A stretch of DNA of 64,000 nt from Nostoc cf. commune SO-36 (lineage in GTDB: Bacteria; Cyanobacteriota; Cyanobacteriia; Cyanobacteriales; Nostocaceae), in assembly GCF_023734775.1 (NCBI RefSeq), contig NZ_AP025732.1, forward strand, positions 3,230,501 through 3,294,500, given 5' to 3'. A model generated the notes under the pieces. The model was given only the letters and a program-made list of their open reading frames with translations, was not told where the DNA came from and ran no database searches. The translations under genes were made by a program, and so were the position numbers. This document shows positions 1-64,000 of this stretch, in pieces (positions within the stretch are counted from its first letter, which is position 1; the number at the start of each line of letters is the position of its first letter).

Positions 1-784
1 AACAATTAGGATGATTTTGTCGAAGATTATTTAATGATTTAACTAAATCAAAGTGGTTGCTTGACTTTACATCTAATATATCTGCTAATACAATTTTGCT
101 TAAATGACTAGACCGAATCTTTTCTAAAACAGATACTACTGAACGTTTAAATTGGGCAGCATTCGTGACAGATTTTTTATATAAGTTTGCTGGAAAACAA
201 TCAATATTAGCAGAGTAATATTCTAAAGATTGGATAAATTCAAGTTTATTTTGCACATTTTCCAACAACCTTTGAATATTTGCATCTTCATTGATAATTA
301 TATTTGTTACTAATATACAACGCTGATTTTTCACAGCTACTTGCCAACGTGGAAGAAAGATGGTAGCAGATGGAAAAGGGTAATCTACTTGGGCATTTTT
401 ATCAAAAAAGCTGAAATAAGAAAAAAAGTGAGGCCCAGAAAAAGGTTGATTAGCGTTACCAAAATTAATTATATTTTTTAGGCAAGATTTGATAAAATAT
501 TCAGCCTGAGCAAAACGATCTGCACCATCAATCTGTAATTTTGCTACAGAATCAATTGCTGCGATCGCTTCTCCTTTAGCTTTGTCCTCAAAGTAAAAAT
601 TTATTTCATTTGCTTGTGTTAGTTTATCCAATACAAGTAAAGGATCAACTAAATCGATCTCTTGAGTAATACTGACAATTTGCTTGCCATTATTTTGGAG
701 GCACTTTTCTTGGACTGATAACAGAAAATGATATAAATCTTTGCGCTCTACAAACAAGTTGCTACGACATGGTGAAACTGTCAT
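1..784 (-). CDS. menF: Isochorismate synthase MenF, N-terminal part (runs off window)
   Basis: Reading the minus strand from an ATG at 784 gives about 261 codons with no stop before the window edge, starting MTVSPCRSNLFVERKDLYHF. It contains the chorismate-enzyme segment SKIVLADILDVKSS, where a Lys on a beta strand typical of isochorismate/salicylate synthases is expected. The product would convert chorismate to isochorismate, the first step of phylloquinone (vitamin K1) synthesis in the cytosol. It is divergent from menA across about 400 bp, the usual cyanobacterial arrangement. The C-terminal catalytic half lies outside the window, so intactness cannot be judged. Assignment rests on sequence character plus the men context. 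Confidence 0.82.
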   Translation of the reverse strand, partial: MTVSPCRSNLFVERKDLYHFLLSVQEKCLQNNGKQIVSITQEIDLVDPLLVLDKLTQANEINFYFEDKAKGEAIAAIDSVAKLQIDGADRFAQAEYFIKSCLKNIINFGNANQPFSGPHFFSYFSFFDKNAQVDYPFPSATIFLPRWQVAVKNQRCILVTNIIINEDANIQRLLENVQNKLEFIQSLEYYSANIDCFPANLYKKSVTNAAQFKRSVVSVLEKIRSSHLSKIVLADILDVKSSNHFDLVKSLNNLRQNHPNC

Positions 785-1189
785 GGATCTATAGTAAATT
801 TTTTTTAAGTTAACTTCCTAAAGTGTAATTAATCGTGGTCGTATTTCTACAGGTAACATATTAAGTTGCCATTTTACCAGCGTAGGGTTTGCCTTGTTCG
901 TGGTGTTCTCAAACCATGATAAGACAGTTTCAGCTTGAGACTACAATGTGAGGGTGAGTGTTAACAACGCAAGGTTAACAAGCCATAGTAAAAGTAGCAG
1001 TTGTTTTTAGATAATGAATATCTAGTACAGTATGACGTAAATAAAGCTACCATTCCAAGAGTTAGAAAGCCCAAATTATAAGTTTTTTGACTTTTGAATT
1101 TTTAATTTTGACTTCCGCGTAGCGGTGCGTCTCTTTAAATCATAAAATCTCAAGTGTGAGTAATATTGCAGTTATTTAATTAATCACAA
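785..1189. other. Divergent intergenic region menF/menA
   Basis: About 405 bp without a convincing gene. It must hold the promoters of the divergent menF and menA. A short palindromic Nostoc-type repeat (ttccgcgtagcggtgcgtctc, about 1114-1134) is visible. No clear NtcA, LexA or RpaB site was recognised. Confidence 0.5.
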
Positions 1190-2089
1190 ATGATGACTAC
1201 CAAGCAAATTTTATATCCCAACACTAAGTTATGGATGGCAGCAATTAAACCGCCAATGTACAGCGTTGCCATTATGCCCATTTGGGTAGGAACAGCAGTA
1301 GCTTATGCAGAAACTAAAATATTTAATGGAACAGTATTTTCTACTTTTGTAGCTGCCGCAATTTTAATTCTTGCCTGGGAAAATATCAGTAATGATGTCT
1401 TTGATTCCGAAACAGGAATTGATAAAAATAAGCACCATTCTCTGGTGAATTTAACAGACAATAAGCCATTAATATTTTGGATAGGAAATTTGTGTTTAGG
1501 TTTGGGGTTGCTGGGCATATTAGCGATCGCCTTTTGGCAACAAGACCTAACTGTTATCGGTATAATACTGCTGTGCTGCGGTTTAGGCTATACGTACCAA
1601 GGGCCTCCCTTTCGCTTAGGATATCAGGGTTTAGGCGAGATTCTTTGCTTTTTTGCCTTTGGCCCCTTAGCAGTTGAGGCAGCATATTACAGCCAAACCC
1701 AAACTTGGTCAATGACAAGTTTATCAGCCTCAGTGATTGTCGGGATTGCCACAACCTTAGTTTTGTTCTGCTCCCACTTTCACCAAGTTAAGGATGACAT
1801 AGCCGCAGGTAAGCGATCGCCTATCGTCCGTCTAGGAACCCAAAAAGGGGCGCAACTCTTAATTTGGTTTACTAGTAGCATTTATGCCCTTACTTTGTTG
1901 TTTGTACTATTGCAAATTTCTCCACCCTGGACGTTATTGAGTTGGGTGAGTTTACCCTTTGCTGTCAAATTATGCCGCCATGTGCAAGAAAATCACAACC
2001 AGCCAGACAAAGTTAGTAACTGTAAATTTATCGCCGTAGCCGTGCATTTCTGGGCTTGCTTGCTTTTTGGACTGGGATTTATACTTTAG
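1190..2089 (+). CDS. menA: 1,4-dihydroxy-2-naphthoate phytyltransferase MenA
   Basis: A 299-residue polytopic UbiA-superfamily prenyltransferase. The first Asp-rich motif is NDVFDSETGID (about residues 68-78) and the second is KDDIAAGKRSPIVRLG (about 201-216). These bind the Mg-diphosphate of phytyl-PP. Eight or so hydrophobic segments place it in the membrane. It attaches the phytyl tail to DHNA, the membrane step of phylloquinone synthesis for photosystem I. Two ATGs in tandem (1190, 1193) can serve as start. menC follows 219 bp downstream on the same strand. Length and motifs look complete. Confidence 0.93.
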   Translation: MMTTKQILYPNTKLWMAAIKPPMYSVAIMPIWVGTAVAYAETKIFNGTVFSTFVAAAILILAWENISNDVFDSETGIDKNKHHSLVNLTDNKPLIFWIGNLCLGLGLLGILAIAFWQQDLTVIGIILLCCGLGYTYQGPPFRLGYQGLGEILCFFAFGPLAVEAAYYSQTQTWSMTSLSASVIVGIATTLVLFCSHFHQVKDDIAAGKRSPIVRLGTQKGAQLLIWFTSSIYALTLLFVLLQISPPWTLLSWVSLPFAVKLCRHVQENHNQPDKVSNCKFIAVAVHFWACLLFGLGFIL

Positions 2090-2308
2090 CAACCATTTTT
2101 TTGGGCATGGGGCACTAGTACCGTAAGGCTGAAGTCAAAAGTCAAAATGAATACAGAGTAAGAGTTTTATTGATTTAGAATCGGTGGTTTATTTAAACCG
2201 TACTGTACTAGTAGCTTAGTCGCGCAGCCTCCTGTAGAGAACTATGGGGCATTAGAGCAGAGGGAGAAAAACTAATGATTCTTGACAAAAGCTAAATGAC
2301 TAAGACCA

Positions 2309-3385
2309 ATGACAATTATGATAAAGCTTGATTCTCGCGTCGTGACATACAGATTTGAATTTCGTCCATATCAGCGAAGATTTGTGCGATCGCTGACTAC
2401 CAATCATGGCAATTGGGATATTCGTGAGGGGATTATCCTCCGGCTTACCGATGAATCAGGTAAAATCGGCTGGGGAGAAATTGCCCCCATTAGCTGGTTT
2501 GGTTCCGAAACTTTAGAACAAGCCTTAGATTTTTGTCGCCAACTTCGAGGAGAAATCACAGACGAGATAATTTTCTCCATCCCAGATGACTTACCTGCTT
2601 GTCAATTTGGCTTTGAGTCAGCCTACGAGTGGGGGAGTGGGGAGTGGGGAGTAGAGAGTGGCGGGGATGAGGGAGATAAGGGAGATCAAGAAAATAATTT
2701 TATAACCCCTAACTCCTCACTCCTAACTCCTAATTCGCTCTTCTACAGTGCCTTATTACCAGCTGGGGAAGCGGCTTTAAATGAATGGGAAACGTTGTGG
2801 CAGCAGGGATATCACACATTTAAGTGGAAAATTAGTGTGTATGCGATCGCTGATGAGCTAGAAATTTTTGAGTCACTCATATACACCTTGCCAGCCTTTA
2901 GCAAACTGCGATTAGATGCCAACGGTGGACTCAGCTATGAAGAAGCTAACTTATGGCTGCGGACTTGCGACAATCTCAAGGCAAATCCAGAACTACCCAT
3001 AGAAATTGAATTTATCGAACAGCCGCTACCTGTAGAGCAATTTCAGCAGATGTTGGAATTGAGTACGAGTTATAAAACTGCGATCGCTTTAGATGAATCT
3101 GTCGCCACACTTGGGCAACTCGCTGCCTGTTATCAACAAGGTTGGCGAGGGATTTTTGTGATCAAGCCTGGGATAGCCGGATCGCCATCTCGCCTGAGAA
3201 AGTTTTGCCACCAGCATCAAATTGATACTGTATTCTCATCAGTATTTGAAACTGCGATCGCTAGACTTGCAGCACTCCAACTAGCAGCCGAATTATCCCA
3301 AAACAACAGAGCAATTGGTTTTGGCATCGACCATTTTTTTGAACAAGAAGAAACGTGGTTTCAAAGTTTATGGAACGACCTTTAG
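2309..3385 (+). CDS. menC: o-succinylbenzoate synthase MenC, with repeat-derived insert
   Basis: An enolase-superfamily protein of 358 residues that dehydrates SHCHC to o-succinylbenzoate. The catalytic Lys is in the KWKIS motif, the metal ligands are in LDANG, EFIEQPL and ALDES, and the second Lys is in VIKPG. A second in-frame ATG sits at residue 4. Residues about 108-144 are a low-complexity Gly/Ser/Asn-rich stretch encoded by GGGAGTG- and AACTCCT-type repeats. It lies before the conserved SALLPAGEAAL segment, so it looks like an in-frame insertion of an intergenic repeat. The barrel motifs remain intact, so activity is plausible. menE overlaps the 3' end, which suggests translational coupling. 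Confidence 0.92.
   Translation: MTIMIKLDSRVVTYRFEFRPYQRRFVRSLTTNHGNWDIREGIILRLTDESGKIGWGEIAPISWFGSETLEQALDFCRQLRGEITDEIIFSIPDDLPACQFGFESAYEWGSGEWGVESGGDEGDKGDQENNFITPNSSLLTPNSLFYSALLPAGEAALNEWETLWQQGYHTFKWKISVYAIADELEIFESLIYTLPAFSKLRLDANGGLSYEEANLWLRTCDNLKANPELPIEIEFIEQPLPVEQFQQMLELSTSYKTAIALDESVATLGQLAACYQQGWRGIFVIKPGIAGSPSRLRKFCHQHQIDTVFSSVFETAIARLAALQLAAELSQNNRAIGFGIDHFFEQEETWFQSLWNDL
2629..2743. repeat. Short-repeat insertion inside menC
   Basis: Repeated GGGAGTG/GGGGAGT units (2629-2660) are followed by an AACTCCTCACTCCTAACTCC-type inverse run (2706-2735). The two arms are roughly complementary and could form a hairpin. The same units occur between genes elsewhere in the window. The length keeps the menC frame open. 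Confidence 0.8.
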
Positions 3386-4764
3386 ACTTTCTTAATAACC
3401 TAGCTCAAAATGATTGGCTTATCGGTTACAACAGCCATCAATTTAATCAAATATTTGAAGAATTATATTTAGAATTAACACAAATATCAGCGTGTGGAAC
3501 ACCACCAAAAATCATCTTAGCTGAACGTGAACCATTAAGGTTTCTAGCAAGTTTTATTGCTGCTTGTGCAGCTAATTGTCCAGTTTTTCTTTGTAACCCC
3601 GATTGGGGAACACAAGAATGGCAACAAGCCTTTGATTTAGTACAGCCAAATATTATCTTGGGAATAGGGAATAGGCAATGGGAAATAAGAAATAACGATA
3701 ATTACCAATGCTCAATTCCCAATGCCCCATGCCCACTGATTATGATTCCAACAGGTGGTTCATCGGGACAGATTAAATTTGCTATTCATACTTGGGAAAC
3801 TCTCACAGCATCAGTACAAGGATTTACAGAATACTTCCAACTAAAGCAAGTCAATTCTTTTTGCGTGTTACCGCTACATCACGTTAGCGGTTTAATGCAA
3901 TTTATCCGCTCTTTCACCACCGGAGGTAAACTGGCTATTCTGCCATTCAAAGCAGTAGAATCTGGTCAAATATTCAATATTAAACAATCAAAATTTTTCA
4001 TATCTTTAGTACCAACACAGTTACAACGCCTCCTGCAAAATCCAGAATTAACTGAATGGCTATCCCAATTTAATACAGTACTTTTAGGAGGTGCGCCAGC
4101 ATGGAACGAACTACTAGAAAAAGCCAGATTTCATCGCATCCGATTAGCACCTACTTATGGCATGACAGAAACCGCCTCTCAAATTGCCACCCTCAAACCA
4201 GATAATTTTCTAAACGGTAAAATTAGCAGTGGTCAAATCCTTCCCCATGCAAAAGTAACTATTCGCAATCAGCAAGGCGAGATTTTAAATTCCAATCAAA
4301 TCGGAAATATTACCATTCATGCTCAATCTTTAGCCCTTGGTTACTATCCTAAAAATAGAGAATATCAAACTTATTTTCAAGTAGATGATTTAGGCTTTTT
4401 AGACGAACAAGGACATTTAAATATTGTCGGACGTAACAGCGACAAAATTATTACAGGTGGCGAAAATATTTACCCATCAGAGATTGAATCAGCTATCCTA
4501 TCAACTCAAATGGTTACTGATATCTGTGTCATAGGCATTCCAGATAAACACTGGGGACAAGCCTTAACAGCGATTTACATTCCCAAAAAATCAGATATCT
4601 CTGCCTTAAAAATCCAAACCCTACTCAAAGACAAACTCAGTAAATTTAAAATTCCAAAATATTGGATTCCCCTGCAAAACTTACCCCGCAACTCCCAAGG
4701 TAAAATTAACCGTCAACAGTTACAGCAAATCGCCACAGAATTCCTGCAAAATTCCGTCAAATAA
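3370..4764 (+). CDS. menE: 2-succinylbenzoate-CoA ligase MenE
   Basis: An ANL-superfamily acyl-CoA synthetase (464 residues from the ATG at 3370; an in-frame GTG at 3355 is an alternative start). It activates o-succinylbenzoate with ATP and CoA. Adenylation motifs appear in order: [12 protein letters not shown] (phosphate loop), [38 protein letters not shown], and a C-terminal [10 protein letters not shown] containing the catalytic Lys. The gene overlaps menC by 16 bp. Just before the phosphate loop (residues about 97-123) is a stretch encoded by 'gggaataggcaatggg' and 'caattcccaatgccccatgccc' repeats, apparently another in-frame repeat insertion. The 3' end overlaps the convergent thioesterase gene by 8 bp. 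Confidence 0.92.
3658..3740. repeat. Short-repeat insertion inside menE
   Basis: The units gggaatagggaataggcaatggg (3660-3682) and caattcccaatgccccatgccc (3714-3735) are near complements, as in intergenic Nostoc repeats. The insert lies in frame directly upstream of the codons for the ATP-binding GGSSG loop. Confidence 0.7.
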
Positions 4765-5203
4765 CTTCTCTCGATCTTCTTCTCTCTGCGTCCTCTGCGT
4801 CTCTGCGGTTCGTCTCCAACCACTGAACTATCTCATCAGGCAATTCCTGCTTACTTCGACTACTTACATCAATACAAACATGGCGAGTAATAGCCTTAGC
4901 AACTACTACCTCGCCCACAGTAATTTCGTAAGTAATTTCAAACTTCTCAACACCTATCTTTTGGGGAATTAAACTAATCAGTAACTTGTCCCCTACAAAC
5001 ATAGGGCGCAAAAAATCAACATTAGCATGAACAATGGGAAAGCCCACAGACGGATTAGTAAAAAAATCTTTGAGATTAATACTTGATGCTTCTAAAGATT
5101 CTTCATAAGCTTCATGGCAAATACCCAAAACGTTAGCAAAATAAACTACCCCAGCAGCATCAGTATCTTGAAAGCGAACCGTGCGGTTATAAGTAAAAGA
5201 CAT
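4757..5203 (-). CDS. Hot-dog thioesterase, probable DHNA-CoA hydrolase
   Basis: A 148-residue hot-dog-fold acyl-CoA thioesterase of the 4-hydroxybenzoyl-CoA/DHNA-CoA type. The motif [20 protein letters not shown] near the N-terminus holds the catalytic Asp region. Its position beside menE fits hydrolysis of DHNA-CoA to DHNA, the step before MenA (established for the Synechocystis enzyme; inferred here). The last about 17 residues are Arg/Asp/Glu-rich ([12 protein letters not shown]) and are encoded by a 'ctctgcg' repeat. The natural C-terminus was probably shorter and has been extended by repeat insertion. The end overlaps menE tail to tail. Confidence 0.83.
4780..4813. repeat. 'ctctgcg' repeat forming the thioesterase C-terminus
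   Basis: A run of TCTCTGCGTCC/CTCTGCGTCTCTGCGG units, the same family seen at 20629-20655 and 45930-45976. Here it is translated on the minus strand as the C-terminal tail of the thioesterase. Confidence 0.75.
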
Positions 5204-5238
5204 TTTTGATAGTTGAATTACGAATTACGAATTAGTAA

Positions 5239-5697
5239 TTATGTTGACTCCAACGGCGAAACCTCGAAGTCATTAAACGAGCAAACATTGTAAGACGAAG
5301 CGGCTAAAGCCTTCACCAGCTTGCCGTTGAGAGTCAGCAAAGTAGCACCTACCTGCTGTGAAAGTGCAACATAAGAGCCATCATAGGCGGAGATTCCATA
5401 GTTTAGTGCGATCGCAACTGCATCCGCCATCAAATCAGCTGTGGAGACAACACGCAACGGAAAAGCTTTGAGACTAGCTAAATTCCCTTGAATCAGAGAA
5501 ACATCGTAACTACCTGCACGAGCATACTTCCACAAAACGTTTGCACACTCAATGTAAAACAGGTCAGGTACAAAGATTTCTGTCTGGGGATAGGTAAGGT
5601 GAGCAAACAGTTGATTAACCTTGCCTGTTAGCGGATCGGGAATAAATTGTTTAACCGCCACACTCGCATCCACGACGCATCTAAGAGGAATTGTCAT
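5239..5697 (-). CDS. PIN-domain toxin (VapC type)
   Basis: A 152-residue PIN-domain ribonuclease. The first acidic motif is VVDASVAVKQF at the N-terminus. Further acidic residues appear at ECANVLWKYA (about residue 50) and in SAYDGSYVALSQ (about residue 118). A predicted type II toxin that would cut RNA when free of its antitoxin. It overlaps the upstream antitoxin by 4 bp (ATGA), so the pair is translationally coupled. The exact RNA target is not predictable. Confidence 0.85.
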   Translation of the reverse strand: MTIPLRCVVDASVAVKQFIPDPLTGKVNQLFAHLTYPQTEIFVPDLFYIECANVLWKYARAGSYDVSLIQGNLASLKAFPLRVVSTADLMADAVAIALNYGISAYDGSYVALSQQVGATLLTLNGKLVKALAASSYNVCSFNDFEVSPLEST

Positions 5698-5960
5698 CTG
5701 TCCCGATCTTCTCTAATCATGGCAGTGCTATCAGGCCATTCGATATCATCTGGTAGCTGTTCACGGCGAAGACGAATCTCCTCTAGAAGTTTTGGGACAT
5801 TTTTCCGCTTTTCGTCTTCTGCTTGCTGTGCTTCAGTCTTCAAAGCTTGGTCTAACAGAGTTATAACTTGGGCGTTAATGGAACGGTGTTCAGATGCCGC
5901 TAACTCTTGCAGCTTTGCATACAAATCATCAGGTAAATTTCTTACATAAAGGGTAGCCAT
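5694..5960 (-). CDS. Ribbon-helix-helix antitoxin (FitA/VapB type)
   Basis: An 88-residue protein beginning MATLYVRNLPDDLYAKLQEL, a classic ribbon-helix-helix DNA-binding N-terminus (FitA/Arc-like). It is followed by HRSINAQVITLLDQAL and a charged C-terminal tail (EDEKRKNVPKLLEEIRLRRE) that would wrap the PIN toxin. It overlaps the toxin gene by 4 bp and is expected to autoregulate the operon. Assignment is by N-terminal motif and gene order. Confidence 0.86.
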   Translation of the reverse strand: MATLYVRNLPDDLYAKLQELAASEHRSINAQVITLLDQALKTEAQQAEDEKRKNVPKLLEEIRLRREQLPDDIEWPDSTAMIREDRDR

Positions 5961-6113
5961 CGCTTTACCTCAAAGTAGAATTTATCAAAATGATAGCATA
6001 ATGCAAGCATGAAGTGAGAGGAGCGATCGCCTTTGGTTTGTGGGTGCGATCGCTATTAAATATTTCAATAAACTGCTACACTAATTATTTATTGAAATAT
6101 TTTTGGATAAAAT

Positions 6114-7673
6114 ATGGGCAGTAATATCAAACAAGCCCTTTCCTTGACTGATCATGTTCGGTTAGGAACAACCTCTTCCTCTCCATTTTTAGGTTCACCA
6201 ACGTTTGACGAAGTACCTTTTCATGTACGTGAAGGACGTATGCCAGCTTTGGGAACTTACGTAGTTATCGAACGAGATAAAGATGAGATAGTTCATTACG
6301 GACGTATTATCGAGGGAACAGAGGATAACCCTCGTGCTAACCCATCAACACTGCAACAGAATCAGGCATATCAGGTAGGTTCAGATAAAACTAGACCAGG
6401 CGATCGCTCTCCACATGTTACCCGTGTGATGACTATTGAGGTTTTGGGTGAAATACATCTTGATGGTAATCATCAGATCACTATTAAAGAACCCAGTCTT
6501 TTAGCACAAACCGGTCAGGGAGTATATGAAATACCTGCTGACAGAATACCGCAGCTGCTTAATACTCCTGACACGCAAGAAGATGGTTTTTACTTAGGTG
6601 AAATAGAATCAGGTGGTAAAAGTGCTAATTTTATTTTGCCAATGGAAGCGATCGCCCGACACTTGGCAGTTGTGGGAAAAACAGGTGTAGGAAAAAGTTA
6701 TGCCACAGGCGTTTTGATAGAAGAGTTAGTTAGGCATGGCATACCTATTATTGCTTTCGATGTTTTGGGAGATGTAATTCATGCTACTGAAGATTTGGGG
6801 GGTCTAAATTTTCGAGCGGGGGTAAATTTCCGTGTTCCTTACTCAGTAATTGGGCTTAGTGAGTTTTTGGGCTTTGTTCCTAATCTCACATCTGATCAAT
6901 CAGAATTAGTATCTATGGCTTATGATTCTGTATTTACTGAAGCACTTCAAAGTCTAGAAAAAAGTGGCAAAGTAAATATCCAAATTGAAGAATTATTAGA
7001 GGAAATCCAAGGGGCTGCTACTGAATTTGGACAAGGAGCAGTGGGAGGGAGAGCCGCACGTAAAGTATCAACGGTATTCAAGCGTAATCCACTGCTGACA
7101 AGCGGAACAGAGTCTTGGCTAGAGGAATTTGCTCAACAACCAATAACTAATGTTTTTGTTGGACATTTGAGCCAACAGCAACGAAATTTGATAGTTGGGG
7201 CATCAGTCAGACTATTGCAAGCATTGAGAAAGCGCGATCGCATTCCACCTTTTGTCTTTGTACTGGATGAAGCGCACTTTTTCTTACCAGCAGGAGGACA
7301 GACAACAGCATCAACTCAAGTAATCCGAGAGATGATTCGTACTGCTCGACATGATGCAATTGGAGTTACATTAATTACTCAAAGTCCTGCATCTATGGAT
7401 AAGCAAGTATTATTAACTTGCAATACTCGTCTAGTTTTTGCCCTAGATCCAGATGACATGAAGTTAGTATCTGGCACTTTGGGGGGTATTTCCGATGAAA
7501 TGATTTCTCGTATACCTAAATTACCAAAAGGTACAGCAATCATGTCATCAAGTATGGATATAATACGCCATCCAGCACAGATACGTATTCGTAAACGCGA
7601 AACTCGTGAAGGTGCCCCAACACCGAACATTGCAGAGGAAGTGAAAAAATGGCGGCAGCAGAGGATATCTTAA
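6114..7673 (+). CDS. HerA-type hexameric ATPase/helicase
   Basis: A 519-residue protein with an N-terminal HAS-barrel-like region (residues about 1-150). The Walker A motif is VVGKTGVGKSYAT (about 185-197), Walker B is FVFVLDEAHFFLP (about 380-392), and a sensor-like segment ITQSPASMDK follows. This is the FtsK/HerA (DUF87) arrangement. HerA pumps DNA through a hexamer and works with NurA nuclease in end resection or, in some lineages, anti-phage defence. Its 3' end overlaps the downstream NurA-like gene by 25 bp, strong evidence for a partnership. The specific role in this organism is unknown. Confidence 0.88.
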   Translation: MGSNIKQALSLTDHVRLGTTSSSPFLGSPTFDEVPFHVREGRMPALGTYVVIERDKDEIVHYGRIIEGTEDNPRANPSTLQQNQAYQVGSDKTRPGDRSPHVTRVMTIEVLGEIHLDGNHQITIKEPSLLAQTGQGVYEIPADRIPQLLNTPDTQEDGFYLGEIESGGKSANFILPMEAIARHLAVVGKTGVGKSYATGVLIEELVRHGIPIIAFDVLGDVIHATEDLGGLNFRAGVNFRVPYSVIGLSEFLGFVPNLTSDQSELVSMAYDSVFTEALQSLEKSGKVNIQIEELLEEIQGAATEFGQGAVGGRAARKVSTVFKRNPLLTSGTESWLEEFAQQPITNVFVGHLSQQQRNLIVGASVRLLQALRKRDRIPPFVFVLDEAHFFLPAGGQTTASTQVIREMIRTARHDAIGVTLITQSPASMDKQVLLTCNTRLVFALDPDDMKLVSGTLGGISDEMISRIPKLPKGTAIMSSSMDIIRHPAQIRIRKRETREGAPTPNIAEEVKKWRQQRIS

Positions 7674-9820
7674 CTCAGAAAATTTTAGATTTATTACTAA
7701 AACAACCAGAAGGTTTAGAGGTTGACGAAATAATCAACCATTTACAAGCAAAAGATAGTGATATTTCTCCCAGAGGTGTACGCAACCTTTTAAACCAACT
7801 GGTAAAGGGAGAAAAACTGATCAAGCGCAAGCGTCAAGGTCAAGGACGAGGGAAACCACCCTATGCATACTTTAACCTCAAAACTGTATCTCAATATGTA
7901 AATCCTTTTCAGGATATACCAGGTGTAGATAGTGCCAAATCTCACTTTGTAGCTAAAACAGAAATTGAAAAAGAGCAAATAAATCCACAAGAACGGGAAC
8001 GTCAAAAGCAATGGCGGACAGTTTTAGAAAGAATCGCTGCTAATAATCTACTAGCTGATACTTATGCAAAAGTAATTATTGATTACGCATCAGAAATAGC
8101 TATACAAAACCCTGTAGAGCTTGTTGTCAACATGGCACATTGGGTAGTTAATGACCTTAACCAGTTAGGGGAAGAAATTGAATGTAAATTGCAAAAATCA
8201 GAAACAGTAGAAGCTCAAGTTTTGGTTAGAAGATTAGATGAAAGATTAACATGGGCAAGAAACAATTTGCAAAAATTTTGGCGGCTTGACCGTTCACGAG
8301 ATGAAATAGAAGGCATTTTAGACTTACCTTCACAAGCCAAAAATTTTTTCCGTGATGGAATACGCGCTCAATTTAATGAAAAAGCAGCACGAGATAGATT
8401 AAAAAATCGAATTATAGGTGATAGGTTAATCGATGAAACAACTCCTCCGGTAAACCAACATAAAGCAGCAGTTGGAACAGATGCTTCCATAGCAAAAATT
8501 TTTCTTAATCACACTTCCGGTAGCTTTATTCCTCCAGATCCCGTCATAGTGACTACTTCTGCTGCTGCAATGGTAGTTGATGACAATAATCCTACAAAAC
8601 AGGAATATTTAGATTTTGATATTTCTCCTGATGGATTACAGGAATATGAAGAATATAATGCTGCCGCTAAAGGTTTAGTACTATCTCCAAATCTAATGCG
8701 AACACTTGGTACTGACACCTTTAAAAGAGCGCAAACAGCGGCCTTAGAACTGCGTCAATATCATCAAGATTACCGTGTTGCAACCAGAACTACTGAATGG
8801 CGGCCTATGGGTAATTTACCGGATTTAGAGATTAATCCAAAAGTAACCCTCATTTTTCGAGATGGTCGTGTGTTTCCTGTTGTACATAGAATTAACTTCT
8901 ATGAAGCTGATGGCTTATATGGTGATATTGTACGTAATCAAATCGCAGAATTTGCTGGAGTTATTCATAATACCCTGTTAAATCCTCTTGGTGAAATTGT
9001 TTATGGTTCGGCAGTAAAAAATCCAGAGCTTTCATGGTTATCACCTTTAGTATTTTGGTATTTGTATAACAGAAAAATTCAGGAACAGGGTAAATTTATA
9101 GTTAATGCCGATGATGTTTATAAAGCGCCTTTTGTCGATACATCAGTATCTCATCTTTTATTTCTAGGTTTAGCTAACCATTCTAGTGAGTTTAATAAAC
9201 AGAAACACTTTATAAGCTGTCGAGTTCTCAGACGATTTTCAGATATTGCTTTTGTAGATGATATATTACCCATAATCATTTCAAAAGATGAGCAACCTGA
9301 GCCTTTGAATGAAAATGATATAGAGGACTGGCAAACTTTTATTGCTCAACGCCTTGCTAGAAAAAAAGCGAATGGCGAAGAAAATAGACTAGAAGAAGAT
9401 GACTATACACCATTTATTTATATATGTCAGAAAGTAGGTGTACTAATGTGTTACGCTGCCCCTACTTCTGCTTATGAAATAATAGTTAATGGTGATTCTG
9501 GTGGAAGTGGACACTTTTTAATTCCTCGTCTTGAAGTTGCTATTAATTTAGAAAAGCAAAACTTACAAACTTACCAAAAAACACTAGATAAGATGCTGTC
9601 ATGGTTAGCGGCAGGACGTTGGGAACGCGATCATGGACATACACAAACAGGTTTTGATGAAGGAGAAACAGAAAGTCGTTATCCTGTTCTTGTACCCGAT
9701 GTGACACTCTATGCTGATGAAGCAGCAAAATTTGCCCGTAATAAATTGAGTGACGAGGTAGAGGAGAAAGTCAGAAATCTAATTGCTGACTTGAAAAAGC
9801 ATTTGGCAGGTGGACGCTGA
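7649..9820 (+). CDS. NurA-domain nuclease with N-terminal winged helix
   Basis: A 723-residue protein. Residues about 1-75 look like a winged helix-turn-helix (SPRGVRNLLNQLVKGEKLIK), followed by a helical linker. A NurA-type nuclease core starts near AAVGTDASIAKIFL (about 270), where the Asp of the GTDAS motif corresponds to a metal ligand of NurA. Further conserved blocks follow (VTLIFRDGRVFPVVHRINFY; SHLLFLGLANHSS). It is translationally coupled to the HerA gene. It is much longer than archaeal NurA (about 350-400 residues), so the extra N-terminal part is a lineage addition. Nuclease activity is inferred, not shown. Confidence 0.8.
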   Translation: MAAAEDILTQKILDLLLKQPEGLEVDEIINHLQAKDSDISPRGVRNLLNQLVKGEKLIKRKRQGQGRGKPPYAYFNLKTVSQYVNPFQDIPGVDSAKSHFVAKTEIEKEQINPQERERQKQWRTVLERIAANNLLADTYAKVIIDYASEIAIQNPVELVVNMAHWVVNDLNQLGEEIECKLQKSETVEAQVLVRRLDERLTWARNNLQKFWRLDRSRDEIEGILDLPSQAKNFFRDGIRAQFNEKAARDRLKNRIIGDRLIDETTPPVNQHKAAVGTDASIAKIFLNHTSGSFIPPDPVIVTTSAAAMVVDDNNPTKQEYLDFDISPDGLQEYEEYNAAAKGLVLSPNLMRTLGTDTFKRAQTAALELRQYHQDYRVATRTTEWRPMGNLPDLEINPKVTLIFRDGRVFPVVHRINFYEADGLYGDIVRNQIAEFAGVIHNTLLNPLGEIVYGSAVKNPELSWLSPLVFWYLYNRKIQEQGKFIVNADDVYKAPFVDTSVSHLLFLGLANHSSEFNKQKHFISCRVLRRFSDIAFVDDILPIIISKDEQPEPLNENDIEDWQTFIAQRLARKKANGEENRLEEDDYTPFIYICQKVGVLMCYAAPTSAYEIIVNGDSGGSGHFLIPRLEVAINLEKQNLQTYQKTLDKMLSWLAAGRWERDHGHTQTGFDEGETESRYPVLVPDVTLYADEAAKFARNKLSDEVEEKVRNLIADLKKHLAGGR

Positions 9821-10001
9821 TATAGAAAAAGTATGTCAGGTACTTGACATCTACAATAAACATTGCAAAAATTGTTTTAGTGTAGAAACAGACTGAGTTA
9901 CTCTTAATGGGTATTTGGTTTGATGCACTTTGCCAATGAAAAAGCCAGCCCCATTAATTGCGTTTTTGGGTGTCTGGCTCTGAATCAATTTATTTTTCGT
10001 A

Positions 10002-10313
10002 ATGACAATTATGACAGAAAATATTCCAAAAGTCGATCTCACACCGACAGAAATTGCGCTGCGGTTAAGTGAGTTACTAAAAAGTAGAATTTCCAACCGA
10101 CAAATAAACCAGCTTTTAGAAGAGTTGGGTTTGCAAAAGCACCTAAAGACTAGAAATGGTAAGTCAAAGTGGCTACTTACTGAAAAAGGTCAAAAATACG
10201 GTCGAGTTTATTTAGTTACCAATACTCAGGGTAATTGGAGTGGTAATCAAATTAAGTGGAGTGAAGAAGTAATTAATCTTCTCCAACAAGAACCTACTAG
10301 GTTGACGGCTTAA
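10002..10313 (+). CDS. Small HTH-like protein resembling phage antirepressor C-termini
   Basis: A 103-residue protein, no firm family. The segment LTPTEIALRLSELLKSRISN followed by QINQLLEELGLQ reads as a helix-turn-helix, and WLLTEKGQKYGRVY with QIKWSEEVINLL resembles the KilAC/antirepressor C-terminal domain of phages. It lies 181 bp downstream of the NurA gene and just before the IS630 element. It could be a leftover prophage regulator or a regulator of the HerA-NurA pair. A second in-frame ATG lies at residue 4. Confidence 0.6.
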   Translation: MTIMTENIPKVDLTPTEIALRLSELLKSRISNRQINQLLEELGLQKHLKTRNGKSKWLLTEKGQKYGRVYLVTNTQGNWSGNQIKWSEEVINLLQQEPTRLTA

Positions 10314-10408
10314 AGCGATCGCCAGTATCAAGTTTGAGTAAGATTACAGTATTTACAGCGCTTCCGCCTGTTATAAGGTACACTAGGTTAAAATATAAAT
10401 ACTTTTAA

Positions 10409-10801
10409 ATGAAGTCATACTCTATCGAGCTTCGAGAAAAAATAGTTGCAGCACATATTCAAAAAAATATCTCAATCAGGAAAGTAGCTAACATATTTTC
10501 TGTCTCAAAGAGTTTAGTGCAAAAGCTTGTAAAACAACAAAAACTTGAAGGAAATTTACAACCAAAGCCGCGAGGAAAACCACAATTTAGTCATCTGACA
10601 AATGCTGACATAGAGTTAAGAGAATTAGTTGAAGCACATCCAGATGCAACATTGATAGAGTTGTGTGAATTATTTGCAGACAAAACTGGTAATTGGGTAG
10701 GTCGAAGTGCAATGTGTCGTGCCTTACAAAAATTAGGATTAAATCGTAAAAAAAAACATTGCGGAGTAGTCAAGCAGCAACAGAAAGAGTTCAAAAACTA
10801 A
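10409..10801 (+). CDS. IS630 transposase, N-terminal frame
   Basis: A 130-residue ORF with a helix-turn-helix (SIRKVANIFSVSKSLVQKLV, residues about 22-41) and a second HTH (NWVGRSAMCRALQKLGLNRK), the DNA-binding half of an IS630 transposase. An A9 run at 10748-10756 lies just before the overlap with the downstream frame. A -1 ribosomal slip there would fuse the two halves, as is known for IS630 elements. This is therefore probably a programmed frameshift, not a lesion. Confidence 0.9.
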   Translation: MKSYSIELREKIVAAHIQKNISIRKVANIFSVSKSLVQKLVKQQKLEGNLQPKPRGKPQFSHLTNADIELRELVEAHPDATLIELCELFADKTGNWVGRSAMCRALQKLGLNRKKKHCGVVKQQQKEFKN

Positions 10802-11355
10802 GAGTAGAATATTGGGAACAGGTCAGAGATATAGATCCAGATAACTTAGTATTCCTAGATGAGACAGGAGTTTTATTAGGTCTGGCAAGAACTCATGCGC
10901 GTTCGCAACAAGGAACAAGAGCTTACGACCAAAAACCATTTTATAGAGGTGCAAAAGTCACAGTAATTGGAGCAATTAGTATTAAAAAAGTAGTGGCGTT
11001 AATGACGATGAATAACTCAATGGATAGCCAAGCATTTGATGTATTCATTGAGAAGTTTTTAGCGCCTAATTTATGGACAGGAGCAGTAGTCGTCATGGAT
11101 AACTTACCTGCCCATAAACTAGCATCAATTGTACCAATGATTGAAGCTGTAGGTGCGAAAGTTATTTGTTTATCCTCATACTCTCCTGATTTTAATCCAA
11201 TCGAGTTATGGTGGTCACAACTCAAATCTTTTTTACGCAGTTTTGCTCCAACTACAACAGAAATGGTTGATACAGTAATCTCAGTTGCACTCGACTTAAT
11301 GAATCCTCAACATTTAAAAAACTGGTTTACTAATTGTTGCTATTGTACCTCATAA
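10759..11355 (+). CDS. IS630 transposase, DDE catalytic frame
   Basis: A 198-residue ORF with the IS630 DDE triad: LVFLDETGVLL (first Asp), VVVMDNLPAHK (second Asp) and SPDFNPIELWW (Glu). The frame is -1 to the upstream ORF and is open from the A9 slippery run. The annotated ATG is therefore nominal, and the working product is probably a fusion of about 315 residues. Its stop codon lies inside the right terminal repeat. Confidence 0.92.
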   Translation: MRSSQAATERVQKLRVEYWEQVRDIDPDNLVFLDETGVLLGLARTHARSQQGTRAYDQKPFYRGAKVTVIGAISIKKVVALMTMNNSMDSQAFDVFIEKFLAPNLWTGAVVVMDNLPAHKLASIVPMIEAVGAKVICLSSYSPDFNPIELWWSQLKSFLRSFAPTTTEMVDTVISVALDLMNPQHLKNWFTNCCYCTS

Positions 11356-11474
11356 CACCGGGAAGTGCTGTAATACTTGAATTGAAGTAAAGAATCACTG
11401 ATTTTTTACTTCAATTCAGAATTAATATTTTGTCTGTGATTTTTACCATCAACCACCACATATTAATTCCTAAA

Positions 11475-11559
11475 CGGAGAGGGGGAGATTCGAACTCCCG
11501 GAGGTTTTAGCCTCATCCGATTTCAAGTCGGACGCAATCGACCACTCTGCCACCTCTCC
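11475..11559 (-). tRNA. tRNA-Ser (anticodon TGA)
   Basis: On the minus strand it folds into a cloverleaf with acceptor GGAGAGG/CCTCTCC, a T-arm containing GTTCGAATC, an anticodon loop CTTGAAA (anticodon TGA) and a long variable arm as expected for serine. Length is 85 nt. No CCA is encoded. Confidence 0.95.
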
Positions 11560-11659
11560 AGTAAATCTGTCAAACTTGTGCTGATCCTAGTTTTAGACGC
11601 TATTCAGGCGCTTTTGTTGGTTAGCACTAAACTTGACAGATAATACTATACCCTATTAT

Positions 11660-12589
11660 CTACGCAGATTGCACTACTGGATTTGATCGCTCATACAAAA
11701 TTTCCTCTTTAGCCACCTGAAAGTCATTCCCCACCCAAATTAGGGAAACTTGCGAAACCACACCCGCCTCTAGGGTGACAATGGAAAAATTACGCAACTT
11801 CTCGCCGTCATTTTCCACAATCCTGGGGACACTAGCCGCATTTAAGTAAATTGTTCCCTCTGGACTTCTAAATATGGGTTTGCGCTGCACCTTCTTGGTA
11901 TGGCGTAAATCTCGGTGCATATGGCCAAATGTCACCAGAGGAATGGTTTTACCAGCAGTCAAGGCATGAGAAATCGCCTCGCCAAAATCTGGATCGCCAA
12001 AATCGCCGCCAATTGGGTGCCAGTCTTTGCCGCAGGGGTCTTCGGGGCGATCGCCTAAACCACTAGGCCCATTGTGACCCAAAAATATAATTGTCTCGTA
12101 AGCGGCACTTTTAACAGCTTTGAAGATGCGATCGGCGGATTCTTCCAAACTCGTCACACCGTAACGTTCTTTACAGATTTCCGCGAATTTCCACTCTGGG
12201 CCACCCCAAGTAAAGGGACGACCCCCAACTACAGTTAAATTCCAAGCGGGAAAATCTAACTTACCGTAACCGACATGGGACGAACCTAATAAATCGAGTT
12301 GTTCCTGTACCCAGTCTTCCTTAGATCGGTCATAAGGAGCCTTTTTGCGTCCCCATTCGGTGGCGGTGTACCAAGCATCGTGGTTGCCCATCACGGCTGC
12401 TTTGGGAATATCGAGAGAAGCGATCGCTCTGACCACTTCCACCGATTCATTGCCAAAATCCCCGACAAACAGCACTAAGTCAACACCCAAATGCTTGAGT
12501 GCAACGCCATCTTCCACTTCCCATTGGTCGTGAATATCTCCGACTACAGCAATTTTGAGGTTTATCGATTGAGTTTTCTGACTGGTCAT
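11660..12589 (-). CDS. Metallophosphoesterase (TIGR04168-like)
   Basis: About 309 residues from the ATG at 12589 (MTSQKTQS); an upstream in-frame ATG at 12652 adds 21 unconvincing residues. Calcineurin-type motifs are clear: KIAVVGDIHD (GDxHD), LVLFVGDFG (GDxx), VMGNHDAWY (GNHD), FLGHNGPSG, and VTFGHMHRD (GHxH). These bind a dinuclear metal centre. The substrate is unknown. The family is conserved in cyanobacteria and plants. It is divergent from nadA. Confidence 0.85.
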   Translation of the reverse strand: MTSQKTQSINLKIAVVGDIHDQWEVEDGVALKHLGVDLVLFVGDFGNESVEVVRAIASLDIPKAAVMGNHDAWYTATEWGRKKAPYDRSKEDWVQEQLDLLGSSHVGYGKLDFPAWNLTVVGGRPFTWGGPEWKFAEICKERYGVTSLEESADRIFKAVKSAAYETIIFLGHNGPSGLGDRPEDPCGKDWHPIGGDFGDPDFGEAISHALTAGKTIPLVTFGHMHRDLRHTKKVQRKPIFRSPEGTIYLNAASVPRIVENDGEKLRNFSIVTLEAGVVSQVSLIWVGNDFQVAKEEILYERSNPVVQSA

Positions 12590-12738
12590 GCCACTTTCCT
12601 TGCCGTCTATCTCCAGGATATGAAACTCAGCCCGATTTGGACACAACCCCAAAATATCAACCGTCCACTATTTTTGGTAAAAACTACTATAATTGAATCC
12701 ACAGGACATACATTTGCAACATAAAGCACCCCTAAACT

Positions 12739-13713
12739 GTGTTTACTACTGCACTAGCTCAACGCGAAAACGCCCAACTGGGTGAACTACCACTAGATTT
12801 GTTTGCTGCCATCCAGAGTCTCAAAAAAGAACTCAACGCCGTTATCCTGGCACATTATTATCAAGAGCCAGATATTCAGGATATTGCAGACTTTATTGGG
12901 GATTCATTACAACTAGCAAAAGCCGCAGAAAAAACTAATGCGGATGCGATCGTCTTTGCTGGCGTTCACTTCATGGCAGAAACAGCAAAGATACTTAATC
13001 CCGATAAATTAGTACTTTTACCAGATTTGGATGCTGGTTGTTCTTTAGCCGACAGTTGTCCAGCAGACGAATTCGCAGCTTTTAAAGCAGCGCATCCGAA
13101 TCATTTGGTGGTGTCTTACATCAACTGCTCTGCTGATATCAAGGCGATGAGCGATATTATTTGTACTAGTTCCAACGCTGTGAAAATTGTCCAGCAGATA
13201 CCGAAAGAACAGCCGATTATTTTTGCCCCAGATCGGAATTTGGGGCGGTATGTCATGGAACAGACAGGACGAGATTTGGTGCTATGGCAAGGTAGCTGTG
13301 TTGTCCATGAAACCTTCTCGGAAAAGAAAATTGTTCAATTAAAAATTGCTCACCCAGAAGCAGAGGCGATCGCACACCCAGAATGTGAAAGTAGTGTATT
13401 GCGCCACGCTAGCTTTATTGGCTCCACAGCCGCCTTACTGAAGTATTGTCAAAGCAGCCCCACGAAAGAATTTATCGTTGCGACAGAGCCGGGAATCATT
13501 CACCAGATGCAAAAACTAGCTCCTGATAAGCATTTTATTCCTGCACCGCCGATAAATAACTGTGCTTGTAACGAATGTCCGTTTATGCGGTTAAATACCT
13601 TAGAAAAGCTTTACTGGGCAATGAAAAATCGTACTCCCGAAATTACCATGTCAGAGGATATTCGCCTTGCTGCACTGCGACCAATGCAACGAATGCTGGA
13701 GATGAGCGTGTAA
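12739..13713 (+). CDS. nadA: Quinolinate synthase NadA
   Basis: A 324-residue [4Fe-4S] enzyme that condenses iminoaspartate with DHAP to quinolinate in NAD synthesis. It starts at GTG 12739. Motifs: [44 protein letters not shown], a central [19 protein letters not shown], and [11 protein letters not shown] near the C-terminus, which supplies a cluster Cys. Length matches the family. nadB and nadC are not in the window. Confidence 0.95.
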
Positions 13714-13734
13714 CCAGTATTTTTTATCCATAAG

Positions 13735-13764
13735 GTAGAGGCGCAGTTTTATTGCGATCTCTAC
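13735..13764. repeat. Imperfect hairpin repeat after nadA
   Basis: GTAGAGGCGCA...TGCGATCTCTAC is a degenerate copy of the common Nostoc palindrome GTAGAGACGCGATTAATCGCGTCTCTAC. Another degenerate copy lies at about 37012-37038. It may act as a nadA terminator. Confidence 0.5.
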
Positions 13765-13837
13765 CCACAAGTTATTTTTTCTAACCACTTGCAATTTCTA
13801 AAACATGGTGCTAAGATTTTAAATCGTGAGACAAATC

Positions 13838-13920
13838 GGGTCGGTGTCCGAGTGGTTAATGGAGACGGACTGTAAATCCGTTGGCTAGCGCCTACGCTGG
13901 TTCAAATCCAGCCCGGCCCA
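13838..13920 (+). tRNA. tRNA-Tyr (anticodon GTA)
   Basis: Acceptor GGGTCGG/CCGGCCC, anticodon loop CTGTAAA (anticodon GTA), a long variable arm and GGTTCAAATCC in the T-arm. The encoded 3' CCA follows at 13921-13923. Length 83 nt before CCA. Confidence 0.95.
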
Positions 13921-14010
13921 CCACTTACGAAGTTATAAGTTATAATGTCTGGGTAAGCATCAAAACTCCCAGCATTTTAACTTTTAACTGAAACATAGAA
14001 ATTATATTTC

Positions 14011-14082
14011 GCCCGTGTGGCTCAGTGGTAGAGCACACCCTTGGTAAGGGTGAGGTCACGAGTTCAATCCTCGTCACGGGCT
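14011..14082 (+). tRNA. tRNA-Thr (anticodon GGT)
   Basis: Acceptor GCCCGTG/CACGGGC, anticodon stem-loop ACCCTTGGTAAGGGT (anticodon GGT), T-arm with AGTTCAATCCT. 72 nt, no encoded CCA. It lies 90 bp after tRNA-Tyr on the same strand. Confidence 0.95.
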
Positions 14083-14243
14083 TTGATTATTGAAAATCAA
14101 AGCTTTTATTTAACAATATTAAGCTTGAAAGCTATCAATACTTATTTTTTACAGCTTACGAAACTTTGCTGTTTTATTTCCATGCATTGAATCTAAAAAT
14201 AATGCTATTAATAAGCTTCTAATATTTTGTGTGTACTACAAAA

Positions 14244-15149
14244 ATGAATTTAAGTATTTCCACAGAAATATCTACAATTTCAGACCAAAATGAATCTGCT
14301 CCAAATTTAGAGGAGTGGCGTAATAAAATTATTCTTGGCGACTGTTTGGATATTCTACAATCTATTCCTTCTAATATTGTTGATCTTATTGTCACCTCGC
14401 CTCCTTATGCAGATAGTAGAAAAAATACTTATGGAGGGGTTCATCCTGATAAATATGTGGAGTGGTTTTTACCCATATCTCAAGAATTGAAGCGAGTTTT
14501 GAAAGATGATGGAACATTTATATTAAACATCAAGGAAAGAGTAGTTAATAGTGAACGTCACACCTATGTTTTAGAACTCATATTGGAGATGAAAAAACAA
14601 GGTTGGTTGTGGACAGAAGAATTTATGTGGCATAAAAGAAATTGTTTTCCTGGTAAATGGTCAAATCGTTTTCGTGATGCTTGGGAGAGATGCCTACAGT
14701 TCAATAACCAAAAAAAATTTAATATGTATCAAGAGGAAGTAATGGTTCCAACGGGTGACTGGGCGAAGTCACGACTAAAAAACTTGAGTGAAACAGATAA
14801 AAGGCGGGATAACTCAAAAGTTGGTAGTCCTTTTGGTAAGAAAGTTGCAAATTGGGTAGGTCGTGATTTGGTATATCCCACAAATGTTTTACATCTAGCA
14901 ACAGAATGTAATAACAAGAGTCACAGTGCTGCTTTTCCTAAAGAACTTCCTTCATGGTTCATAAAATTATTTACTAAAGAAGGGGATTTAGTGCTTGATC
15001 CTTTTGTAGGATCTGATACTACGTGTGTAGTTGCAACAGAGCTAAACAGAGAATATATTGGTATAGAAATAAAATCAGATTACTATGATTTAGCAATAGC
15101 AGAGGTAAATGCTGTCAATAAGAGTACTACCCAACTGAAATTATTATGA
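14244..15149 (+). CDS. DNA methyltransferase of a type II R-M system (beta class)
   Basis: About 301 residues from the ATG at 14244 (a GTG at 14229 is in frame). The catalytic motif TSPPYADSRK (about residue 50) comes first and the SAM-binding motif DPFVGSDTTCV comes near the C-terminus. That order is typical of beta-class amino-methyltransferases. The SPPY form favours N4-cytosine, but N6-adenine cannot be excluded. It overlaps the downstream gene by 4 bp. The gene is AT-rich compared with nadA upstream, consistent with transfer. It would protect the site cut by the partner nuclease. Confidence 0.88.
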   Translation: MNLSISTEISTISDQNESAPNLEEWRNKIILGDCLDILQSIPSNIVDLIVTSPPYADSRKNTYGGVHPDKYVEWFLPISQELKRVLKDDGTFILNIKERVVNSERHTYVLELILEMKKQGWLWTEEFMWHKRNCFPGKWSNRFRDAWERCLQFNNQKKFNMYQEEVMVPTGDWAKSRLKNLSETDKRRDNSKVGSPFGKKVANWVGRDLVYPTNVLHLATECNNKSHSAAFPKELPSWFIKLFTKEGDLVLDPFVGSDTTCVVATELNREYIGIEIKSDYYDLAIAEVNAVNKSTTQLKLL

Positions 15150-15937
15150 ATAATTATCTTTACCACAATTATTATGATTATCTTTCAGAGGAAGTTGTTA
15201 CTCCCTTTTATAACAATAGACTTAATAGCCTAAATAAATTACGTTTAAAAGATGTTCTGAAGCGGAAAAATCCTTATTTATTTAAAGCTAAAAATATTGA
15301 GTTAGCTGGAGATTTGGTAAAAAGTATTGTCGATGCTTTCCTCTCTTCACAAGAAGAAACAATGTTTGGAAATTTACTAGAAGGATTTGCTATCTATATA
15401 TCTCAAACTTTATATAATGGTTTCAAATCTAATTTCAAAAGTGTAGACTTAGAATTTGAAAGGGATGGAATTTATTATATAGTAGGAATTAAATCTGGAA
15501 CTAGCTGGGCTAATTCTGACCAAATAACAGCTATGAGAAATAATTTTAAAATCGCAAAACAAAATTTAAGACAGAAAAGCATTACCAGTGAAATTATTGC
15601 AGTAAATGGCTGTATGTATGGAAGAGAAACTGTACATTTAAAAACCAATATAGATATTGATAAGATTTATTACAAATATGCTGGTCAGGATTTTTGGTAC
15701 TTTATATCTAATGATGATAATCTTTATCAAGAAATAATTGTGCCAATTGATGAAAAAGCAAAAGAGAGAGATGAGAAATTTAAATCTGCATATTCTGCAA
15801 AAGTTAATGAAATGACTCAAGACTTTATACTCAATTTTATGAAAAACAATCAAATTGATTGGGTTAAATTAATTGATTATGTATCCAAAAGAGGAAAAGT
15901 TGAATTAGATAACTCTATACAAACCAGTTTATTTTGA
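15146..15937 (+). CDS. Type II restriction endonuclease (PmeII-like)
   Basis: A 263-residue protein coupled to the methyltransferase by a 4-bp overlap. A PD-(D/E)XK-like core is suggested by DLEFERDGIYYIVGIKSG (about residues 98-115), where Asp/Glu and Lys could bind metal. It is followed by WANSDQITAMRNNF and VNGCMYGRE. This pattern, with GQDFWYFIS later, resembles the PmeII family as I recall it. The recognition site is not deducible. The coding DNA is strongly AT-rich, as is common for mobile R-M genes. Confidence 0.75.
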   Translation: MNNYLYHNYYDYLSEEVVTPFYNNRLNSLNKLRLKDVLKRKNPYLFKAKNIELAGDLVKSIVDAFLSSQEETMFGNLLEGFAIYISQTLYNGFKSNFKSVDLEFERDGIYYIVGIKSGTSWANSDQITAMRNNFKIAKQNLRQKSITSEIIAVNGCMYGRETVHLKTNIDIDKIYYKYAGQDFWYFISNDDNLYQEIIVPIDEKAKERDEKFKSAYSAKVNEMTQDFILNFMKNNQIDWVKLIDYVSKRGKVELDNSIQTSLF

Positions 15938-15969
15938 TTGTATGGTAAAAGTAATAAGACTTCTGTACT

Positions 15970-16645
15970 CTATTTTGATTTCTCTTCAAGACAAGACTCT
16001 AGTTTTCCATAAGCTTTCTTAACCCAATACCCTCTAGGTGGCTTTTCTACCCCATAAGCCTTACACCACTTTTCTACAGCTTTATCAGACACGCCAAAAT
16101 CTCTCCCAATTTGTGCAGTTGGCTTTTCCCAAACTAGTTTTCCTAGTTCTTCTTTTGATGGTCTTTCAACTTTTCTGGTATGAATTCTAGAGTCTGGGTT
16201 AACCTTTCTAGTTGTTAAGTCAACGCCAAACTCCTTGTAGGTTCTCTTAAGTGCTACTTCAGTTAAATCTGTAAAATCTTCCCACCAATAAAAAGGATTG
16301 GGTGATTTAGGTGGCGTTGTCCTGATAACCGCAACCGCCAAACTTGATTGATGGATACACTACTTTGTTTATATCTGGCAAATAAAGGCCATAGAAATCA
16401 AAGTCATCAGATTTGTACTTTTTCTCATGACAACCATTCTTGTCTGCCCAATTGCTTTTATTTTTCAGTGTGCCATCACAACTGTATTTAGCTTGAATTC
16501 TGTAACATTGACCATCTTTATAGGCAATCAAATCAAAGGGTGCATGTTCAGTTACTACTGGTACAAAAACCGAATATTCTTTCTCGACTAAATCTGCTAT
16601 CACTTTAGCAGCTGCTAGATCACCCTTATCTTTTGTGTGGTGCAT
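15970..16645 (-). pseudogene. Frameshifted PD-(D/E)XK homing-type endonuclease with HTH tail
   Basis: Two overlapping minus-strand frames (16645 to 16307 and 16341 to 15970) together look like one protein of about 224 residues. The first part (KGDLAAAKVIADLVEKEYSV, then PFDLIAYKDGQCYRIQAKYS) is the PD-(D/E)XK core of group-I-intron-associated endonucleases: D in PFDL, QxK in IQAKY. The second carries PNPFYWWEDFTD and a HTH-like tail (TAQIGRDFGVSDKAVEKWCK). Removing one T near 16328-16332 gives a continuous FGGAVIRTTPPK junction. It is probably inactive, or the base is an error. No intron is evident nearby. Confidence 0.72.
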
Positions 16646-16717
16646 TTATATGAACTCTCAAGCCTATTTGGTAAATTACCATGAAAAGGCTTATTTAGGG
16701 TTCATATTAAGTTAAAA

Positions 16718-16790
16718 CGAGCGCGGCAGGGTTCGAACCTGCGACCAACGGATTAGAAATCCGTGGCTCTATCCACTGAGCTACGCGCCC
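16718..16790 (-). tRNA. tRNA-Arg (anticodon TCT)
   Basis: Minus-strand cloverleaf with acceptor GGGCGCG/CGCGCTC (one G-T pair), anticodon stem-loop ACGGATTTCTAATCCGT (anticodon TCT) and T-arm GGTTCGAACC. 73 nt, no encoded CCA. Confidence 0.95.
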
Positions 16791-17147
16791 AACATAAATT
16801 AATGGCTCCCTATGGAGTCACCTGCACTATTATATCGTGTTCACCTACCAAGAAGCAATCAAAAATTGCAGATTTTCCACTAGCAAGGCTAAGATGCAAG
16901 TCGCTAGTTAGTTAATCTACACCGAAAACGAAACAGATGGGGTATTGGTTTAGATATATTGTGTTGTCAAGGGGTTATTTGCCCGTTAGCGCTAACGTCC
17001 TCTGGGCGGCTACCTTCGGGAAGGAACTGGCGATCGCTAGGCTCATTTTCACTGTATGCTAAGTAATTTCAGCCTTGGCGATACTGCCAAATGCCATTAT
17101 ATATTCCATATTAAGAGTGCCCCTGTGAGGAGTTATTTGCTAGTGCC
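16791..17147. other. Intergenic region with Nostoc-type repeat
   Basis: About 357 bp without a supported gene. It contains the palindrome GTTAGCGCTAAC (about 16984-16995). It also contains a 'cctctgggcggctaccttcgggaagg' repeat (about 16998-17023) related to the one between groES and groL. Confidence 0.5.
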
Positions 17148-17807
17148 ATGTTTATTCTCAAACGGCAGGATGTTGAAATATCAAGCATTCAGCACCCAAA
17201 AAAGGATCAGCAGGTGCCGATCCTCAATTATCAAGGGCAGACTTTTCGCTTGATTAGTGTTTTCAAAGCTAGTCAAGAGGAAGAAGCTAGAGCCTTATGG
17301 AGAGAATTAACGGATAACCGGGGTAAAGCCTGTGTTTTGCTGGAAGAACCCGAACGCTTTAGTGTTTGGGGTAAAATCCGTTTAGAGCAGTTAGATAGTG
17401 ACACAGGTGGTCATGGCAAAACGGCGATTTTAATCCAAGCCGGCATTTTGCTGTTGCAGGGTGTTTCTATCGACATTGAAGAGTTTTTAGGTGCTAGACA
17501 AGCTGCATTATTTGAAAAAGATATTGCGGAGGTGTTCAAGCAGAAACAATTTCCCCAAGCATCAACCCTTGAAGCAGTTAAATATTTGGTATCTACTAAT
17601 CCCTTACCGACAGCTAAAATACCTGATTGGCAAGAAAATCATGTAGTAATTCTGTTACAAGAACTGCATCGATTAGGAAAAGGCTATTTTGGCAACGCTA
17701 ATTTTACCAAACAAGTGATTTATAAGCTAGAAGATATGCCAGAAGCCGAGCGATCGCTGTTTATCACTTGGCTAAATCAATCGCCACTGGGTAAACTATG
17801 GCAGTAG
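17148..17807 (+). CDS. Conserved cyanobacterial hypothetical protein
   Basis: A 219-residue soluble protein, start ATG 17148 (MFILKRQDVEIS). No signal peptide or membrane segment. Alternating strands and helices in the first half (FRLISVFKASQEEEARALWR; RGKACVLLEEPERFSVWGKI) and a helical second half (EKDIAEVFKQKQF). I do not recognise a catalytic motif. It precedes a membrane-protein/HTH/cutA run by 140 bp, which may or may not be the same transcript. Function unknown. Confidence 0.7.
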   Translation: MFILKRQDVEISSIQHPKKDQQVPILNYQGQTFRLISVFKASQEEEARALWRELTDNRGKACVLLEEPERFSVWGKIRLEQLDSDTGGHGKTAILIQAGILLLQGVSIDIEEFLGARQAALFEKDIAEVFKQKQFPQASTLEAVKYLVSTNPLPTAKIPDWQENHVVILLQELHRLGKGYFGNANFTKQVIYKLEDMPEAERSLFITWLNQSPLGKLWQ

Positions 17808-17947
17808 CATGGAACTTTTTTCACAAAATTCCTGCCACTGGCACTTGCTTTTGGTGTCCGATTGTGTATTACCTAACAGACACACTGCTAGATATACAGT
17901 CCTTTAACTCAAAATACTGCCAGAGAGCATCTACATAGTCAAGTCCT

Positions 17948-18799
17948 ATGAATAACTCTTACGAGAATTCGTTCCTTTCTAAATCAATTTTCACCACTCA
18001 GAACATTGTCTTAGCTAATATTGGCTGGGCCGTACTGGCACTGCTATACTTTTTGTTGTTTAGTGCCAAAGTTCCCGGAGCAGATGGCATCGAAAGCCGA
18101 GCCGAGTGGTATGTGATTGGTACAAATATTTTTGAAGCTTTAGCTTATTTGGCTGCCAGTATCTTATGCTTGAGGAACTGGCTGAGTCCGCAAATCGTCA
18201 GTGGCCGGAATGTTTGGCTCTTAATTGGGCTAGGTATGCTTTCCTATTTCGTTGGAGGGATAATTTTCGGCTATACCGAAATAGTTTTAAAAGATGAACC
18301 GGATGTGTCTGTAGGCGATATATTTTTTGTACTTAGTTATCTATTACTTGGCGCGGGCATGATTTTAGCTGTGGCTTCCAGGCGAATCAATCTGGAAAAA
18401 TGGCAGTGGCTGATTGTGTTAGCAATTGCAGTGTTCGGTAGTTTGTTAGCATGGTGGATTTCTATGCAACAGGAAACACCCTCAGAACTGCTAGTCGCTA
18501 TTTTGAATTGGTTTTACGTAGTTAGCGATGTGGTTCTGTTAATTATTGCTACCACTCTGCTGTTAGCCTTTTGGGGGGGAAGAGTTTCCCAGTCTTGGCG
18601 AATGATTGCAGCCGCGGCCTTTTCGCTTTACATTGCAGATATGTGGTTTAAATATGCCCAAGGCCCCAATTATCAAAGTGGAGAGATATTAGAAGTGTTT
18701 TGGGTGTTTAGTGGAGTGTTATTTGGCATGGGCGCTATCTTAGAATATGACGCATCACTAAGACGAACGCGGCGTACCAGTGGACGAAAACGAGCTTAG
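17948..18799 (+). CDS. Polytopic membrane protein, unknown function
   Basis: A 283-residue protein with about eight hydrophobic segments, for example IGWAVLALLYFLLF (about 26-39), VWLLIGLGMLSYFVGGIIFG (about 93-112), WLIVLAIAVFGSLLAWW (about 157-173) and VVLLIIATTLLLAFWGG. The C-terminus is Arg/Lys-rich (RRTRRTSGRKRA) and so probably cytoplasmic. No transporter signature was recognised. It is followed after 9 bp by an HTH protein and then cutA, a likely operon. Confidence 0.72.
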   Translation: MNNSYENSFLSKSIFTTQNIVLANIGWAVLALLYFLLFSAKVPGADGIESRAEWYVIGTNIFEALAYLAASILCLRNWLSPQIVSGRNVWLLIGLGMLSYFVGGIIFGYTEIVLKDEPDVSVGDIFFVLSYLLLGAGMILAVASRRINLEKWQWLIVLAIAVFGSLLAWWISMQQETPSELLVAILNWFYVVSDVVLLIIATTLLLAFWGGRVSQSWRMIAAAAFSLYIADMWFKYAQGPNYQSGEILEVFWVFSGVLFGMGAILEYDASLRRTRRTSGRKRA

Positions 18800-18808
18800 T
18801 AAAGATTT

Positions 18809-19822
18809 TTGGTATCTACCGTGAGAAAATTAACAGATTCTGACAAGCAAGAAATTCTTAAGTTATATCGAGAGACTGCCGAAACAACCTCAACTTTGGC
18901 AGACCGCTATGGTGTGAGCAACTCGACAATTAGTCGTCTGCTCAAAAGCACTTTGCCAGAAGATGAGTATGAATACTTAGTCTCCTTAAAGCGGGCTGCG
19001 AGAACTCCTGAGGGTAGGGCGCAGGTAAGCTACGAGCAGTTACCTCTGCTGACTCAACCAGAGCCGGAGATAGAGGTTCCACCTATCGAGAGCCACCCTG
19101 TGGAAGTACCAAAGGTTGAGCCACTGCCACGTCGGGTAATTCATGTAGAGCAGGAACTTTTCTCAGAGGAAACGGCAGAATCACTCGCTGCTAGTAGACG
19201 GGTGCGGCGTCGTCCCTCGGCGACGGAAAAACCAAAGCTCCGAGTTACAGAGAAATTAGAAACTCCAGAGCCAAAGCTGCCGGAAATAGTCAGTATCCCC
19301 ATCCCACCGCTAAAGAATGAACATCCAGGTGCGGCTGTCATCGCGCAAATGCTGGGCGAAGATTTGCTAGACGAATCGGAGGATTTGGACGATTTAGAAG
19401 ATGATGATTTAGAAGATGATGACTTTGAGGAAGAAGATTTTGATGACGATGACCTGGATGACCAAAGGCCGTTAGTCACAAAACGAAGACCAGGTGAAGC
19501 ATCAGTTCAAGTTTTACCTCTGTCGATAGCGAATTTGCCCAAAACTTGCTATCTGGTAATTGACCGTTCCTCAGAATTAATTACCCGTCCTCTCAAAGAC
19601 TTTGGTGATTTGGGGCAAATTCCCAGCCTAGAAACCCAGCAAAGAACTCTACCGGTGTTTGATAACCATCGTGTCGCCAAGCGCTTTTCTACCAAGCGCG
19701 ATCGCGTGATTAAAGTTCCTGATAGTAAAATGCTCCATAAGGCTCGGACTCATTTGCAAGCCAAGGGCATCACGCGACTGCTGATTGATGGTCAGGTCTA
19801 TTCCTTGTCTACAACGCTTTAG
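18809..19822 (+). CDS. HTH protein with long acidic linker
   Basis: A 337-residue protein (TTG start at 18809, or GTG at 18821). The N-terminal residues about 5-55 form a transposase/Hin-like helix-turn-helix (LADRYGVSNSTISRLLKST). A Pro/Glu-rich linker follows, then an extreme Asp/Glu block (residues about 184-222, runs such as DLEDDDLEDDDFEEEDF). The C-terminal domain (about 230-337) contains LPKTCYLVIDRSSELITRPL. The architecture suggests a DNA-binding regulator with an acidic tract that may mimic DNA or mediate interactions; that is inference. It sits 9 bp after the membrane protein and 5 bp before cutA. Confidence 0.72.
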   Translation: MVSTVRKLTDSDKQEILKLYRETAETTSTLADRYGVSNSTISRLLKSTLPEDEYEYLVSLKRAARTPEGRAQVSYEQLPLLTQPEPEIEVPPIESHPVEVPKVEPLPRRVIHVEQELFSEETAESLAASRRVRRRPSATEKPKLRVTEKLETPEPKLPEIVSIPIPPLKNEHPGAAVIAQMLGEDLLDESEDLDDLEDDDLEDDDFEEEDFDDDDLDDQRPLVTKRRPGEASVQVLPLSIANLPKTCYLVIDRSSELITRPLKDFGDLGQIPSLETQQRTLPVFDNHRVAKRFSTKRDRVIKVPDSKMLHKARTHLQAKGITRLLIDGQVYSLSTTL

Positions 19823-19827
19823 AGGTC

Positions 19828-20160
19828 ATGGAGACACCTTCTGGCTATGGTGTGGTATTGGTGACGGCTGGCAACATGCAGGAGGCAGAAGCAATTGCTA
19901 ATGCCCTTGTGGAAGCTAAACTTGCTGCTTGTGTGAGTCTGTTACCAATCCACTCAATTTACACCTGGCAAGGGGAACTGCACAAAGAGCAAGAATGGCA
20001 ATTAGTGATTAAAACTGATTTGGCGCAATTTCTGGCAATGGAGGTCAAAATTAAGGAATTGCATTCCTATGAAGTGCCAGAAATTATTGCTTTACCAATT
20101 CTTGCCGGTTCTCAAGCCTACTTGCAATGGATTTCCCAGCAAGTTAAAAGTAAAGAGTGA
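19828..20160 (+). CDS. cutA: Divalent-cation tolerance protein CutA
   Basis: A 110-residue CutA1-family protein. Diagnostic segments are GYGVVLVTAGNMQEAEAIAN, LVEAKLAACVSLLPIHSIY, TWQGELHKEQEWQLVIKT and HSYEVPEIIALPI near the C-terminus. The family forms very stable trimers that can bind copper; the physiological role remains debated. It is the third gene of a tight run (5 bp spacing) after the membrane protein and the HTH protein. Length is normal. Confidence 0.93.
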   Translation: METPSGYGVVLVTAGNMQEAEAIANALVEAKLAACVSLLPIHSIYTWQGELHKEQEWQLVIKTDLAQFLAMEVKIKELHSYEVPEIIALPILAGSQAYLQWISQQVKSKE

Positions 20161-20201
20161 GGATTGTTATAACTTCTCACTCTTTGACTCTCAACTACTA
20201 A

Positions 20202-20580
20202 GGGACTTCCAAGAAATAAATTATCCAATCTTCCAATACCTCTGCCAATTTAAGAGGGTGAGTTGATGATGCTTTGACGATTAACTCCCCTTTTCTGAGG
20301 TTTAGCAAAAACAATAACTCCTAAAAATTCCTTTAAGGTTTCCCGCAAGGTTTTTTTAAGGTATTGCCCGCAGTGTTAAGGTTCTGACAGCCCAACCTCC
20401 CTTGTAAGATCAACGCTTATGTATGGGGAATTTTGCCAGTTTTTGCCAAAAATTTTGCAGCCTCTTATTTTGACAAAGGTATTGATCTTCTGGGGTGGGT
20501 ATCTTGCCCGCTTTTGACTATGGACGGGCAAGATGCCCACCCCACAATAAATAGTTGTATATTTTTTATTTGGAAGTCCC
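20202..20580. mobile_element. MITE-like element with GGGACTTCCAA terminal repeats
   Basis: The ends read GGGACTTCCAAGAAATAAA (20202 on) and TTTTATTTGGAAGTCCC (to 20580), nearly perfect inverted repeats. They are flanked by TAA on both sides (20199-20201 and 20581-20583). Length is 379 bp with no transposase ORF. Inside lies a strong hairpin, about 20494-20545, with arms GGGTGGGTATCTTGCCCG and CGGGCAAGATGCCCACCC. This fits a non-autonomous element, itself carrying or hit by a second palindromic repeat. Confidence 0.78.
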
Positions 20581-20805
20581 TAACTCTAAATACAATACAG
20601 TTCAGTTAAGCATTTTTTCCTTCTCTCTGTGTTCTCTGCGCCTCTGTGGTTTGTTAAAAAAAATTGATTTGACAAAGGGTTTTAACCTTAATTAAACCGT
20701 ATTGACTCTAAGTACAACTTTGCATAAAATCGTGGACAATTGAGGGTTGAAATTTAAACGCAAAGGTAAGCGCTGAGGGACGCAAAGAATTAATAAAATG
20801 TTGTA

Positions 20806-21747
20806 CTAAGCGTAAACAGCCCTTGCAAAACGCTCTGCCAAGTAGATAATGTCTTGTCTACGAGCAATTTGGTTCATCCATTGTTTGGGAATATTTTCCA
20901 CGCCGTAGTAAATTCCTGCTAACCCACCAGTAACAGCAGCAGTAGTATCGCTATCTCCGCCTAAGTTGACAGCTTTCAGTACCGCTTCAGAATAAGACGA
21001 GCTATTTAATAAACACCATAAAGATGACTCCAAGGTATCAATCACATAGCCACCAGAATTAATCTCTTCCACTGGTATCTTGGCAATCTCACCACTGAAA
21101 ATTCTGCCAAAATGCGGCTTCTCTAATAAAAATTCTCGGACAGAATAAATTGTCTGGATATCTTGTAGTGCTTGTAAATAAGCTGTTTGCGGGTCAGACC
21201 CTTCCAAGAGCGCCACTGCAATACTAATATAAATGCCACAGGCCATTTGCGATCGCGCATGAGCATGAGTAATCGCTGAAACATCATGCACCCGCGCCAG
21301 CAATTCGCCTAAGGTGAAGCTTCTGTGACAATAAGCCATCGGCAAGATTCTCATTAAAGAACCATTGCCATTACTATTTTCAACTTTACCGCCCGCCTGA
21401 TGGGGAACCACTCCCTGCTTTAGGCGCATAATTGCTGTGTGGGTAGTTTGACCAATATCAAAGACATCGCCACGTGGAGTCCAGTAAGCCTCTTTGTACC
21501 AGCGCCAGAAGGAATTGGCTATAGCATCCAACGAATACCCCCTACAAAGGCACTCTGCCAAGCAAAAGCTTAAGGAACTGTCATCCGACCAAGTTCCTGG
21601 TGGTTGATTCCATGTGCCATAACCCTGCATCGTTGTCACTGGAGATTTTACTCGTTCAGCGCGGCTAGTAAACTCCACCGGCACACCCAACGCATCACCG
21701 ACACATAAACCCATCAAACCAGACAACGTTTTTGTAGCGGTTAGCAT
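20806..21747 (-). CDS. ADP-ribosylglycohydrolase family protein
   Basis: A 313-residue protein with DraG/ARH-fold motifs: GLCVGDALGVPVEF (about 12-25), GTWSDDSSLSFCLAE (about 52-66) and LGGDSDTTAAVTGGLAG (about 260-276). The Asp residues of SDDS and GGDSDT bind the dinuclear Mg centre. It would remove ADP-ribose from a protein or nucleic acid; the substrate is unknown. Cyanobacteria often carry several such proteins, so this need not be a nitrogenase-switch DraG. No DraT partner is nearby. Confidence 0.86.
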   Translation of the reverse strand: MLTATKTLSGLMGLCVGDALGVPVEFTSRAERVKSPVTTMQGYGTWNQPPGTWSDDSSLSFCLAECLCRGYSLDAIANSFWRWYKEAYWTPRGDVFDIGQTTHTAIMRLKQGVVPHQAGGKVENSNGNGSLMRILPMAYCHRSFTLGELLARVHDVSAITHAHARSQMACGIYISIAVALLEGSDPQTAYLQALQDIQTIYSVREFLLEKPHFGRIFSGEIAKIPVEEINSGGYVIDTLESSLWCLLNSSSYSEAVLKAVNLGGDSDTTAAVTGGLAGIYYGVENIPKQWMNQIARRQDIIYLAERFARAVYA

Positions 21748-22136
21748 TATTCAATCTCCACAAGAATTGCTCAAAATTAACTTTATAGATTCCCTCTATA
21801 GCTTGTTGCAACGGATGCTACAGCCCACTTTTCATCATCTGTGAAAAGCTCGGCAAAAATTGTTAATCGGGTATTTTTTACCAGTTTACGGCTTAGTTTT
21901 AGTTCCAAATATTGTGCCAGTTTTAAAAGCGTCTATTTTTGGAACAAAGAACCCAGATCAAAAGACATTGAATGTAATTATAACAGCTTATTCTTGACTT
22001 TCCGGGTAGTTAACCTGTAAACATAAAGCATCAATAGCAACATTTATTTAATAAAATCTGGGAAACATTTGGAACATTCTCACATAATTATCGACTTGGA
22101 ATATACAAGTAAAAAATACAAAATTTGGTAAAAATT
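21748..22136. other. Divergent intergenic region
   Basis: About 390 bp between the divergent glycohydrolase and outer-membrane-like genes. AT-rich, no ORF of note and no repeat recognised. Promoters for both genes are presumably here. Confidence 0.45.
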
Positions 22137-22676
22137 ATGAAGCGCTTACTCAAGTCTTTCATGACAATTTCTGCATTGTCTTCTTTAATAATTGCTCCTC
22201 TTGTTCTATCAGCTAGTCAAGCTTCTGCTGAAACCAAAAAAGGTACTGATGCTAGCTATGTTGGTGCTGGTGTTGGTGCTGGTGTTACCAGTGGCGGACA
22301 AGGTATCAACGATGATGCCACATTTGGTGGTAATGTCACAGGTCGCGTGAAATTAGGAACTACACCATTTTCTGCACGCGGTAATGTCCTTTGGAGTGAT
22401 AAGACAAGTGCTATTATTCCAGAACTTTCTGTGGATGTGCCTATCGCTAATAGAACTAATGCCTATTTAACTGGTGGTTATTCTTTTGTAGAGAAAGATG
22501 GCTCACCAACTCCCATAGGTAATAAAGATTCAGTAGTGGTAGGTGCTGGTGTTGAATCGGAAGTTGCTAACAACTTCCTCGTCTACACTAATGCTAAAGT
22601 CGGGCTTGGTGCTTACCAAAATAGCGATACTCCTGCTGTTAGTATCAATGGCGGTATTGGATATCGCTTCAAATAA
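22137..22676 (+). CDS. Secreted/outer-membrane beta-barrel-like protein
   Basis: About 179 residues from the ATG at 22137 (an in-frame TTG at 22125 is less likely). A classic signal peptide, MKRLLKSFMTISALSSLIIA ending near ASQASA|ETKK. The rest is Gly-rich with alternating strands (TGRVKLGTTPFSARGNVLW; VPIANRTNAYLTGGYSF) and ends in GGIGYRFK. A C-terminal aromatic-X-Phe-like end is typical of small barrels. Role unknown; a cyanobacterial small porin/OmpA-barrel-like protein is the best guess. Confidence 0.72.
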   Translation: MKRLLKSFMTISALSSLIIAPLVLSASQASAETKKGTDASYVGAGVGAGVTSGGQGINDDATFGGNVTGRVKLGTTPFSARGNVLWSDKTSAIIPELSVDVPIANRTNAYLTGGYSFVEKDGSPTPIGNKDSVVVGAGVESEVANNFLVYTNAKVGLGAYQNSDTPAVSINGGIGYRFK

Positions 22677-22939
22677 AAGATTATTGAGTCCTCAGTCAGT
22701 TTATACTTTACTTAGTACTCAGGACGGGCTAAACGCCCCGCTACCGCTAACAGCACTTAAAACTCATTACTTCAAAAAGCTGGTTTTGTTAAGTGTTACA
22801 TCACTGACAAAGCCTGCTTTTACCGTGGTAAAATTAAACTATTCCTCATTATTCCGGCCGGATTACCGGGGATCAAATAGCCGAAGGGTGCTGATTCGGC
22901 GTCTACGTAATGCTTTATTGAGAATACTATACAAGTCTA

Positions 22940-24855
22940 ATGGTTAAATCTGCTCCTTCCCCCACCGCAACCCGTAAGCCTTCCAAAGTAGAAGGAATCA
23001 AGGAAAATAGTAATTTTTTGCGTGAACCTGTAGCAACTGAAATCCTTGAAGACACTACCCATTTTACCGAAAATGCGGTGCAGCTTTTGAAGTATCACGG
23101 TTCTTACCAGCAGGATAACCGCGACAACCGCACCAAGGGACAGGAAAAAGATTACCAGTTTATGCTGCGGACAAAAAATCCGGGTGGTTTAGTACCGCCG
23201 GAGCTATATCTGGCTTTAGATAAAATAGCTGATGAGTATGGCAACCACACCTTACGAGCAACTACTCGTCAAGGTTTCCAGCTGCACGGAATTTTAAAGA
23301 AGAATCTTAAATCAGCAATTGCCACCATTGTCAAGAACCTGGGTTCGACTTTGGGAGCTTGTGGCGACATTAACCGCAACGTAATGGCTCCACCAGCCCC
23401 CTTTAAAAATCGCCCAGAGTACCAGTATGCTTGGGAGTATGCCCAGAATATTGCTGACTTGCTGACAGCGCAAACAGGCGCTTATTACGAAATTTGGTTA
23501 GATGGGGAAAAGGCAATTAGTGCTGAAGAAGCCCCAGAGGTGAAGGCGGCGCGACAACGCAATGGGAATGGCACAATTATCCATGACAACGAAGAACCGA
23601 TTTATGGCACGTACTATATGCCCCGCAAGTTCAAAATTTGCGTGACGGTGCCAGGGGATAATTCGGTTGATTTGTATTCCCAAGACCTGACGTTGGTAGT
23701 GATTACCAATAAGAAGAAGCAATTAGAAGGATTTAATATTTTTGCTGGTGGTGGTTTAGGTAGAACCCACGGAAAAGAAGAAACTTTCGCTAGGTTAGCA
23801 GACCCCATTGGCTATGTGGCAAAAGATGATGTCTACGATATCGTGAAAGCGATTGTTGCTACCCAGAGAGATTATGGCGATCGCACCGATCGTCGTCATG
23901 CCAGATTAAAATATTTAATCAACGATTGGGGTGTAGATAAATTCCGCACTCAAGTTGAAGAATATTTCGGTAAATCAATCGAAGCTTTCAAACCACTGCC
24001 AGAGTTCAAATATTACGACTTCCTCGGCTGGAATGAACAAGGTGATGGCAAGCTATTTTTAGGAATTTCTATTGACAATGGTCGAATCAAAGATGAAGGT
24101 TCGTTTCAACTGAAAACCGCCTTGCGGGAAATTGTCGAGCAGTTCAACTTACACATCCGTCTAAGTGCCAACCACAATCTGATTTTTTACGATATCGAAC
24201 CAGATAGCAAGGAAGCTATTCAAGACATTCTCAGCCGTCATGGTGTCGGAGATGACCCTAGTCAAATCGAACCTTTAGTGCGGTATGCAATGGCTTGTCC
24301 CGCGTTACCTACTTGCGGCTTGGCAATCACGGAATCAGAACGAGCAATACCGGGTATTTGGAGCGGGTTCGCGCCCTTTTGGATAAAGTTGGTTTACAAA
24401 ATGAACATTTTGTGATCAGGATGACAGGATGCCCCAACGGTTGCGCTCGTCCCTACTTAGCAGAATTGGGCTTTGTCGGTAGCGCTCCAGAATCTTACCA
24501 ATTATGGTTAGGGGGTTCGCCAAATCAGACTCGACTGGCACAACCTTACACAGAGAAGCTGCACCATAATGATTTAGACAGCTTCCTAGAGCCTATTTTT
24601 GTTTACTTTAAGAAATCTCGGAAATCCAAGGAAAAGTTTGGTGATTTTTGCGATCGCGTTGGTTTTGATTCGATCCGCGAATTTGCTGCTAGCTACGATC
24701 CCCAAACAGCCAATGGTGCAAACAAATCACGCCACCGGGTAAATTTGAAAGAAGAGGTTTATGGCAAATTGAAAGAAGTAGCAGAAAGCCAAGGTAAGCC
24801 GATGACTCAGTTAGTCACTGAAGCGCTAGAAGCTTACTTCCAGAATCTTTCGTAA
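22940..24855 (+). pseudogene. sir: Ferredoxin-sulfite reductase, broken by one-base frameshift
   Basis: Two frames (22940-24415 and on to 24855) form one protein of about 638 residues if one T is restored in the T-run at 24357-24359 ([16 protein letters not shown]). The N-terminal half has [10 protein letters not shown] and [10 protein letters not shown]. The siroheme/[4Fe-4S] Cys ligands lie in [10 protein letters not shown] and GCPNGCARP, on opposite sides of the lesion. The enzyme reduces sulfite to sulfide with ferredoxin. The C-terminus has a ribbon-helix-helix-like tail ([20 protein letters not shown]). As written, translation ends after 491 codons and loses two cluster Cys. A homopolymer sequencing error is a real alternative. 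Confidence 0.85.
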
Positions 24856-24877
24856 GCCAAATAAATAATTAAACCAT

Positions 24878-24918
24878 GATGGACACAGATGGATTTATCT
24901 GTGTCCATCTTTGATTTT
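24878..24918 (+). terminator. Rho-independent-type terminator after sir
   Basis: A perfect 13-bp stem (GATGGACACAGAT / ATCTGTGTCCATC) with a 6-nt loop GGATTT is followed by TTTGATTTTAT. It lies 22 bp after the sir stop and upstream of the rsmE start. This argues for the ATG at 24943 as the rsmE start and not the ATG at 24889. Confidence 0.75.
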
Positions 24919-24942
24919 ATATTCTTGAAATTCTCAAATCTC

Positions 24943-25671
24943 ATGTCTCAACTGCAAAGAATTGCGATCGCACCTTCCCAATTTCAACAAGGACAAATTT
25001 TGCTCACCAAAGAACAGCAACATTATTTGGGGCGTGTGTTGCGCTTGCGTGAAAGCGATCGCTTTATTGCAATGGATGGTAAGGGAAAATGGTGGTTAGC
25101 GCAGTTAGCAGGGGAACAAGCACAGGTTTTAGAAGCGCTTTTGGTAGAAACAGAATTACCTGTATCAATTACGTTGATGGTGGCGTTGCCTAAAGGTAAT
25201 GGATTTGATGAAGTGGTGCGTTGTTGTACAGAGTTGGGAGTAACTTGTATTGCACCAGTATTGAGCGATCGCACTTTGCTTCATCCTAGTCCTCAAAAGC
25301 TCGAACGCTGGCGGCGTATCGCTGCCGAAGCCGCCGAGCAATCAGAGCGGTCTTTAGTACCAACAATTTTAGAGCCTGTTGCTTTTGATACGGGTTTGTC
25401 ATTTGCAAACAGCCAGCAATATATCTGTGTAGCGCGTGGTGAGTTTCCCCATTTAAAAGATTGCTTACAGCACAAAGGACAAAGGACAAATGACATAGGA
25501 CAAGAAACGATTGTCATTGCTACGGGGCCAGAGGGAGGATGGACAACACAAGAAATTGAAAATGCGATCGCATTTGGATTTCAGCCTGTTTCCCTTGGTC
25601 GCCGTATCCTCAGAGCAGTTACAGCCCCAGTAGTAGCATTATCCTTGATTACCGCAGCTTGTGAAGTATAA
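24943..25671 (+). CDS. rsmE: 16S rRNA m3U1498 methyltransferase RsmE
   Basis: About 242 residues from the ATG at 24943 (MSQLQRIAIAPSQF). A SPOUT methyltransferase: N-terminal PUA-like part with EQQHYLGRVLRLRESD, then VALPKGNGFDEVVRCCTELG, and the C-terminal trefoil-knot SAM site ATGPEGGWTTQEI plus LGRRILRAVTAP. It methylates U1498 of 16S rRNA. Residues about 177-188 (HKGQRTNDIGQE) are encoded by an 'acaaaggacaaaggacaaatgac' repeat just before the SAM-binding strand, apparently an in-frame repeat insertion. Confidence 0.92.
   Translation: MSQLQRIAIAPSQFQQGQILLTKEQQHYLGRVLRLRESDRFIAMDGKGKWWLAQLAGEQAQVLEALLVETELPVSITLMVALPKGNGFDEVVRCCTELGVTCIAPVLSDRTLLHPSPQKLERWRRIAAEAAEQSERSLVPTILEPVAFDTGLSFANSQQYICVARGEFPHLKDCLQHKGQRTNDIGQETIVIATGPEGGWTTQEIENAIAFGFQPVSLGRRILRAVTAPVVALSLITAACEV
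25471..25505. repeat. 'acaaaggac' repeat inside rsmE
   Basis: CACAAAGGACAAAGGACAAATGACATAGGACAA matches the repeat family seen between groES and groL (37575-37660). It is in frame and translated within RsmE. Confidence 0.7.
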
Positions 25672-25731
25672 ATGATTTATAGCTCACGCAAAAGTAATTT
25701 TGCGCGAGACATTGATCCAGTGGATTGAAAC

Positions 25732-26796
25732 ATGATTGAGCAAGTTGCGATCGCCTTTGAGCATAAAGATTATCAAACAGCTGCTAAATTACTGAAACAG
25801 CTGCTAGTAGAATCGCCAGAACATCCTTGGGTACAATTTTATCTCGGTCGGCTGCATGAAGTATCTGGAAAGCGCCAGGATGCAGAAAAAGTGTATCGGC
25901 AATTGCTGCGAGATACGAGGAATAGTAGAATAGTGACCCTCGCGCGTGAAGGTTTGCGGCGGCTACAAGAAATCGAACTAGATGAAAGACAAAGAGCTAT
26001 TTCCCAAGCAACAGCCGAAGGGAATAACAGTGAACTTGGGGTACTAGTTTTAGAACCACTTAGTAACGAACTCAAAACAGAAGCTTCTCGAAAATTTGCC
26101 CAGATTATGCAGCTAGACCCTTACACTGCAAGGCTGTTACTGCCAAGTCGTGGCTGGAGATTATACCGCTCTGGACAAGTGGGAGAACTAAAGTTTTACG
26201 GTAAACAGTTACAGCAGGCTGCCATTCCTTGCTTTTGGGCAACAATAGCTCAAATTCAGCAAATTCAAGTTTATCAAGTCAAATATTTTCAAGAATCTAC
26301 CCCAAAAGCTACAGTTGTTTGCCGTAATGAGACAAATCAACTCGGTTCTCTTACCTTTGACTGGTCAGAAGTTACAGCTAGAGTAGTGGGACTGTTGCCC
26401 ATTTTTGAGGAAGTCGTAGATCGCGACGTGCGCGGGAAACTGGAACGGAAAACTCAAACACAAGACTATGCTCAGTTTTGTGATTTACACATACCTGGTA
26501 GACGTTGCATTCTCCGACTTTATGATAACGGCTACGAATTCCAGCAAGGTTTAAAAATCATTCCCCAAGCTAGCCAAAATACAATCAGAATTAATTGGAA
26601 TACTTTATCAAGTTGGATTCACCAGCAACTCCCTCAAGCCCAAATCTGGTCAGATTTCACATCTTTTGCAGATACAACATTAGATCAAACAGAAATGCTG
26701 GGACATATCAAGCCTTACATTAATCTTTTCCGTAAAGAACAGACTAATTGGGATTCAGCTTTTCATTTATATAGTGGACTAATTTTGGTTAAATAA
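25732..26796 (+). CDS. TPR-containing cyanobacterial protein
   Basis: A 354-residue protein. Residues about 1-75 contain two tetratricopeptide-like repeats (EHKDYQTAAKLLKQLLVESP; HPWVQFYLGRLHEVSGKRQD). A 200-residue domain follows that I do not recognise (LPSRGWRLYRSGQVGELKFY; FCDLHIPGRRCILRLYDNGY). No signal peptide or TM. The TPR part suggests protein binding. It lies 60 bp after rsmE on the same strand and may be cotranscribed. Function unknown. Confidence 0.72.
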   Translation: MIEQVAIAFEHKDYQTAAKLLKQLLVESPEHPWVQFYLGRLHEVSGKRQDAEKVYRQLLRDTRNSRIVTLAREGLRRLQEIELDERQRAISQATAEGNNSELGVLVLEPLSNELKTEASRKFAQIMQLDPYTARLLLPSRGWRLYRSGQVGELKFYGKQLQQAAIPCFWATIAQIQQIQVYQVKYFQESTPKATVVCRNETNQLGSLTFDWSEVTARVVGLLPIFEEVVDRDVRGKLERKTQTQDYAQFCDLHIPGRRCILRLYDNGYEFQQGLKIIPQASQNTIRINWNTLSSWIHQQLPQAQIWSDFTSFADTTLDQTEMLGHIKPYINLFRKEQTNWDSAFHLYSGLILVK

Positions 26797-27013
26797 TTAG
26801 GCTTCAGTGGTGAAATTATCTTTAAATTCATCATCAAGAAAAGTTGAGTAAAACAGATAGTTTTAATTAAAAAGCCTCAACCCTAAAAAGCGCAGTTGTA
26901 GTGGAGAAAATTAAGCGATCGCTCCTACTTTGGAGAGTTCCCCCATCTACAACTGGCAAAGTTATCTTAACCTTGCATATTTCACATTAGATATCGTAAA
27001 TTTACGCTCTCTA

Positions 27014-27541
27014 TCAATTGTTAGGGGTTTTAATCTGACGTGCCATTTCTAGGTAAGCACTCATATTCGCTCCTGGACGGCGACGACCATTAGAGCTAGT
27101 AGTCGAAGGAGCAAGATATTTTGGCGCAAATGTTGTTTCTTTTGGCTCCTCTTTCAGGACTTTGGCTGCTGCGGCTTTTGCATTTTTGCCCGGTTCAACT
27201 TTAAGGCCTTCAGCAGTCTGCACAAGCGTAACATCGACTGGTTTGGAATTTTTAGCTGATTTTTCCTTAGTTTTAGCTGCGGCAGTTTTTGTCCCGTTCA
27301 ATGAAGCTGGCTTGGATGCTTCTGGTGCATCAGAAGTACCTGTTGCCGTTACTTTCTTCGCATTCGATACAACTGTCTCTGCCACTTTCTTTGCGTTCGA
27401 TGCTACCTCTTTAGCAGCATCTTTGGCAGCATCTTGGGCTTCGTCTAGTTCCAAAAAGTAGCCGTTGCTTTTGTTCTTTCCTCGTAACAGTCCGGTAATG
27501 AAACCCAGAATACCCGAAATTAACTTTTTGATAAAATCCAT
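27014..27541 (-). CDS. Ala/Lys-rich small protein with amphipathic N-terminus
   Basis: A 175-residue protein. The N-terminus MDFIKKLISGILGFITGLLR is hydrophobic/amphipathic and could touch the membrane. A heptad-like Ala/Lys region follows (DAAKDAAKEVASNAKKVAET), then a low-complexity basic/alanine stretch. The end is a more ordered GRRRPGANMSAYLEMARQI. No enzyme motif. It is probably a structural or membrane-associated protein; function unknown. The Ala/Lys-rich middle produces a long meaningless ORF on the opposite strand. Confidence 0.65.
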   Translation of the reverse strand: MDFIKKLISGILGFITGLLRGKNKSNGYFLELDEAQDAAKDAAKEVASNAKKVAETVVSNAKKVTATGTSDAPEASKPASLNGTKTAAAKTKEKSAKNSKPVDVTLVQTAEGLKVEPGKNAKAAAAKVLKEEPKETTFAPKYLAPSTTSSNGRRRPGANMSAYLEMARQIKTPNN

Positions 27542-28054
27542 TACAATTACTCCTGCCTTTTACCTTTTATATTTGGAACTCAACCGTAATTGTTAATAAT
27601 TACGACAAAATGTTACATTTTCTGCTTTGCATCACCCCGTTTTGGTGACAACCCTTATAGGTTTGTGCTTAATTAACATTGTAGTAAAACTACAGGGCAA
27701 ATGTTCTGTTGCAAGCATTTGCAACCTGGATACACCAAGAACTAATTATTAAATTTTACTGTAACTAAGAGCAAGATTCTGAAAGCAAGCTTTATAATAA
27801 TTAACATTTCTTTGTTTGTTAAATATTTAATTGAAGTTAAACAAGCATTTTACTCTCAACCAGTGGGAGGACTGTCATAGCCTATTGGCAGATATTGATA
27901 TTAATTTGTTAAATTTTATACAAAGCTATAGTCAGAAGCATTTCAGTTTAGCAAAAATATCTCTAAAAGAATCCGAAAAGCAATAGCTTAATTTTGTAGA
28001 GCAGTATGTACCTACAAAAGTAAAATACACCCCTTAATCCAGCCAATTTTGTAA
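27542..28054. other. Divergent intergenic region
   Basis: About 510 bp, strongly AT-rich, without a supported gene, RNA or strong repeat. Promoters of the flanking divergent genes are expected here. Confidence 0.45.
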
Positions 28055-28690
28055 ATGAACATTGAAAATCAACAATTCAATCCCGTTTTGTTAATACACG
28101 GGATTGACGATACAGAGGCAGTTTTCCATAAAATGAGGGCAAACCTAATACAACAAGGCTTGTCTGTACATGCACTGAATTTAGTACCAAATAATGGTGA
28201 TGTGGGTCTTGATGAATTGGCAAAGCAGATAGCCGATTATGTTACGGCTACCTTTGCATCAGAACAACGCCTAGATTTAGTGGGCTTCAGCATGGGAGGA
28301 ATTGTCAGCCGTTACTATGTCCAGCGACTAGGAGGAATTAACCGCGTGCAGAGGTTTATCACAATCTCTTCACCCCATCATGGAACTGTAGTTGCTTATG
28401 GCTCTCGGCGTCCTGGTTGCGTACAAATGCGCCCCGACAGCATTTTTCTCAAAGATTTAAATTCTGATGCCATAACATTGGGGCAGCTAGATTTTACGTC
28501 GATCTGGACACCTTATGATTTGATGATTGTTCCTGCCAATAGTTCACAAATGTCAGTAGGACGCGAAGTAATAGTCCCTGTCCCTCTACACCCCTGGATG
28601 CTGACAGACTCCAGAAGTTTAACAGTAGTCACAGCAGCTTTAAAAGAGCCTATTAAGCTACCCTTGTTGAAGAAAAAACTCAGTCACTAG
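28055..28690 (+). CDS. Alpha/beta-hydrolase, lipase (EstA/class 2) type
   Basis: A 211-residue protein. Near the N-terminus PVLLIHGIDDTEAVF supplies the oxyanion-hole HG motif, and LDLVGFSMGGIVSRYYVQRL (about residues 72-91) the nucleophile elbow GFSMGG. ITISSPHHGTVVAYG is typical of triacylglycerol-lipase-like proteins. The catalytic His is probably in VPVPLHPWMLTD. No signal peptide, so cytoplasmic. Substrate unknown. Confidence 0.85.
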   Translation: MNIENQQFNPVLLIHGIDDTEAVFHKMRANLIQQGLSVHALNLVPNNGDVGLDELAKQIADYVTATFASEQRLDLVGFSMGGIVSRYYVQRLGGINRVQRFITISSPHHGTVVAYGSRRPGCVQMRPDSIFLKDLNSDAITLGQLDFTSIWTPYDLMIVPANSSQMSVGREVIVPVPLHPWMLTDSRSLTVVTAALKEPIKLPLLKKKLSH

Positions 28691-28756
28691 CAGCTATAAT
28701 TATTGCCGCGCTTGATTTATTCATCTTTTAATTACGAATTACGAATTACGAATTTT

Positions 28757-29188
28757 TTAAGTTCTATCCCCAATTTGTGTGTGTTCGTAACTTCCAAAAA
28801 TCGCCTCTGAATGACTATAATACTTGAATTCCATGAGGTTATAAAAGGGATCTTCTAAAAAGAAAGTCCGATGCTCAAGAGGAGAACCAACAAAGCGATT
28901 TTTGGTTTCCTCACGAAAAAGTAACTTTTGTTGTTGTGCCCTTTCTAGTAAGTCTTGCCAATCACATTCTTGGGTAAAAATTAGCCCAAAGTGTCGGGGA
29001 TAGATGGTAGCTTGCGCCCTCAAAGGTTCTTTGGTGACGTGAGCCACTAGTTGATGACCGTAGAGATTGAGAATCAAAGCGTGGCGGTTTTCACGACCAG
29101 GAATGCAGCCCAAGCCATCCACGTAATATGCTTTTGTTTGGGCAATGTCAGCCACAGGGAAAGCCAGATGGAATAAAGTTTGACTCAT
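28757..29188 (-). CDS. VOC-superfamily (glyoxalase-like) protein
   Basis: About 143 residues from the ATG at 29188 (MSQTLFHLAFPVADI); the longer frame to 29200 begins at a TTG. The two beta-alpha-beta-beta-beta modules of the vicinal-oxygen-chelate fold are visible: FHLAFPVADIAQTKAYYVDG and PRHFGLIFTQECDWQDLLER. EDPFYNLMEFKYY provides the terminal metal-ligand Glu, with His in LFHLAF and PRHFG. The substrate is not predictable. It is convergent with the lipase gene. Confidence 0.83.
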   Translation of the reverse strand: MSQTLFHLAFPVADIAQTKAYYVDGLGCIPGRENRHALILNLYGHQLVAHVTKEPLRAQATIYPRHFGLIFTQECDWQDLLERAQQQKLLFREETKNRFVGSPLEHRTFFLEDPFYNLMEFKYYSHSEAIFGSYEHTQIGDRT

Positions 29189-29889
29189 AGGTTGTTTCAA
29201 AAAAATTAGTAGTTACTCGATTTACAATTTATGCTGTTAGATGTTGCTTGTGGTCAACTTGAATACAGTTTTAATTAACATTAACTTATATCCTTTATGT
29301 TTATGACTCAGATTGGTGACTGAGTAATACTTTCTTTAGTCGCTATATCTATAGCTATGACTTCGCCCTGTCTTTATTATATAATTTATACTTAATTATT
29401 GAGATAACTGCTTTGTCTTGTGCAGCTATACTAATTTAGGTTGATGTTGGCACACATTTAATAACCTAAATTTAATCACTTAAAACTTATGGTGTTTTAG
29501 TAACTGAACACACTCTATAAAAGTTCTTTGGGTGCTTACTTATTCAAAGAGTCTAGCCAACTAAACAGAAGTTTTGCATTTTGTTTAATCCGCGTTCTTT
29601 AGTCAATATTGCAGTGTATATCTAAGATATTGTTTAAAGTTCAATACGCTTGGCTTGGCTTTGTGAAAAATAGTAGGTTGGGTTGAGCAATAGCGAAACC
29701 CAGCAAATGGTTGATAATGTTGAGTTTTGTTCCTCAAGTAAACCTAAACCACCTTTAGTTTTTACCTTTAACCCAAGCGTATTGGTTTATAGTTTTACAC
29801 TCACCTTTCAGAGCGATGCCTACGCTATTTAGTTAATAATACAAATATATTACTTTAGCTGGAGAGGTTTTAGAAATTAAGCATTAAGC
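29189..29889. other. Divergent intergenic region with a Nostoc repeat
   Basis: About 700 bp, AT-rich, no supported gene. It contains GGTTGGGTTGAGCAATAGCGAAACCCAGC (about 29673-29702), an inverted-repeat family common in Nostocales. A small RNA cannot be excluded. Confidence 0.45.
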
Positions 29890-30726
29890 ATGACAATTCG
29901 CTATTCTGTTGATATTCAAACAAAATTACTTATGATTTTAATTAATTCTGTAAGTCCCTGGTTAGTAGCAGTAGTATTGAATACAATCTTATTGGGTTTA
30001 GCTTGGATTGCTCCGAAAAAGCTACTTACCCCTGCTGGATTATTCCATGCGTGGTTTTTGGCGATCTTAATTTGGGTAACTCTTGGTTGGCAAGGATATG
30101 CAGTAGTAATGTTCTATTTTCTGGTTGGTTCTGGCGTTACTCGCATCGGTATGGCGCAGAAGGAGGCAGAAGGAATTGCCGAAAAGCGGTCTGGTGCAAG
30201 AGGCCCAGAAAATGTTTGGGGTTCCGCTTTGACTGGGGCGTTGTGTGCCTTGGGAGTAGGGATGATCAATTCGGGATTTTTTGTACCTAGTCCCCAATCC
30301 CTAGTTCCCAATCCTCAGTCCCTATTATTGTTAGGCTATGTAGCAAGTTTCAGTACCAAGCTGGCTGACACCACCGCCAGCGAAGTCGGTAAAGCTTATG
30401 GTAAAAGCACCTTTCTCATTACCACACTCCAACCAGTGCCACGGGGTACAGAGGGGGCAGTAAGCTTGGAGGGGACTTTAGCTGGTATTGTGGCTTCTGT
30501 AGCGATCGCATTTGTTGGTTGGGGAGTTGGTTTAATTGATCTATTGGGAGTCGCTTGGTGTGTGCTGGCAGCATTTATTGCTACTAACTTAGAAAGTGTG
30601 ATTGGCGCGACACTACAATCTAAGTATGCTTGGCTGACTAATGAAGTAGTAAATATTTTTAATACATTAATCGGTGCGATCGCATCTGTGCTACTTGCTT
30701 GGTCATGGATAAGTTTCATTAAGTAA
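29890..30726 (+). CDS. DUF92/TIGR00297 membrane protein, phytyl-phosphate kinase (VTE6)-like
   Basis: A 278-residue polytopic protein. Family segments: LTPAGLFHAWFLAILIWVTL, GARGPENVWGSALTGALCAL, SFSTKLADTTASEVGKAYG, TLQPVPRGTEGAVSLEGTLA and TNLESVIGATLQ. VTE6-type proteins phosphorylate phytyl phosphate to phytyl diphosphate, the donor for MenA and for tocopherol synthesis, linking this gene to the men locus at the window start (family knowledge; not shown here). Residues about 133-146 (VPSPQSLVPNPQSL) are encoded by a CCCCAATCCCTAGTT-type repeat, an apparent in-frame insertion. Confidence 0.85.
   Translation: MTIRYSVDIQTKLLMILINSVSPWLVAVVLNTILLGLAWIAPKKLLTPAGLFHAWFLAILIWVTLGWQGYAVVMFYFLVGSGVTRIGMAQKEAEGIAEKRSGARGPENVWGSALTGALCALGVGMINSGFFVPSPQSLVPNPQSLLLLGYVASFSTKLADTTASEVGKAYGKSTFLITTLQPVPRGTEGAVSLEGTLAGIVASVAIAFVGWGVGLIDLLGVAWCVLAAFIATNLESVIGATLQSKYAWLTNEVVNIFNTLIGAIASVLLAWSWISFIK
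30287..30327. repeat. 'ccccaatccctagttccc' repeat inside the VTE6-like gene
   Basis: Tandem units CTAGTCCCCAATCC / CTAGTTCCCAATCCTCAGTCCC encode a Pro/Ser/Gln-rich loop between two membrane segments. They match intergenic repeat families of Nostoc. Confidence 0.65.
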
Positions 30727-30914
30727 ATCGCTGAAAATAAACAATTACTCGTTTAGGTGGGGCATTGGTAGAAAATAAGTAATCTGCCTTACTACTGCCC
30801 TAAAGCTGATATTTTAAATCCTGTTTTGTCCCCGCGAGACTGTAAAAGAGATTATGGAAAATTAAATGATTTCCTAGCCATATAATTTTTTAGCGATCTA
30901 GACGTAATTTTTTC

Positions 30915-30970
30915 ATGGAATCTTTATCATTTTTGACAGTTAATCACCAGATGATTTCTATATGATTTAA
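30915..30970 (+). pseudogene. Decayed copy of the ppiC 5' end
   Basis: ATGGAATCTTTATCATTTTT and the following bases repeat the start of the real ppiC gene at 31016, together with the TTC just before the ATG. The copy reads MESLSFLTVNHQMISI and stops at TGA, against MESLSFLTIDDQIISV in the intact gene. It looks like the remnant of a tandem ppiC paralogue. About 100 bp separate the two ATGs. Confidence 0.7.
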
Positions 30971-31015
30971 TTTAAAAGTCCTATAAGTGTTTCACAATTT
31001 TCACATAATTAGTTC

Positions 31016-31798
31016 ATGGAATCTTTATCATTTTTAACAATTGATGACCAAATAATTTCTGTTGAGGAAGCAGTAAAGTACCTGCAAGCCTCTGGGAAAT
31101 TGGGACAGTTCATTGGGGATATTCTCCGCCAGTACGTAATTGAGGAAGAAATCCGAACACGAGACGATATTGAAATTGGCACAGCAATAACTGAACAGGC
31201 AATTATTGACTTTAGGCTGAAAAATCAACTGACTGACCCCCAAAGTTTTCAAGAATGGTTAAAGACCAATAATACAGATTACGCTACCTTTCACACATCG
31301 GTTACTTTCGGTTATAAGTTAGAAAAACTGAAAGCTGTAGTCACTGAATCAAAACTCCAAGAATATTTTATTGAACGCAAAATTTTTTTAGATCGGATAG
31401 TACTTTCTCGGATCGTTGTTGATAATCGAGAATTGGCAGACGAACTACACACCCAAATTGAAGAAGGAGGTAGTTTTGAACAACTAGCTAAAGAGTATTC
31501 CCTTTCTGATGACCGAATTATGAACGGCATGATGGGAATTATCAGCCGAGGCAGTATGCCGGATATATTACGGGCAGCCATTGATGTGGCCAGTCCTGGA
31601 CAATTGATCGGCCCAATAGAAATCGTTGGCAAAGACTCTCCGCAAGGAGAAGGACCTTATGGTTTGTTTCGAGTAGAACAATTTCTGCCAGCGTCTTTAG
31701 AAGATACTCAACTACAGCAAGCACTACAAAATGAGTTGTTTGAGAAATGGCTAGCAGAGAAAATTCAAAAACTGACAGTCAAGTTACAAGTGAGTTAA
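31016..31798 (+). CDS. Peptidylprolyl isomerase (PpiC/parvulin), exporter-linked
   Basis: A 260-residue protein with an N-terminal SurA-like helical part and a parvulin domain (about residues 125-235): FLDRIVLSRIVVDNRELADE, GSFEQLAKEYSLSDDRIMNG and GMMGIISRGSMPDILRAAID. The family isomerises prolyl bonds in substrates. No signal peptide is visible. It overlaps the next gene, an ABC exporter, by 52 bp. Such PpiC/exporter pairs are found with bacteriocin-type or type I secretion in cyanobacteria, so it may prepare or chaperone the cargo. Confidence 0.85.
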   Translation: MESLSFLTIDDQIISVEEAVKYLQASGKLGQFIGDILRQYVIEEEIRTRDDIEIGTAITEQAIIDFRLKNQLTDPQSFQEWLKTNNTDYATFHTSVTFGYKLEKLKAVVTESKLQEYFIERKIFLDRIVLSRIVVDNRELADELHTQIEEGGSFEQLAKEYSLSDDRIMNGMMGIISRGSMPDILRAAIDVASPGQLIGPIEIVGKDSPQGEGPYGLFRVEQFLPASLEDTQLQQALQNELFEKWLAEKIQKLTVKLQVS

Positions 31799-34449
31799 AA
31801 ATTCTGGATAATGAATCTTTACGATTAAAAGTGCTAGCTTCTTTACCTTGGAATCAGCCACCACTATGCTGGCTGACTCCCGAACAACAATCCCAATTAG
31901 AAAATGAGTCCCAAACCCGCCAGTATCGTCTGGGAGAAAAAATCTGGTCAAACGATGTCGGCGGTTATCAATTCTTAATTGTGGCTGGGAAAGTCCGCTT
32001 GCGAGAAGAGGGAGTTAGCAAACCTTTAGCTGCCCTAGATGTGGGGGATTGGTTTGGTGACTTGCAAAAGCTGTCTGGGGATTTCAAAGCTGTAGCCGCT
32101 AGTAAAGAAGTGGTAGTAGTTTGTTGGCATACTGCGCTGTGGAATGAATTGTCTAACCCACAAATTCAGGAGTTCTGGCAAGTGTTACCAGTGGAAATGG
32201 AGGGAGAAAAAGAAACATTTTCCTTCTCTTCCAATCCTTCACTAATATCAGCCTCGGATGGAACTTCTAGCCCCCACAGTCTCCAACCTCAAAGAGGACT
32301 CCCATCTGCCAATCTAATTATCTCAAATTACCCCTTTGTTGCTAACTGGAACACTGCTGCTGCTTGTTTAACAATGGTGGCGCAACAGTTAGAAAATTCT
32401 GTGCAACTGGAATGGGTACAACGCCAACTCAGAGGACAACGCCCAAAACAAGTTGTAGAAGCAGGAGAAAAGTTAGGGTTAGTGTTACGGCGGTTACAAG
32501 TGAATTGGGCTGAGTTGCGACAGCTGTCATTTCCAGCTTTACTGCTGTGGAATTCTGACTCACCCCAGAGTCCATCCTGGGTGGTAGCTTATGGAGTTAA
32601 AGGCGATCGCTTAATTATCGCTAATCCTCTAAATCCCGAACGAACTTGTGAAAGCTTGCCGCAGTCAATAGTTGAAGCCTCTTGGGATGGACGATTTTGG
32701 CAAGTAGAACTCATATCCCAGCAAGAAAAATTTAACCTCAGTTGGTTCACCCCAGCAGTTTGGAAGTATAAGGGATTGCTAATAGAAGTATTGTTAGCAT
32801 CTTTTACCTTGCAGCTTTTGGGATTAACAACACCGCTAATTACCCAAGTTGTCATTGATAAAGTGATGGTGCAGGGGAGTTTGCCGACTCTTGATGTGAT
32901 GGCGATCGCACTTTTATGCGTAGCCATATTTGAGTCCATACTAGGCATTCTGCGCTTATTCATCTTTACTCATACAGCTCGTCGTTTGGATTTGAGCTTA
33001 TCAGCACAGCTATTTCGCCATCTGATGCGTCTGCCATTAGCTTATTTTGAGTCGCGGCGCGTCGGAGACACAGTAGCAAGAGTCCAGGAACTCGAACAAA
33101 TTCGTCAGTTTCTCACAGGTACAGCATTAACTGTGATTCTAGATAGCATCTTTGCTGTGGTGTACCTGGCATTGATGTTTTACTATAATATCCCACTCAC
33201 CTTTGTCGCCTTAGCAGTACTACCACTGTTTGCCACATTAACGATAGTTGCAACACCAATTCTGCGTAACTGGCTCAACGAAACCTTTAATCGGAGTGCC
33301 GATAGTCAATCGTTTCTAGTAGAGACAATCACCGGAATTCACTCCGTTAAAGCCCATGCAGCCGAACCAGTAGCCCGCGATCGCTGGGAAGGCTTATTTG
33401 CTCGCTTCATTCGCACAGGTTTTAAAGCCTCTACTACCTCCAATATCAGCAGCAACATTGGTGACTTTCTTACCAATTTTTCCACCATGCTGATTCTCTG
33501 GTTTGGCGCTAAGTTAGTCATCGAACAAAAGCTCACAGTTGGACAGCTAGTTGCATTTCAAATGCTGTCTGGTCGAGTCACAGGCCCACTTTTGCGTTTA
33601 GTACAGTTGTGGCAAAACCTTCAACAAGTGCTACTTTCTGTAGATCGTATTGGTGATATTCTTAACGTCTCTCCAGAAGCAGAACTGGGAACTGGTCTAG
33701 TTTTACCACCCTTAAAAGGACAAGTCACCTTCGAGCAAGTATTTTTCCGTTACCGCCCGAACTTTGAAGCAATTCTGCGGGGAATCTCTTTCAATGCCGA
33801 ACCAGGGCAATTTGTTGGCATTGTTGGACGCAGCGGTTCTGGTAAAAGTACCCTGTCTAAGCTATTGCAACGCCTCTATCAAATTGAATCAGGACGCATC
33901 CTGATTGATGGTTTTGATATTAAAAGTGCCGATTTAGCATCACTGCGGCAACAAGTTAGTGTAGTTCTCCAAGAAGACTTTTTATTCAACGGTTCCATTT
34001 TGGAAAATATCACTCTCGGTACTCCTGACATTACCGCAGAGCAAGTAGTAGAAGCGGCAAGATTAGCAGTAGCTCACGACTTCATCAGTCAATTACCCTA
34101 CGGTTACGAAACTAATGTGGGTGAACGCGGTACAGCCTTATCTGGTGGACAGAGACAACGTATTGCCCTAGCAAGGTTATTTCTTTCCCAAGCGCCAATT
34201 TTAGTTTTGGATGAAGCTACCAGCGCTTTGGATAGTGAAACTGAACAACAAGTACTGCAAAACCTGCAAAAAGTTTCTGCAAACCGTACCGTGTTCTTGA
34301 TTGCTCACCGCTTTGCCCCCCTCAAACGTGCTGATTTGATTTTGGTATTGGAGCAAGGGGTGATTGCCGAACGTGGTACTCATTCACAGTTGTTGCAACA
34401 AAAAGGTTTGTATTGGTCATTATATCAACGGCAGCAAGCAAACATTTAG
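31747..34449 (+). CDS. Peptidase-like (C39-type) ABC exporter with cNMP-like N-terminus
   Basis: A 900-residue protein. Residues about 30-140 resemble a cyclic-nucleotide-binding fold (LGEKIWSNDVGGYQFLIVAG). About 195-335 is a C39-peptidase-like domain. About 345-610 are six TM helices, and about 645-890 is the ATPase: Walker A GIVGRSGSGKST, signature LSGGQRQRIALAR, Walker B ILVLDEATSALD, H-loop LIAHRF. In the C39-like domain the usual DCG(A/P)xC entry reads WNTAAACL, so the catalytic Cys position seems replaced. It would then bind but not cut its cargo. No HlyD partner or precursor peptide was found in the window. Confidence 0.88.
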   Translation: MASRENSKTDSQVTSELKILDNESLRLKVLASLPWNQPPLCWLTPEQQSQLENESQTRQYRLGEKIWSNDVGGYQFLIVAGKVRLREEGVSKPLAALDVGDWFGDLQKLSGDFKAVAASKEVVVVCWHTALWNELSNPQIQEFWQVLPVEMEGEKETFSFSSNPSLISASDGTSSPHSLQPQRGLPSANLIISNYPFVANWNTAAACLTMVAQQLENSVQLEWVQRQLRGQRPKQVVEAGEKLGLVLRRLQVNWAELRQLSFPALLLWNSDSPQSPSWVVAYGVKGDRLIIANPLNPERTCESLPQSIVEASWDGRFWQVELISQQEKFNLSWFTPAVWKYKGLLIEVLLASFTLQLLGLTTPLITQVVIDKVMVQGSLPTLDVMAIALLCVAIFESILGILRLFIFTHTARRLDLSLSAQLFRHLMRLPLAYFESRRVGDTVARVQELEQIRQFLTGTALTVILDSIFAVVYLALMFYYNIPLTFVALAVLPLFATLTIVATPILRNWLNETFNRSADSQSFLVETITGIHSVKAHAAEPVARDRWEGLFARFIRTGFKASTTSNISSNIGDFLTNFSTMLILWFGAKLVIEQKLTVGQLVAFQMLSGRVTGPLLRLVQLWQNLQQVLLSVDRIGDILNVSPEAELGTGLVLPPLKGQVTFEQVFFRYRPNFEAILRGISFNAEPGQFVGIVGRSGSGKSTLSKLLQRLYQIESGRILIDGFDIKSADLASLRQQVSVVLQEDFLFNGSILENITLGTPDITAEQVVEAARLAVAHDFISQLPYGYETNVGERGTALSGGQRQRIALARLFLSQAPILVLDEATSALDSETEQQVLQNLQKVSANRTVFLIAHRFAPLKRADLILVLEQGVIAERGTHSQLLQQKGLYWSLYQRQQANI

Positions 34450-35046
34450 TAGATTTAACTAGTAGTATTCAAGCTAGTTTTGAAAGTTTGTAGTCATGGC
34501 TTTAGAGCTTAGAAAATAAGGGTTAAAGTCCTGACTGCGAATTTGCTTATTCATCAATTAAAACTTGACAGACTGCTAGCTCAAAGCTTGCGAATATATA
34601 AAAGCTCAGAGTTTGTCAAGCGGCTAAAGAAGACTTTTTAGCGAATGGAGCATAACTTCATTCGCCATTTAAATTTGCTTTTAAACTTGTCATGTAACAG
34701 GATGATAAATATTGCGATCGCAAATATCAGTAATACAAGTCAAGAATTGACATACTCCTCGGCGTAAACGCACGAGAATTACTTAAGTGTTAATTAAATT
34801 AGGGGTACAACAATTGTTGTACCCCTAAAGATTAACTATATTTAATCCGATCAAAAACCAATATAGAATAATAATCAACCTCGGAACTACCGGATTATAA
34901 GCAATTTTTCACATTTAATACATTTAGATTAATGGTTTGCCAATGCAAATACTTTTTTGCTTGCCTGCGTGGGATAAGTGACGCTAGTGTTAAAAGAAAT
35001 CGTGCAAAACAAGACCCTCATCCCAGAAGTCGAATAGGAAGCTAGA
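34450..35046. other. Intergenic region with palindrome
   Basis: About 600 bp without a supported gene. It contains a 26-bp perfect palindrome (34801-34826) and a looser inverted pair CTTGACAGAC / GTTTGTCAAG (about 34563-34621). No other gene-like signal was seen. Confidence 0.5.
34801..34826. repeat. 26-bp perfect palindrome
   Basis: AGGGGTACAACAA followed directly by its exact complement TTGTTGTACCCCT. There is no U-run after it, so it is not a clear terminator. It could be a protein-binding operator or a short mobile palindrome. Confidence 0.75.
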
Positions 35047-35358
35047 ATGGCAATTCCAAATAAAGAAGTAAAATCTAATACTGATATTTTAGATAATAGA
35101 CCGCACCCAAACTCGTATCCAGGTTCGCATTCCTAAAGACTTGCAGTGAGGAACCAGTCATTTCACGGCTGGTTTCTCACTATGGCATTACCAGTCATTA
35201 TTGCTGATGCTCAGGTAAGCGCAAACGTGCCACAACATAGCTGCTTCGATTTGGAACTGCAAGGTACTGTTTCCCAAATTGAAAGCGCCCTAACTTACCT
35301 GGATGAGCTGGATTTAGAAGTTTTGCACCAATCTAGCCCTGAAGAAGACGGTTGGTAA
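35047..35358 (+). pseudogene. NIL-domain protein gene with three +1 frameshifts
   Basis: Following the conserved peptide through three frames gives a continuous protein of about 102 residues. MAIPNKEVKSNTDILDNR (from 35047) leads to TQTRIQVRIPKDLQ (frame +1, to 35146), then EPVISRLVSHYGIT (from 35151), and finally VIIADAQVSANVPQ... ending LEVLHQSSPEEDGW. The last part (FDLELQGTVSQIESALTYLD) is characteristic of small cyanobacterial NIL-domain proteins, a ferredoxin-like ligand-binding fold. Three extra bases fall near 35099, 35147 and 35191, too many to blame on one sequencing slip. A 70-codon ORF at 35146 is the 3' remnant. Confidence 0.82.
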
Positions 35359-35361
35359 ATC

Positions 35362-35430
35362 TTAGTTAGGAGTTAGGAGTTAGAAGTTAAAAAATTCATA
35401 ATTCATAACTCCTAACTGTTAACTCTTAAC
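35362..35430. repeat. GTTAGGA heptamer repeat/hairpin between convergent genes
   Basis: TTAGTTAGGAGTTAGGAGTTAGAAGTTAAA and the inverted TAACTCCTAACTGTTAACTCTTAAC flank a short AT spacer. A short-tandem-repeat hairpin that could end both the NIL remnant and the convergent response-regulator transcript. Confidence 0.75.
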
Positions 35431-35435
35431 TTTGT

Positions 35436-36116
35436 TTAAGCCATTTGATTTTCAATCGCCCACCGCGCTAATTCAGTGCGGTTGTGGAGATTGGTTTTGC
35501 CCAACATATTGGACACATGGCTTTCAACCGTGCGCTGACTAACATTTAGTTCTTCAGCAATTTCCCGGTTGGCTAGACCCCTAGCAACGAACTGGACTAC
35601 TTTCAGTTCGGTTGGGGTTAATTGCACATCGAAGGGAACCTGGATACGGGAACCGTTTTCGCCTCCTTTAGCTTGGTGTTCTTTCCAACGGATAGTTTGT
35701 TTCAGCGAGGATTCAACTTGCGCTACGAGTTCTTCTGGTTCAAAGGGTTTGACCATATAAACATCAGCACCTTTATTCAGACCCTTAACTCGGTCTGCAC
35801 TTTGTCCCTTAGCTGAAAGGAAAAGAACCGGAATCCAGCTGGTGCGTTCGTTTTGCCGGACTTGCTCTACAAAAGTATATCCGTCCATTTCCGGCATCAT
35901 CACATCGCAGATGATCATGTCTGGAACATCTTGCTCTAAAATTTCCAGAGCTTCACGTCCATTTTCGGCGGTAATGACTTCATATCCCCGGAATTCTAAG
36001 TAATCCTTCACCAGCAAGATGAGGTTAGGGTCATCATCAATCAATAGAAGTCGTTTGTGATCTTTCATGCTGGGTTCTTTCATAGCAGTGGCACTTGTCG
36101 CGCTTCGGTCCATCAA
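35436..36116 (-). CDS. NarL/FixJ-type response regulator
   Basis: A 226-residue protein (ATG at 36116, or MKDHKRLL start 16 codons later). The receiver domain has acidic LLLIDDDPN, phospho-Asp in MIICDVMMPEMDGY, switch Ser in VLFLSAKG and Lys in VYMVKPFEPEEL. The C-terminal LuxR/NarL HTH reads TPTELKVVQFVARGLANREI, then NVSQRTVESHVSNMLGKT. It is a phosphorylation-controlled transcription regulator. Cyanobacterial NarL-type regulators such as Rre1 control heat-shock genes, and groESL lies 1.1 kb away, but orthology to Rre1 is not established here. No kinase is adjacent. Confidence 0.9.
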   Translation of the reverse strand: MMDRSATSATAMKEPSMKDHKRLLLIDDDPNLILLVKDYLEFRGYEVITAENGREALEILEQDVPDMIICDVMMPEMDGYTFVEQVRQNERTSWIPVLFLSAKGQSADRVKGLNKGADVYMVKPFEPEELVAQVESSLKQTIRWKEHQAKGGENGSRIQVPFDVQLTPTELKVVQFVARGLANREIAEELNVSQRTVESHVSNMLGKTNLHNRTELARWAIENQMA

Positions 36117-36441
36117 AGTCTTGAATATTTATCCTCTATGGTGGGTTATTCGAGATGTTGTCCTTTTTCCTACTTAACTTGCCTTTGCTGTCTCGAAGTC
36201 TCAAAAATGCCGAGCACTTTCAATAGACTAGTAGCTCGATAGCAAAAGTCCAGCAAGGATACGTATAGCAGTAGTATCTATAATGCGCTATTATATATCG
36301 CATTGAAAGAGTCGGGGTCAAAAACACTGATAAAATAATAATCCTTCTGACTCACAAGTAAGTATTGGCTTAAAGATGACCCTACCTCAAAAGCAACCCG
36401 CACTTTCTTTAAGCTTACTGCTATAGCATATCCTTTGGTTG
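36117..36441. other. Intergenic region, nothing recognised
   Basis: About 325 bp upstream of the response-regulator gene. No ORF, RNA or known repeat could be supported. An A/T-rich TATATATCGC-like segment near 36292 is unremarkable. Confidence 0.4.
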
Positions 36442-36915
36442 TTAAGCCTCTATAAGGTGTTCACAAGAAACTAGGGAAGTTTCTGGCAAAAGATGGGTTA
36501 AAAACGCATATTTTTCTACCACCTTATTGCCTATTAAGTGTTCTCGGACAAGCCGCAGGGTAACTTCCGGGTTTTCTTGGCGACACCAGACACCATCAGG
36601 GTAAACCACCATTATGGGTCTAGAGCAAGAAACACGCAAGCAGTTGGCTTCAGTTTTAAAGACGCAAATGGGATGACTCTGTTGCGGTTCATCGAGTTTT
36701 AACTCTTTAAATCGCTTTTTTAAGTATTCCCAGGATTCCAGACTAGCTCGTTTTGAGCCGCGATTGGCAATTGCCTGGTCAGCGCCAATAAAAATATGCC
36801 GCTGAATTTTTGCAAGTCCTAAACTTTCTACCCAATTGCTCAGGGCCTTATGTTTTAAAGACTTAGTGGTTTTGGAAATTTGATGGCTGGACTGGATCAC
36901 CCTATTGTTACTCAT
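36442..36915 (-). CDS. Thioredoxin-like [2Fe-2S] ferredoxin fold, Cys ligands partly lost
   Basis: A 157-residue protein. The family segments are clear: QRHIFIGADQAIANRGSKRA (about 39-58), SLESWEYLKKRFKELKL, KTEANCLRVSCSRPIMVVYP, GVWCRQENPEV and REHLIGNKVVEKYAF. In the standard family the first region carries Cys residues (roughly CADQxxxKCC). Here those positions read GADQAIANRG, while the second pair (NCLRVSC) remains. Cluster binding is therefore doubtful. It may be a structural or regulatory paralogue. Divergent from groES. Confidence 0.8.
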   Translation of the reverse strand: MSNNRVIQSSHQISKTTKSLKHKALSNWVESLGLAKIQRHIFIGADQAIANRGSKRASLESWEYLKKRFKELKLDEPQQSHPICVFKTEANCLRVSCSRPIMVVYPDGVWCRQENPEVTLRLVREHLIGNKVVEKYAFLTHLLPETSLVSCEHLIEA

Positions 36916-37175
36916 CGAGCGGCTCCCTGATTACAGTTCTATAGCAATTTCCCACCTTTGAAAATAGAAAAGGAATGGGGACGAATTCTCATAACTCCTA
37001 ACTTTCTAGTACAGAGACGATTAATCGCGTCTCTCCCTACTCTCTTCGTAGCTTACCGAACAGAACCCGCAAGGTAGAAATAATTAAGCATTTGTACTTA
37101 AGTACATCTATGACCCTGTAGTTCGGGAACCCGTACTAAAGGAATTCTTGCCATTGGATGCAATTTTTCGGTAGA

Positions 37176-37202
37176 TTAGCACTCAGGAGTTGAGAGTGCT
37201 AA
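37176..37202. promoter_or_regulatory. CIRCE operator (HrcA site)
   Basis: TTAGCACTC, 9-bp spacer AGGAGTTGA, then GAGTGCTAA: an exact CIRCE inverted repeat 21 bp before the groES start. HrcA repressor binding here gives heat-shock induction of groESL (established for cyanobacteria). hrcA is not in the window. Confidence 0.97.
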
Positions 37203-37223
37203 TCTCTAAAGGAAAGAAATAAT

Positions 37224-37535
37224 ATGGCAGCTTTATCTCTAAGCGTTTCTACAGTTAAACCTTTAGGCGATCGCGTTTTCGTAAAAGTGAACGCCTCTGA
37301 GGAAAAGACCGCAGGTGGTCTGTATTTGCCCGATACCGCCAAGGAAAAGCCCCAGGTAGGGGAAGTAGTGGCTCTTGGCCCTGGCAAGCGTAATGACGAC
37401 GGAAACCGTCAGGAATTGGAAATCAAAGTCGGCGATAAGGTGCTGTACTCTAAGTACGCTGGCACTGATATCAAGCTAGGCACCGAAGAATATGTACTGC
37501 TTTCTGAAAAAGATATTTTAGCAGTCGTTATTTAG
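37224..37535 (+). CDS. groES: Co-chaperonin GroES
   Basis: A 103-residue Cpn10. Signature [20 protein letters not shown] at the N-terminus, mobile loop [17 protein letters not shown], roof region [12 protein letters not shown] and C-terminal [13 protein letters not shown]. It caps the GroEL barrel during protein folding. It starts 21 bp after the CIRCE operator and is followed by groL after 133 bp. Confidence 0.98.
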
Positions 37536-39303
<1,768 letters not shown>

Positions 39304-39330
39304 TACGTAGTTAGATAATTTGTTAAAACG

Positions 39331-39362
39331 GCTGCTTCCCTTGTGGAGGCGGCTATTTTTTT
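39331..39362 (+). terminator. Rho-independent terminator of groESL
   Basis: A 9-bp stem GCTGCTTCC / GGAGGCGGC (two G-U pairs) with loop CTTGT, followed by TATTTTTTT. It lies 28 bp after the groL stop codon. Confidence 0.85.
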
Positions 39363-39384
39363 GTGCCAAAAGAAGAGGAAAAGG

Positions 39385-40188
39385 GTGAGTTACGACAACG
39401 CTTGTAAATATTTAGCTGAACAGTACCCAGCCGAGTTTGTGCGTTGGTTGCTTGGGGTAGAGGTACAACAAATTGAAGTTTTAAAAACGGAACTCACGCT
39501 TGAACCAATTCGCGCGGATTCTGTGACATTTTTGCAAGCGGCTAACCAAATTTTGCACATTGAATTTCAAATTTTGACGAAATCTAATCCGGCGCTTAAT
39601 TTCCGAATGCTCGATTATTCTGTGAGGTTGAAGCGCCAATACCGTTGTCCTGTAGTGCAAGTGCTAATCTTTTTGCAAGAAACTACTAACGAAATGGCTT
39701 TTACTGAAGAATATCGGGACAACACGACGATTCACCAATATCAAGTTGTTCGTCTTTGGGAGCAAGATTCAACACTATTTTTAGTTAATCCGGCGCTGTT
39801 ACCTTTAGCAAGTTTGACGTGAACTGACTCGCCACAAACTTTACTGGCACAAGTGGCTGAACAAGTCGCTACAATTCCAGATAGGGAGGAGCGACAAAAT
39901 ATCGCGGGTTGTGTAGAAATTCTGGCGGGTTTGCGGTTTGAAAAGGATTTGGTTCGACAATTTTTACGGGAAGATATTATGAAAGAGTCTGTAATTTATC
40001 AAGATATCGTTCAAAAGGAAGCCTTTAAATTGATAAGTCGTCAGCTTAAACGGCGCTTTGGTGATATTGATGGATCATTAGTTGAGCAGGTTCGGAATTT
40101 ATCTGCCGAACAGTTAGAGGATTTGGGAGAGGCGTTGTTGGATTTTTCGGAAGTTGCTGATTTGGTAGCTTGGTTAGAGCAGCAGTAG
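39385..40188 (+). pseudogene. Rpn-type nuclease (DUF4351), interrupted by a TGA
   Basis: One frame from GTG 39385 to 40188 (about 267 codons) is broken only by TGA at 39820-39822. Upstream: SYDNACKYLAEQYPAEFVRW and LQAANQILHIEFQILTKSNP, the PD-(D/E)XK-like core of Rpn/PDDEXK transposase-like nucleases. Downstream: TDSPQTLLAQVAEQVATIPD and the DUF4351 C-terminus RQLKRRFGDIDGSLVEQV. A CGA-to-TGA transition would explain the stop. No indel is needed, so this is a point nonsense mutation or a base-call error. These families are numerous and often decay. Confidence 0.82.
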
Positions 40189-40375
40189 AGGGACTAAAAT
40201 TTTTACAGAAGGATATTATTAAATAGTCTGCAATTTATCAAGATATTTTGCAGCAATAAAAGTAGGTTAATAAACTATAACCTGATGTCTACTAAATCAC
40301 CATTTTGAAAAAATTGGCGCATCCTTCATATAACAAGTATAATCAGGTACAAAACACTGGATTAGATTAGAAAAT

Positions 40376-41449
40376 ATGACTAGCAATAAAACTAAAGTGA
40401 TTTCAATTTTTAACAATAAAGGTGGTGTTGGCAAAACTATTATTACATGGAATTTAGGAGATGCGCTTGCACGAAGAGGCAAAAAAGTGCTGTTAATAGA
40501 TTTTGATCCACAATCAAATCTTTCAATAGCAATGTTAGGGGATCGATTTACAAATATTTTACCAAGCCCAGAAAATCCTTATGGAACTACTATAAGAGCA
40601 TATCTACAGAGGTTTTTGCAAAATGAAGGTACATTACAGTTATATAAACATAAAGGATACAGAACTAGCAATAATGTTGATTTAATTGCTAGTGATGCTT
40701 GGTTGAATGTCTATTCAGAATCACTAAGTGTTGGATCGGATTTACTCACTGGTAATGGGCTTGAAAAATATTCAATCATAAGCAGGTTAATACAAGAAGC
40801 TAATAGTACCGAAAATAAGGAGTATGATTATGTATTAATTGACTTACCACCCTCATTTAATAATTTGGTTAGAACTGCACTATATTCTTCTAACTATTTT
40901 ATTGTTCCTTGTACATCTGATATTTTTTGCTCGTATTGTGTTGGACTAATAGGAGAAACACTACCAAGGTTTATTAAGGAATGGCAAATAGGATGTCAAC
41001 TACATGATACTAATAATCCTCATACTCAAAAATATATAAATCTTGGTAAACCTGTATTTGCAGGTTGGGTTTTTAATGGATATGACACAAGAAAGCCTAA
41101 AGATGAGACAACTAAGAAAATAATTGCAGCAGATAACGCAATGGGACTACAGATCATACAGAAGGTCAAAGAACTTGTTGAAACACTAGAAAATAAAATA
41201 AAGGAACATCCTTCTGTTTTGAAAAATACCTCATTTAAATATTTCCAGTTAGGTGGAATAGAAGATATGAACATTCTTGTACAAAATAGTATGTGGCTAA
41301 ACTGCCCTATCGCAACACTAGATCGAATGGAACCAGTAAGAAATCTTCAAGATAGAGTGCAATGGTCGCCAAACCAATTAGATCAAATCCAGGCATTAAA
41401 GAATAGCTTTCTAACAATAGCTGATAGAGTAATTAAGCACTGTATTTAA
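40376..41449 (+). CDS. Orphan ParA/Soj-family ATPase
   Basis: A 357-residue MinD/ParA-type ATPase. Deviant Walker A NNKGGVGKTIITWNL (about residues 13-27), VLLIDFDPQSNLSIAML (Walker A' region) and YVLIDLPPSFNNLVRTALYS (Walker B). ParA proteins move DNA or protein cargo by ATP-driven gradients. No parB or centromere-like repeats are next to it, and the neighbours are remnants, so it may be a chromosomal orphan or part of a lost plasmid or island. The C-terminal half (about 200-357) is longer than in Soj. Confidence 0.82.
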   Translation: MTSNKTKVISIFNNKGGVGKTIITWNLGDALARRGKKVLLIDFDPQSNLSIAMLGDRFTNILPSPENPYGTTIRAYLQRFLQNEGTLQLYKHKGYRTSNNVDLIASDAWLNVYSESLSVGSDLLTGNGLEKYSIISRLIQEANSTENKEYDYVLIDLPPSFNNLVRTALYSSNYFIVPCTSDIFCSYCVGLIGETLPRFIKEWQIGCQLHDTNNPHTQKYINLGKPVFAGWVFNGYDTRKPKDETTKKIIAADNAMGLQIIQKVKELVETLENKIKEHPSVLKNTSFKYFQLGGIEDMNILVQNSMWLNCPIATLDRMEPVRNLQDRVQWSPNQLDQIQALKNSFLTIADRVIKHCI

Positions 41450-41481
41450 AAAAATAAATTTACATCTATATTTATTTGCAG

Positions 41482-41607
41482 GCTTTGTATCAGCATTTTC
41501 ATAAGGACTGTGATTTTGTCTACATGGTTTATCGATTTGGCATAGACCTGGAGAAGCGATCGTGTTTTAACGACTTTAATTTTTATCGTATCGCTTTTCT
41601 GGACTAG
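41482..41607 (+). pseudogene. Second remnant of a methyltransferase C-terminus
   Basis: The frame from 41482 reads ALYQHFHKDCDFVYMVYRFG then IDLEKRS, matching the end of the ORF just downstream (ELYQRFRDESGFVYMVYRTS then VHLGEVI). It is a partial duplicate of the same C-terminal region, with nothing recognisable of the rest. The stop is at 41605-41607. Confidence 0.6.
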
Positions 41608-41639
41608 AGCGATCGCCTTCTAATTTTGCATAAAAACCT

Positions 41640-42062
41640 ATGAGCCAAATTAATCCCGAACCAACTTTATTGGAATTTCACCGCATTTTAAAACCATCAG
41701 CACGCTTGGCTGTGGTGTGGAATAACCGCGATAGAGAAGATGCGTTAACTACAGAATATAGCCGAATAGTCTGCGAAGCATCTAATAATCATCCAGCAGA
41801 ATCTCGAATGCAATCGGTAGAGCCACTATTAGTAACTACCTATTTTATTAACATCCGTGAATATAATTTTACTTATAAACAACAGTTAGATTTAACTGGA
41901 CTTATTGGAAGAGCAATGAGTGTTTCTTATCTACCGCATGAAGGTTTGGGATATGAACAGCTTATTGATAATTTTCAAGAATTATATCAGCGCTTTCGTG
42001 ATGAGAGTGGTTTTGTCTATATGGTCTATCGCACTAGCGTACATCTTGGAGAAGTTATTTAA
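41640..42062 (+). pseudogene. C-terminal half of a SAM-dependent methyltransferase
   Basis: A 140-codon ORF beginning MSQINPEPTLLEFHRILKPS and ARLAVVWNNRDREDALT, the middle of class I methyltransferases (the strand after the 'D-P-x-x-x-L-x-E-x-x-R-x-L-K-P' step). It ends LGYEQLIDNFQELYQRF. The N-terminal SAM-binding GxGxG part is missing, and the upstream sequence is a different remnant. Probably a truncated gene; activity unlikely. Confidence 0.7.
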
Positions 42063-42128
42063 AAATAAAAATGGGAATCATAAAAAGTAGAGTGCGTTAA
42101 TTCACTCTCAATAAATATCAGGATTCAC

Positions 42129-43066
42129 ATGGCACAACCAAAATATGAAGGTTATTGCGGATGCACTCCTACTAAATTAGTCCGAGAAAAGTTTGGAGAT
42201 GTTAATGTTTATGCCCAAAATGCTAAATCACTTTTAACAAAAGCTACTGGTTTTATTGGTGATTATGATTTTACTCTAAATCCTTACAGGGGATGTCAAT
42301 ACGGTTGTAGCTATTGCTATGCTGCTGCATTTAGCCCTAATGCCCAAATGCGCCAAGATTGGGGAAAATGGGTAATTTTTAAAGAAAATGCTGCTGATAT
42401 TTTAGCGAAAGAATTAAAAAAATGGTATGAAAAAAATCCTCACACTCCTCCTAGAATATACATGAGTAGCGTTACTGATCCTTATCAACCCCTTGAGTCT
42501 AAATATCAGCTGACTCATCGGTTATTGCAGGTAATGCTTGATGTGAGAGATGATCTTTATCCAACTCCAACTTTGGTGATTCAAACTCGTAGCCCAATTA
42601 TTACTAGAGATATTGATTATTTACAACGATTTAAGCGATTGCGAATTAATATGAGCATTCCCACTGGGAGCGAATTAGTGAGAAAAGATTTTGAACCGCG
42701 ATCGCCAAGTATTAAAGCTAGACTAAATGCTATCATTAAAATTAAACAAAGTATTGATTATTTCAAAGGTTTTGTTCCAAAAATTTCTATCACTATTACC
42801 CCTTTACTTCCTACTTAGCAACTGATGAAGCTGCTTTTATTGGCAAACTAGCCATCGCCGATAGGGTTGTAATTCAAACTTTTCATGCAAGCCAGAGTCG
42901 TTCTCTCATTGCATCAACTCGCCAAGAAGCTGAAGAAATTAAGCAAAAATACGCTTGGTGGTATGACGATGAGAAATTAAGCTATATGAAATTTAAGGAA
43001 AAGTTAGTTTCTCGGCTTCCAAGTGTAGAAATTATGGAAGGTAAAGAGGGATTTGGTTATGAGTAA
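42129..43066 (+). pseudogene. Radical-SAM protein (SPL/Rv2578c-like) with a frameshift
   Basis: The first 229 codons (42129-42818) give a radical-SAM core: LNPYRGCQYGCSYCYAAAF with the CxxxCxxC cluster motif (about residues 57-65), then RIYMSSVTDPYQPLESKYQL and ISITITPLLPT. The frame then meets a TAG, but TDEAAFIGKLAIADRVVIQT continues in frame from 42821 to the TAA at 43064-43066. One missing base near 42811-42820 explains this; the restored protein is about 312 residues. The family includes spore-photoproduct-lyase-like enzymes of unknown substrate. The stop overlaps the start of the next gene. Confidence 0.8.
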
Positions 43067-44345
43067 TCCTATCACAAATTGGTGGCGAAGTTAGCAGTTT
43101 AAATTATCTTTGAGACGCGGAGATACCCGACGTTCAACGCAATTATTGCAAGAAATTCAAAAATCAGGTGCAAGATTCTCATGGTTAGAAAAACTATTTA
43201 GGGATAAACTTCAATTTGAACACTATTCCCAAGAATACAAACGACAAACAGAAACTTTAAGTAAACAATTAACAGAAGCATCTCAGCAAAAAGATGATTT
43301 TATATTAATACCAAATGATGAGTTTGTTAAATATATCTATAAAGTTTTTAACTTAATACAGCACGATGAATATAAACTGCAACCTACTGGTATTGATGAA
43401 CGTATATTTGATGATTTTGAATCAAAACTAGTTGAATATCTCAAAGAAGAATTTAGTAAAATTCCTGAAAAAAAATTATTTATTAAGCTAGAAGATGCTC
43501 TTGAGGATATTAATAACTTAAAAATTGGACAAGACCCAGACTACCGTTTTAGTCTAACTCCTCATGTCTACTTTATGAAGTATTTTTTAGACAATGTATA
43601 TTGCATATATTTAGCTTGGTTTCTCATTTACCAGGATGCTTTACTACCAAGTAAGGTTAATATCCTTGATATTGCAGCAGGGCCAGGAACAGTTGCTTAT
43701 GGTTTAGCTTTATTTCTCCAAAGTAGTAGCGGTTTTTTTCATATCCCACAAATGCATATATCCTACTACTCTTTAGAAAAACAAGATGCTTTCCAGTTTC
43801 GTGGGCTTCAGTTTTGGCGACGATATATAGAATCGCGTCTAACCCCAGTAAATACATTCTTCCGCTTTGTTACTAGTGATATTTTTACTTGGAAAACTCA
43901 ATCGAATAATCTACCCAAAGATTTTTTCGACTTTATCGTAATTTCCCACTGTTTCTTTATAGATAAAGCGAAGACGGTTGAAGCTAATAATACTTACAAG
44001 CAAATATTTGCCACTAGCTTAAAAAACTCAGGTTATATCCTGCTAATTGTGCAAAATAAAAAGTTATTCAAAATTTACGATGTTCACCAAGTTGAAAACC
44101 AAGAACAGGAAAAAAATGTAGTGGATAAATTTCTAGCAGAACTGGGATTAGAGTTAGTCTGGTATAGGTATCTAACCTCAACAGGTTCAAGAACATCTTT
44201 ACCCGGTGCTGAATTTGCTAAGTTTGCTCAAGACAAATTACCAAAAAAGCTGTATATGAGTCCAATACTGCAACAATATTTTGGTCAGAAGCATCAGTCA
44301 AACTATACATTAGATGATTATGTAGTCTTGGCGAAAAAATCATGA
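43059..44345 (+). pseudogene. Rsm22-like methyltransferase with an early TAG
   Basis: The ATG at 43059 overlaps the radical-SAM stop and opens a frame (MSNPITNWWRS, TAG at 43092-43094, then QFKLSLRRGDTRRSTQLLQE) that continues to 44345. The TAG replaces what is probably a Trp codon. The rest has a SAM-binding strand KVNILDIAAGPGTVAYGLAL (about residue 200 of the full frame) and a class I methyltransferase layout like Rsm22. Translation could restart at TTG 43110, giving 411 residues. Overlap with the radical-SAM gene suggests a two-gene unit in which both members are now damaged. Confidence 0.72.
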
Positions 44346-44419
44346 GAAATTGCAGCCAAAGTAGTATATAATGCATTAAATAAATATAAGATATCTGAAC
44401 TTTAATTTTGAATTTATAA

Positions 44420-45259
44420 ATGATCTGCAATTCACAAATAGCAGAAGGTTGGCATGGCAAACTTAATTTAGTCTATGCCGATCGCCAGGGTAAAACCCAA
44501 TTAATTTACAATCACCAACAAGCGCCCCTGAAGGTACAGCGCCCATTTTACCCAGAAGGCCAAAAAGTTTGTCATAGCGTCATTTTACACACGGCTGGGG
44601 GCATGGTGGGAGGCGATCGCTTATCCTCTAATATTCACCTCCAACCCCAAGCCCAAACCTTAATCACCACGGCGGCTGCAAGCAAAATATACCGCAGTAA
44701 TGGCTTACAAGCTAGACAAACCATCCAGATGCAGGTTGACGCTGATGCTTGTTTAGAATGGTTGCCGCAAGAGACAATTTTATTTAACAACGCGATTTAT
44801 CGGCAAGATTTACGGGTAGAATTAGCAACCGGGGCTAGCTTTTTAGGCTGGGAAATTACCCGATTTGGCCGCAGTGCTAGAGGAGAAAAATTCTTACAGG
44901 GAGAATGGCGATCGCACACGGAAATTTGGCAAGAAGGTATTCCTTTATGGATTGATCGGCAATGCTTACGGGGTAGCGAAGAAACTTTTCACAGTCCCCA
45001 CGGTTTGGGTGGAAAACCAATTGTAGGTAGTCTAGTTTGGGTTGGTGGTGCAGTCTCAGGAGAAATTGTTGAAAAAACGCGAAATTTATGGGATGGGGAA
45101 GGGGAAGCGGGTGTTAGTCGATTACAACATGGATTATTGTGTCGATATCGCGGTGCTTCTACATCTGAGGTGAGAAACTGGTTTATTGATGTTTGGCAGT
45201 TGCTGCGAGTTTTTTTCTTGAATCGTGGTAATTGTATACCAAGAGTTTGGCAGGTTTGA
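44420..45259 (+). CDS. ureD: Urease accessory protein UreD (UreH)
   Basis: A 279-residue UreD. Family segments: GWHGKLNLVYADRQGKTQLI, QAPLKVQRPFYPEGQKVCHS, HTAGGMVGGDRLSSNI and TTAAASKIYRSNG. It binds apo-urease and, with UreF and UreG, guides nickel insertion. First gene of ureDABC, followed by ureA after 39 bp. ureE, ureF and ureG are not in the window. Confidence 0.95.
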   Translation: MICNSQIAEGWHGKLNLVYADRQGKTQLIYNHQQAPLKVQRPFYPEGQKVCHSVILHTAGGMVGGDRLSSNIHLQPQAQTLITTAAASKIYRSNGLQARQTIQMQVDADACLEWLPQETILFNNAIYRQDLRVELATGASFLGWEITRFGRSARGEKFLQGEWRSHTEIWQEGIPLWIDRQCLRGSEETFHSPHGLGGKPIVGSLVWVGGAVSGEIVEKTRNLWDGEGEAGVSRLQHGLLCRYRGASTSEVRNWFIDVWQLLRVFFLNRGNCIPRVWQV

Positions 45260-45298
45260 ACGAACCGCAGAGGTGCAGATAACACAGAGGAGATAAGA

Positions 45299-45601
45299 AT
45301 GCAACTTACGCCGCAGGAAAAAGATAAGCTATTAATTTTTACTGCTGCTTTATTAGCAGAAAGACGTAAAGTAAGGGGTTTAAAACTAAATTATCCTGAA
45401 GCTGTTGCTTATATTTCTGCTGCTATTTTAGAAGGTGCAAGGGATGGGCAAACTGTCGCTGAATTAATGAGTTATGGTACAACTCTATTGACGCGGGATG
45501 ATGTCATGGAAGGTATACCTGAAATGGTGCATGACGTACAGGTAGAAGCTACTTTTCCTGATGGCACAAAGTTAGTGACAGTACATAATCCAATTCGTTA
45601 A
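45299..45601 (+). CDS. ureA: Urease gamma subunit UreA
   Basis: A 100-residue Ure[61 protein letters not shown] and ending TVHNPIR. Structural subunit of the urea amidohydrolase. A short spacer of 21 bp leads to ureB. Confidence 0.97.
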
Positions 45602-45622
45602 GTTTGGAACTTTAAATTTATT

Positions 45623-45928
45623 ATGATTCCTGGGGAAATTATCACACCAGAAGGTGAAATTGAACTAAATGTTGGTCGTCCAACTATAAAATTACAAGTG
45701 TCAAATACAGGTGATCGCCCCATACAAGTCGGTTCCCACTATCACTTTTATGAAGTCAACACCGCCTTAAACTTTGACAGAGAACAAGCGCGAGGAATGC
45801 GCCTCGATATCCCCGCCGGAACCGCAGTTCGCTTTGAACCAGGCGACGAAAAAGAAATAACTCTCATCCCCCTCCTTGGTACTCGCCAAGTCTACGGCTT
45901 CAACGCCAAAATTAACGGAAACCTCTAA
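45623..45928 (+). CDS. ureB: Urease beta subunit UreB
   Basis: A 101-residue Ure[61 protein letters not shown] and [17 protein letters not shown]. Structural subunit that clamps the UreC active-site domain. The spacer to ureC carries a 'ctctgcg' repeat. Confidence 0.97.
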
Positions 45929-45929
45929 A

Positions 45930-45978
45930 AACCCTCTGCGTACCTCTGCGCTTCCCTCCGCGTCCCTTTGCGTTAAAA
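45930..45978. repeat. 'ctctgcg' repeat between ureB and ureC
   Basis: CCCTCTGCGTACCTCTGCGCTTCCCTCCGCGTCCCTTTGCGTT, the same family that forms the thioesterase C-terminus at 4780-4813. It lies within the operon just before the ureC ribosome-binding AAGGA. Confidence 0.75.
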
Positions 45979-45991
45979 AAAAGGATTTTAT

Positions 45992-47707
45992 ATGCCTTAC
46001 AGAATGGATCGCCGCGCCTACAGCGAAACCTATGGCCCAACAATAGGCGATCGCATCCGACTTGCAGACACAGAATTATTTATTGAAGTTGAACAAGATT
46101 TCACCACCTACGGCGACGAAGTTAAATTCGGCGGCGGTAAAGTCATCAGAGATGGTATGGGACAATCCCCAATTTCTAACGCCGATGGTGCTGTAGATTT
46201 AGTAATTACCAATGCCTTAATTCTCGATTGGTGGGGTATTGTCAAAGCAGATATCGGCATTAAAGATGGCAAGATTTTCAAAATTGGTAAAGCCGGAAAT
46301 CCTTATATTCAAGACAATGTAGATATTATTATTGGCCCTGGAACTGAAGCTTTAGCCGGTGAAGGAATGATTCTCACTGCTGGCGGTATCGATGCCCATA
46401 TTCATTTTATTTGTCCCCAACAAATTGAAGTGGCGATCGCTTCCGGTATTACCACCATGCTCGGCGGTGGTACTGGCCCTGCCACAGGTACAAATGCCAC
46501 TACCTGCACCCCCGGCCCTTGGAATATTTACCGAATGCTGCAAGCTGCTGATGCTTTTCCCGTCAACTTAGGATTTATGGGCAAAGGGAACGCCAGTCAA
46601 CCCCAAGGACTTGTAGAACAAGTAAATGCCGGTGCAATGGGGTTAAAACTTCATGAAGACTGGGGAACCACACCCGCAGCAATTGATACTTGCCTCAGCG
46701 TTGCCGATGAATATGATGTGCAAGTAGCGATTCATACTGATACCCTGAACGAAGCCGGATTTGTCGAAGATACGATCGCAGCTTTTAAAAATCGCGTCAT
46801 CCACACTTACCACACTGAAGGCGCAGGTGGCGGACACGCGCCAGATATCATCAAAGTTTGCGGACAAGCCAACGTTTTACCATCTTCCACCAATCCGACA
46901 CGCCCTTACACCGTCAACACCTTAGACGAACACCTGGATATGTTGATGGTATGTCATCACCTTGATCCTGCGATCGCTGAAGATGTCGCTTTTGCCGAAT
47001 CTCGCATCCGCCGAGAAACCATCGCCGCCGAAGACATTTTGCACGACTTAGGCGCATTTAGCATGATTGCTTCCGATTCCCAGGCGATGGGAAGAGTAGG
47101 CGAAGTAATAATTCGTACCTGGCAGACATCTCACAAAATGAAGGTGCAGCGAGGAACTCTTAACCCACAAGGAACTGAGCAAAAAGCAGATAATTTTCGT
47201 GTAAAAAGATATGTTGCTAAGTATACAATTAACCCTGCGATCGCTCACGGAATTGCTCAATATGTGGGTTCAGTGGAAGAAGGAAAATTAGCAGATTTAT
47301 GTTTGTGGCGTCCGGCATTTTTTGGCGTGAAACCAGAGATAGTCATTAAAGGCGGAATGATTGCATGGTCGCAAATGGGCGATGCTAACGCCAGTATTCC
47401 CACACCGCAACCAGTGTATATGCGACCGATGTTTGGTAGTTTTGCAGGTGCGCGTCATGCCACATCATTAACTTTTGTTTCCCAAGCAGCTTTAGAGAAA
47501 GAAATTCCCAGCCAACTAGGTTTACAAAAAGCAGCAGTTGCCGTTTCTGGAACACGCCAATTGAGTAAGCGGGATATGAAGCTGAATGATGCACTACCCC
47601 ACATTGAAGTAGATCCAGAAACATATCAAGTTAGGGCAGATGGAGAGTTGCTGATTTGTGAACCTGCGACAGTTTTACCAATGGCACAGAGGTACTTTTT
47701 GTTTTAG
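45992..47707 (+). CDS. ureC: Urease alpha subunit UreC
   Basis: A 571-residue catalytic subunit that hydrolyses urea to ammonia and carbamate at a dinickel site. Ligand and active-site motifs: [14 protein letters not shown] (His pair), [12 protein letters not shown] (carbamylated Lys), [32 protein letters not shown] and the flap [10 protein letters not shown] with the conserved Cys-His. Full length and intact. Together with ureDAB this lets the cell use urea as a nitrogen source, provided ureEFG lie elsewhere. Confidence 0.97.
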
Positions 47708-47751
47708 AGTTACGATCAAATAGTTAAACGTTGCATCTGATGTAGAAAATC

Positions 47752-47961
47752 ATGCTACCTTTTAAGAAAAAAATAGTGACTGATGAAGCGATGCGTCCGG
47801 TAGCGGTGTTGATTGATTATCAGGACTGGCAGCAAATTGAGAAGATATTAGAAGCTCATCAATCACAACAAAAACAAGAGTTCAATTTAAACCAGTATGC
47901 TGGCGTAATTCAACTAACTCAAGACCCTCTGGAATATCAGCAGCAAATTAGGGATGAGTAA
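47752..47961 (+). CDS. Small antitoxin paired with PIN toxin
   Basis: A 69-residue protein. MLPFKKKIVTDEAMRPVAVL then IDYQDWQQIEKILEAHQSQQ resembles Phd/YefM-like or DUF2281-type antitoxins: a strand-helix N-terminus, and a disordered C-terminus (EFNLNQYAGVIQLTQDPLEY) for toxin binding. It overlaps the downstream PIN gene by one base (TAATG), and sits 44 bp after ureC. Confidence 0.78.
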   Translation: MLPFKKKIVTDEAMRPVAVLIDYQDWQQIEKILEAHQSQQKQEFNLNQYAGVIQLTQDPLEYQQQIRDE

Positions 47962-48332
47962 TGTTGACACAACCTTTGATTTTTTTAGATACAAATGTAG
48001 TCTTGTATTTTTTGGGTGGTCGCTTGGTAAATCCACTACCATCAGGACAATATTTTATTTCAGTGATTACTGAAATTGAATTGCTCTCTTATCCGAGTCT
48101 CAGTTTAGAAGAAGAAAGACAAATTATTGATTTTTTAAATAAAATTACAATCATTGGTATTGATAGTAATATTAAAAATTTAACAATTGCATTTCGCAAA
48201 CAATACAAACTCAGGCTTCCTGACGCAATAATTGCAGCAACTGTAAAATCTCTAAATGCAACATTGTTTACAAATGATGTAATATTGGTGAATTTAACAG
48301 AAATTAATACTCAGTCAGTGCAAATTGTGTAA
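47961..48332 (+). CDS. PIN-domain toxin (VapC-like)
   Basis: A 123-residue PIN protein. LIFLDTNVVLYFLGG carries the first Asp, ISVITEIELLSYP the conserved Glu, LRLPDAIIAATVKS the third acidic site and LFTNDVILVNL the last. A predicted ribonuclease toxin of a second type II module in the window. A complete IS1182/IS5-like element begins 92 bp downstream. Confidence 0.86.
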   Translation: MLTQPLIFLDTNVVLYFLGGRLVNPLPSGQYFISVITEIELLSYPSLSLEEERQIIDFLNKITIIGIDSNIKNLTIAFRKQYKLRLPDAIIAATVKSLNATLFTNDVILVNLTEINTQSVQIV

Positions 48333-48538
48333 TTGGTGCGATGTCTACGACGGGCAACTTTTGGAAAGGCTACCCTATTCCTTGAAACGAGAATATTATC
48401 GCACTAATTATCCTGGAGATAAGTAGGGCTTGCTGAAAAAGTCGTATTTAAGGCAGATCGAGAATCAACTAACAATGCTTGTAAGTGGAAAGAATAAAAT
48501 ATTATATGACTCAAAGTGATTCATATAATATTTTCTAA

Positions 48539-49536
48539 TCACCCAAACATTAAAATAGGGTAAATACAGTATTTCCTAAAATAAATACAAAAAAAAGTCA
48601 TAATAATCCGCCGTAGTAATGTGGAAAGATTCATGACTAGAAAATTTATAGCAATTGCTGTTTCAGAAGTATTAGAAAGTTTGGTCATCAATCGAGCAAG
48701 GCTATATCTTCTTTTTGCTTCTCCAAATTTCCCTTCAATACAATTACGGTCTCTCTCGTCTAATTGTGTCTGTTTTTTGGTTTCTTTACTGATATTTTTT
48801 GGAGGTCGTCCTAATGGTATACCACTAATTCTAATTCCTCTTTCTTTACACCATTTTCTATTGTCTTTGGTTCGATAAATCTGGTCTACATGTATAGATT
48901 CTGGATAGAACCCTGTTGCTAGTTTAAAAGCTTCTACCTGCGCTTTTAAGTCACTTGATTCATTAAAATTATCCCAACTAATTCGGTCTAAAAATACATA
49001 ACCTTCATAACAACTAGCTGATAATTTGGCTCCAAATTCTACTGATGAACCAGCTTTTCCCCTAATGATTGGACGCACATGAGGTTGTGTTAAACTCACT
49101 ATTCTATCGTCAACACGAGAAAGGCTATTCTCATACATGAATAACTGTTGCCGACATACTTCATTTACGACTAATAGTATTTTATATTTTTGGGCACTCA
49201 GCCACTCCAGCTTGCCTCCAGAGGCTAATAGCCTATCTATATATGATAGATTTCTTTTCAGATATTGTAGTTGTCTCTTTATTACTTTTCTTCTTTGTTT
49301 TTTCGATGGTCGTCGCTTTTTCGCTACGTCTAGATATTCTTTTCTAGCTGTATTTCTATAAGTTCTGGGCTTTTTCTTTTCGTTGTCATCTAATTCTTCA
49401 TACAGAATATCTATTATTTCTTCGGTTTGCTCTCTCGCTTCGTTCAATAATCCTAAATCTGTCGGATATTTAATATCTGCTGGTACACAAGTTGCATCTA
49501 ATTTTAATTTACCTTGATTTCTTTCTTCATTTATTT
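48539..49536 (-). CDS. IS transposase, catalytic frame
   Basis: The frame is open from the A-run (KLKLDATCVPADIKYPTDLG, then LLNEAREQTEEIID) to 48539. The first in-frame ATG lies only at 49447. Catalytic blocks: KLDATCVPADI (first Asp), SIHVDQIYRTKDNRKWCKER (second Asp region) and NCIEGKFGEAKRRYSLARL (Glu). A -1 slip from the upstream ORF would yield a transposase of about 480 residues. Confidence 0.86.
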
Positions 49537-49995
49537 TTTCTTCTCCTCCACTGCTAATAACTTTTTTTCATTTACTTCTTCATTTTCTTTCTCTCGACTA
49601 TTCTTGACCATCCTCTGATTCATTCTATTAACTAATCCAACATCTATTCTTTGTCTAAAATGGACGAGCATTGATGCTTCAAATGGTGCTTCATTACTAT
49701 ACTTATTCAACCCTATAAAATACTGCAAATAAGGATTTTCTCTTATTTGTTCCACTGTCTCCCTATCACTTAATCCCAATCTTTCCTTGATTATTAAAGC
49801 TCCGATCGCTGTCCGAAAGGACTTTGCCGGTGCCCCCATTTCAATCGTAAATTGTTGAGCATATTCATCTTCAAATTCTGACCAAGGAATTAAATTAGCC
49901 ATCATGACCCATCTATTATCCTCTGCCAATTTCCCCTCAAATGGCAGTTCAAACTTTTCTATTGGGGTGGGTGGGGTCTCAATTTTTCTATACAT
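49531..49995 (-). CDS. IS transposase, N-terminal (DUF772) frame
   Basis: A 154-residue ORF. WSEFEDEYAQQFTIEMGAPA, then IIKERLGLSDRETVEQIREN and APFEASMLVHFRQRID, is the DUF772 DNA-binding region of IS1182/IS5-type transposases. It ends at AAG AAA AAA TAA. The A6 run there is a plausible -1 slippage site into the catalytic frame, so this is likely a programmed frameshift. Confidence 0.88.
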   Translation of the reverse strand: MYRKIETPPTPIEKFELPFEGKLAEDNRWVMMANLIPWSEFEDEYAQQFTIEMGAPAKSFRTAIGALIIKERLGLSDRETVEQIRENPYLQYFIGLNKYSNEAPFEASMLVHFRQRIDVGLVNRMNQRMVKNSREKENEEVNEKKLLAVEEKKK

Positions 49996-50112
49996 TTTTT
50001 ATACTGGTGTTAGGGTTTTGAGCAATTTTACCTGATTTTCTTGCACTTTTACCCAACCTATAGACCTCAATTAATATTTGTACAAGGGTTTCAGCTTTAA
50101 TCAGCAAGCCCT

Positions 50113-50435
50113 AAGTACATATTTGGCAGTAATTTTCAAATCTTTCTGTGGATTTTAAATAATTTACAGAACTTACCTGTAGATTCTTCAATTTGTCGTT
50201 AATATCTTCTTGCATTTGTTGTGAAATACCTCCACCTTGTTTCTCATTTTTGACAATTAAAGTAAGATTGCTACAGAGCTATTTCATTCTCATCTAGTCC
50301 GCCTCAGAATGAATTCTGAGTTTAATAGCCAAAGTCGTCTAAAGACGAGTTTTAACGGACTTTAGCTATTAGCCCGGAACTTCAGTTCCAGATAGTTTAT
50401 GTCTAGAATTAAATAGCCCTGGGATTGCTATATCT
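50113..50435. other. Intergenic region with ORF remnant and repeats
   Basis: About 320 bp. On the minus strand an open stretch from about 50273 reads NLTLIVKNEKQGGGISQQMQ, EDINDKLKNLQ and then YCQICT, and is cut by the IS end; without the IS it would run 5 more codons. It has no clear start and no family. A Nostoc repeat with arms AATAGCCAAAGTC / GACTTTAGCTATT and a GGAACTTCAGTTCC hairpin lies at about 50325-50390. Confidence 0.5.
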
Positions 50436-52688
50436 TCAACAGCTAAGTTTTTGTTTATCGATCTTAACTTCTTCGAGGCGAGATTTCGCCCACTCATAAT
50501 TTGGTTCTATGTTGATTCCTTCATTGAAGTTCTCTTCAGCTTGTGTTAGCAAATTACATGCTGTTTGACGGTCTAACTCGTTCTCCTGGGCATGGTAAGA
50601 CAGATGGTAAGTTTGCCCCAGTCCGCCGTAAGCCGTGTACTGTCTACTGTTTTCCTGGATGAGTTGTGAGAAACATAAAATGGCTTTCTCATAATTGTTG
50701 TCGTCACGATATTGAAGGCACCAATTACCTTGTGAGGCTAAATATTTATTCGTTTGATCGTTAAGAGCTTGTTCGGTTTTTCGAATTTGTTTTTGAGCCT
50801 CATCCTTTGCTGTTCGAGCCTCATTCTCTGCTGTTCGAGCCTTCTTCTCTGCTGTTTGAGCCTTCTCCTCTGCTGTTTGAGCCTGTTGTTCCTGTTCTTT
50901 GGCAAACAGACCTATTCCTAAAGCTACAACGCAAATCATAAACAGTCCAACAAAGCCACCTCTAATGATTCGACGGGCTTTCTTGTGTGCTTTTTCTAAT
51001 ACCTGTTTCTCACGTTCAACTTCTCGCCTATCAAATGTCTGACTATCACGTAAAAAACGATCATCCAGATTGCTCAAGCCTTTATCTGTTGACCACTCCA
51101 AAGCATCTTGCAACGCCTGTCCACGCAACAGGTAAGATTCCTCCTGATAACCGGAAGCTTCCCAGTTGCTAAAAGCTTCCGCATAAGGACGCAGTTTAGC
51201 TAGTTCCTTCTTTACCCAGTCGAGTGCGAACACAGACTGGTAAATGCGGTTATAAACTCGTAATTTACCCATCTGTTGAACCACTAAACCTGTTAGCCTT
51301 AAGTCTATTTGTTCAGCACTATTATCAGTAGCAATTTCACCTTGTTGCAAAATTTGCTGATATAGTCCCAGTAGACGGCTTACGCGTTGTTCCTTCCTCC
51401 ATATGCGATCGCGTATTGTCCGCAAATGCGCCTGTTCGTCCTGAGCTTCCCAGTTTTCGATAATGCGCGATTTCACCAGTTTATCAACACTCAATCGCTG
51501 ATTATCTGTTTGAATAAGTTGGCAAATTCTCTGGGTAAGAAACGGTTGTCCACCAGTCCATTGCAAAATTTCTTGCAGCGCCTCTTTGGGATTTTTAAAC
51601 TTGCTTGCCAATCCTATAGCTAACGGTTTGGCTTCTTCCAACTGAAAGCCTTTAAGTTCACCAATATTAAATGGCGTGCGCTTTTTGTCTTGAACAAAAT
51701 CAGAAGGAGTCGCCACCCCCAATAGTGTGAAGGTGATACGTTTATATTTTAGATAATCGGCACGCTGGTTATAAAAATTGCGGATCAAAGCAAAAAAATC
51801 GTCAGTGAGAAACTTCAGACTAAGAACGCTATCAATCTCATCAATAAAGATGACAATGTTTTGTGGAATTTCTACTAACAGCACCTCATCGATAAATTCA
51901 CCCAAACGCTGAACTGGAGAAATCTGAGAGCGATCGCTCCACCAACTGCTAAAGTTAAACTTTACTGAAAGCTGGAAACTTCGCTCCAAACGCCTAACTA
52001 TACCCGCATACCATTGCTCTGCTGAAAGTTGGTGACTGCCAGTTTCTGTTAAATCAATCACAGCACAGGCAATTCCCTCTGCTTGCAATTTTTGCATGGT
52101 TCTTACTCGCAAGCTAGATTTACCCATCTGCCGAGAGTTCAATACGTAGCAGAAATTGCCAGCTTTTAATTCATCATATAAATCTTTATCTGCCTGTCGT
52201 TCTACATAAGTGGCAGCATTGGCTGGCAAAGTTCCCCCGGCTTGATATTCATAAACCAAGTTTTGTGCTGGGTTTGCTGGCTGTACTGGAGGCAATTGTT
52301 GTGATGGGTTTGGTGCTGGGTTGGTTGGTTGATTCTGAACAGGTTCTTGTGCATTAAGATTGTGGGTTAGCTGGTGGAAATATTCACGATACAAATTACA
52401 GCGAAGAATCACACCATTGTTTTCCCAGGCAATCAACCCCATACTCTTTAATTTGAATGCCAGTATTGGCTCTAATTGTACTGGGTTGGTTGCGCTAACA
52501 ATTTGTGCGATCGCATCTATTAGTTCTGGATGCTGTTTTAAATTCCACCAATGTCGTCTTAAATGGTCACTAAATATTCCCGCATCTGTGGGAGCAATTT
52601 TGAGTAACTGCTCCAATGTAGTTTGTTGTCGAGAAATATGATAAAGCCCCACCCTTAACAAATACGGGTGTCCTCCCAACATTGCCAT
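50436..52688 (-). CDS. PF14516-type ATPase with TM, coiled coil and TPR (C-terminal part of the conflict protein)
   Basis: A 750-residue ORF, probably the downstream part of one large protein broken by a 7-bp duplication at 52689-52702. Residues 1-100 ([18 protein letters not shown]) complete the preceding ATPase lid. About 145-480 is a second AAA-like (PF14516) ATPase: Walker [14 protein letters not shown], Walker [16 protein letters not shown] helix follows ([20 protein letters not shown]), then a heptad-like coiled coil ([20 protein letters not shown]). TPR-like repeats ([20 protein letters not shown]) end it. The TM suggests membrane anchoring. As written it could start only at its own ATG. 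Confidence 0.8.
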
Positions 52689-54135
52689 TAACTGCTAACT
52701 GCTCAACCTGGGTAATATTCCAATTGAGAGCGTATCGCCTTGCCAAATCCAACACTTGCTCGCGGTTAAATTCTGGCAGTTCAATGGGTAAACCGACATT
52801 AAACGGCGATTGATTTACATCCATATTGATGTAGGGTTCAGTAGAATGGACTACTACTAGCCGCAGTTTCTTCCAAATATCCCGACTTTTTGCATCTTCG
52901 TGCCAAGCCCGTAACAGCCCAAAAAAGTCACTAGCAATTTTGGACTGTTGAAAAACGCAATCTACCTCATCTAATGCCAATACCAATGGTTGGTTGATTG
53001 AAGATAACAAATACTGCTCAAAATAAGATGTGCAGTTCTCTTTGCTACCAAACGTCTTGTCCCAGTGTTCAGCTAAACGATTTTGTAATCCTAATCTCCG
53101 ACCGACGCTAGCACAAAACCAACGTAAAAATTCATCTATGTCAGTAAATACTTTACTATCTGCTAGTTGAAAGCTTAATGAAGCAGTGCTATAGCCTTGC
53201 TGCCGTGCATAATGTAGAATCCGCGCCATTAAAGAAGTTTTACCCATCTGCCGTGCTGCTTTAATGCGAATTAAAGCACCCAGCTTCAAAATTTCTTTAT
53301 AGCAGTCAGATTCGATGGGAGGACGTTCCACATAAAATGTAGAAGCCAAATCCATCTGTCCTTCAGGTAATTCTGGTTCTGCTGCTGGCAGAGGAGGACT
53401 TTGTAAGTTTTCTAGTTCAGGTAATATGGTTGGCAATTCTGCCTCTAGAGGCTCATCAAAGGTTTCGCTTTCATTAGCGTTGGCTAAGAGTTTTAATAAA
53501 TCTTGTAAAATCAGGCGAGTATCTGCATCTGACTTCCACTCTCGCTGTTGAATCTCATTTAAATAGCCACGTAACTCATAATTAAGCGGCGCACTTAAAG
53601 GGAAGTTAACGCGGATTGGCAAAATCCCCGGCTTACGATTAGAACGTAAATCCCGCAATCGTTTCACCTGCTGTACTTCCCGTGTCACCATCTCACTGTT
53701 TGCTGATTTCTCAGACAACAGCAGAAAAAAATAATCGCAACGCTGTAGTTCTCTATCGATACGTTGCGACCATTGTTCTCCCCATAGAATGCTTTCCTTT
53801 GCCATGAATGGGTCATGTCCAGCATTTTTGAGAGTATCGTAAAACTGCTTTGCTAAACTTATGTCTGGTTCTTGGCTGTGATAACTGATAAAAATCCTGG
53901 CGCTTTGAGTAGCTGGTTTCATTTCGTAGAGATTTACTTGTTGCTTAACCCATTGAGGTAAGGCTTCTAACACCACTTTTGTAGGAATAATAAAAGCAGC
54001 TTTGACATCTTGGCGCTGTTTTTCTGCCGCTACAGCCATTCCCACTACACGCTGTAAATTCTGATCCCAAACTGGTGTACCACTAAAACCTTCTTCTAGA
54101 CGATAGCTAGTTTCACTCTTAACTTCAATCTGCAC
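52570..54135 (-). CDS. Trypsin C-terminus - TIR - ATPase (middle part of the conflict protein)
   Basis: The 521-residue frame begins with the end of a trypsin domain ([20 protein letters not shown], with the catalytic Ser in GFSGTP). A TIR domain follows ([35 protein letters not shown], with a candidate catalytic Glu in VTREVQQ). A PF14516-type ATPase comes last (Walker [15 protein letters not shown], Walker [13 protein letters not shown]). The N-terminal half of the trypsin lies in another frame (lesion near 54149-54151). The C-terminal 30 residues ([18 protein letters not shown]) are out of frame after the 7-bp duplication. TIR domains of this type often cleave NAD+ or signal in defence. 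Confidence 0.82.
52689..52702. repeat. Tandem 7-bp duplication TAACTGC x2 in the conflict gene
   Basis: TAACTGCTAACTGC on the plus strand (GCAGTTAGCAGTTA in the gene). With one copy removed, VEQL joins [18 protein letters not shown] in frame, restoring a continuous ATPase. With two copies the gene is split. A slippage-prone site. Confidence 0.9.
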
Positions 54136-54572
54136 CCAACTTTTAGCATTTGCTCCTGTAATACACCCTCAGTCCAGACGCCATTGGGTTTATCTTTGGG
54201 AAACCCAAAAGCTAAAAACTCATGTTTCCATACGTTCTCACACGGAAGTAATTCCACTGGTTTAGCTTTGTTGGGGGAAGGCTTCTCCAACTGTAAGACA
54301 GCTATATCTTCTTGAGATTCAGACGGATTGGAACTCACGGGTAGCCAAAAAACAACTGTGGCTGTTAGTTTCTGTTTAGAATCTACTATAGGAAAGTCAC
54401 ACCTAACTGTACCCGTTGGCATTTCAGAAGTACCAGCAGGAATTTGCAAAGCCAAAGCCACAACATGAGAGCAAGTAAGGATATATTTATCGGAAACTAA
54501 GAAGCCTGAGCCAATTACGTTGCCATTATTAGAGTAAATTCTGACAACGGATAATTCTAATTTTTGGCTCAT
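54096..54572 (-). CDS. Trypsin-like protease domain, N-terminal part of the conflict protein
   Basis: From ATG 54572 (MSQKLELSVVRIYSNNGNVI) the frame gives a trypsin N-terminus: the catalytic His in ILTCSHVV (about residue 36) and the catalytic Asp in SQEDIAVLQL. The catalytic Ser appears only in the next frame (GFSGTP). Adding one A in the A-run at 54149-54151 joins VLQEQ to [14 protein letters not shown]. The ATG overlaps the upstream stop as ATGA, so this start is preferred over ATG 54593. If both lesions are repaired, the protein is about 1,376 residues. Confidence 0.8.
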   Translation of the reverse strand: MSQKLELSVVRIYSNNGNVIGSGFLVSDKYILTCSHVVALALQIPAGTSEMPTGTVRCDFPIVDSKQKLTATVVFWLPVSSNPSESQEDIAVLQLEKPSPNKAKPVELLPCENVWKHEFLAFGFPKDKPNGVWTEGVLQEQMLKVGCRLKLRVKLAIV

Positions 54573-54919
54573 TTTTGGATCTCCCGCTTCCACTTGAGGG
54601 TAATTTCGTAGTTGATTTCACCAGTGCCAGAAGCTACAACAGCTTTAAATTCAGAGCTAAATTTGATCCCAAACTTGACTTCTATTTCGTCCGCAGGCTG
54701 ATGGAGACTACCAAGTTTGGTGAGTATGGCGTTAGCTACAGGCTTAATTGTTTCCAGGGCGGATTCAAAAGACTTTGTAGACCTTTGAGTTATCTGCTCA
54801 CGAATACCGATGCGATCGTCGGTAATGCCAATGGGAGAGTCAGTCAGTCCTGGCTCATTCACTTCCACAAGAATTATTGAGTTGTCGTTCTCTGAAGGAA
54901 ATTCAACGATGCGTTTCAC
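54569..54919 (-). CDS. Trypsin-co-occurring protein (Trypco1-like)
   Basis: A 116-residue protein: MKRIVEFPSENDNSIILVEV, a helical centre (STKSFESALETIKPVANAIL; TKLGSLHQPADEIEVKFGIK), then AVVASGTGEINYEITLKWKR. This is the pattern of CU044_2847/Trypco1 proteins that sit beside trypsin-containing conflict proteins. It is coupled to the trypsin gene by a 4-bp ATGA overlap. It may gate the protease or report the activating signal; that role is inferred from the family context. Confidence 0.82.
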   Translation of the reverse strand: MKRIVEFPSENDNSIILVEVNEPGLTDSPIGITDDRIGIREQITQRSTKSFESALETIKPVANAILTKLGSLHQPADEIEVKFGIKFSSEFKAVVASGTGEINYEITLKWKREIQK

Positions 54920-55265
54920 GTTTGACCTCTGTTATTCTTCGGACAGGAAACAACTTACAGCAGTTTTTGATCAAACCCACCACAAAAATAAATCCTAAAA
55001 CAAAGCCCACTATTGCTTTCAGTACTTTTATCTGTGGCACGTTTGATTGCAATTTGCTGTAATTAAGATATTAAACAGATACAACTCTTTACCCAAAATT
55101 TTCGGATATCAACTCAAAAATCATACTTAAGTAAGAGGGCAGTAGTAAAGCAACGCCTCTCTTAAGTTCTTTTCAATCTTGTTGGTCGCCAAATATTATG
55201 AGTGCGTGCTAGACAAAATGAAGAAAAATTAAAAAATTTACTTTTACCCCGTACCTTGCATCTAT
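54920..55265. other. Divergent intergenic region
   Basis: About 345 bp between the divergent conflict operon and the hybrid kinase. It should hold both promoters. No repeat, RNA or regulator site was recognised. Confidence 0.45.
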
Positions 55266-56411
55266 ATGACTTCACAATCTTCTCACTCTGACAAAATTCT
55301 GGTTGTCGATGATTCTCCTGATAACGTGTTTTTGATCAAAACTATTTTGGAGGAAGAAGGTTACACAGTTAGCACCGCAGAAAATGGGATTTCGGCTTTG
55401 GCAGAATTAAAAGCTTCTCCTTGTGACTTGGTTCTGCTGGATCTGATGATGCCAGATATGGATGGGTACGAAGTCACCAAGCACATTCGCGGTGATATGA
55501 AATTGCCGCAATACATCCCCATACTGCTGATTACTGCCCACGATGCGCCCAACGTCGCCCACGGTTTAGACTTGGGTGCTGATGATTTTATCCGCAAACC
55601 TGTAACAGTAGATGAATTGCTGGCACGAGTGCGATCGCTCCTACGTTTGAAGCATAGTATGGATGAACGTGATGAAATTGCCCGCCAGCGAGAAGATTTT
55701 GTCTCCCGCCTCACCCACGATTTACGCACTCCTTTAGTAGCTGCCGATCGCATGTTAATGCTATTTCAACAAGGTGCATTGGGAACATTATCAACGCAAA
55801 TGCAGGAAGTAATCGCCATCATGGCGCGTAGCAATATCAACCTGCTTTCTATGGTCAATACCTTATTGGAAGTTTATCGTTTTGAAGCGGGTCGCAAAAG
55901 TTTGGCCTTTCAACCAGTTAATCTGGGCCAATTGCTAGATGAAGTGACTGGAGAATTGTCACCCTTAGCTCAAGATAAAACACTGTCCCTAAATTTGGAA
56001 ATTACTGAAGAGTCAAGCACAAACACAGTCATGGGCGATCGCTTGGAGTTGCATCGTCTATTTACTAATCTCATAGGGAATGCGATCAAATTTACCGAAG
56101 CTGGATCTATTACTATTCGTTTTACTTCTCAAGGCCAGTTCGATAAAAGCAATCAATCTCAGTTCTCTGAAAAATCCAATTCCGTTGACTACATTAGAAT
56201 TGAGATAGCGGATACTGGCCCAGGTATTCCCCCTGAAGAACAAGCCACCATCTTTGAACGATTTCGCCAAGGCAGTCATAAAAGTTCTGGTAGTGGCTTA
56301 GGGCTGTACCTTGCTCGTCGAATTGTCGAGGCACATCAAGGTATTATTCTGCTTAATTCTGAGTTGGGCAAAGGTAGTGTATTTATTGTGCTTCTACCCA
56401 CCAAAGCATGA
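55266..56411 (+). CDS. Hybrid response regulator - histidine kinase
   Basis: A 381-residue protein. The receiver comes first: ILVVDDSPDNVFLI, phospho-Asp in LVLLDLMMPDMDGY, and Lys in FIRKPVTVDELL. A HisKA domain follows (FVSRLTHDLRTPLVAADRML, phospho-His about residue 155). The ATPase comes last: N box HRLFTNLIGNAIKF, G1 IADTGPGIPPEEQ, G2 GSGLGLYLARRIV. No TM or sensor domain, so it is cytoplasmic and takes input through its receiver or a partner. Divergent from the conflict operon; a functional link is unproven. Confidence 0.92.
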   Translation: MTSQSSHSDKILVVDDSPDNVFLIKTILEEEGYTVSTAENGISALAELKASPCDLVLLDLMMPDMDGYEVTKHIRGDMKLPQYIPILLITAHDAPNVAHGLDLGADDFIRKPVTVDELLARVRSLLRLKHSMDERDEIARQREDFVSRLTHDLRTPLVAADRMLMLFQQGALGTLSTQMQEVIAIMARSNINLLSMVNTLLEVYRFEAGRKSLAFQPVNLGQLLDEVTGELSPLAQDKTLSLNLEITEESSTNTVMGDRLELHRLFTNLIGNAIKFTEAGSITIRFTSQGQFDKSNQSQFSEKSNSVDYIRIEIADTGPGIPPEEQATIFERFRQGSHKSSGSGLGLYLARRIVEAHQGIILLNSELGKGSVFIVLLPTKA

Positions 56412-56601
56412 AAAAATTAGTAATTATAAATTATGAATTGTAGAGTTTTAATCCTGGCAATTCATGATTTATAACCTTACTACTATGCAGCGATAATTTA
56501 AAGTAAAAATTTCAATTAGAAAATCAAACGCTAAAAATTGACAAATCAAATATGCTGAGAGCATAGAATTAGCATTAAATAGTTTTTAATAGGGCAAAAC
56601 A

Positions 56602-57984
56602 ATGATTACCACTGAATTATCTAACATTGGCAATATTATCCAGACTCAGCGAGATTTTTTTAAAACGGGCAAAACTAAAGATGTAAACTTTCGCATTGAA
56701 CAGCTGAAAAATCTCAAGCAAGCAATTATTGAGCATGAACAGTCGATAGTCGAGGCATTACAAGCAGATTTACATAAACCAGAAGTAGAAACTTACCTTA
56801 CAGAAATCAGTGTCATTAAGGATATTGATTACGCCATCAAACATCTTCAAAACTGGAGTAAGCCAAAAAAAGCAGCAGTTTCTTGGGATTTTTTTTCATA
56901 TTCAGCAAAAATTTATCCAGAACCATTAGGAGTTGTCTTAATTATCGGCCCTTGGAACTATCCATTTCAGTTAATTATCTCACCGTTAGTAGGTGCGATC
57001 GCAGCTGGGAATTGTGCAATTATCAAACCTTCAGAAATTGCTTCTCATACGTCTGATGTCATTGCTAAGATTATTGCCAAATATTTTGACCCTGCTTATC
57101 TTGCAGTGGTTGAAGGAGGTGTAGAAGCAAGTCAAAAACTACTGGCAGAAAAGTTTGACCATATCTTTTTTACTGGCGGCACAGCTGTCGGCAAAATCAT
57201 CATGGCAGCAGCAGCAAAATATCTCACACCAGTGACTTTAGAATTGGGTGGTAAAAGTCCTTGTATTGTAGATACTGACATTAATCTTGAACACACCGTC
57301 AAACGAATCACTTGGGGCAAATTTATTAATGCTGGACAAACTTGTATCGCACCCGACTATCTTTTAGTTAATAAAACAATCAAAAAAGATTTAATAGATG
57401 GTCTAGAAAAATCTTTAAAAGAATTTTATGGTGAGAATCCTGTAAACAGTCCTGATTATGCCCGGATTATTAGTCAAAAACACTTTGAAAGGTTGGTGAA
57501 TTTTCTCAAAGATGGAAAAGTTGTCATTGGTGGAGAAAATCAACCTTCAGAGCGTTATATTGCCCCAACACTGATTGATAATGTCTCCTTAGAAGATTCT
57601 GTAATGCAGGAAGAAATCTTTGGGCCCATTTTACCCATCATTGAATATACTGACATTGCAGAAGCGATCGCCTTGATTAACTCTAGACCTAAACCCTTGG
57701 CGTTATACTTATTTTCCCAAAACAAAAACCTACAAAATCGAGTTTTGCAGGAAACTTCATCTGGTGGAGTTTGTATTAACGACACAGTTATGCAGGTTGG
57801 TGTCTCGTCTTTGCCATTTGGTGGGGTGGGAGATAGCGGTATTGGCAACTATCACGGCAAAGCTAGTTTTGACACCTTTTCTCATCACAAAAGTGTGTTG
57901 CAAAACTCTTTCTGGCTCGATTTAAAATGGCGATACGCTCCATATCAGGGCAAATTGCCGCTAATCAAGAAACTTCTGGGATAA
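56602..57984 (+). CDS. Fatty-aldehyde-type aldehyde dehydrogenase
   Basis: A 460-residue class 3 ALDH. Motifs: IIGPWNYPFQLIISPLVGAI (cofactor), FFTGGTAVGKIIM, the general base in TLELGGKSPCIV and the catalytic Cys in GQTCIAPDYLLV. It ends LIKKLLG without a clear membrane tail. It oxidises medium/long-chain aldehydes to acids with NAD(P)+. Cyanobacterial homologues act on retinal-type or fatty aldehydes; the substrate here is not set. Confidence 0.93.
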   Translation: MITTELSNIGNIIQTQRDFFKTGKTKDVNFRIEQLKNLKQAIIEHEQSIVEALQADLHKPEVETYLTEISVIKDIDYAIKHLQNWSKPKKAAVSWDFFSYSAKIYPEPLGVVLIIGPWNYPFQLIISPLVGAIAAGNCAIIKPSEIASHTSDVIAKIIAKYFDPAYLAVVEGGVEASQKLLAEKFDHIFFTGGTAVGKIIMAAAAKYLTPVTLELGGKSPCIVDTDINLEHTVKRITWGKFINAGQTCIAPDYLLVNKTIKKDLIDGLEKSLKEFYGENPVNSPDYARIISQKHFERLVNFLKDGKVVIGGENQPSERYIAPTLIDNVSLEDSVMQEEIFGPILPIIEYTDIAEAIALINSRPKPLALYLFSQNKNLQNRVLQETSSGGVCINDTVMQVGVSSLPFGGVGDSGIGNYHGKASFDTFSHHKSVLQNSFWLDLKWRYAPYQGKLPLIKKLLG

Positions 57985-58065
57985 AAAGATTAAAGGGTAC
58001 AGGTGATAGGGTACAGCTTTTTTCTACTGTAACCTATAACCTGTAACCTATTCCCTTCTGAACTA

Positions 58066-58671
58066 TTAAAATCCAAAAGCGTTACTATAACGCTCCTCAG
58101 CCCAAGGTTCACCACGGCGATGGTAGCCATTACGCTCCCAAAAACCAAGTTCTTCAGCAGCTAAAAATTCCAAACCATTGATCCATTTAGCACTTTTCCA
58201 AGCGTACAGATGGGGTACAACTAGGCGCATCGGGCCACCATGTTCAGATGGAAGGTCTTCACCAAAGACTTTAAAAGCAAAGAAGTTTTCTTCGCGCAGA
58301 AAATCTTCTACAGAAATATTAGTAGTGTAGCCGCCATAGCAGTGTTCCATAACGTGAGCTACTTTCGGGTCTAGTTCAATCAGACCCATGAAATCTGTAA
58401 CTTTAATGCCAGTCCATTTGACATCAAGCTTAGACCAGCGCGTTACACAGTGGAAGTCTGCTGTAAATTCGTGTTGAGGTAGCGCCATAAAGTCTGACCA
58501 GCTAAAAGTGGCAGGTTTTGCCAAACCCCAAACTCGAAACTCCCATTCCTTAATGTTGACTTGGGGAGTTTCACCGTAAGTTAATACGGGAAAACCTTTA
58601 GCTAAGTGTTGCCCAGGAGGGACGCGTTCGCTCTCTTCCTTTCCTGGTTTCTGAAAAAATTTTCCTAGCAT
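58066..58671 (-). CDS. Sulfite-oxidase-like Moco oxidoreductase
   Basis: A 201-residue protein with the molybdopterin-binding fold of the sulfite oxidase family: EWEFRVWGLAKPATFSWSDF, the Mo-ligand Cys in ADFHCVTRWSKLDVKWTGI, MEHCYGGYTTNIS, and PSEHGGPMRLVVPHLYAWKS. No signal peptide or haem domain, so it differs from MsrP/YedY and from animal sulfite oxidase. The physiological substrate is unknown. Confidence 0.9.
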   Translation of the reverse strand: MLGKFFQKPGKEESERVPPGQHLAKGFPVLTYGETPQVNIKEWEFRVWGLAKPATFSWSDFMALPQHEFTADFHCVTRWSKLDVKWTGIKVTDFMGLIELDPKVAHVMEHCYGGYTTNISVEDFLREENFFAFKVFGEDLPSEHGGPMRLVVPHLYAWKSAKWINGLEFLAAEELGFWERNGYHRRGEPWAEERYSNAFGF

Positions 58672-58981
58672 AGTTAGAGAAAAATAAGTTTTCTCAAGAT
58701 GTTTACAAGCTTTTTTGCTGAGTTGCCAACAGCACTAGATGTTTGACTCTTTATGATGATTACGCGATCATTACTTAATGAATGATAGGTAATGGGTAAT
58801 GGATATTCCCAATTACTCACTACCAATTTTTTCGATTTAATGAGCTTGTGTAGAGTCTCTATGATTCATAATGCAATCAGGAAAGCTAAGAAAAAGCATC
58901 TATCCAGTGTTAAGAAGTTTGATTGGTGAATTATAGCAATCAAATCTATCGGTGCTGTTCACGCTTTTCCTGACTGGGAAA
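58672..58981. other. Intergenic region, nothing recognised
   Basis: About 310 bp between two minus-strand genes. No ORF or repeat family was supported. Confidence 0.4.
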
Positions 58982-59155
58982 TTATGATTCTTCTTCCTCT
59001 TCTTCAGCAGCTGGATATACAAATGTTGAACGTCCAGTCAAAATTGATTTGCCCAAAGACAGGGCTTTCTGAGCTTCGACGACGGCTTTGTGCCTCCAGG
59101 TAGCTCGACGTTTATCTCGTTTTGATTTTGAAGTTTTCTTCTTAGGAACAGCCAT
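58982..59155 (-). CDS. rpmF: 50S ribosomal protein L32
   Basis: The ATG at 59155 gives a 57-residue protein starting [20 protein letters not shown], the invariant L32 N-terminus. It then reads [20 protein letters not shown] and has an acidic EEEEES tail. A longer in-frame reading to 59182 adds nine residues not found in the family, so it was rejected as the start. It lacks the zinc-binding Cys pairs of some L32 forms. Confidence 0.96.
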
Positions 59156-59268
59156 GTCAGCAGATATCGCAATTCTTGACAACCTTACTATTCTAGGCCA
59201 TCCAATGACGCGAAGGGCAACAGTAAAGGCAATTAATGAATTGCCCTTACTGAAAATTAGAGCTTCGG

Positions 59269-59736
59269 CTATTTTTTGGGTAATTCCTGGCTATTTTCCA
59301 AGAAAAGTAACGATCGCGCAGTTTTGTAATAGGTTGCCCAATTTTGAGCATCGGGACGCGATCGCCATTGGGGACGGCTGACATCCAATGTCAGGACTGG
59401 TGCGATCGCTCCATAATTTTGTACGGATACAATTATTGAAACATCTGTCACCAAGATATCTTGGTCGAAGCTCCTTTGAGCAGCTGCCCTAGCCGCCGCT
59501 TCCGCTCTCCTGAGAACGGTTTCATAGTTTTCTTCCGGCAGACGGTCAATAGCTAGATCAACTCTAGCGGTGTAAGCTCGCACAACCTGCGGTGCGAGCG
59601 CTTCCATCAAAAACCACGCAGGAACAGTAGATATGAGCAAAACTACTAAAGGAATTATCCGGATTCTTCTGGCAATTTGGCTAATAACTGAAAAGGGAGT
59701 GATCGATGATGGTAGGTGAGCAGAAATCTTGCTCAT
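59269..59736 (-). CDS. Small membrane-anchored cyanobacterial protein
   Basis: A 155-residue protein with one membrane segment ([20 protein letters not shown], about residues 27-46) and a short cytoplasmic N-terminus. A soluble domain follows ([60 protein letters not shown]). No family recognised. It is the gene before the pseudo-orthocaspase, divergent from it by 200 bp. Confidence 0.68.
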
Positions 59737-59937
59737 GACCTTCTATCTCCTTAGTGATGATCTTTATATTGAAATTAGGTAAAAGGTATTTTCCGGTCTA
59801 TAAGCGTAATAAAAATTACATTCTAACTTAAGATTCGCATAGAATCACCTAGACTATAAGACATAGGTTAGCTTTGTTTTTTTGGCAAAGCCAACCGCAA
59901 TTTTAAGACCAGCAAACAATAACTGACAAATAGCGGG

Positions 59938-61803
59938 ATGGCAAATTACTGGGCGATCGCGATTGGCATCAATCAATATCAGTTATTTCAACCTTTAAGT
60001 TTTGCCCAAGCAGATGCTGAGGCACTAGAAGATTTTTTGGTGGCAGAGGCAGGTTTTGTTCCCAACCACCGTCTAGTCATGACAGATACTTCGCCGCCGA
60101 TTGGGAATAGGTCAACTTACCCGACGAAGGAAAATATTTTGCTGCTACTTGAGGATTTAGCAGCAACAAGTTGGCAACCGGAAGACTATCTGTGGTTATT
60201 CTTTAGCGGTTATGGAGTCAACTACAAGGGCAAAGATTATTTAATGCCAGTAGAGGGCAACCCCGAACTAGTACAAGAGACTGGCATAGAATTGCGATCG
60301 CTAATGCAAAGTCTCCAACTTGCTGACTTGAATGTATTGCTACTACTCGATATCAACCGCGCTTTTGGCACTCAAGCGGATGCTCCCGTTGGTGAAGAAA
60401 CAATAGAATTAGCCCAAGAACTACAACTTGCGACAATTCTTTCTTGTCAACCAGAACAATTTTCCCACGAAAGTAGCGAATTAGGTCACGGATTCTTTAC
60501 AGCAGCTTTGTTAGAAGCTTTACGTTCTGGCAATGGCAACAACTTGGCAGATTTAGAAAGCTACCTAAGCTTGATCGTGCCAAAATTATGTCACCATCAC
60601 TGGCGTCCTATCCAAAACCCTGCCACGATCATCCCATCAAGGCAGCAAGTAATCTTGCCAAAATTGGCAATGGAAAGTGATTTTCAATCAGAAGCGGTGA
60701 TTTATCCCGAAGAATCTTTTGCTGTTGCCCTTGCAGCTCCTCCCCTCGACGATTACCCTAAAACTTCAGCAGAACGAGGTAAATGGGGAGAGGCTAATGT
60801 GAAATCCTCCCAACAGGTGAAGGCCCAAAAAGTGCAGCAAGGGAGCGGCATAATCTCGCAGCCAATGGCGGAAACTTCTTTGGGAGCGAATACCAGAGGA
60901 AGATTTATTCCCAATTCCTCCAAAGGTTATATCTCTCGATTGCCATCAAATCAGCCAAGCCTCCCTTTTTGGAAACAGTTTATCTTGTGGGGCGGAGGCA
61001 GCTTACTGGTAGCAGGTTTAATCGCTGTAGTTTTTCTGCGTAATCAAGAAACTTTTAGAATTAAGCAAATATCAAGTACATCACCTAATGCTACTGTTAG
61101 CGATCGCCAGATTGTCGAGAATTTACCAAGCAATCGCACTCCAACAGTTAGACTCAAAAACCAATCTAGCGCCCAAATAAACTCTAGTTCCGAGTCGAAA
61201 AAGCGGAATCAAGCAGTATTAGACTTGGCAAAAATGTCGCTCAGACAAACTCAGGCTAGCGATTTGAGCATGGCGATCGCAACAGCCCGGAAAATTCGAC
61301 CCGGTGAACCACTGTACGAACAAGCTCAGGAGAATATTAAGATTTGGAGCCAGATGATTTTAGATTTAGCAGAAGGTCGTGCTAAACAAAGACAGTATGC
61401 TAGCGCTATTGCCGCCGCTCGATTAATCACCAAAGATGAGGCTCCTTATGCAAAAGCACAAGCAGCAATTAACCTGTGGCGGTTAGAGGGCAAGCAGTAT
61501 GTGAGTAACAAAACTCTTTTAGATGCAGCTAATGCCTTAATTAAGCCTGGACAGGCATCTACCTACAATCGAGCGATCGAAGTTGCCAAGAAAGTGCCAG
61601 CAGGTGAACCAGGCTTTGATAGTGCCCAAAAGTCGATCAATAAATGGAGTGAGAAAATTTTAGACTTGGCAAAGCGTCGCGCCGCCGAGGGAGAACGTAA
61701 TGCCGCAATTGCCACCGCAGCTTTAGTGCCAGAGGAGACAACAGCCTACGAAGATGCTCAGGATGCGATTCAAAAATGGCAAAAGAATATAGTAAAAAAA
61801 TAG
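59938..61803 (+). CDS. Pseudo-orthocaspase (caspase fold without His/Cys) with TM and repeats
   Basis: A 621-residue protein. Residues about 1-235 are a p20 caspase fold: NYWAIAIGINQYQLFQPLSF, then LFFSGYGVNYKGKDYLMPVE, where the catalytic His of the usual FSGHG is Tyr. LLLLDINRAFG follows, where the Cys of DCCHS is Asn. A disordered linker leads to a TM helix (FILWGGGSLLVAGLIAVVFL, about 350-369) and three or more alpha-helical repeats (AIATARKIRPGEPLYEQAQE; AIAAARLITKDEAPYAKAQA; AIEVAKKVPAGEPGFDSAQK). It is probably catalytically dead, perhaps an adaptor. Inactive YS/YN orthocaspases are known in cyanobacteria. Confidence 0.85.
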   Translation: MANYWAIAIGINQYQLFQPLSFAQADAEALEDFLVAEAGFVPNHRLVMTDTSPPIGNRSTYPTKENILLLLEDLAATSWQPEDYLWLFFSGYGVNYKGKDYLMPVEGNPELVQETGIELRSLMQSLQLADLNVLLLLDINRAFGTQADAPVGEETIELAQELQLATILSCQPEQFSHESSELGHGFFTAALLEALRSGNGNNLADLESYLSLIVPKLCHHHWRPIQNPATIIPSRQQVILPKLAMESDFQSEAVIYPEESFAVALAAPPLDDYPKTSAERGKWGEANVKSSQQVKAQKVQQGSGIISQPMAETSLGANTRGRFIPNSSKGYISRLPSNQPSLPFWKQFILWGGGSLLVAGLIAVVFLRNQETFRIKQISSTSPNATVSDRQIVENLPSNRTPTVRLKNQSSAQINSSSESKKRNQAVLDLAKMSLRQTQASDLSMAIATARKIRPGEPLYEQAQENIKIWSQMILDLAEGRAKQRQYASAIAAARLITKDEAPYAKAQAAINLWRLEGKQYVSNKTLLDAANALIKPGQASTYNRAIEVAKKVPAGEPGFDSAQKSINKWSEKILDLAKRRAAEGERNAAIATAALVPEETTAYEDAQDAIQKWQKNIVKK

Positions 61804-61811
61804 TAAAAGAA

Positions 61812-61882
61812 TAGCTAGGAGTTAGGAGTTAGGAGTTATATTATTGATCCCCAGCCTATTACTCCTTACTCATAACTTTTCT
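61812..61882. repeat. GGAGTTA heptamer repeat
   Basis: TAGGAGTTAGGAGTTAGGAGTTA (three tandem heptamers) with inverted partners ATTACTCCTTACTCATAAC. Matches the repeats at 35362-35430 and in menC. It lies between the orthocaspase and the convergent Mo-nitro_C gene. Confidence 0.75.
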
Positions 61883-61914
61883 TTCAGCACTGGCTTAATG
61901 CTGCGCTAAAAGCA

Positions 61915-62292
61915 TTAGCAGTACTGCGATACATCTTCGCCACATTCGTCGGCTAGATAGCACAAAGCTCGGAAACGTAAACTAACCACTTCTTCATATA
62001 AGGGGTTGAGCTTGCACATCGGTGGGATGTGAAACAAAGTCTTGCCAAATAATTTGACATCGCGCTCAAAGGGGCACTGAGATGGAATCAGTTTGCACAA
62101 ACGATGAGCTAGTTGGCGATCGCGGACTTGAATGTTTTCTACCCGTTGCCGTAGGGGTTGGAGAATATCCCAATAAGGCTTGGAAATAGAACGGTTTAGC
62201 TGGGTTGCTTTATGGTCACTTGTCTCTGCTTGATTGATTAATACCCAGCTTGCCAGAAAAATCTTTTTTGTGGTATTGTCGAACACCTTCAT
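61915..62292 (-). CDS. Mo-dependent nitrogenase C-terminal-domain protein
   Basis: A 125-residue protein containing the Mo-nitro_C domain (PF06967 type): PLRQRVENIQVRDRQLAHRL, then SQCPFERDVKLFGKTLFHIP, PMCKLNPLYEEVVSLRFRAL and CYLADECGEDVSQYC. These small cyanobacterial proteins have several conserved Cys. Despite the name, a direct role in nitrogenase has not been shown, but the family is enriched in diazotrophic filamentous species. Confidence 0.87.
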   Translation of the reverse strand: MKVFDNTTKKIFLASWVLINQAETSDHKATQLNRSISKPYWDILQPLRQRVENIQVRDRQLAHRLCKLIPSQCPFERDVKLFGKTLFHIPPMCKLNPLYEEVVSLRFRALCYLADECGEDVSQYC

Positions 62293-62858
62293 GCTTAACC
62301 CTCTGTGTTATTGAGGCTATTCATCTTTTTGATGAATATATACAACGTGGCAACGAAGTTTCCCGGAAGAATAGCGTTCTGACTGCGATATAATGTAATA
62401 CCTTATTAGCCACTTAAGTCAGAACCTACTTTATTACTACGTCAAGTTAATCGCAAATTTCTGGGGATCGGTAGTGTAATATTACGATCTTGTTCATAAC
62501 TTGACACAGTTTAAATTTTAATAAAGACATCCTTCATTGGATAGGTTTTAGTGTAACATTTACAGAACTTAATATAAGGTTTTTCTAGAACTATTTTTTC
62601 TAAGTATAAATATCAGTAATATCCTAGAAGACATTTTTCCTCTCCGTGTTCCCACTTTCTCACATAAAAGTGTGTTGTTCGTTGTTGGCTGAATGCTGTT
62701 AAAACAAAGAGAATTAACAATTCAAAATTGTACCCTTACAGCGAAGCAAGCTACGTGCAGCGTCTTGTAGAGAAGCGAGTTTCAGACCTTGATTGAAACT
62801 GAAGTGTGAGGCTACCCTAACAAAGCGTAACTCTGTAGGCTAATCAGGCTAAATATTA
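62293..62858. other. Intergenic region with a Nostoc repeat
   Basis: About 565 bp without a supported gene. It contains GCGAAGCAAGCTACGTGCAGCGTCTTGTAGAGAAGCGAG (about 62741-62779), a repeat family common in Nostoc genomes. Confidence 0.5.
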
Positions 62859-64000
62859 GTGATTTTTCTCCAATTTGGAATTTATAGCATCTTAGGGCTA
62901 ACTTATCTAGGGTTAGCATTGGGCTACATTCCTGGTTTACGGATGAACCGCGCCACCATTGCTTTGGTCGGTTCTGCCTTTTTAATTGCTTTAGGTGTTC
63001 TGAATTTACAGGAGGCATGGCAGGCCATTGATGCCAATACCATCGTGTTTCTATTGAGCATGATGGTAGTTAATGCCAATCTATCTTATGCAGGGTTTTT
63101 TCGGCGATCGCTTTCAGTGATATTGAGTATCACTCGCAGTCCTTTAGGTTTGTTGATTGCTTTAACTTTTGGCAGTGGTATTCTTTCGGCCTTTTTTCTC
63201 AATGACACTCTGGCGCTAGTTTTTACACCATTAACCTTGAGTTTGACTCAAGCTTTGGGTTTAAATCCGATACCTTATTTACTAGCGATCGCAGGTGCAA
63301 CTAATATCGGATCGGTAGCAACTTTGAGCGGTAATCCCCAAAATATCCTAATTGGCTCTTTTTCAGGCATCTCCTATCTAGATTTTTTGCGTGTATTGGC
63401 CCCAGTTACCCTAGTAGGTTTGGTAATTCAAGTAATATTACTGTTGCTACTTTACCCAGATGTCCGCTCAGTCAAACCTTGCCAACAGGTAACAGTTGGC
63501 AACCAACGGATTTTTAAACCCTTATTTAAAAAAACATTAGTCATCACAATTGGGTTACTAATTGCATTTACTGTCGGTTTACCGTTAGGAGAGTCTGCTT
63601 TAGTTGCTGCTAGCTTGCTGCTAATCACTCGGCGGATTAAACCGCAACGGATTTTGCAAAAGATCGATTGGAATCTGCTGGTAATGTTTTCTGGATTGTT
63701 TATCCTGACACGAGTCACGCAAAAGTTGAATTTACTCCAGCCATTTACCCATGCAATCAACTCTGCTGCGAGTTTTTTGGGTGTAACTGTTGTTTTATCT
63801 AACTTAATTTCTAATGTGCCTGCTGTACTTCTGCTGCATCCCCTGGTTCCTCCAGGTGACAGTAAGTATTGGCTATTGTTGGCAGCCGGCTCAACTTTGG
63901 CAGGTAATCTAACTTTGTTTGGTTCAGTTGCAAATTTGATAGTTGTAGAAGCTGCTGCTGATTTAGGCTACAAGCTAACTTTTTGGGAACATCTGCGTTT
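62859..64000 (+). CDS. SLC13/ArsB-type permease, N-terminal part (runs off window)
   Basis: From GTG 62859 the frame is open to the window end (about 380 codons). Starts M(V)IFLQFGIYSILGLTY; about ten hydrophobic segments. Ion-transporter-superfamily signatures: FLNDTLALVFTPLTL, then GATNIGSVATLSGNPQNILI and TLAGNLTLFGSVANLIVVEA. The Asn/Gly-rich repeats form the two substrate hairpins. It may carry dicarboxylate, sulfate or arsenite; the substrate is not set by sequence. The C-terminus is missing. Confidence 0.85.
   Translation, partial: MIFLQFGIYSILGLTYLGLALGYIPGLRMNRATIALVGSAFLIALGVLNLQEAWQAIDANTIVFLLSMMVVNANLSYAGFFRRSLSVILSITRSPLGLLIALTFGSGILSAFFLNDTLALVFTPLTLSLTQALGLNPIPYLLAIAGATNIGSVATLSGNPQNILIGSFSGISYLDFLRVLAPVTLVGLVIQVILLLLLYPDVRSVKPCQQVTVGNQRIFKPLFKKTLVITIGLLIAFTVGLPLGESALVAASLLLITRRIKPQRILQKIDWNLLVMFSGLFILTRVTQKLNLLQPFTHAINSAASFLGVTVVLSNLISNVPAVLLLHPLVPPGDSKYWLLLAAGSTLAGNLTLFGSVANLIVVEAAADLGYKLTFWEHLR

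Follow-up and report, generated by a model that had tools for sequence, protein, structure and literature searches.

A fused and probably decaying locus in Nostoc cf. commune that may derive from an NLR-like, two-component membrane receptor/executor of cyanobacteria

What kind of system is encoded by a small Trypco1-like gene and the long, interrupted reading frame coupled to it in Nostoc cf. commune SO-36? The window, that is, the whole stretch of 64,000 nucleotides analysed here, carries both on its minus strand, and a sequence-only reading described them as a conflict system. Our preferred answer, to which we assign a probability of about 0.58, is that the locus holds a copy, naturally fused and now decaying, of a cyanobacterial two-component, NLR-like membrane receptor/executor. 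The features are as follows.

54569..54919, minus strand: Trypco1 gene, 116 residues, GTG start (Pfam PF19493, 1.6e-22)
54096..54593, minus strand: first frame of the long gene, N-terminal part of the trypsin domain with catalytic His and Asp (Pfam PF13365, PF00089)
54100..54160 (approximate), minus strand: first frame break, inside the trypsin domain
52570..54135, minus strand: second frame of the long gene, end of the trypsin domain with catalytic Ser, TIR domain and front two thirds of the first AAA_35 ATPase (Pfam; alignment to seven intact homologues)
52689..52703, minus strand: second frame break, inside the first ATPase, matching an exact 7-bp tandem duplication
50436..52688, minus strand: third frame of the long gene, remainder of the first AAA_35, second AAA_35, transmembrane helix, coiled-coil-like stretch and TPR-like C-terminus
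50901..50957 (approximate), minus strand: transmembrane helix, residues 578-596 of the third frame (hydropathy scan)
55266..56411, plus strand: Response_reg-HisKA-HATPase hybrid kinase, divergent, 346 bp from the Trypco1 gene (Pfam)

The stop codon of the Trypco1 gene and the likely start of the long gene overlap as ATGA at 54572-54569, as had been proposed; the homologues begin at the same Met as the ATG at 54572 in the alignment. Pfam found all three families expected in the long gene, namely trypsin, TIR and PF14516 (AAA_35). Trypsin_2 (1.4e-10) and Trypsin (2.9e-9) lie in 54593-54096. The second frame contains TIR_2 (4.1e-18; 66.5 bits against a curated cut-off of 28) and then AAA_35 over profile positions 1-226 (4.9e-107), and the third frame continues the profile over positions 226-331 before a second AAA_35 (3.6e-74 for the whole frame, in two stretches); with 358 bits for the front of the first ATPase and 250 bits for the two stretches of the third frame, both frames exceed the AAA_35 cut-off of 27 bits. 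Lys and Arg are commoner before the transmembrane helix than after it. The coiled coil has been called from repetitive charged sequence alone, not by a coiled-coil program, and the TPR_11 match is weak (2.7e-4, under its curated cut-off). The order trypsin-TIR-AAA_35-AAA_35-TM-coiled coil-weak TPR is real, and the domain order first read from the letters holds, with the TPR end as its weak point.

The three segments belong to a single gene that is interrupted twice by a shift of frame. The first break divides the trypsin domain between frames one and two, and the second cuts the first AAA_35 at profile position 226. In the alignment, the second frame ceases to match the relatives near 52,700, at the tandem duplication; of 2000 random 70-bp windows drawn from the same sequence, 40 contain an exact 7-bp tandem duplication. 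The second ATPase has also lost three residues after TPFNIG that are kept in all eight aligned relatives. Because of the two frame breaks and the three-residue loss, the window copy is probably a decaying allele, and it is probably inactive. Other broken or shortened copies occur (gene A of L004 and L100, gene B of L063 and L069). Since the window copy is broken, the evidence for the function of the family sits in its relatives.

Seven intact full-length homologues (P0001-P0007, among the 120 of 6,032 matches listed; seven aligned, four rescanned by Pfam) share the domain order and are 1,362-1,482 residues long, consistent with the length of about 1,376 residues predicted for the repaired protein. 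These proteins and L001 are natural fusions of two genes: gene A, an effector end followed by AAA_35, and gene B, AAA_35 followed usually by a membrane helix and a variable end. Of the 49 TIR-bearing loci among the matches listed, 46 have A next to B or joined with it in one gene, so the tandem ATPases, once taken for an unusual scaffold with a membrane anchor, are an ordinary two-gene A/B pair that has been fused; the parts lie in one gene or two adjacent ones plus Trypco1 rather than in separate unlinked genes. The effector end of gene A is trypsin-TIR, CHAT-TIR, TIR or trypsin, CHAT being recognised by BLAST to the N-termini of proteins whose PF12770 annotation was precomputed. In TIR-only genes, an apparent "trypsin" match of 29 residues falls in query positions 167-195, the linker that closes the query, and was discarded.

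The distances of the first ATPase (AAA1) and the second (AAA2) are correlated (r = 0.893 over 50 pairs; none of 2000 permutations as high), as linkage and shared descent alone would predict. The 50 pairs comprise 39 of the 54 loci L053-L106, L052, the own-genome pairs L107-L109 and P0001-P0007; the shortened, contig-ended or unentered loci L063, L069, L072, L080, L085, L088, L089, L095, L097-L102 and L106 stand outside them. The TIR-AAA_35 piece of the window is matched at 1e-30 by at least 205 of 217 family genomes, mostly via the ATPase alone; phylum-wide, 88 of 292 genomes match PF14516 at 1e-20.

Catalytic residues are conserved. The trypsin triad is kept in 25 of 25 sequences, and a candidate TIR catalytic Glu, placed by TIR motifs, in 44 of 45. 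The Walker A Lys is present in 51 of 51 in both ATPases, and the Walker B Asp and Glu in 49 and 50 of 51 in A and in 51 and 50 of 51 in B; the window copy has both Walker B residues. The MNS clade of STAND NTPases is a candidate class for the ATPases. Among PDB sequences, their profile matched archaeal ORC2 at E = 0.11 and RecA over short Walker-motif stretches; the RecA matches were dropped, the best of them spanning 36 residues round the Walker motif in fused RecA chains. Neither TIR nor Trypco1 had a credible relative there, a lysozyme match of TIR being a 20-residue repeat artefact.

Trypco1 lies upstream of all 18 trypsin-TIR A genes. The 37 other loci of that count lack it, save that L052, whose gene has no trypsin, retains a 59-residue remnant next to that gene. 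Trypco1 also precedes all five trypsin-only A genes. The profile used for the 18 combined 36 relatives of the window gene with eight of the genes later found, which Pfam had recognised separately beforehand. Relatives of the window gene include two at 96% and 90% identity. Trypco1 is thus coupled to trypsin, and may hold or license it.

The membrane helix and what follows it vary. A helix directly follows AAA2 in 35 of 50 proteins by a plain hydropathy threshold (P0006 uncounted), and in these 35 Lys and Arg are more frequent on the ATPase side than beyond the helix in 28, less frequent in 3 and equal in 4. Because the other 15, as well as P0006, have no single helix over the threshold directly after AAA2, not every member can be a single-pass receptor. 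The C-termini of gene B include Peripla_BP_6, PG_binding_1, Amidase_3, a second trypsin, WD40, TPR, HisKA/HATPase (L059 and L070) and GUN4 (L090). Among 191 mutually non-independent pairs with AAA2 at least 70% identical, which include neither L107 nor L108 (no C-terminus over 40 residues), the C-termini of 133 have no BLAST match to each other; between P0001 and P0002, identity is 97% in AAA1 and 24% beyond the helix. Judged from such comparisons, the ATPase cores are conserved and the ends of A and B appear to have been exchanged between strains. The sequence-only reading had Trypco1 and trypsin sense or gate. However, trypsin shares the effector end with TIR in the relatives, and the variable, mostly membrane-separated C-terminus is the better candidate for a sensor.

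Trypco1 and trypsin are known from NTP-dependent conflict systems (Kaur et al. 2020, PMC7159879), as the sequence-only reading had stated. Like the VMAP and MoxR-vWA ternary systems and the Trypco1-trypsin pairs in the part of that account considered here, the present family has a Trypco1 gene adjoining trypsin, N-terminal trypsin, caspase-like or TIR domains on the core protein, varying effector and sensor ends and hosts that include multicellular cyanobacteria (PMC7159879). In contrast to those systems, it has two AAA_35 ATPases with intact Walker motifs, joins trypsin and TIR in one chain and mostly carries a membrane helix followed by exchangeable modules. Membership of VMAP, iSTAND or TERNS3 (the MoxR-vWA ternary type) was rejected, because MoxR and vWA are missing from the 14 flanking frames scanned, as is VMAP. 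These were scanned with Pfam at 37.7-61.8 kb (ten at E up to 1e-5 plus four, leaving aside a 159-residue frame at 39343-39822 and the remaining window) and hold no other known defence gene bar a caspase-family gene 5 kb from the locus. The term "conflict system" therefore rests on domain content, and a conflict role is one that we infer. For one relative, a PHROGs scan gave a single weak match, whose annotation is of unknown function. Weak PADLOC and NCBIfam matches to Thoeris, Avs1b and LmuA were set aside as partial or far under their cut-offs; the flanking frames scanned hold no gene of the ThsA type, and ThsB_TIR scores 18.7 bits under a cut-off of 21.2.

Three further comparisons can be made. 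NTPases fused to FGS (C-type lectin-like) domains are described as carrying TIR, trypsin, caspase or EAD at the N-terminus, and the portion of the account considered has no A/B pair, one-locus exchange of ends or solute-binding modules. AAA_35 is presumably this clade of NTPases, its double name perhaps reflecting the A/B pair. Plant paired NLRs consist of an executor with a TIR or CC end and an adjacent sensor NLR with exchangeable integrated domains. The present family likewise has a probable executor and a neighbouring candidate sensor with exchangeable domains; however, the homology to the plant pairs that is apparent extends to the P-loop and TIR, and the variable end here lies mostly past a membrane helix. 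The plant pairs are the subject of a review (PMC9528088). An experimentally tested analogue comes from Caulobacter crescentus, in which LypA is CARD-trypsin-ATPase, LypB is Orc1-like ATPase-TPR and lysis by LypABC requires protease and ATP-site residues (PMC13236601). There, too, trypsin and ATPase are joined in one protein, whose partner is another ATPase with TPR-like repeats at its end (PMC13236601), and the pairing of a protease-ATPase protein with an ATPase-repeat protein, a feature of CARD-NLR systems, is present in genes A and B. CARD or death folds gave no Pfam match in the window or the rescanned relatives, sequence profiles only being used. Unlike both ATPases of the present family, LypA has no conserved Walker residues, and LypABC, in that part of its description, has no TIR, Trypco1, transmembrane helix or swapped C-termini (PMC13236601).

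In the receptor/executor that we favour, protein A carries one or two effector domains before its AAA_35: a protease (trypsin, partnered by Trypco1, or the caspase-like peptidase CHAT), a TIR, or both. Protein B carries the paralogous AAA_35, then mostly one membrane helix and an exchangeable module, probably outside the membrane, that may sense an envelope or periplasmic signal. The ATPase of B, whose Walker motifs are intact as are those of A, would switch state jointly with that of A. The A/B complex may then oligomerise, so that trypsin and the TIR NADase are assembled and activated, and activation would lead to cell damage or death or to a signalling step; an anti-phage role is conceivable. 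Against this proposal, HisKA and GUN4 modules are normally cytosolic, and the neighbours of the locus are housekeeping genes (urease, chaperonin, aldehyde dehydrogenase) rather than a defence island.

An alternative, which we regard as unlikely, is that the family belongs to the NTP-dependent anti-invader systems with Trypco and trypsin, its C-terminus sensing molecules of phages or other invaders in the cytoplasm and the helix being an anchor only. Trypco1, trypsin, caspase-like and TIR domains are hallmark modules of such systems (PMC7159879, PMC8195603). The WD40 and TPR ends fit this reading, both being frequent intracellular sensor repeats. However, the bias of Lys and Arg places the C-terminus outside in 28 of the 35 helix-bearing proteins, Peripla_BP_6, PG_binding_1 and Amidase_3 are envelope-side modules, and the 14 flanking frames scanned have neither MoxR nor vWA.

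The chromosomal address bears on a further, rather improbable alternative, a regulatory receptor that kills nothing: the protease would free a factor and TIR would make a nucleotide signal on environmental cues, perhaps with the hybrid kinase. This kinase has a strong match in at least 177 of 208 family genomes and marks a recurring address of the cassette, which lies beside it in at least 17 of the 49 other TIR loci among the matches listed. The fusion of HisKA-HATPase to gene B, the solute-binding-type modules and GUN4 point the same way. However, 53 of 60 further kinase regions lack the cassette, so the kinase does not need it and was not adopted as an obligate partner. These regions are a non-random set, taken from the kinase list minus the 17 known loci and G141 (contig end); two of the positives, L196 and L201 (same Scytonema contig as L004), were predictable beforehand, another of the seven, L199, has only a B-type gene, and L179 and L183, short at contig ends, are scored as empty. 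Patchy presence, several broken copies and exchange of ends also resemble conflict genes more. Finally, that the locus is a mere pseudogene whose architecture arose by chance fusion is very improbable: its lesions and the other damaged copies may fit such a relic in the window but not the family, because seven intact homologues share the order, the core has a dN/dS of 0.27-0.29 between the window and L052, and key residues are conserved across relatives.

More broadly, and tentatively, the receptor/executor may represent a widespread, undescribed class of transmembrane paired receptors, in which two obligate AAA_35 ATPases, the executor A (protease and/or TIR) and the sensor B (helix and outer module), have their two ends swapped like cartridges at a fixed address. 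One switch core would then link many extracytoplasmic signals (solutes, peptidoglycan and others) to proteolysis and NAD+ cleavage. If true, such receptors would correspond, across a membrane, to the plant paired NLRs that carry integrated sensor domains. If the receptor/executor reading is right, natural receptor chimaeras at one locus would give access to the coupling of a STAND-type switch to a protease and to the effect of Trypco1 on trypsin, and the chimaera series would inform the origin of exchangeable sensors in NLR-like immunity. Filamentous cyanobacteria would then own NLR-like alarms that face outward, with sensors that are swapped and an ATPase pair that stays constant.

The underlying unit of the fused gene is a gene pair, in which gene A carries an effector end and an AAA_35 (PF14516) ATPase and gene B carries a second AAA_35 ATPase, usually a membrane helix, and a variable end. 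In the window, both are fused in one long gene downstream of a Trypco1 gene.

54919 to 50436 (-): Trypco1 gene (116 aa) and the long gene, whose start it overlaps through ATGA
55266-56411 (+): hybrid histidine kinase gene, divergent neighbour (counterpart at 2353-3450 (-) of locus L004)
48539-49995 (-): IS5-family transposase in two frames, adjoining the broken gene at its 3' end
59938-61803 (+): caspase-family protein of 621 aa (Peptidase_C14, 5.4e-17), about 5 kb from the cassette

The ATGA coupling of a Trypco1 gene to the long gene, claimed in the sequence-only reading, is borne out by the sequence and by Pfam (Trypco1, 1.6e-22). Pfam also recovers the claimed trypsin (1.4e-10), TIR (TIR_2, 4.1e-18) and first AAA_35 (4.9e-107 for its front part); the last frame holds the remainder of this ATPase, the second AAA_35 and then TPR, which is only a weak match. 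A hydropathy scan places a single hydrophobic helix in the last frame, at residues 578-596. The three frames are a single gene with two interruptions, one in the trypsin and one in the first ATPase. The second break coincides with an exact 7-bp tandem duplication, such as occurs in 40 of 2000 random 70-bp windows, and the second ATPase is without three residues found in all eight aligned relatives. An assembly error may lie behind the frame breaks; the host genome is in 5 contigs with a completeness of 99.98%. We read the window copy as a decaying allele, which is itself probably inactive. Compared with the 82-87% identical gene at L052, a Scytonema locus, dN/dS is 0.27-0.29 in the core and 0.68 in the C-terminal part, pairwise values that include selection on that relative.

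The Scytonema protein of L052 (L001, 1,178 aa) served as query for intact relatives. At least seven proteins of 1,362-1,482 aa (P0001-P0007) with trypsin, TIR and AAA_35 were found among the 120 matches listed of 6,032, and all seven were then aligned. Because these exist, and because L001 and four of the seven have two AAA_35 stretches on rescanning, the domain order proposed earlier is real and recurs. No trypsin is present in L001, and directly upstream, on the same contig, just 59 aa of Trypco1 remain open (L052 2825-3004 (+), followed by the TIR-AAA_35-AAA_35 gene at 2980-6516 (+)); the protease module looks to have been lost jointly with its Trypco1 partner.

Fifty-five loci around relatives were compared, 49 with TIR (L052-L100) and six without; the relatives used throughout belong mostly to one family. 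An A-type ATPase has a B-type ATPase after it, or joined to it in the fused gene of L052, at 46 of the 49 TIR loci; these include L063, L069 and L072, with a short or split gene B. The remaining three are L100 and the loci L080 and L085, where the contig runs out 1.1-1.4 kb beyond gene A. The host's own paralogues are likewise paired at L107, L108 (in reverse order) and L109, and L110 is a lone B type. Among the sequences scanned, full-length A-type ATPases score about 400-524 bits against PF14516 and B-type ATPases about 87-130 bits, and because these ranges differ the two are, as judged by profile score, distinct subfamilies. The Walker A lysine is present in 51/51 ATPases of each type. Over 50 pairs, the pairwise distances of the A ATPases track those of the B ATPases with a correlation of 0.893 (0/2000 permutations as high), a value obtainable from shared descent alone.

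At the effector end, gene A of the 49 TIR loci begins with trypsin (18), a CHAT-like peptidase (14), or the TIR itself or a stretch unmatched in the comparisons (17). A small gene lies upstream of all 18 trypsin-TIR genes, at spacings from a 17-nt overlap to 109 nt, and is Trypco1 in every case by a profile that itself contained eight of the 18, those eight all being Trypco1 by Pfam separately. The profile had no match at the other 37 of the 55 loci except the L052 remnant, and two further upstream genes from CHAT loci were not Trypco1 by Pfam. Trypco1 also stands beside five more trypsin-AAA_35 genes in which TIR was not found. The trypsin triad is intact in 25/25, and the window pieces retain its motifs. 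At the candidate catalytic position of the TIR, 44/45 have a glutamate, the window among them. A second Trypco1-trypsin pair of the host lies at L019 (G000:C1, around 1937249), with a Trypco1 60% identical to that of the window.

At the other end, one hydrophobic helix follows the second ATPase within 120 residues in 35 of 50 proteins; P0006, outside this count, has no helix above threshold. Because K/R is mostly higher on the ATPase side (higher in 28, lower in 3, equal in 4), the C-terminus is suggested to lie outside. Pfam scanning of 25 B proteins gave the following modules there.

C-terminal modules of B proteins (Pfam)
Peripla_BP_6: L095, L099, L146, L155
PG_binding_1: L060, L062, L074
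WD40 and Amidase_3: L054
WD40: L055, L061, L065, L199
Second trypsin: L057
TPR: L053, L068
HisKA-HATPase: L059, L070
GUN4: L090
3-keto-disaccharide hydrolase (weak match): L056
ATPase families only, at the thresholds used: L058, L067, L071, L075, L180, L196

At L054, gene B (1311-5639 (-)) has WD40 repeats and then an N-acetylmuramoyl-alanine amidase (Amidase_3, 3.9e-42), a possibly envelope-acting end. At L057 (3048-5690 (+)), trypsin stands at the front of A and again after the membrane helix of B. GUN4 also occurs in gene B of the host pair L109 (G000:C2:202000-212500). Gene A of this pair begins with the motif NLQxAQFxGGLxNADTVxAxQIGGN, and a 156-aa gene nearby repeats it (6015-7418 and 8710-9180 (-)); the motif may resemble the amyloid-type signalling motifs common to receptor and effector.

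The nearest tested analogue found for the pair is Caulobacter LypABC, whose CARD-trypsin-ATPase protein acts with an Orc1-like ATPase-TPR protein to cause lysis, and residues in both ATP sites matter (PMC13236601). Unlike the A/B cassette, LypABC has a CARD, LypA has lost Walker residues, and TIR, Trypco1 and a membrane helix are absent from that description. Trypco1 and Trypco2 are named as trypsin neighbours within MoxR-vWA systems (PMC7159879), Trypco1 is reported near such systems together with trypsin and TIR (PMC10907252), and MNS-clade NTPases of the 'Npun2340/2341 family' are briefly mentioned among proteins whose N-terminus carries TIR, trypsin or caspase (PMC8195603). Titles and abstract starts among the matches listed held no description of an A/B pair with exchanged ends, and the search found no publication on STAND NTPases with periplasmic modules; it largely covered literature outside subscription.

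The analysis shows the domains, the conserved residues, the A-B linkage, the Trypco1-trypsin coupling and the exchange of ends; activity, trigger and outcome are inferred, and we propose a receptor-executor system. B would be a transmembrane receptor, and a mixed assembly of the two ATPases would convey its state to the executor, A. This transfer would release protease and TIR activity, and Trypco1 may hold or license the trypsin.

In 133 of 191 non-independent protein pairs whose B ATPases are at least 70% identical, BLAST finds no match between the C-termini. Between P0001 and P0002, identity is 97% in the first ATPase, 90% in the second and 24% after the helix. As judged from L073 and L058, the A end changes too: their ATPases are 95% and 98% identical and their C-termini match, and trypsin is present only in L058. 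Of 208 genomes of the host's family, 177 have a gene strongly matching the kinase, and the divergent slot beside this gene holds different AAA_35 cassettes or none. By coordinates, 17 or more of the 49 TIR loci sit divergently next to it. Seven of 60 other kinase regions, two of the seven foreseeable, carry a cassette (five with Trypco1 and trypsin in which TIR was not found, one B-type only and one pair with a different N-terminus); the remaining 53, two of them shortened by contig ends, had no cassette match within the stretch covered. Because this address holds varied cassettes, and 22 C-termini from it fall into seven BLAST clusters, modules appear to be exchanged in place there, with neighbours and ATPase cores retained.
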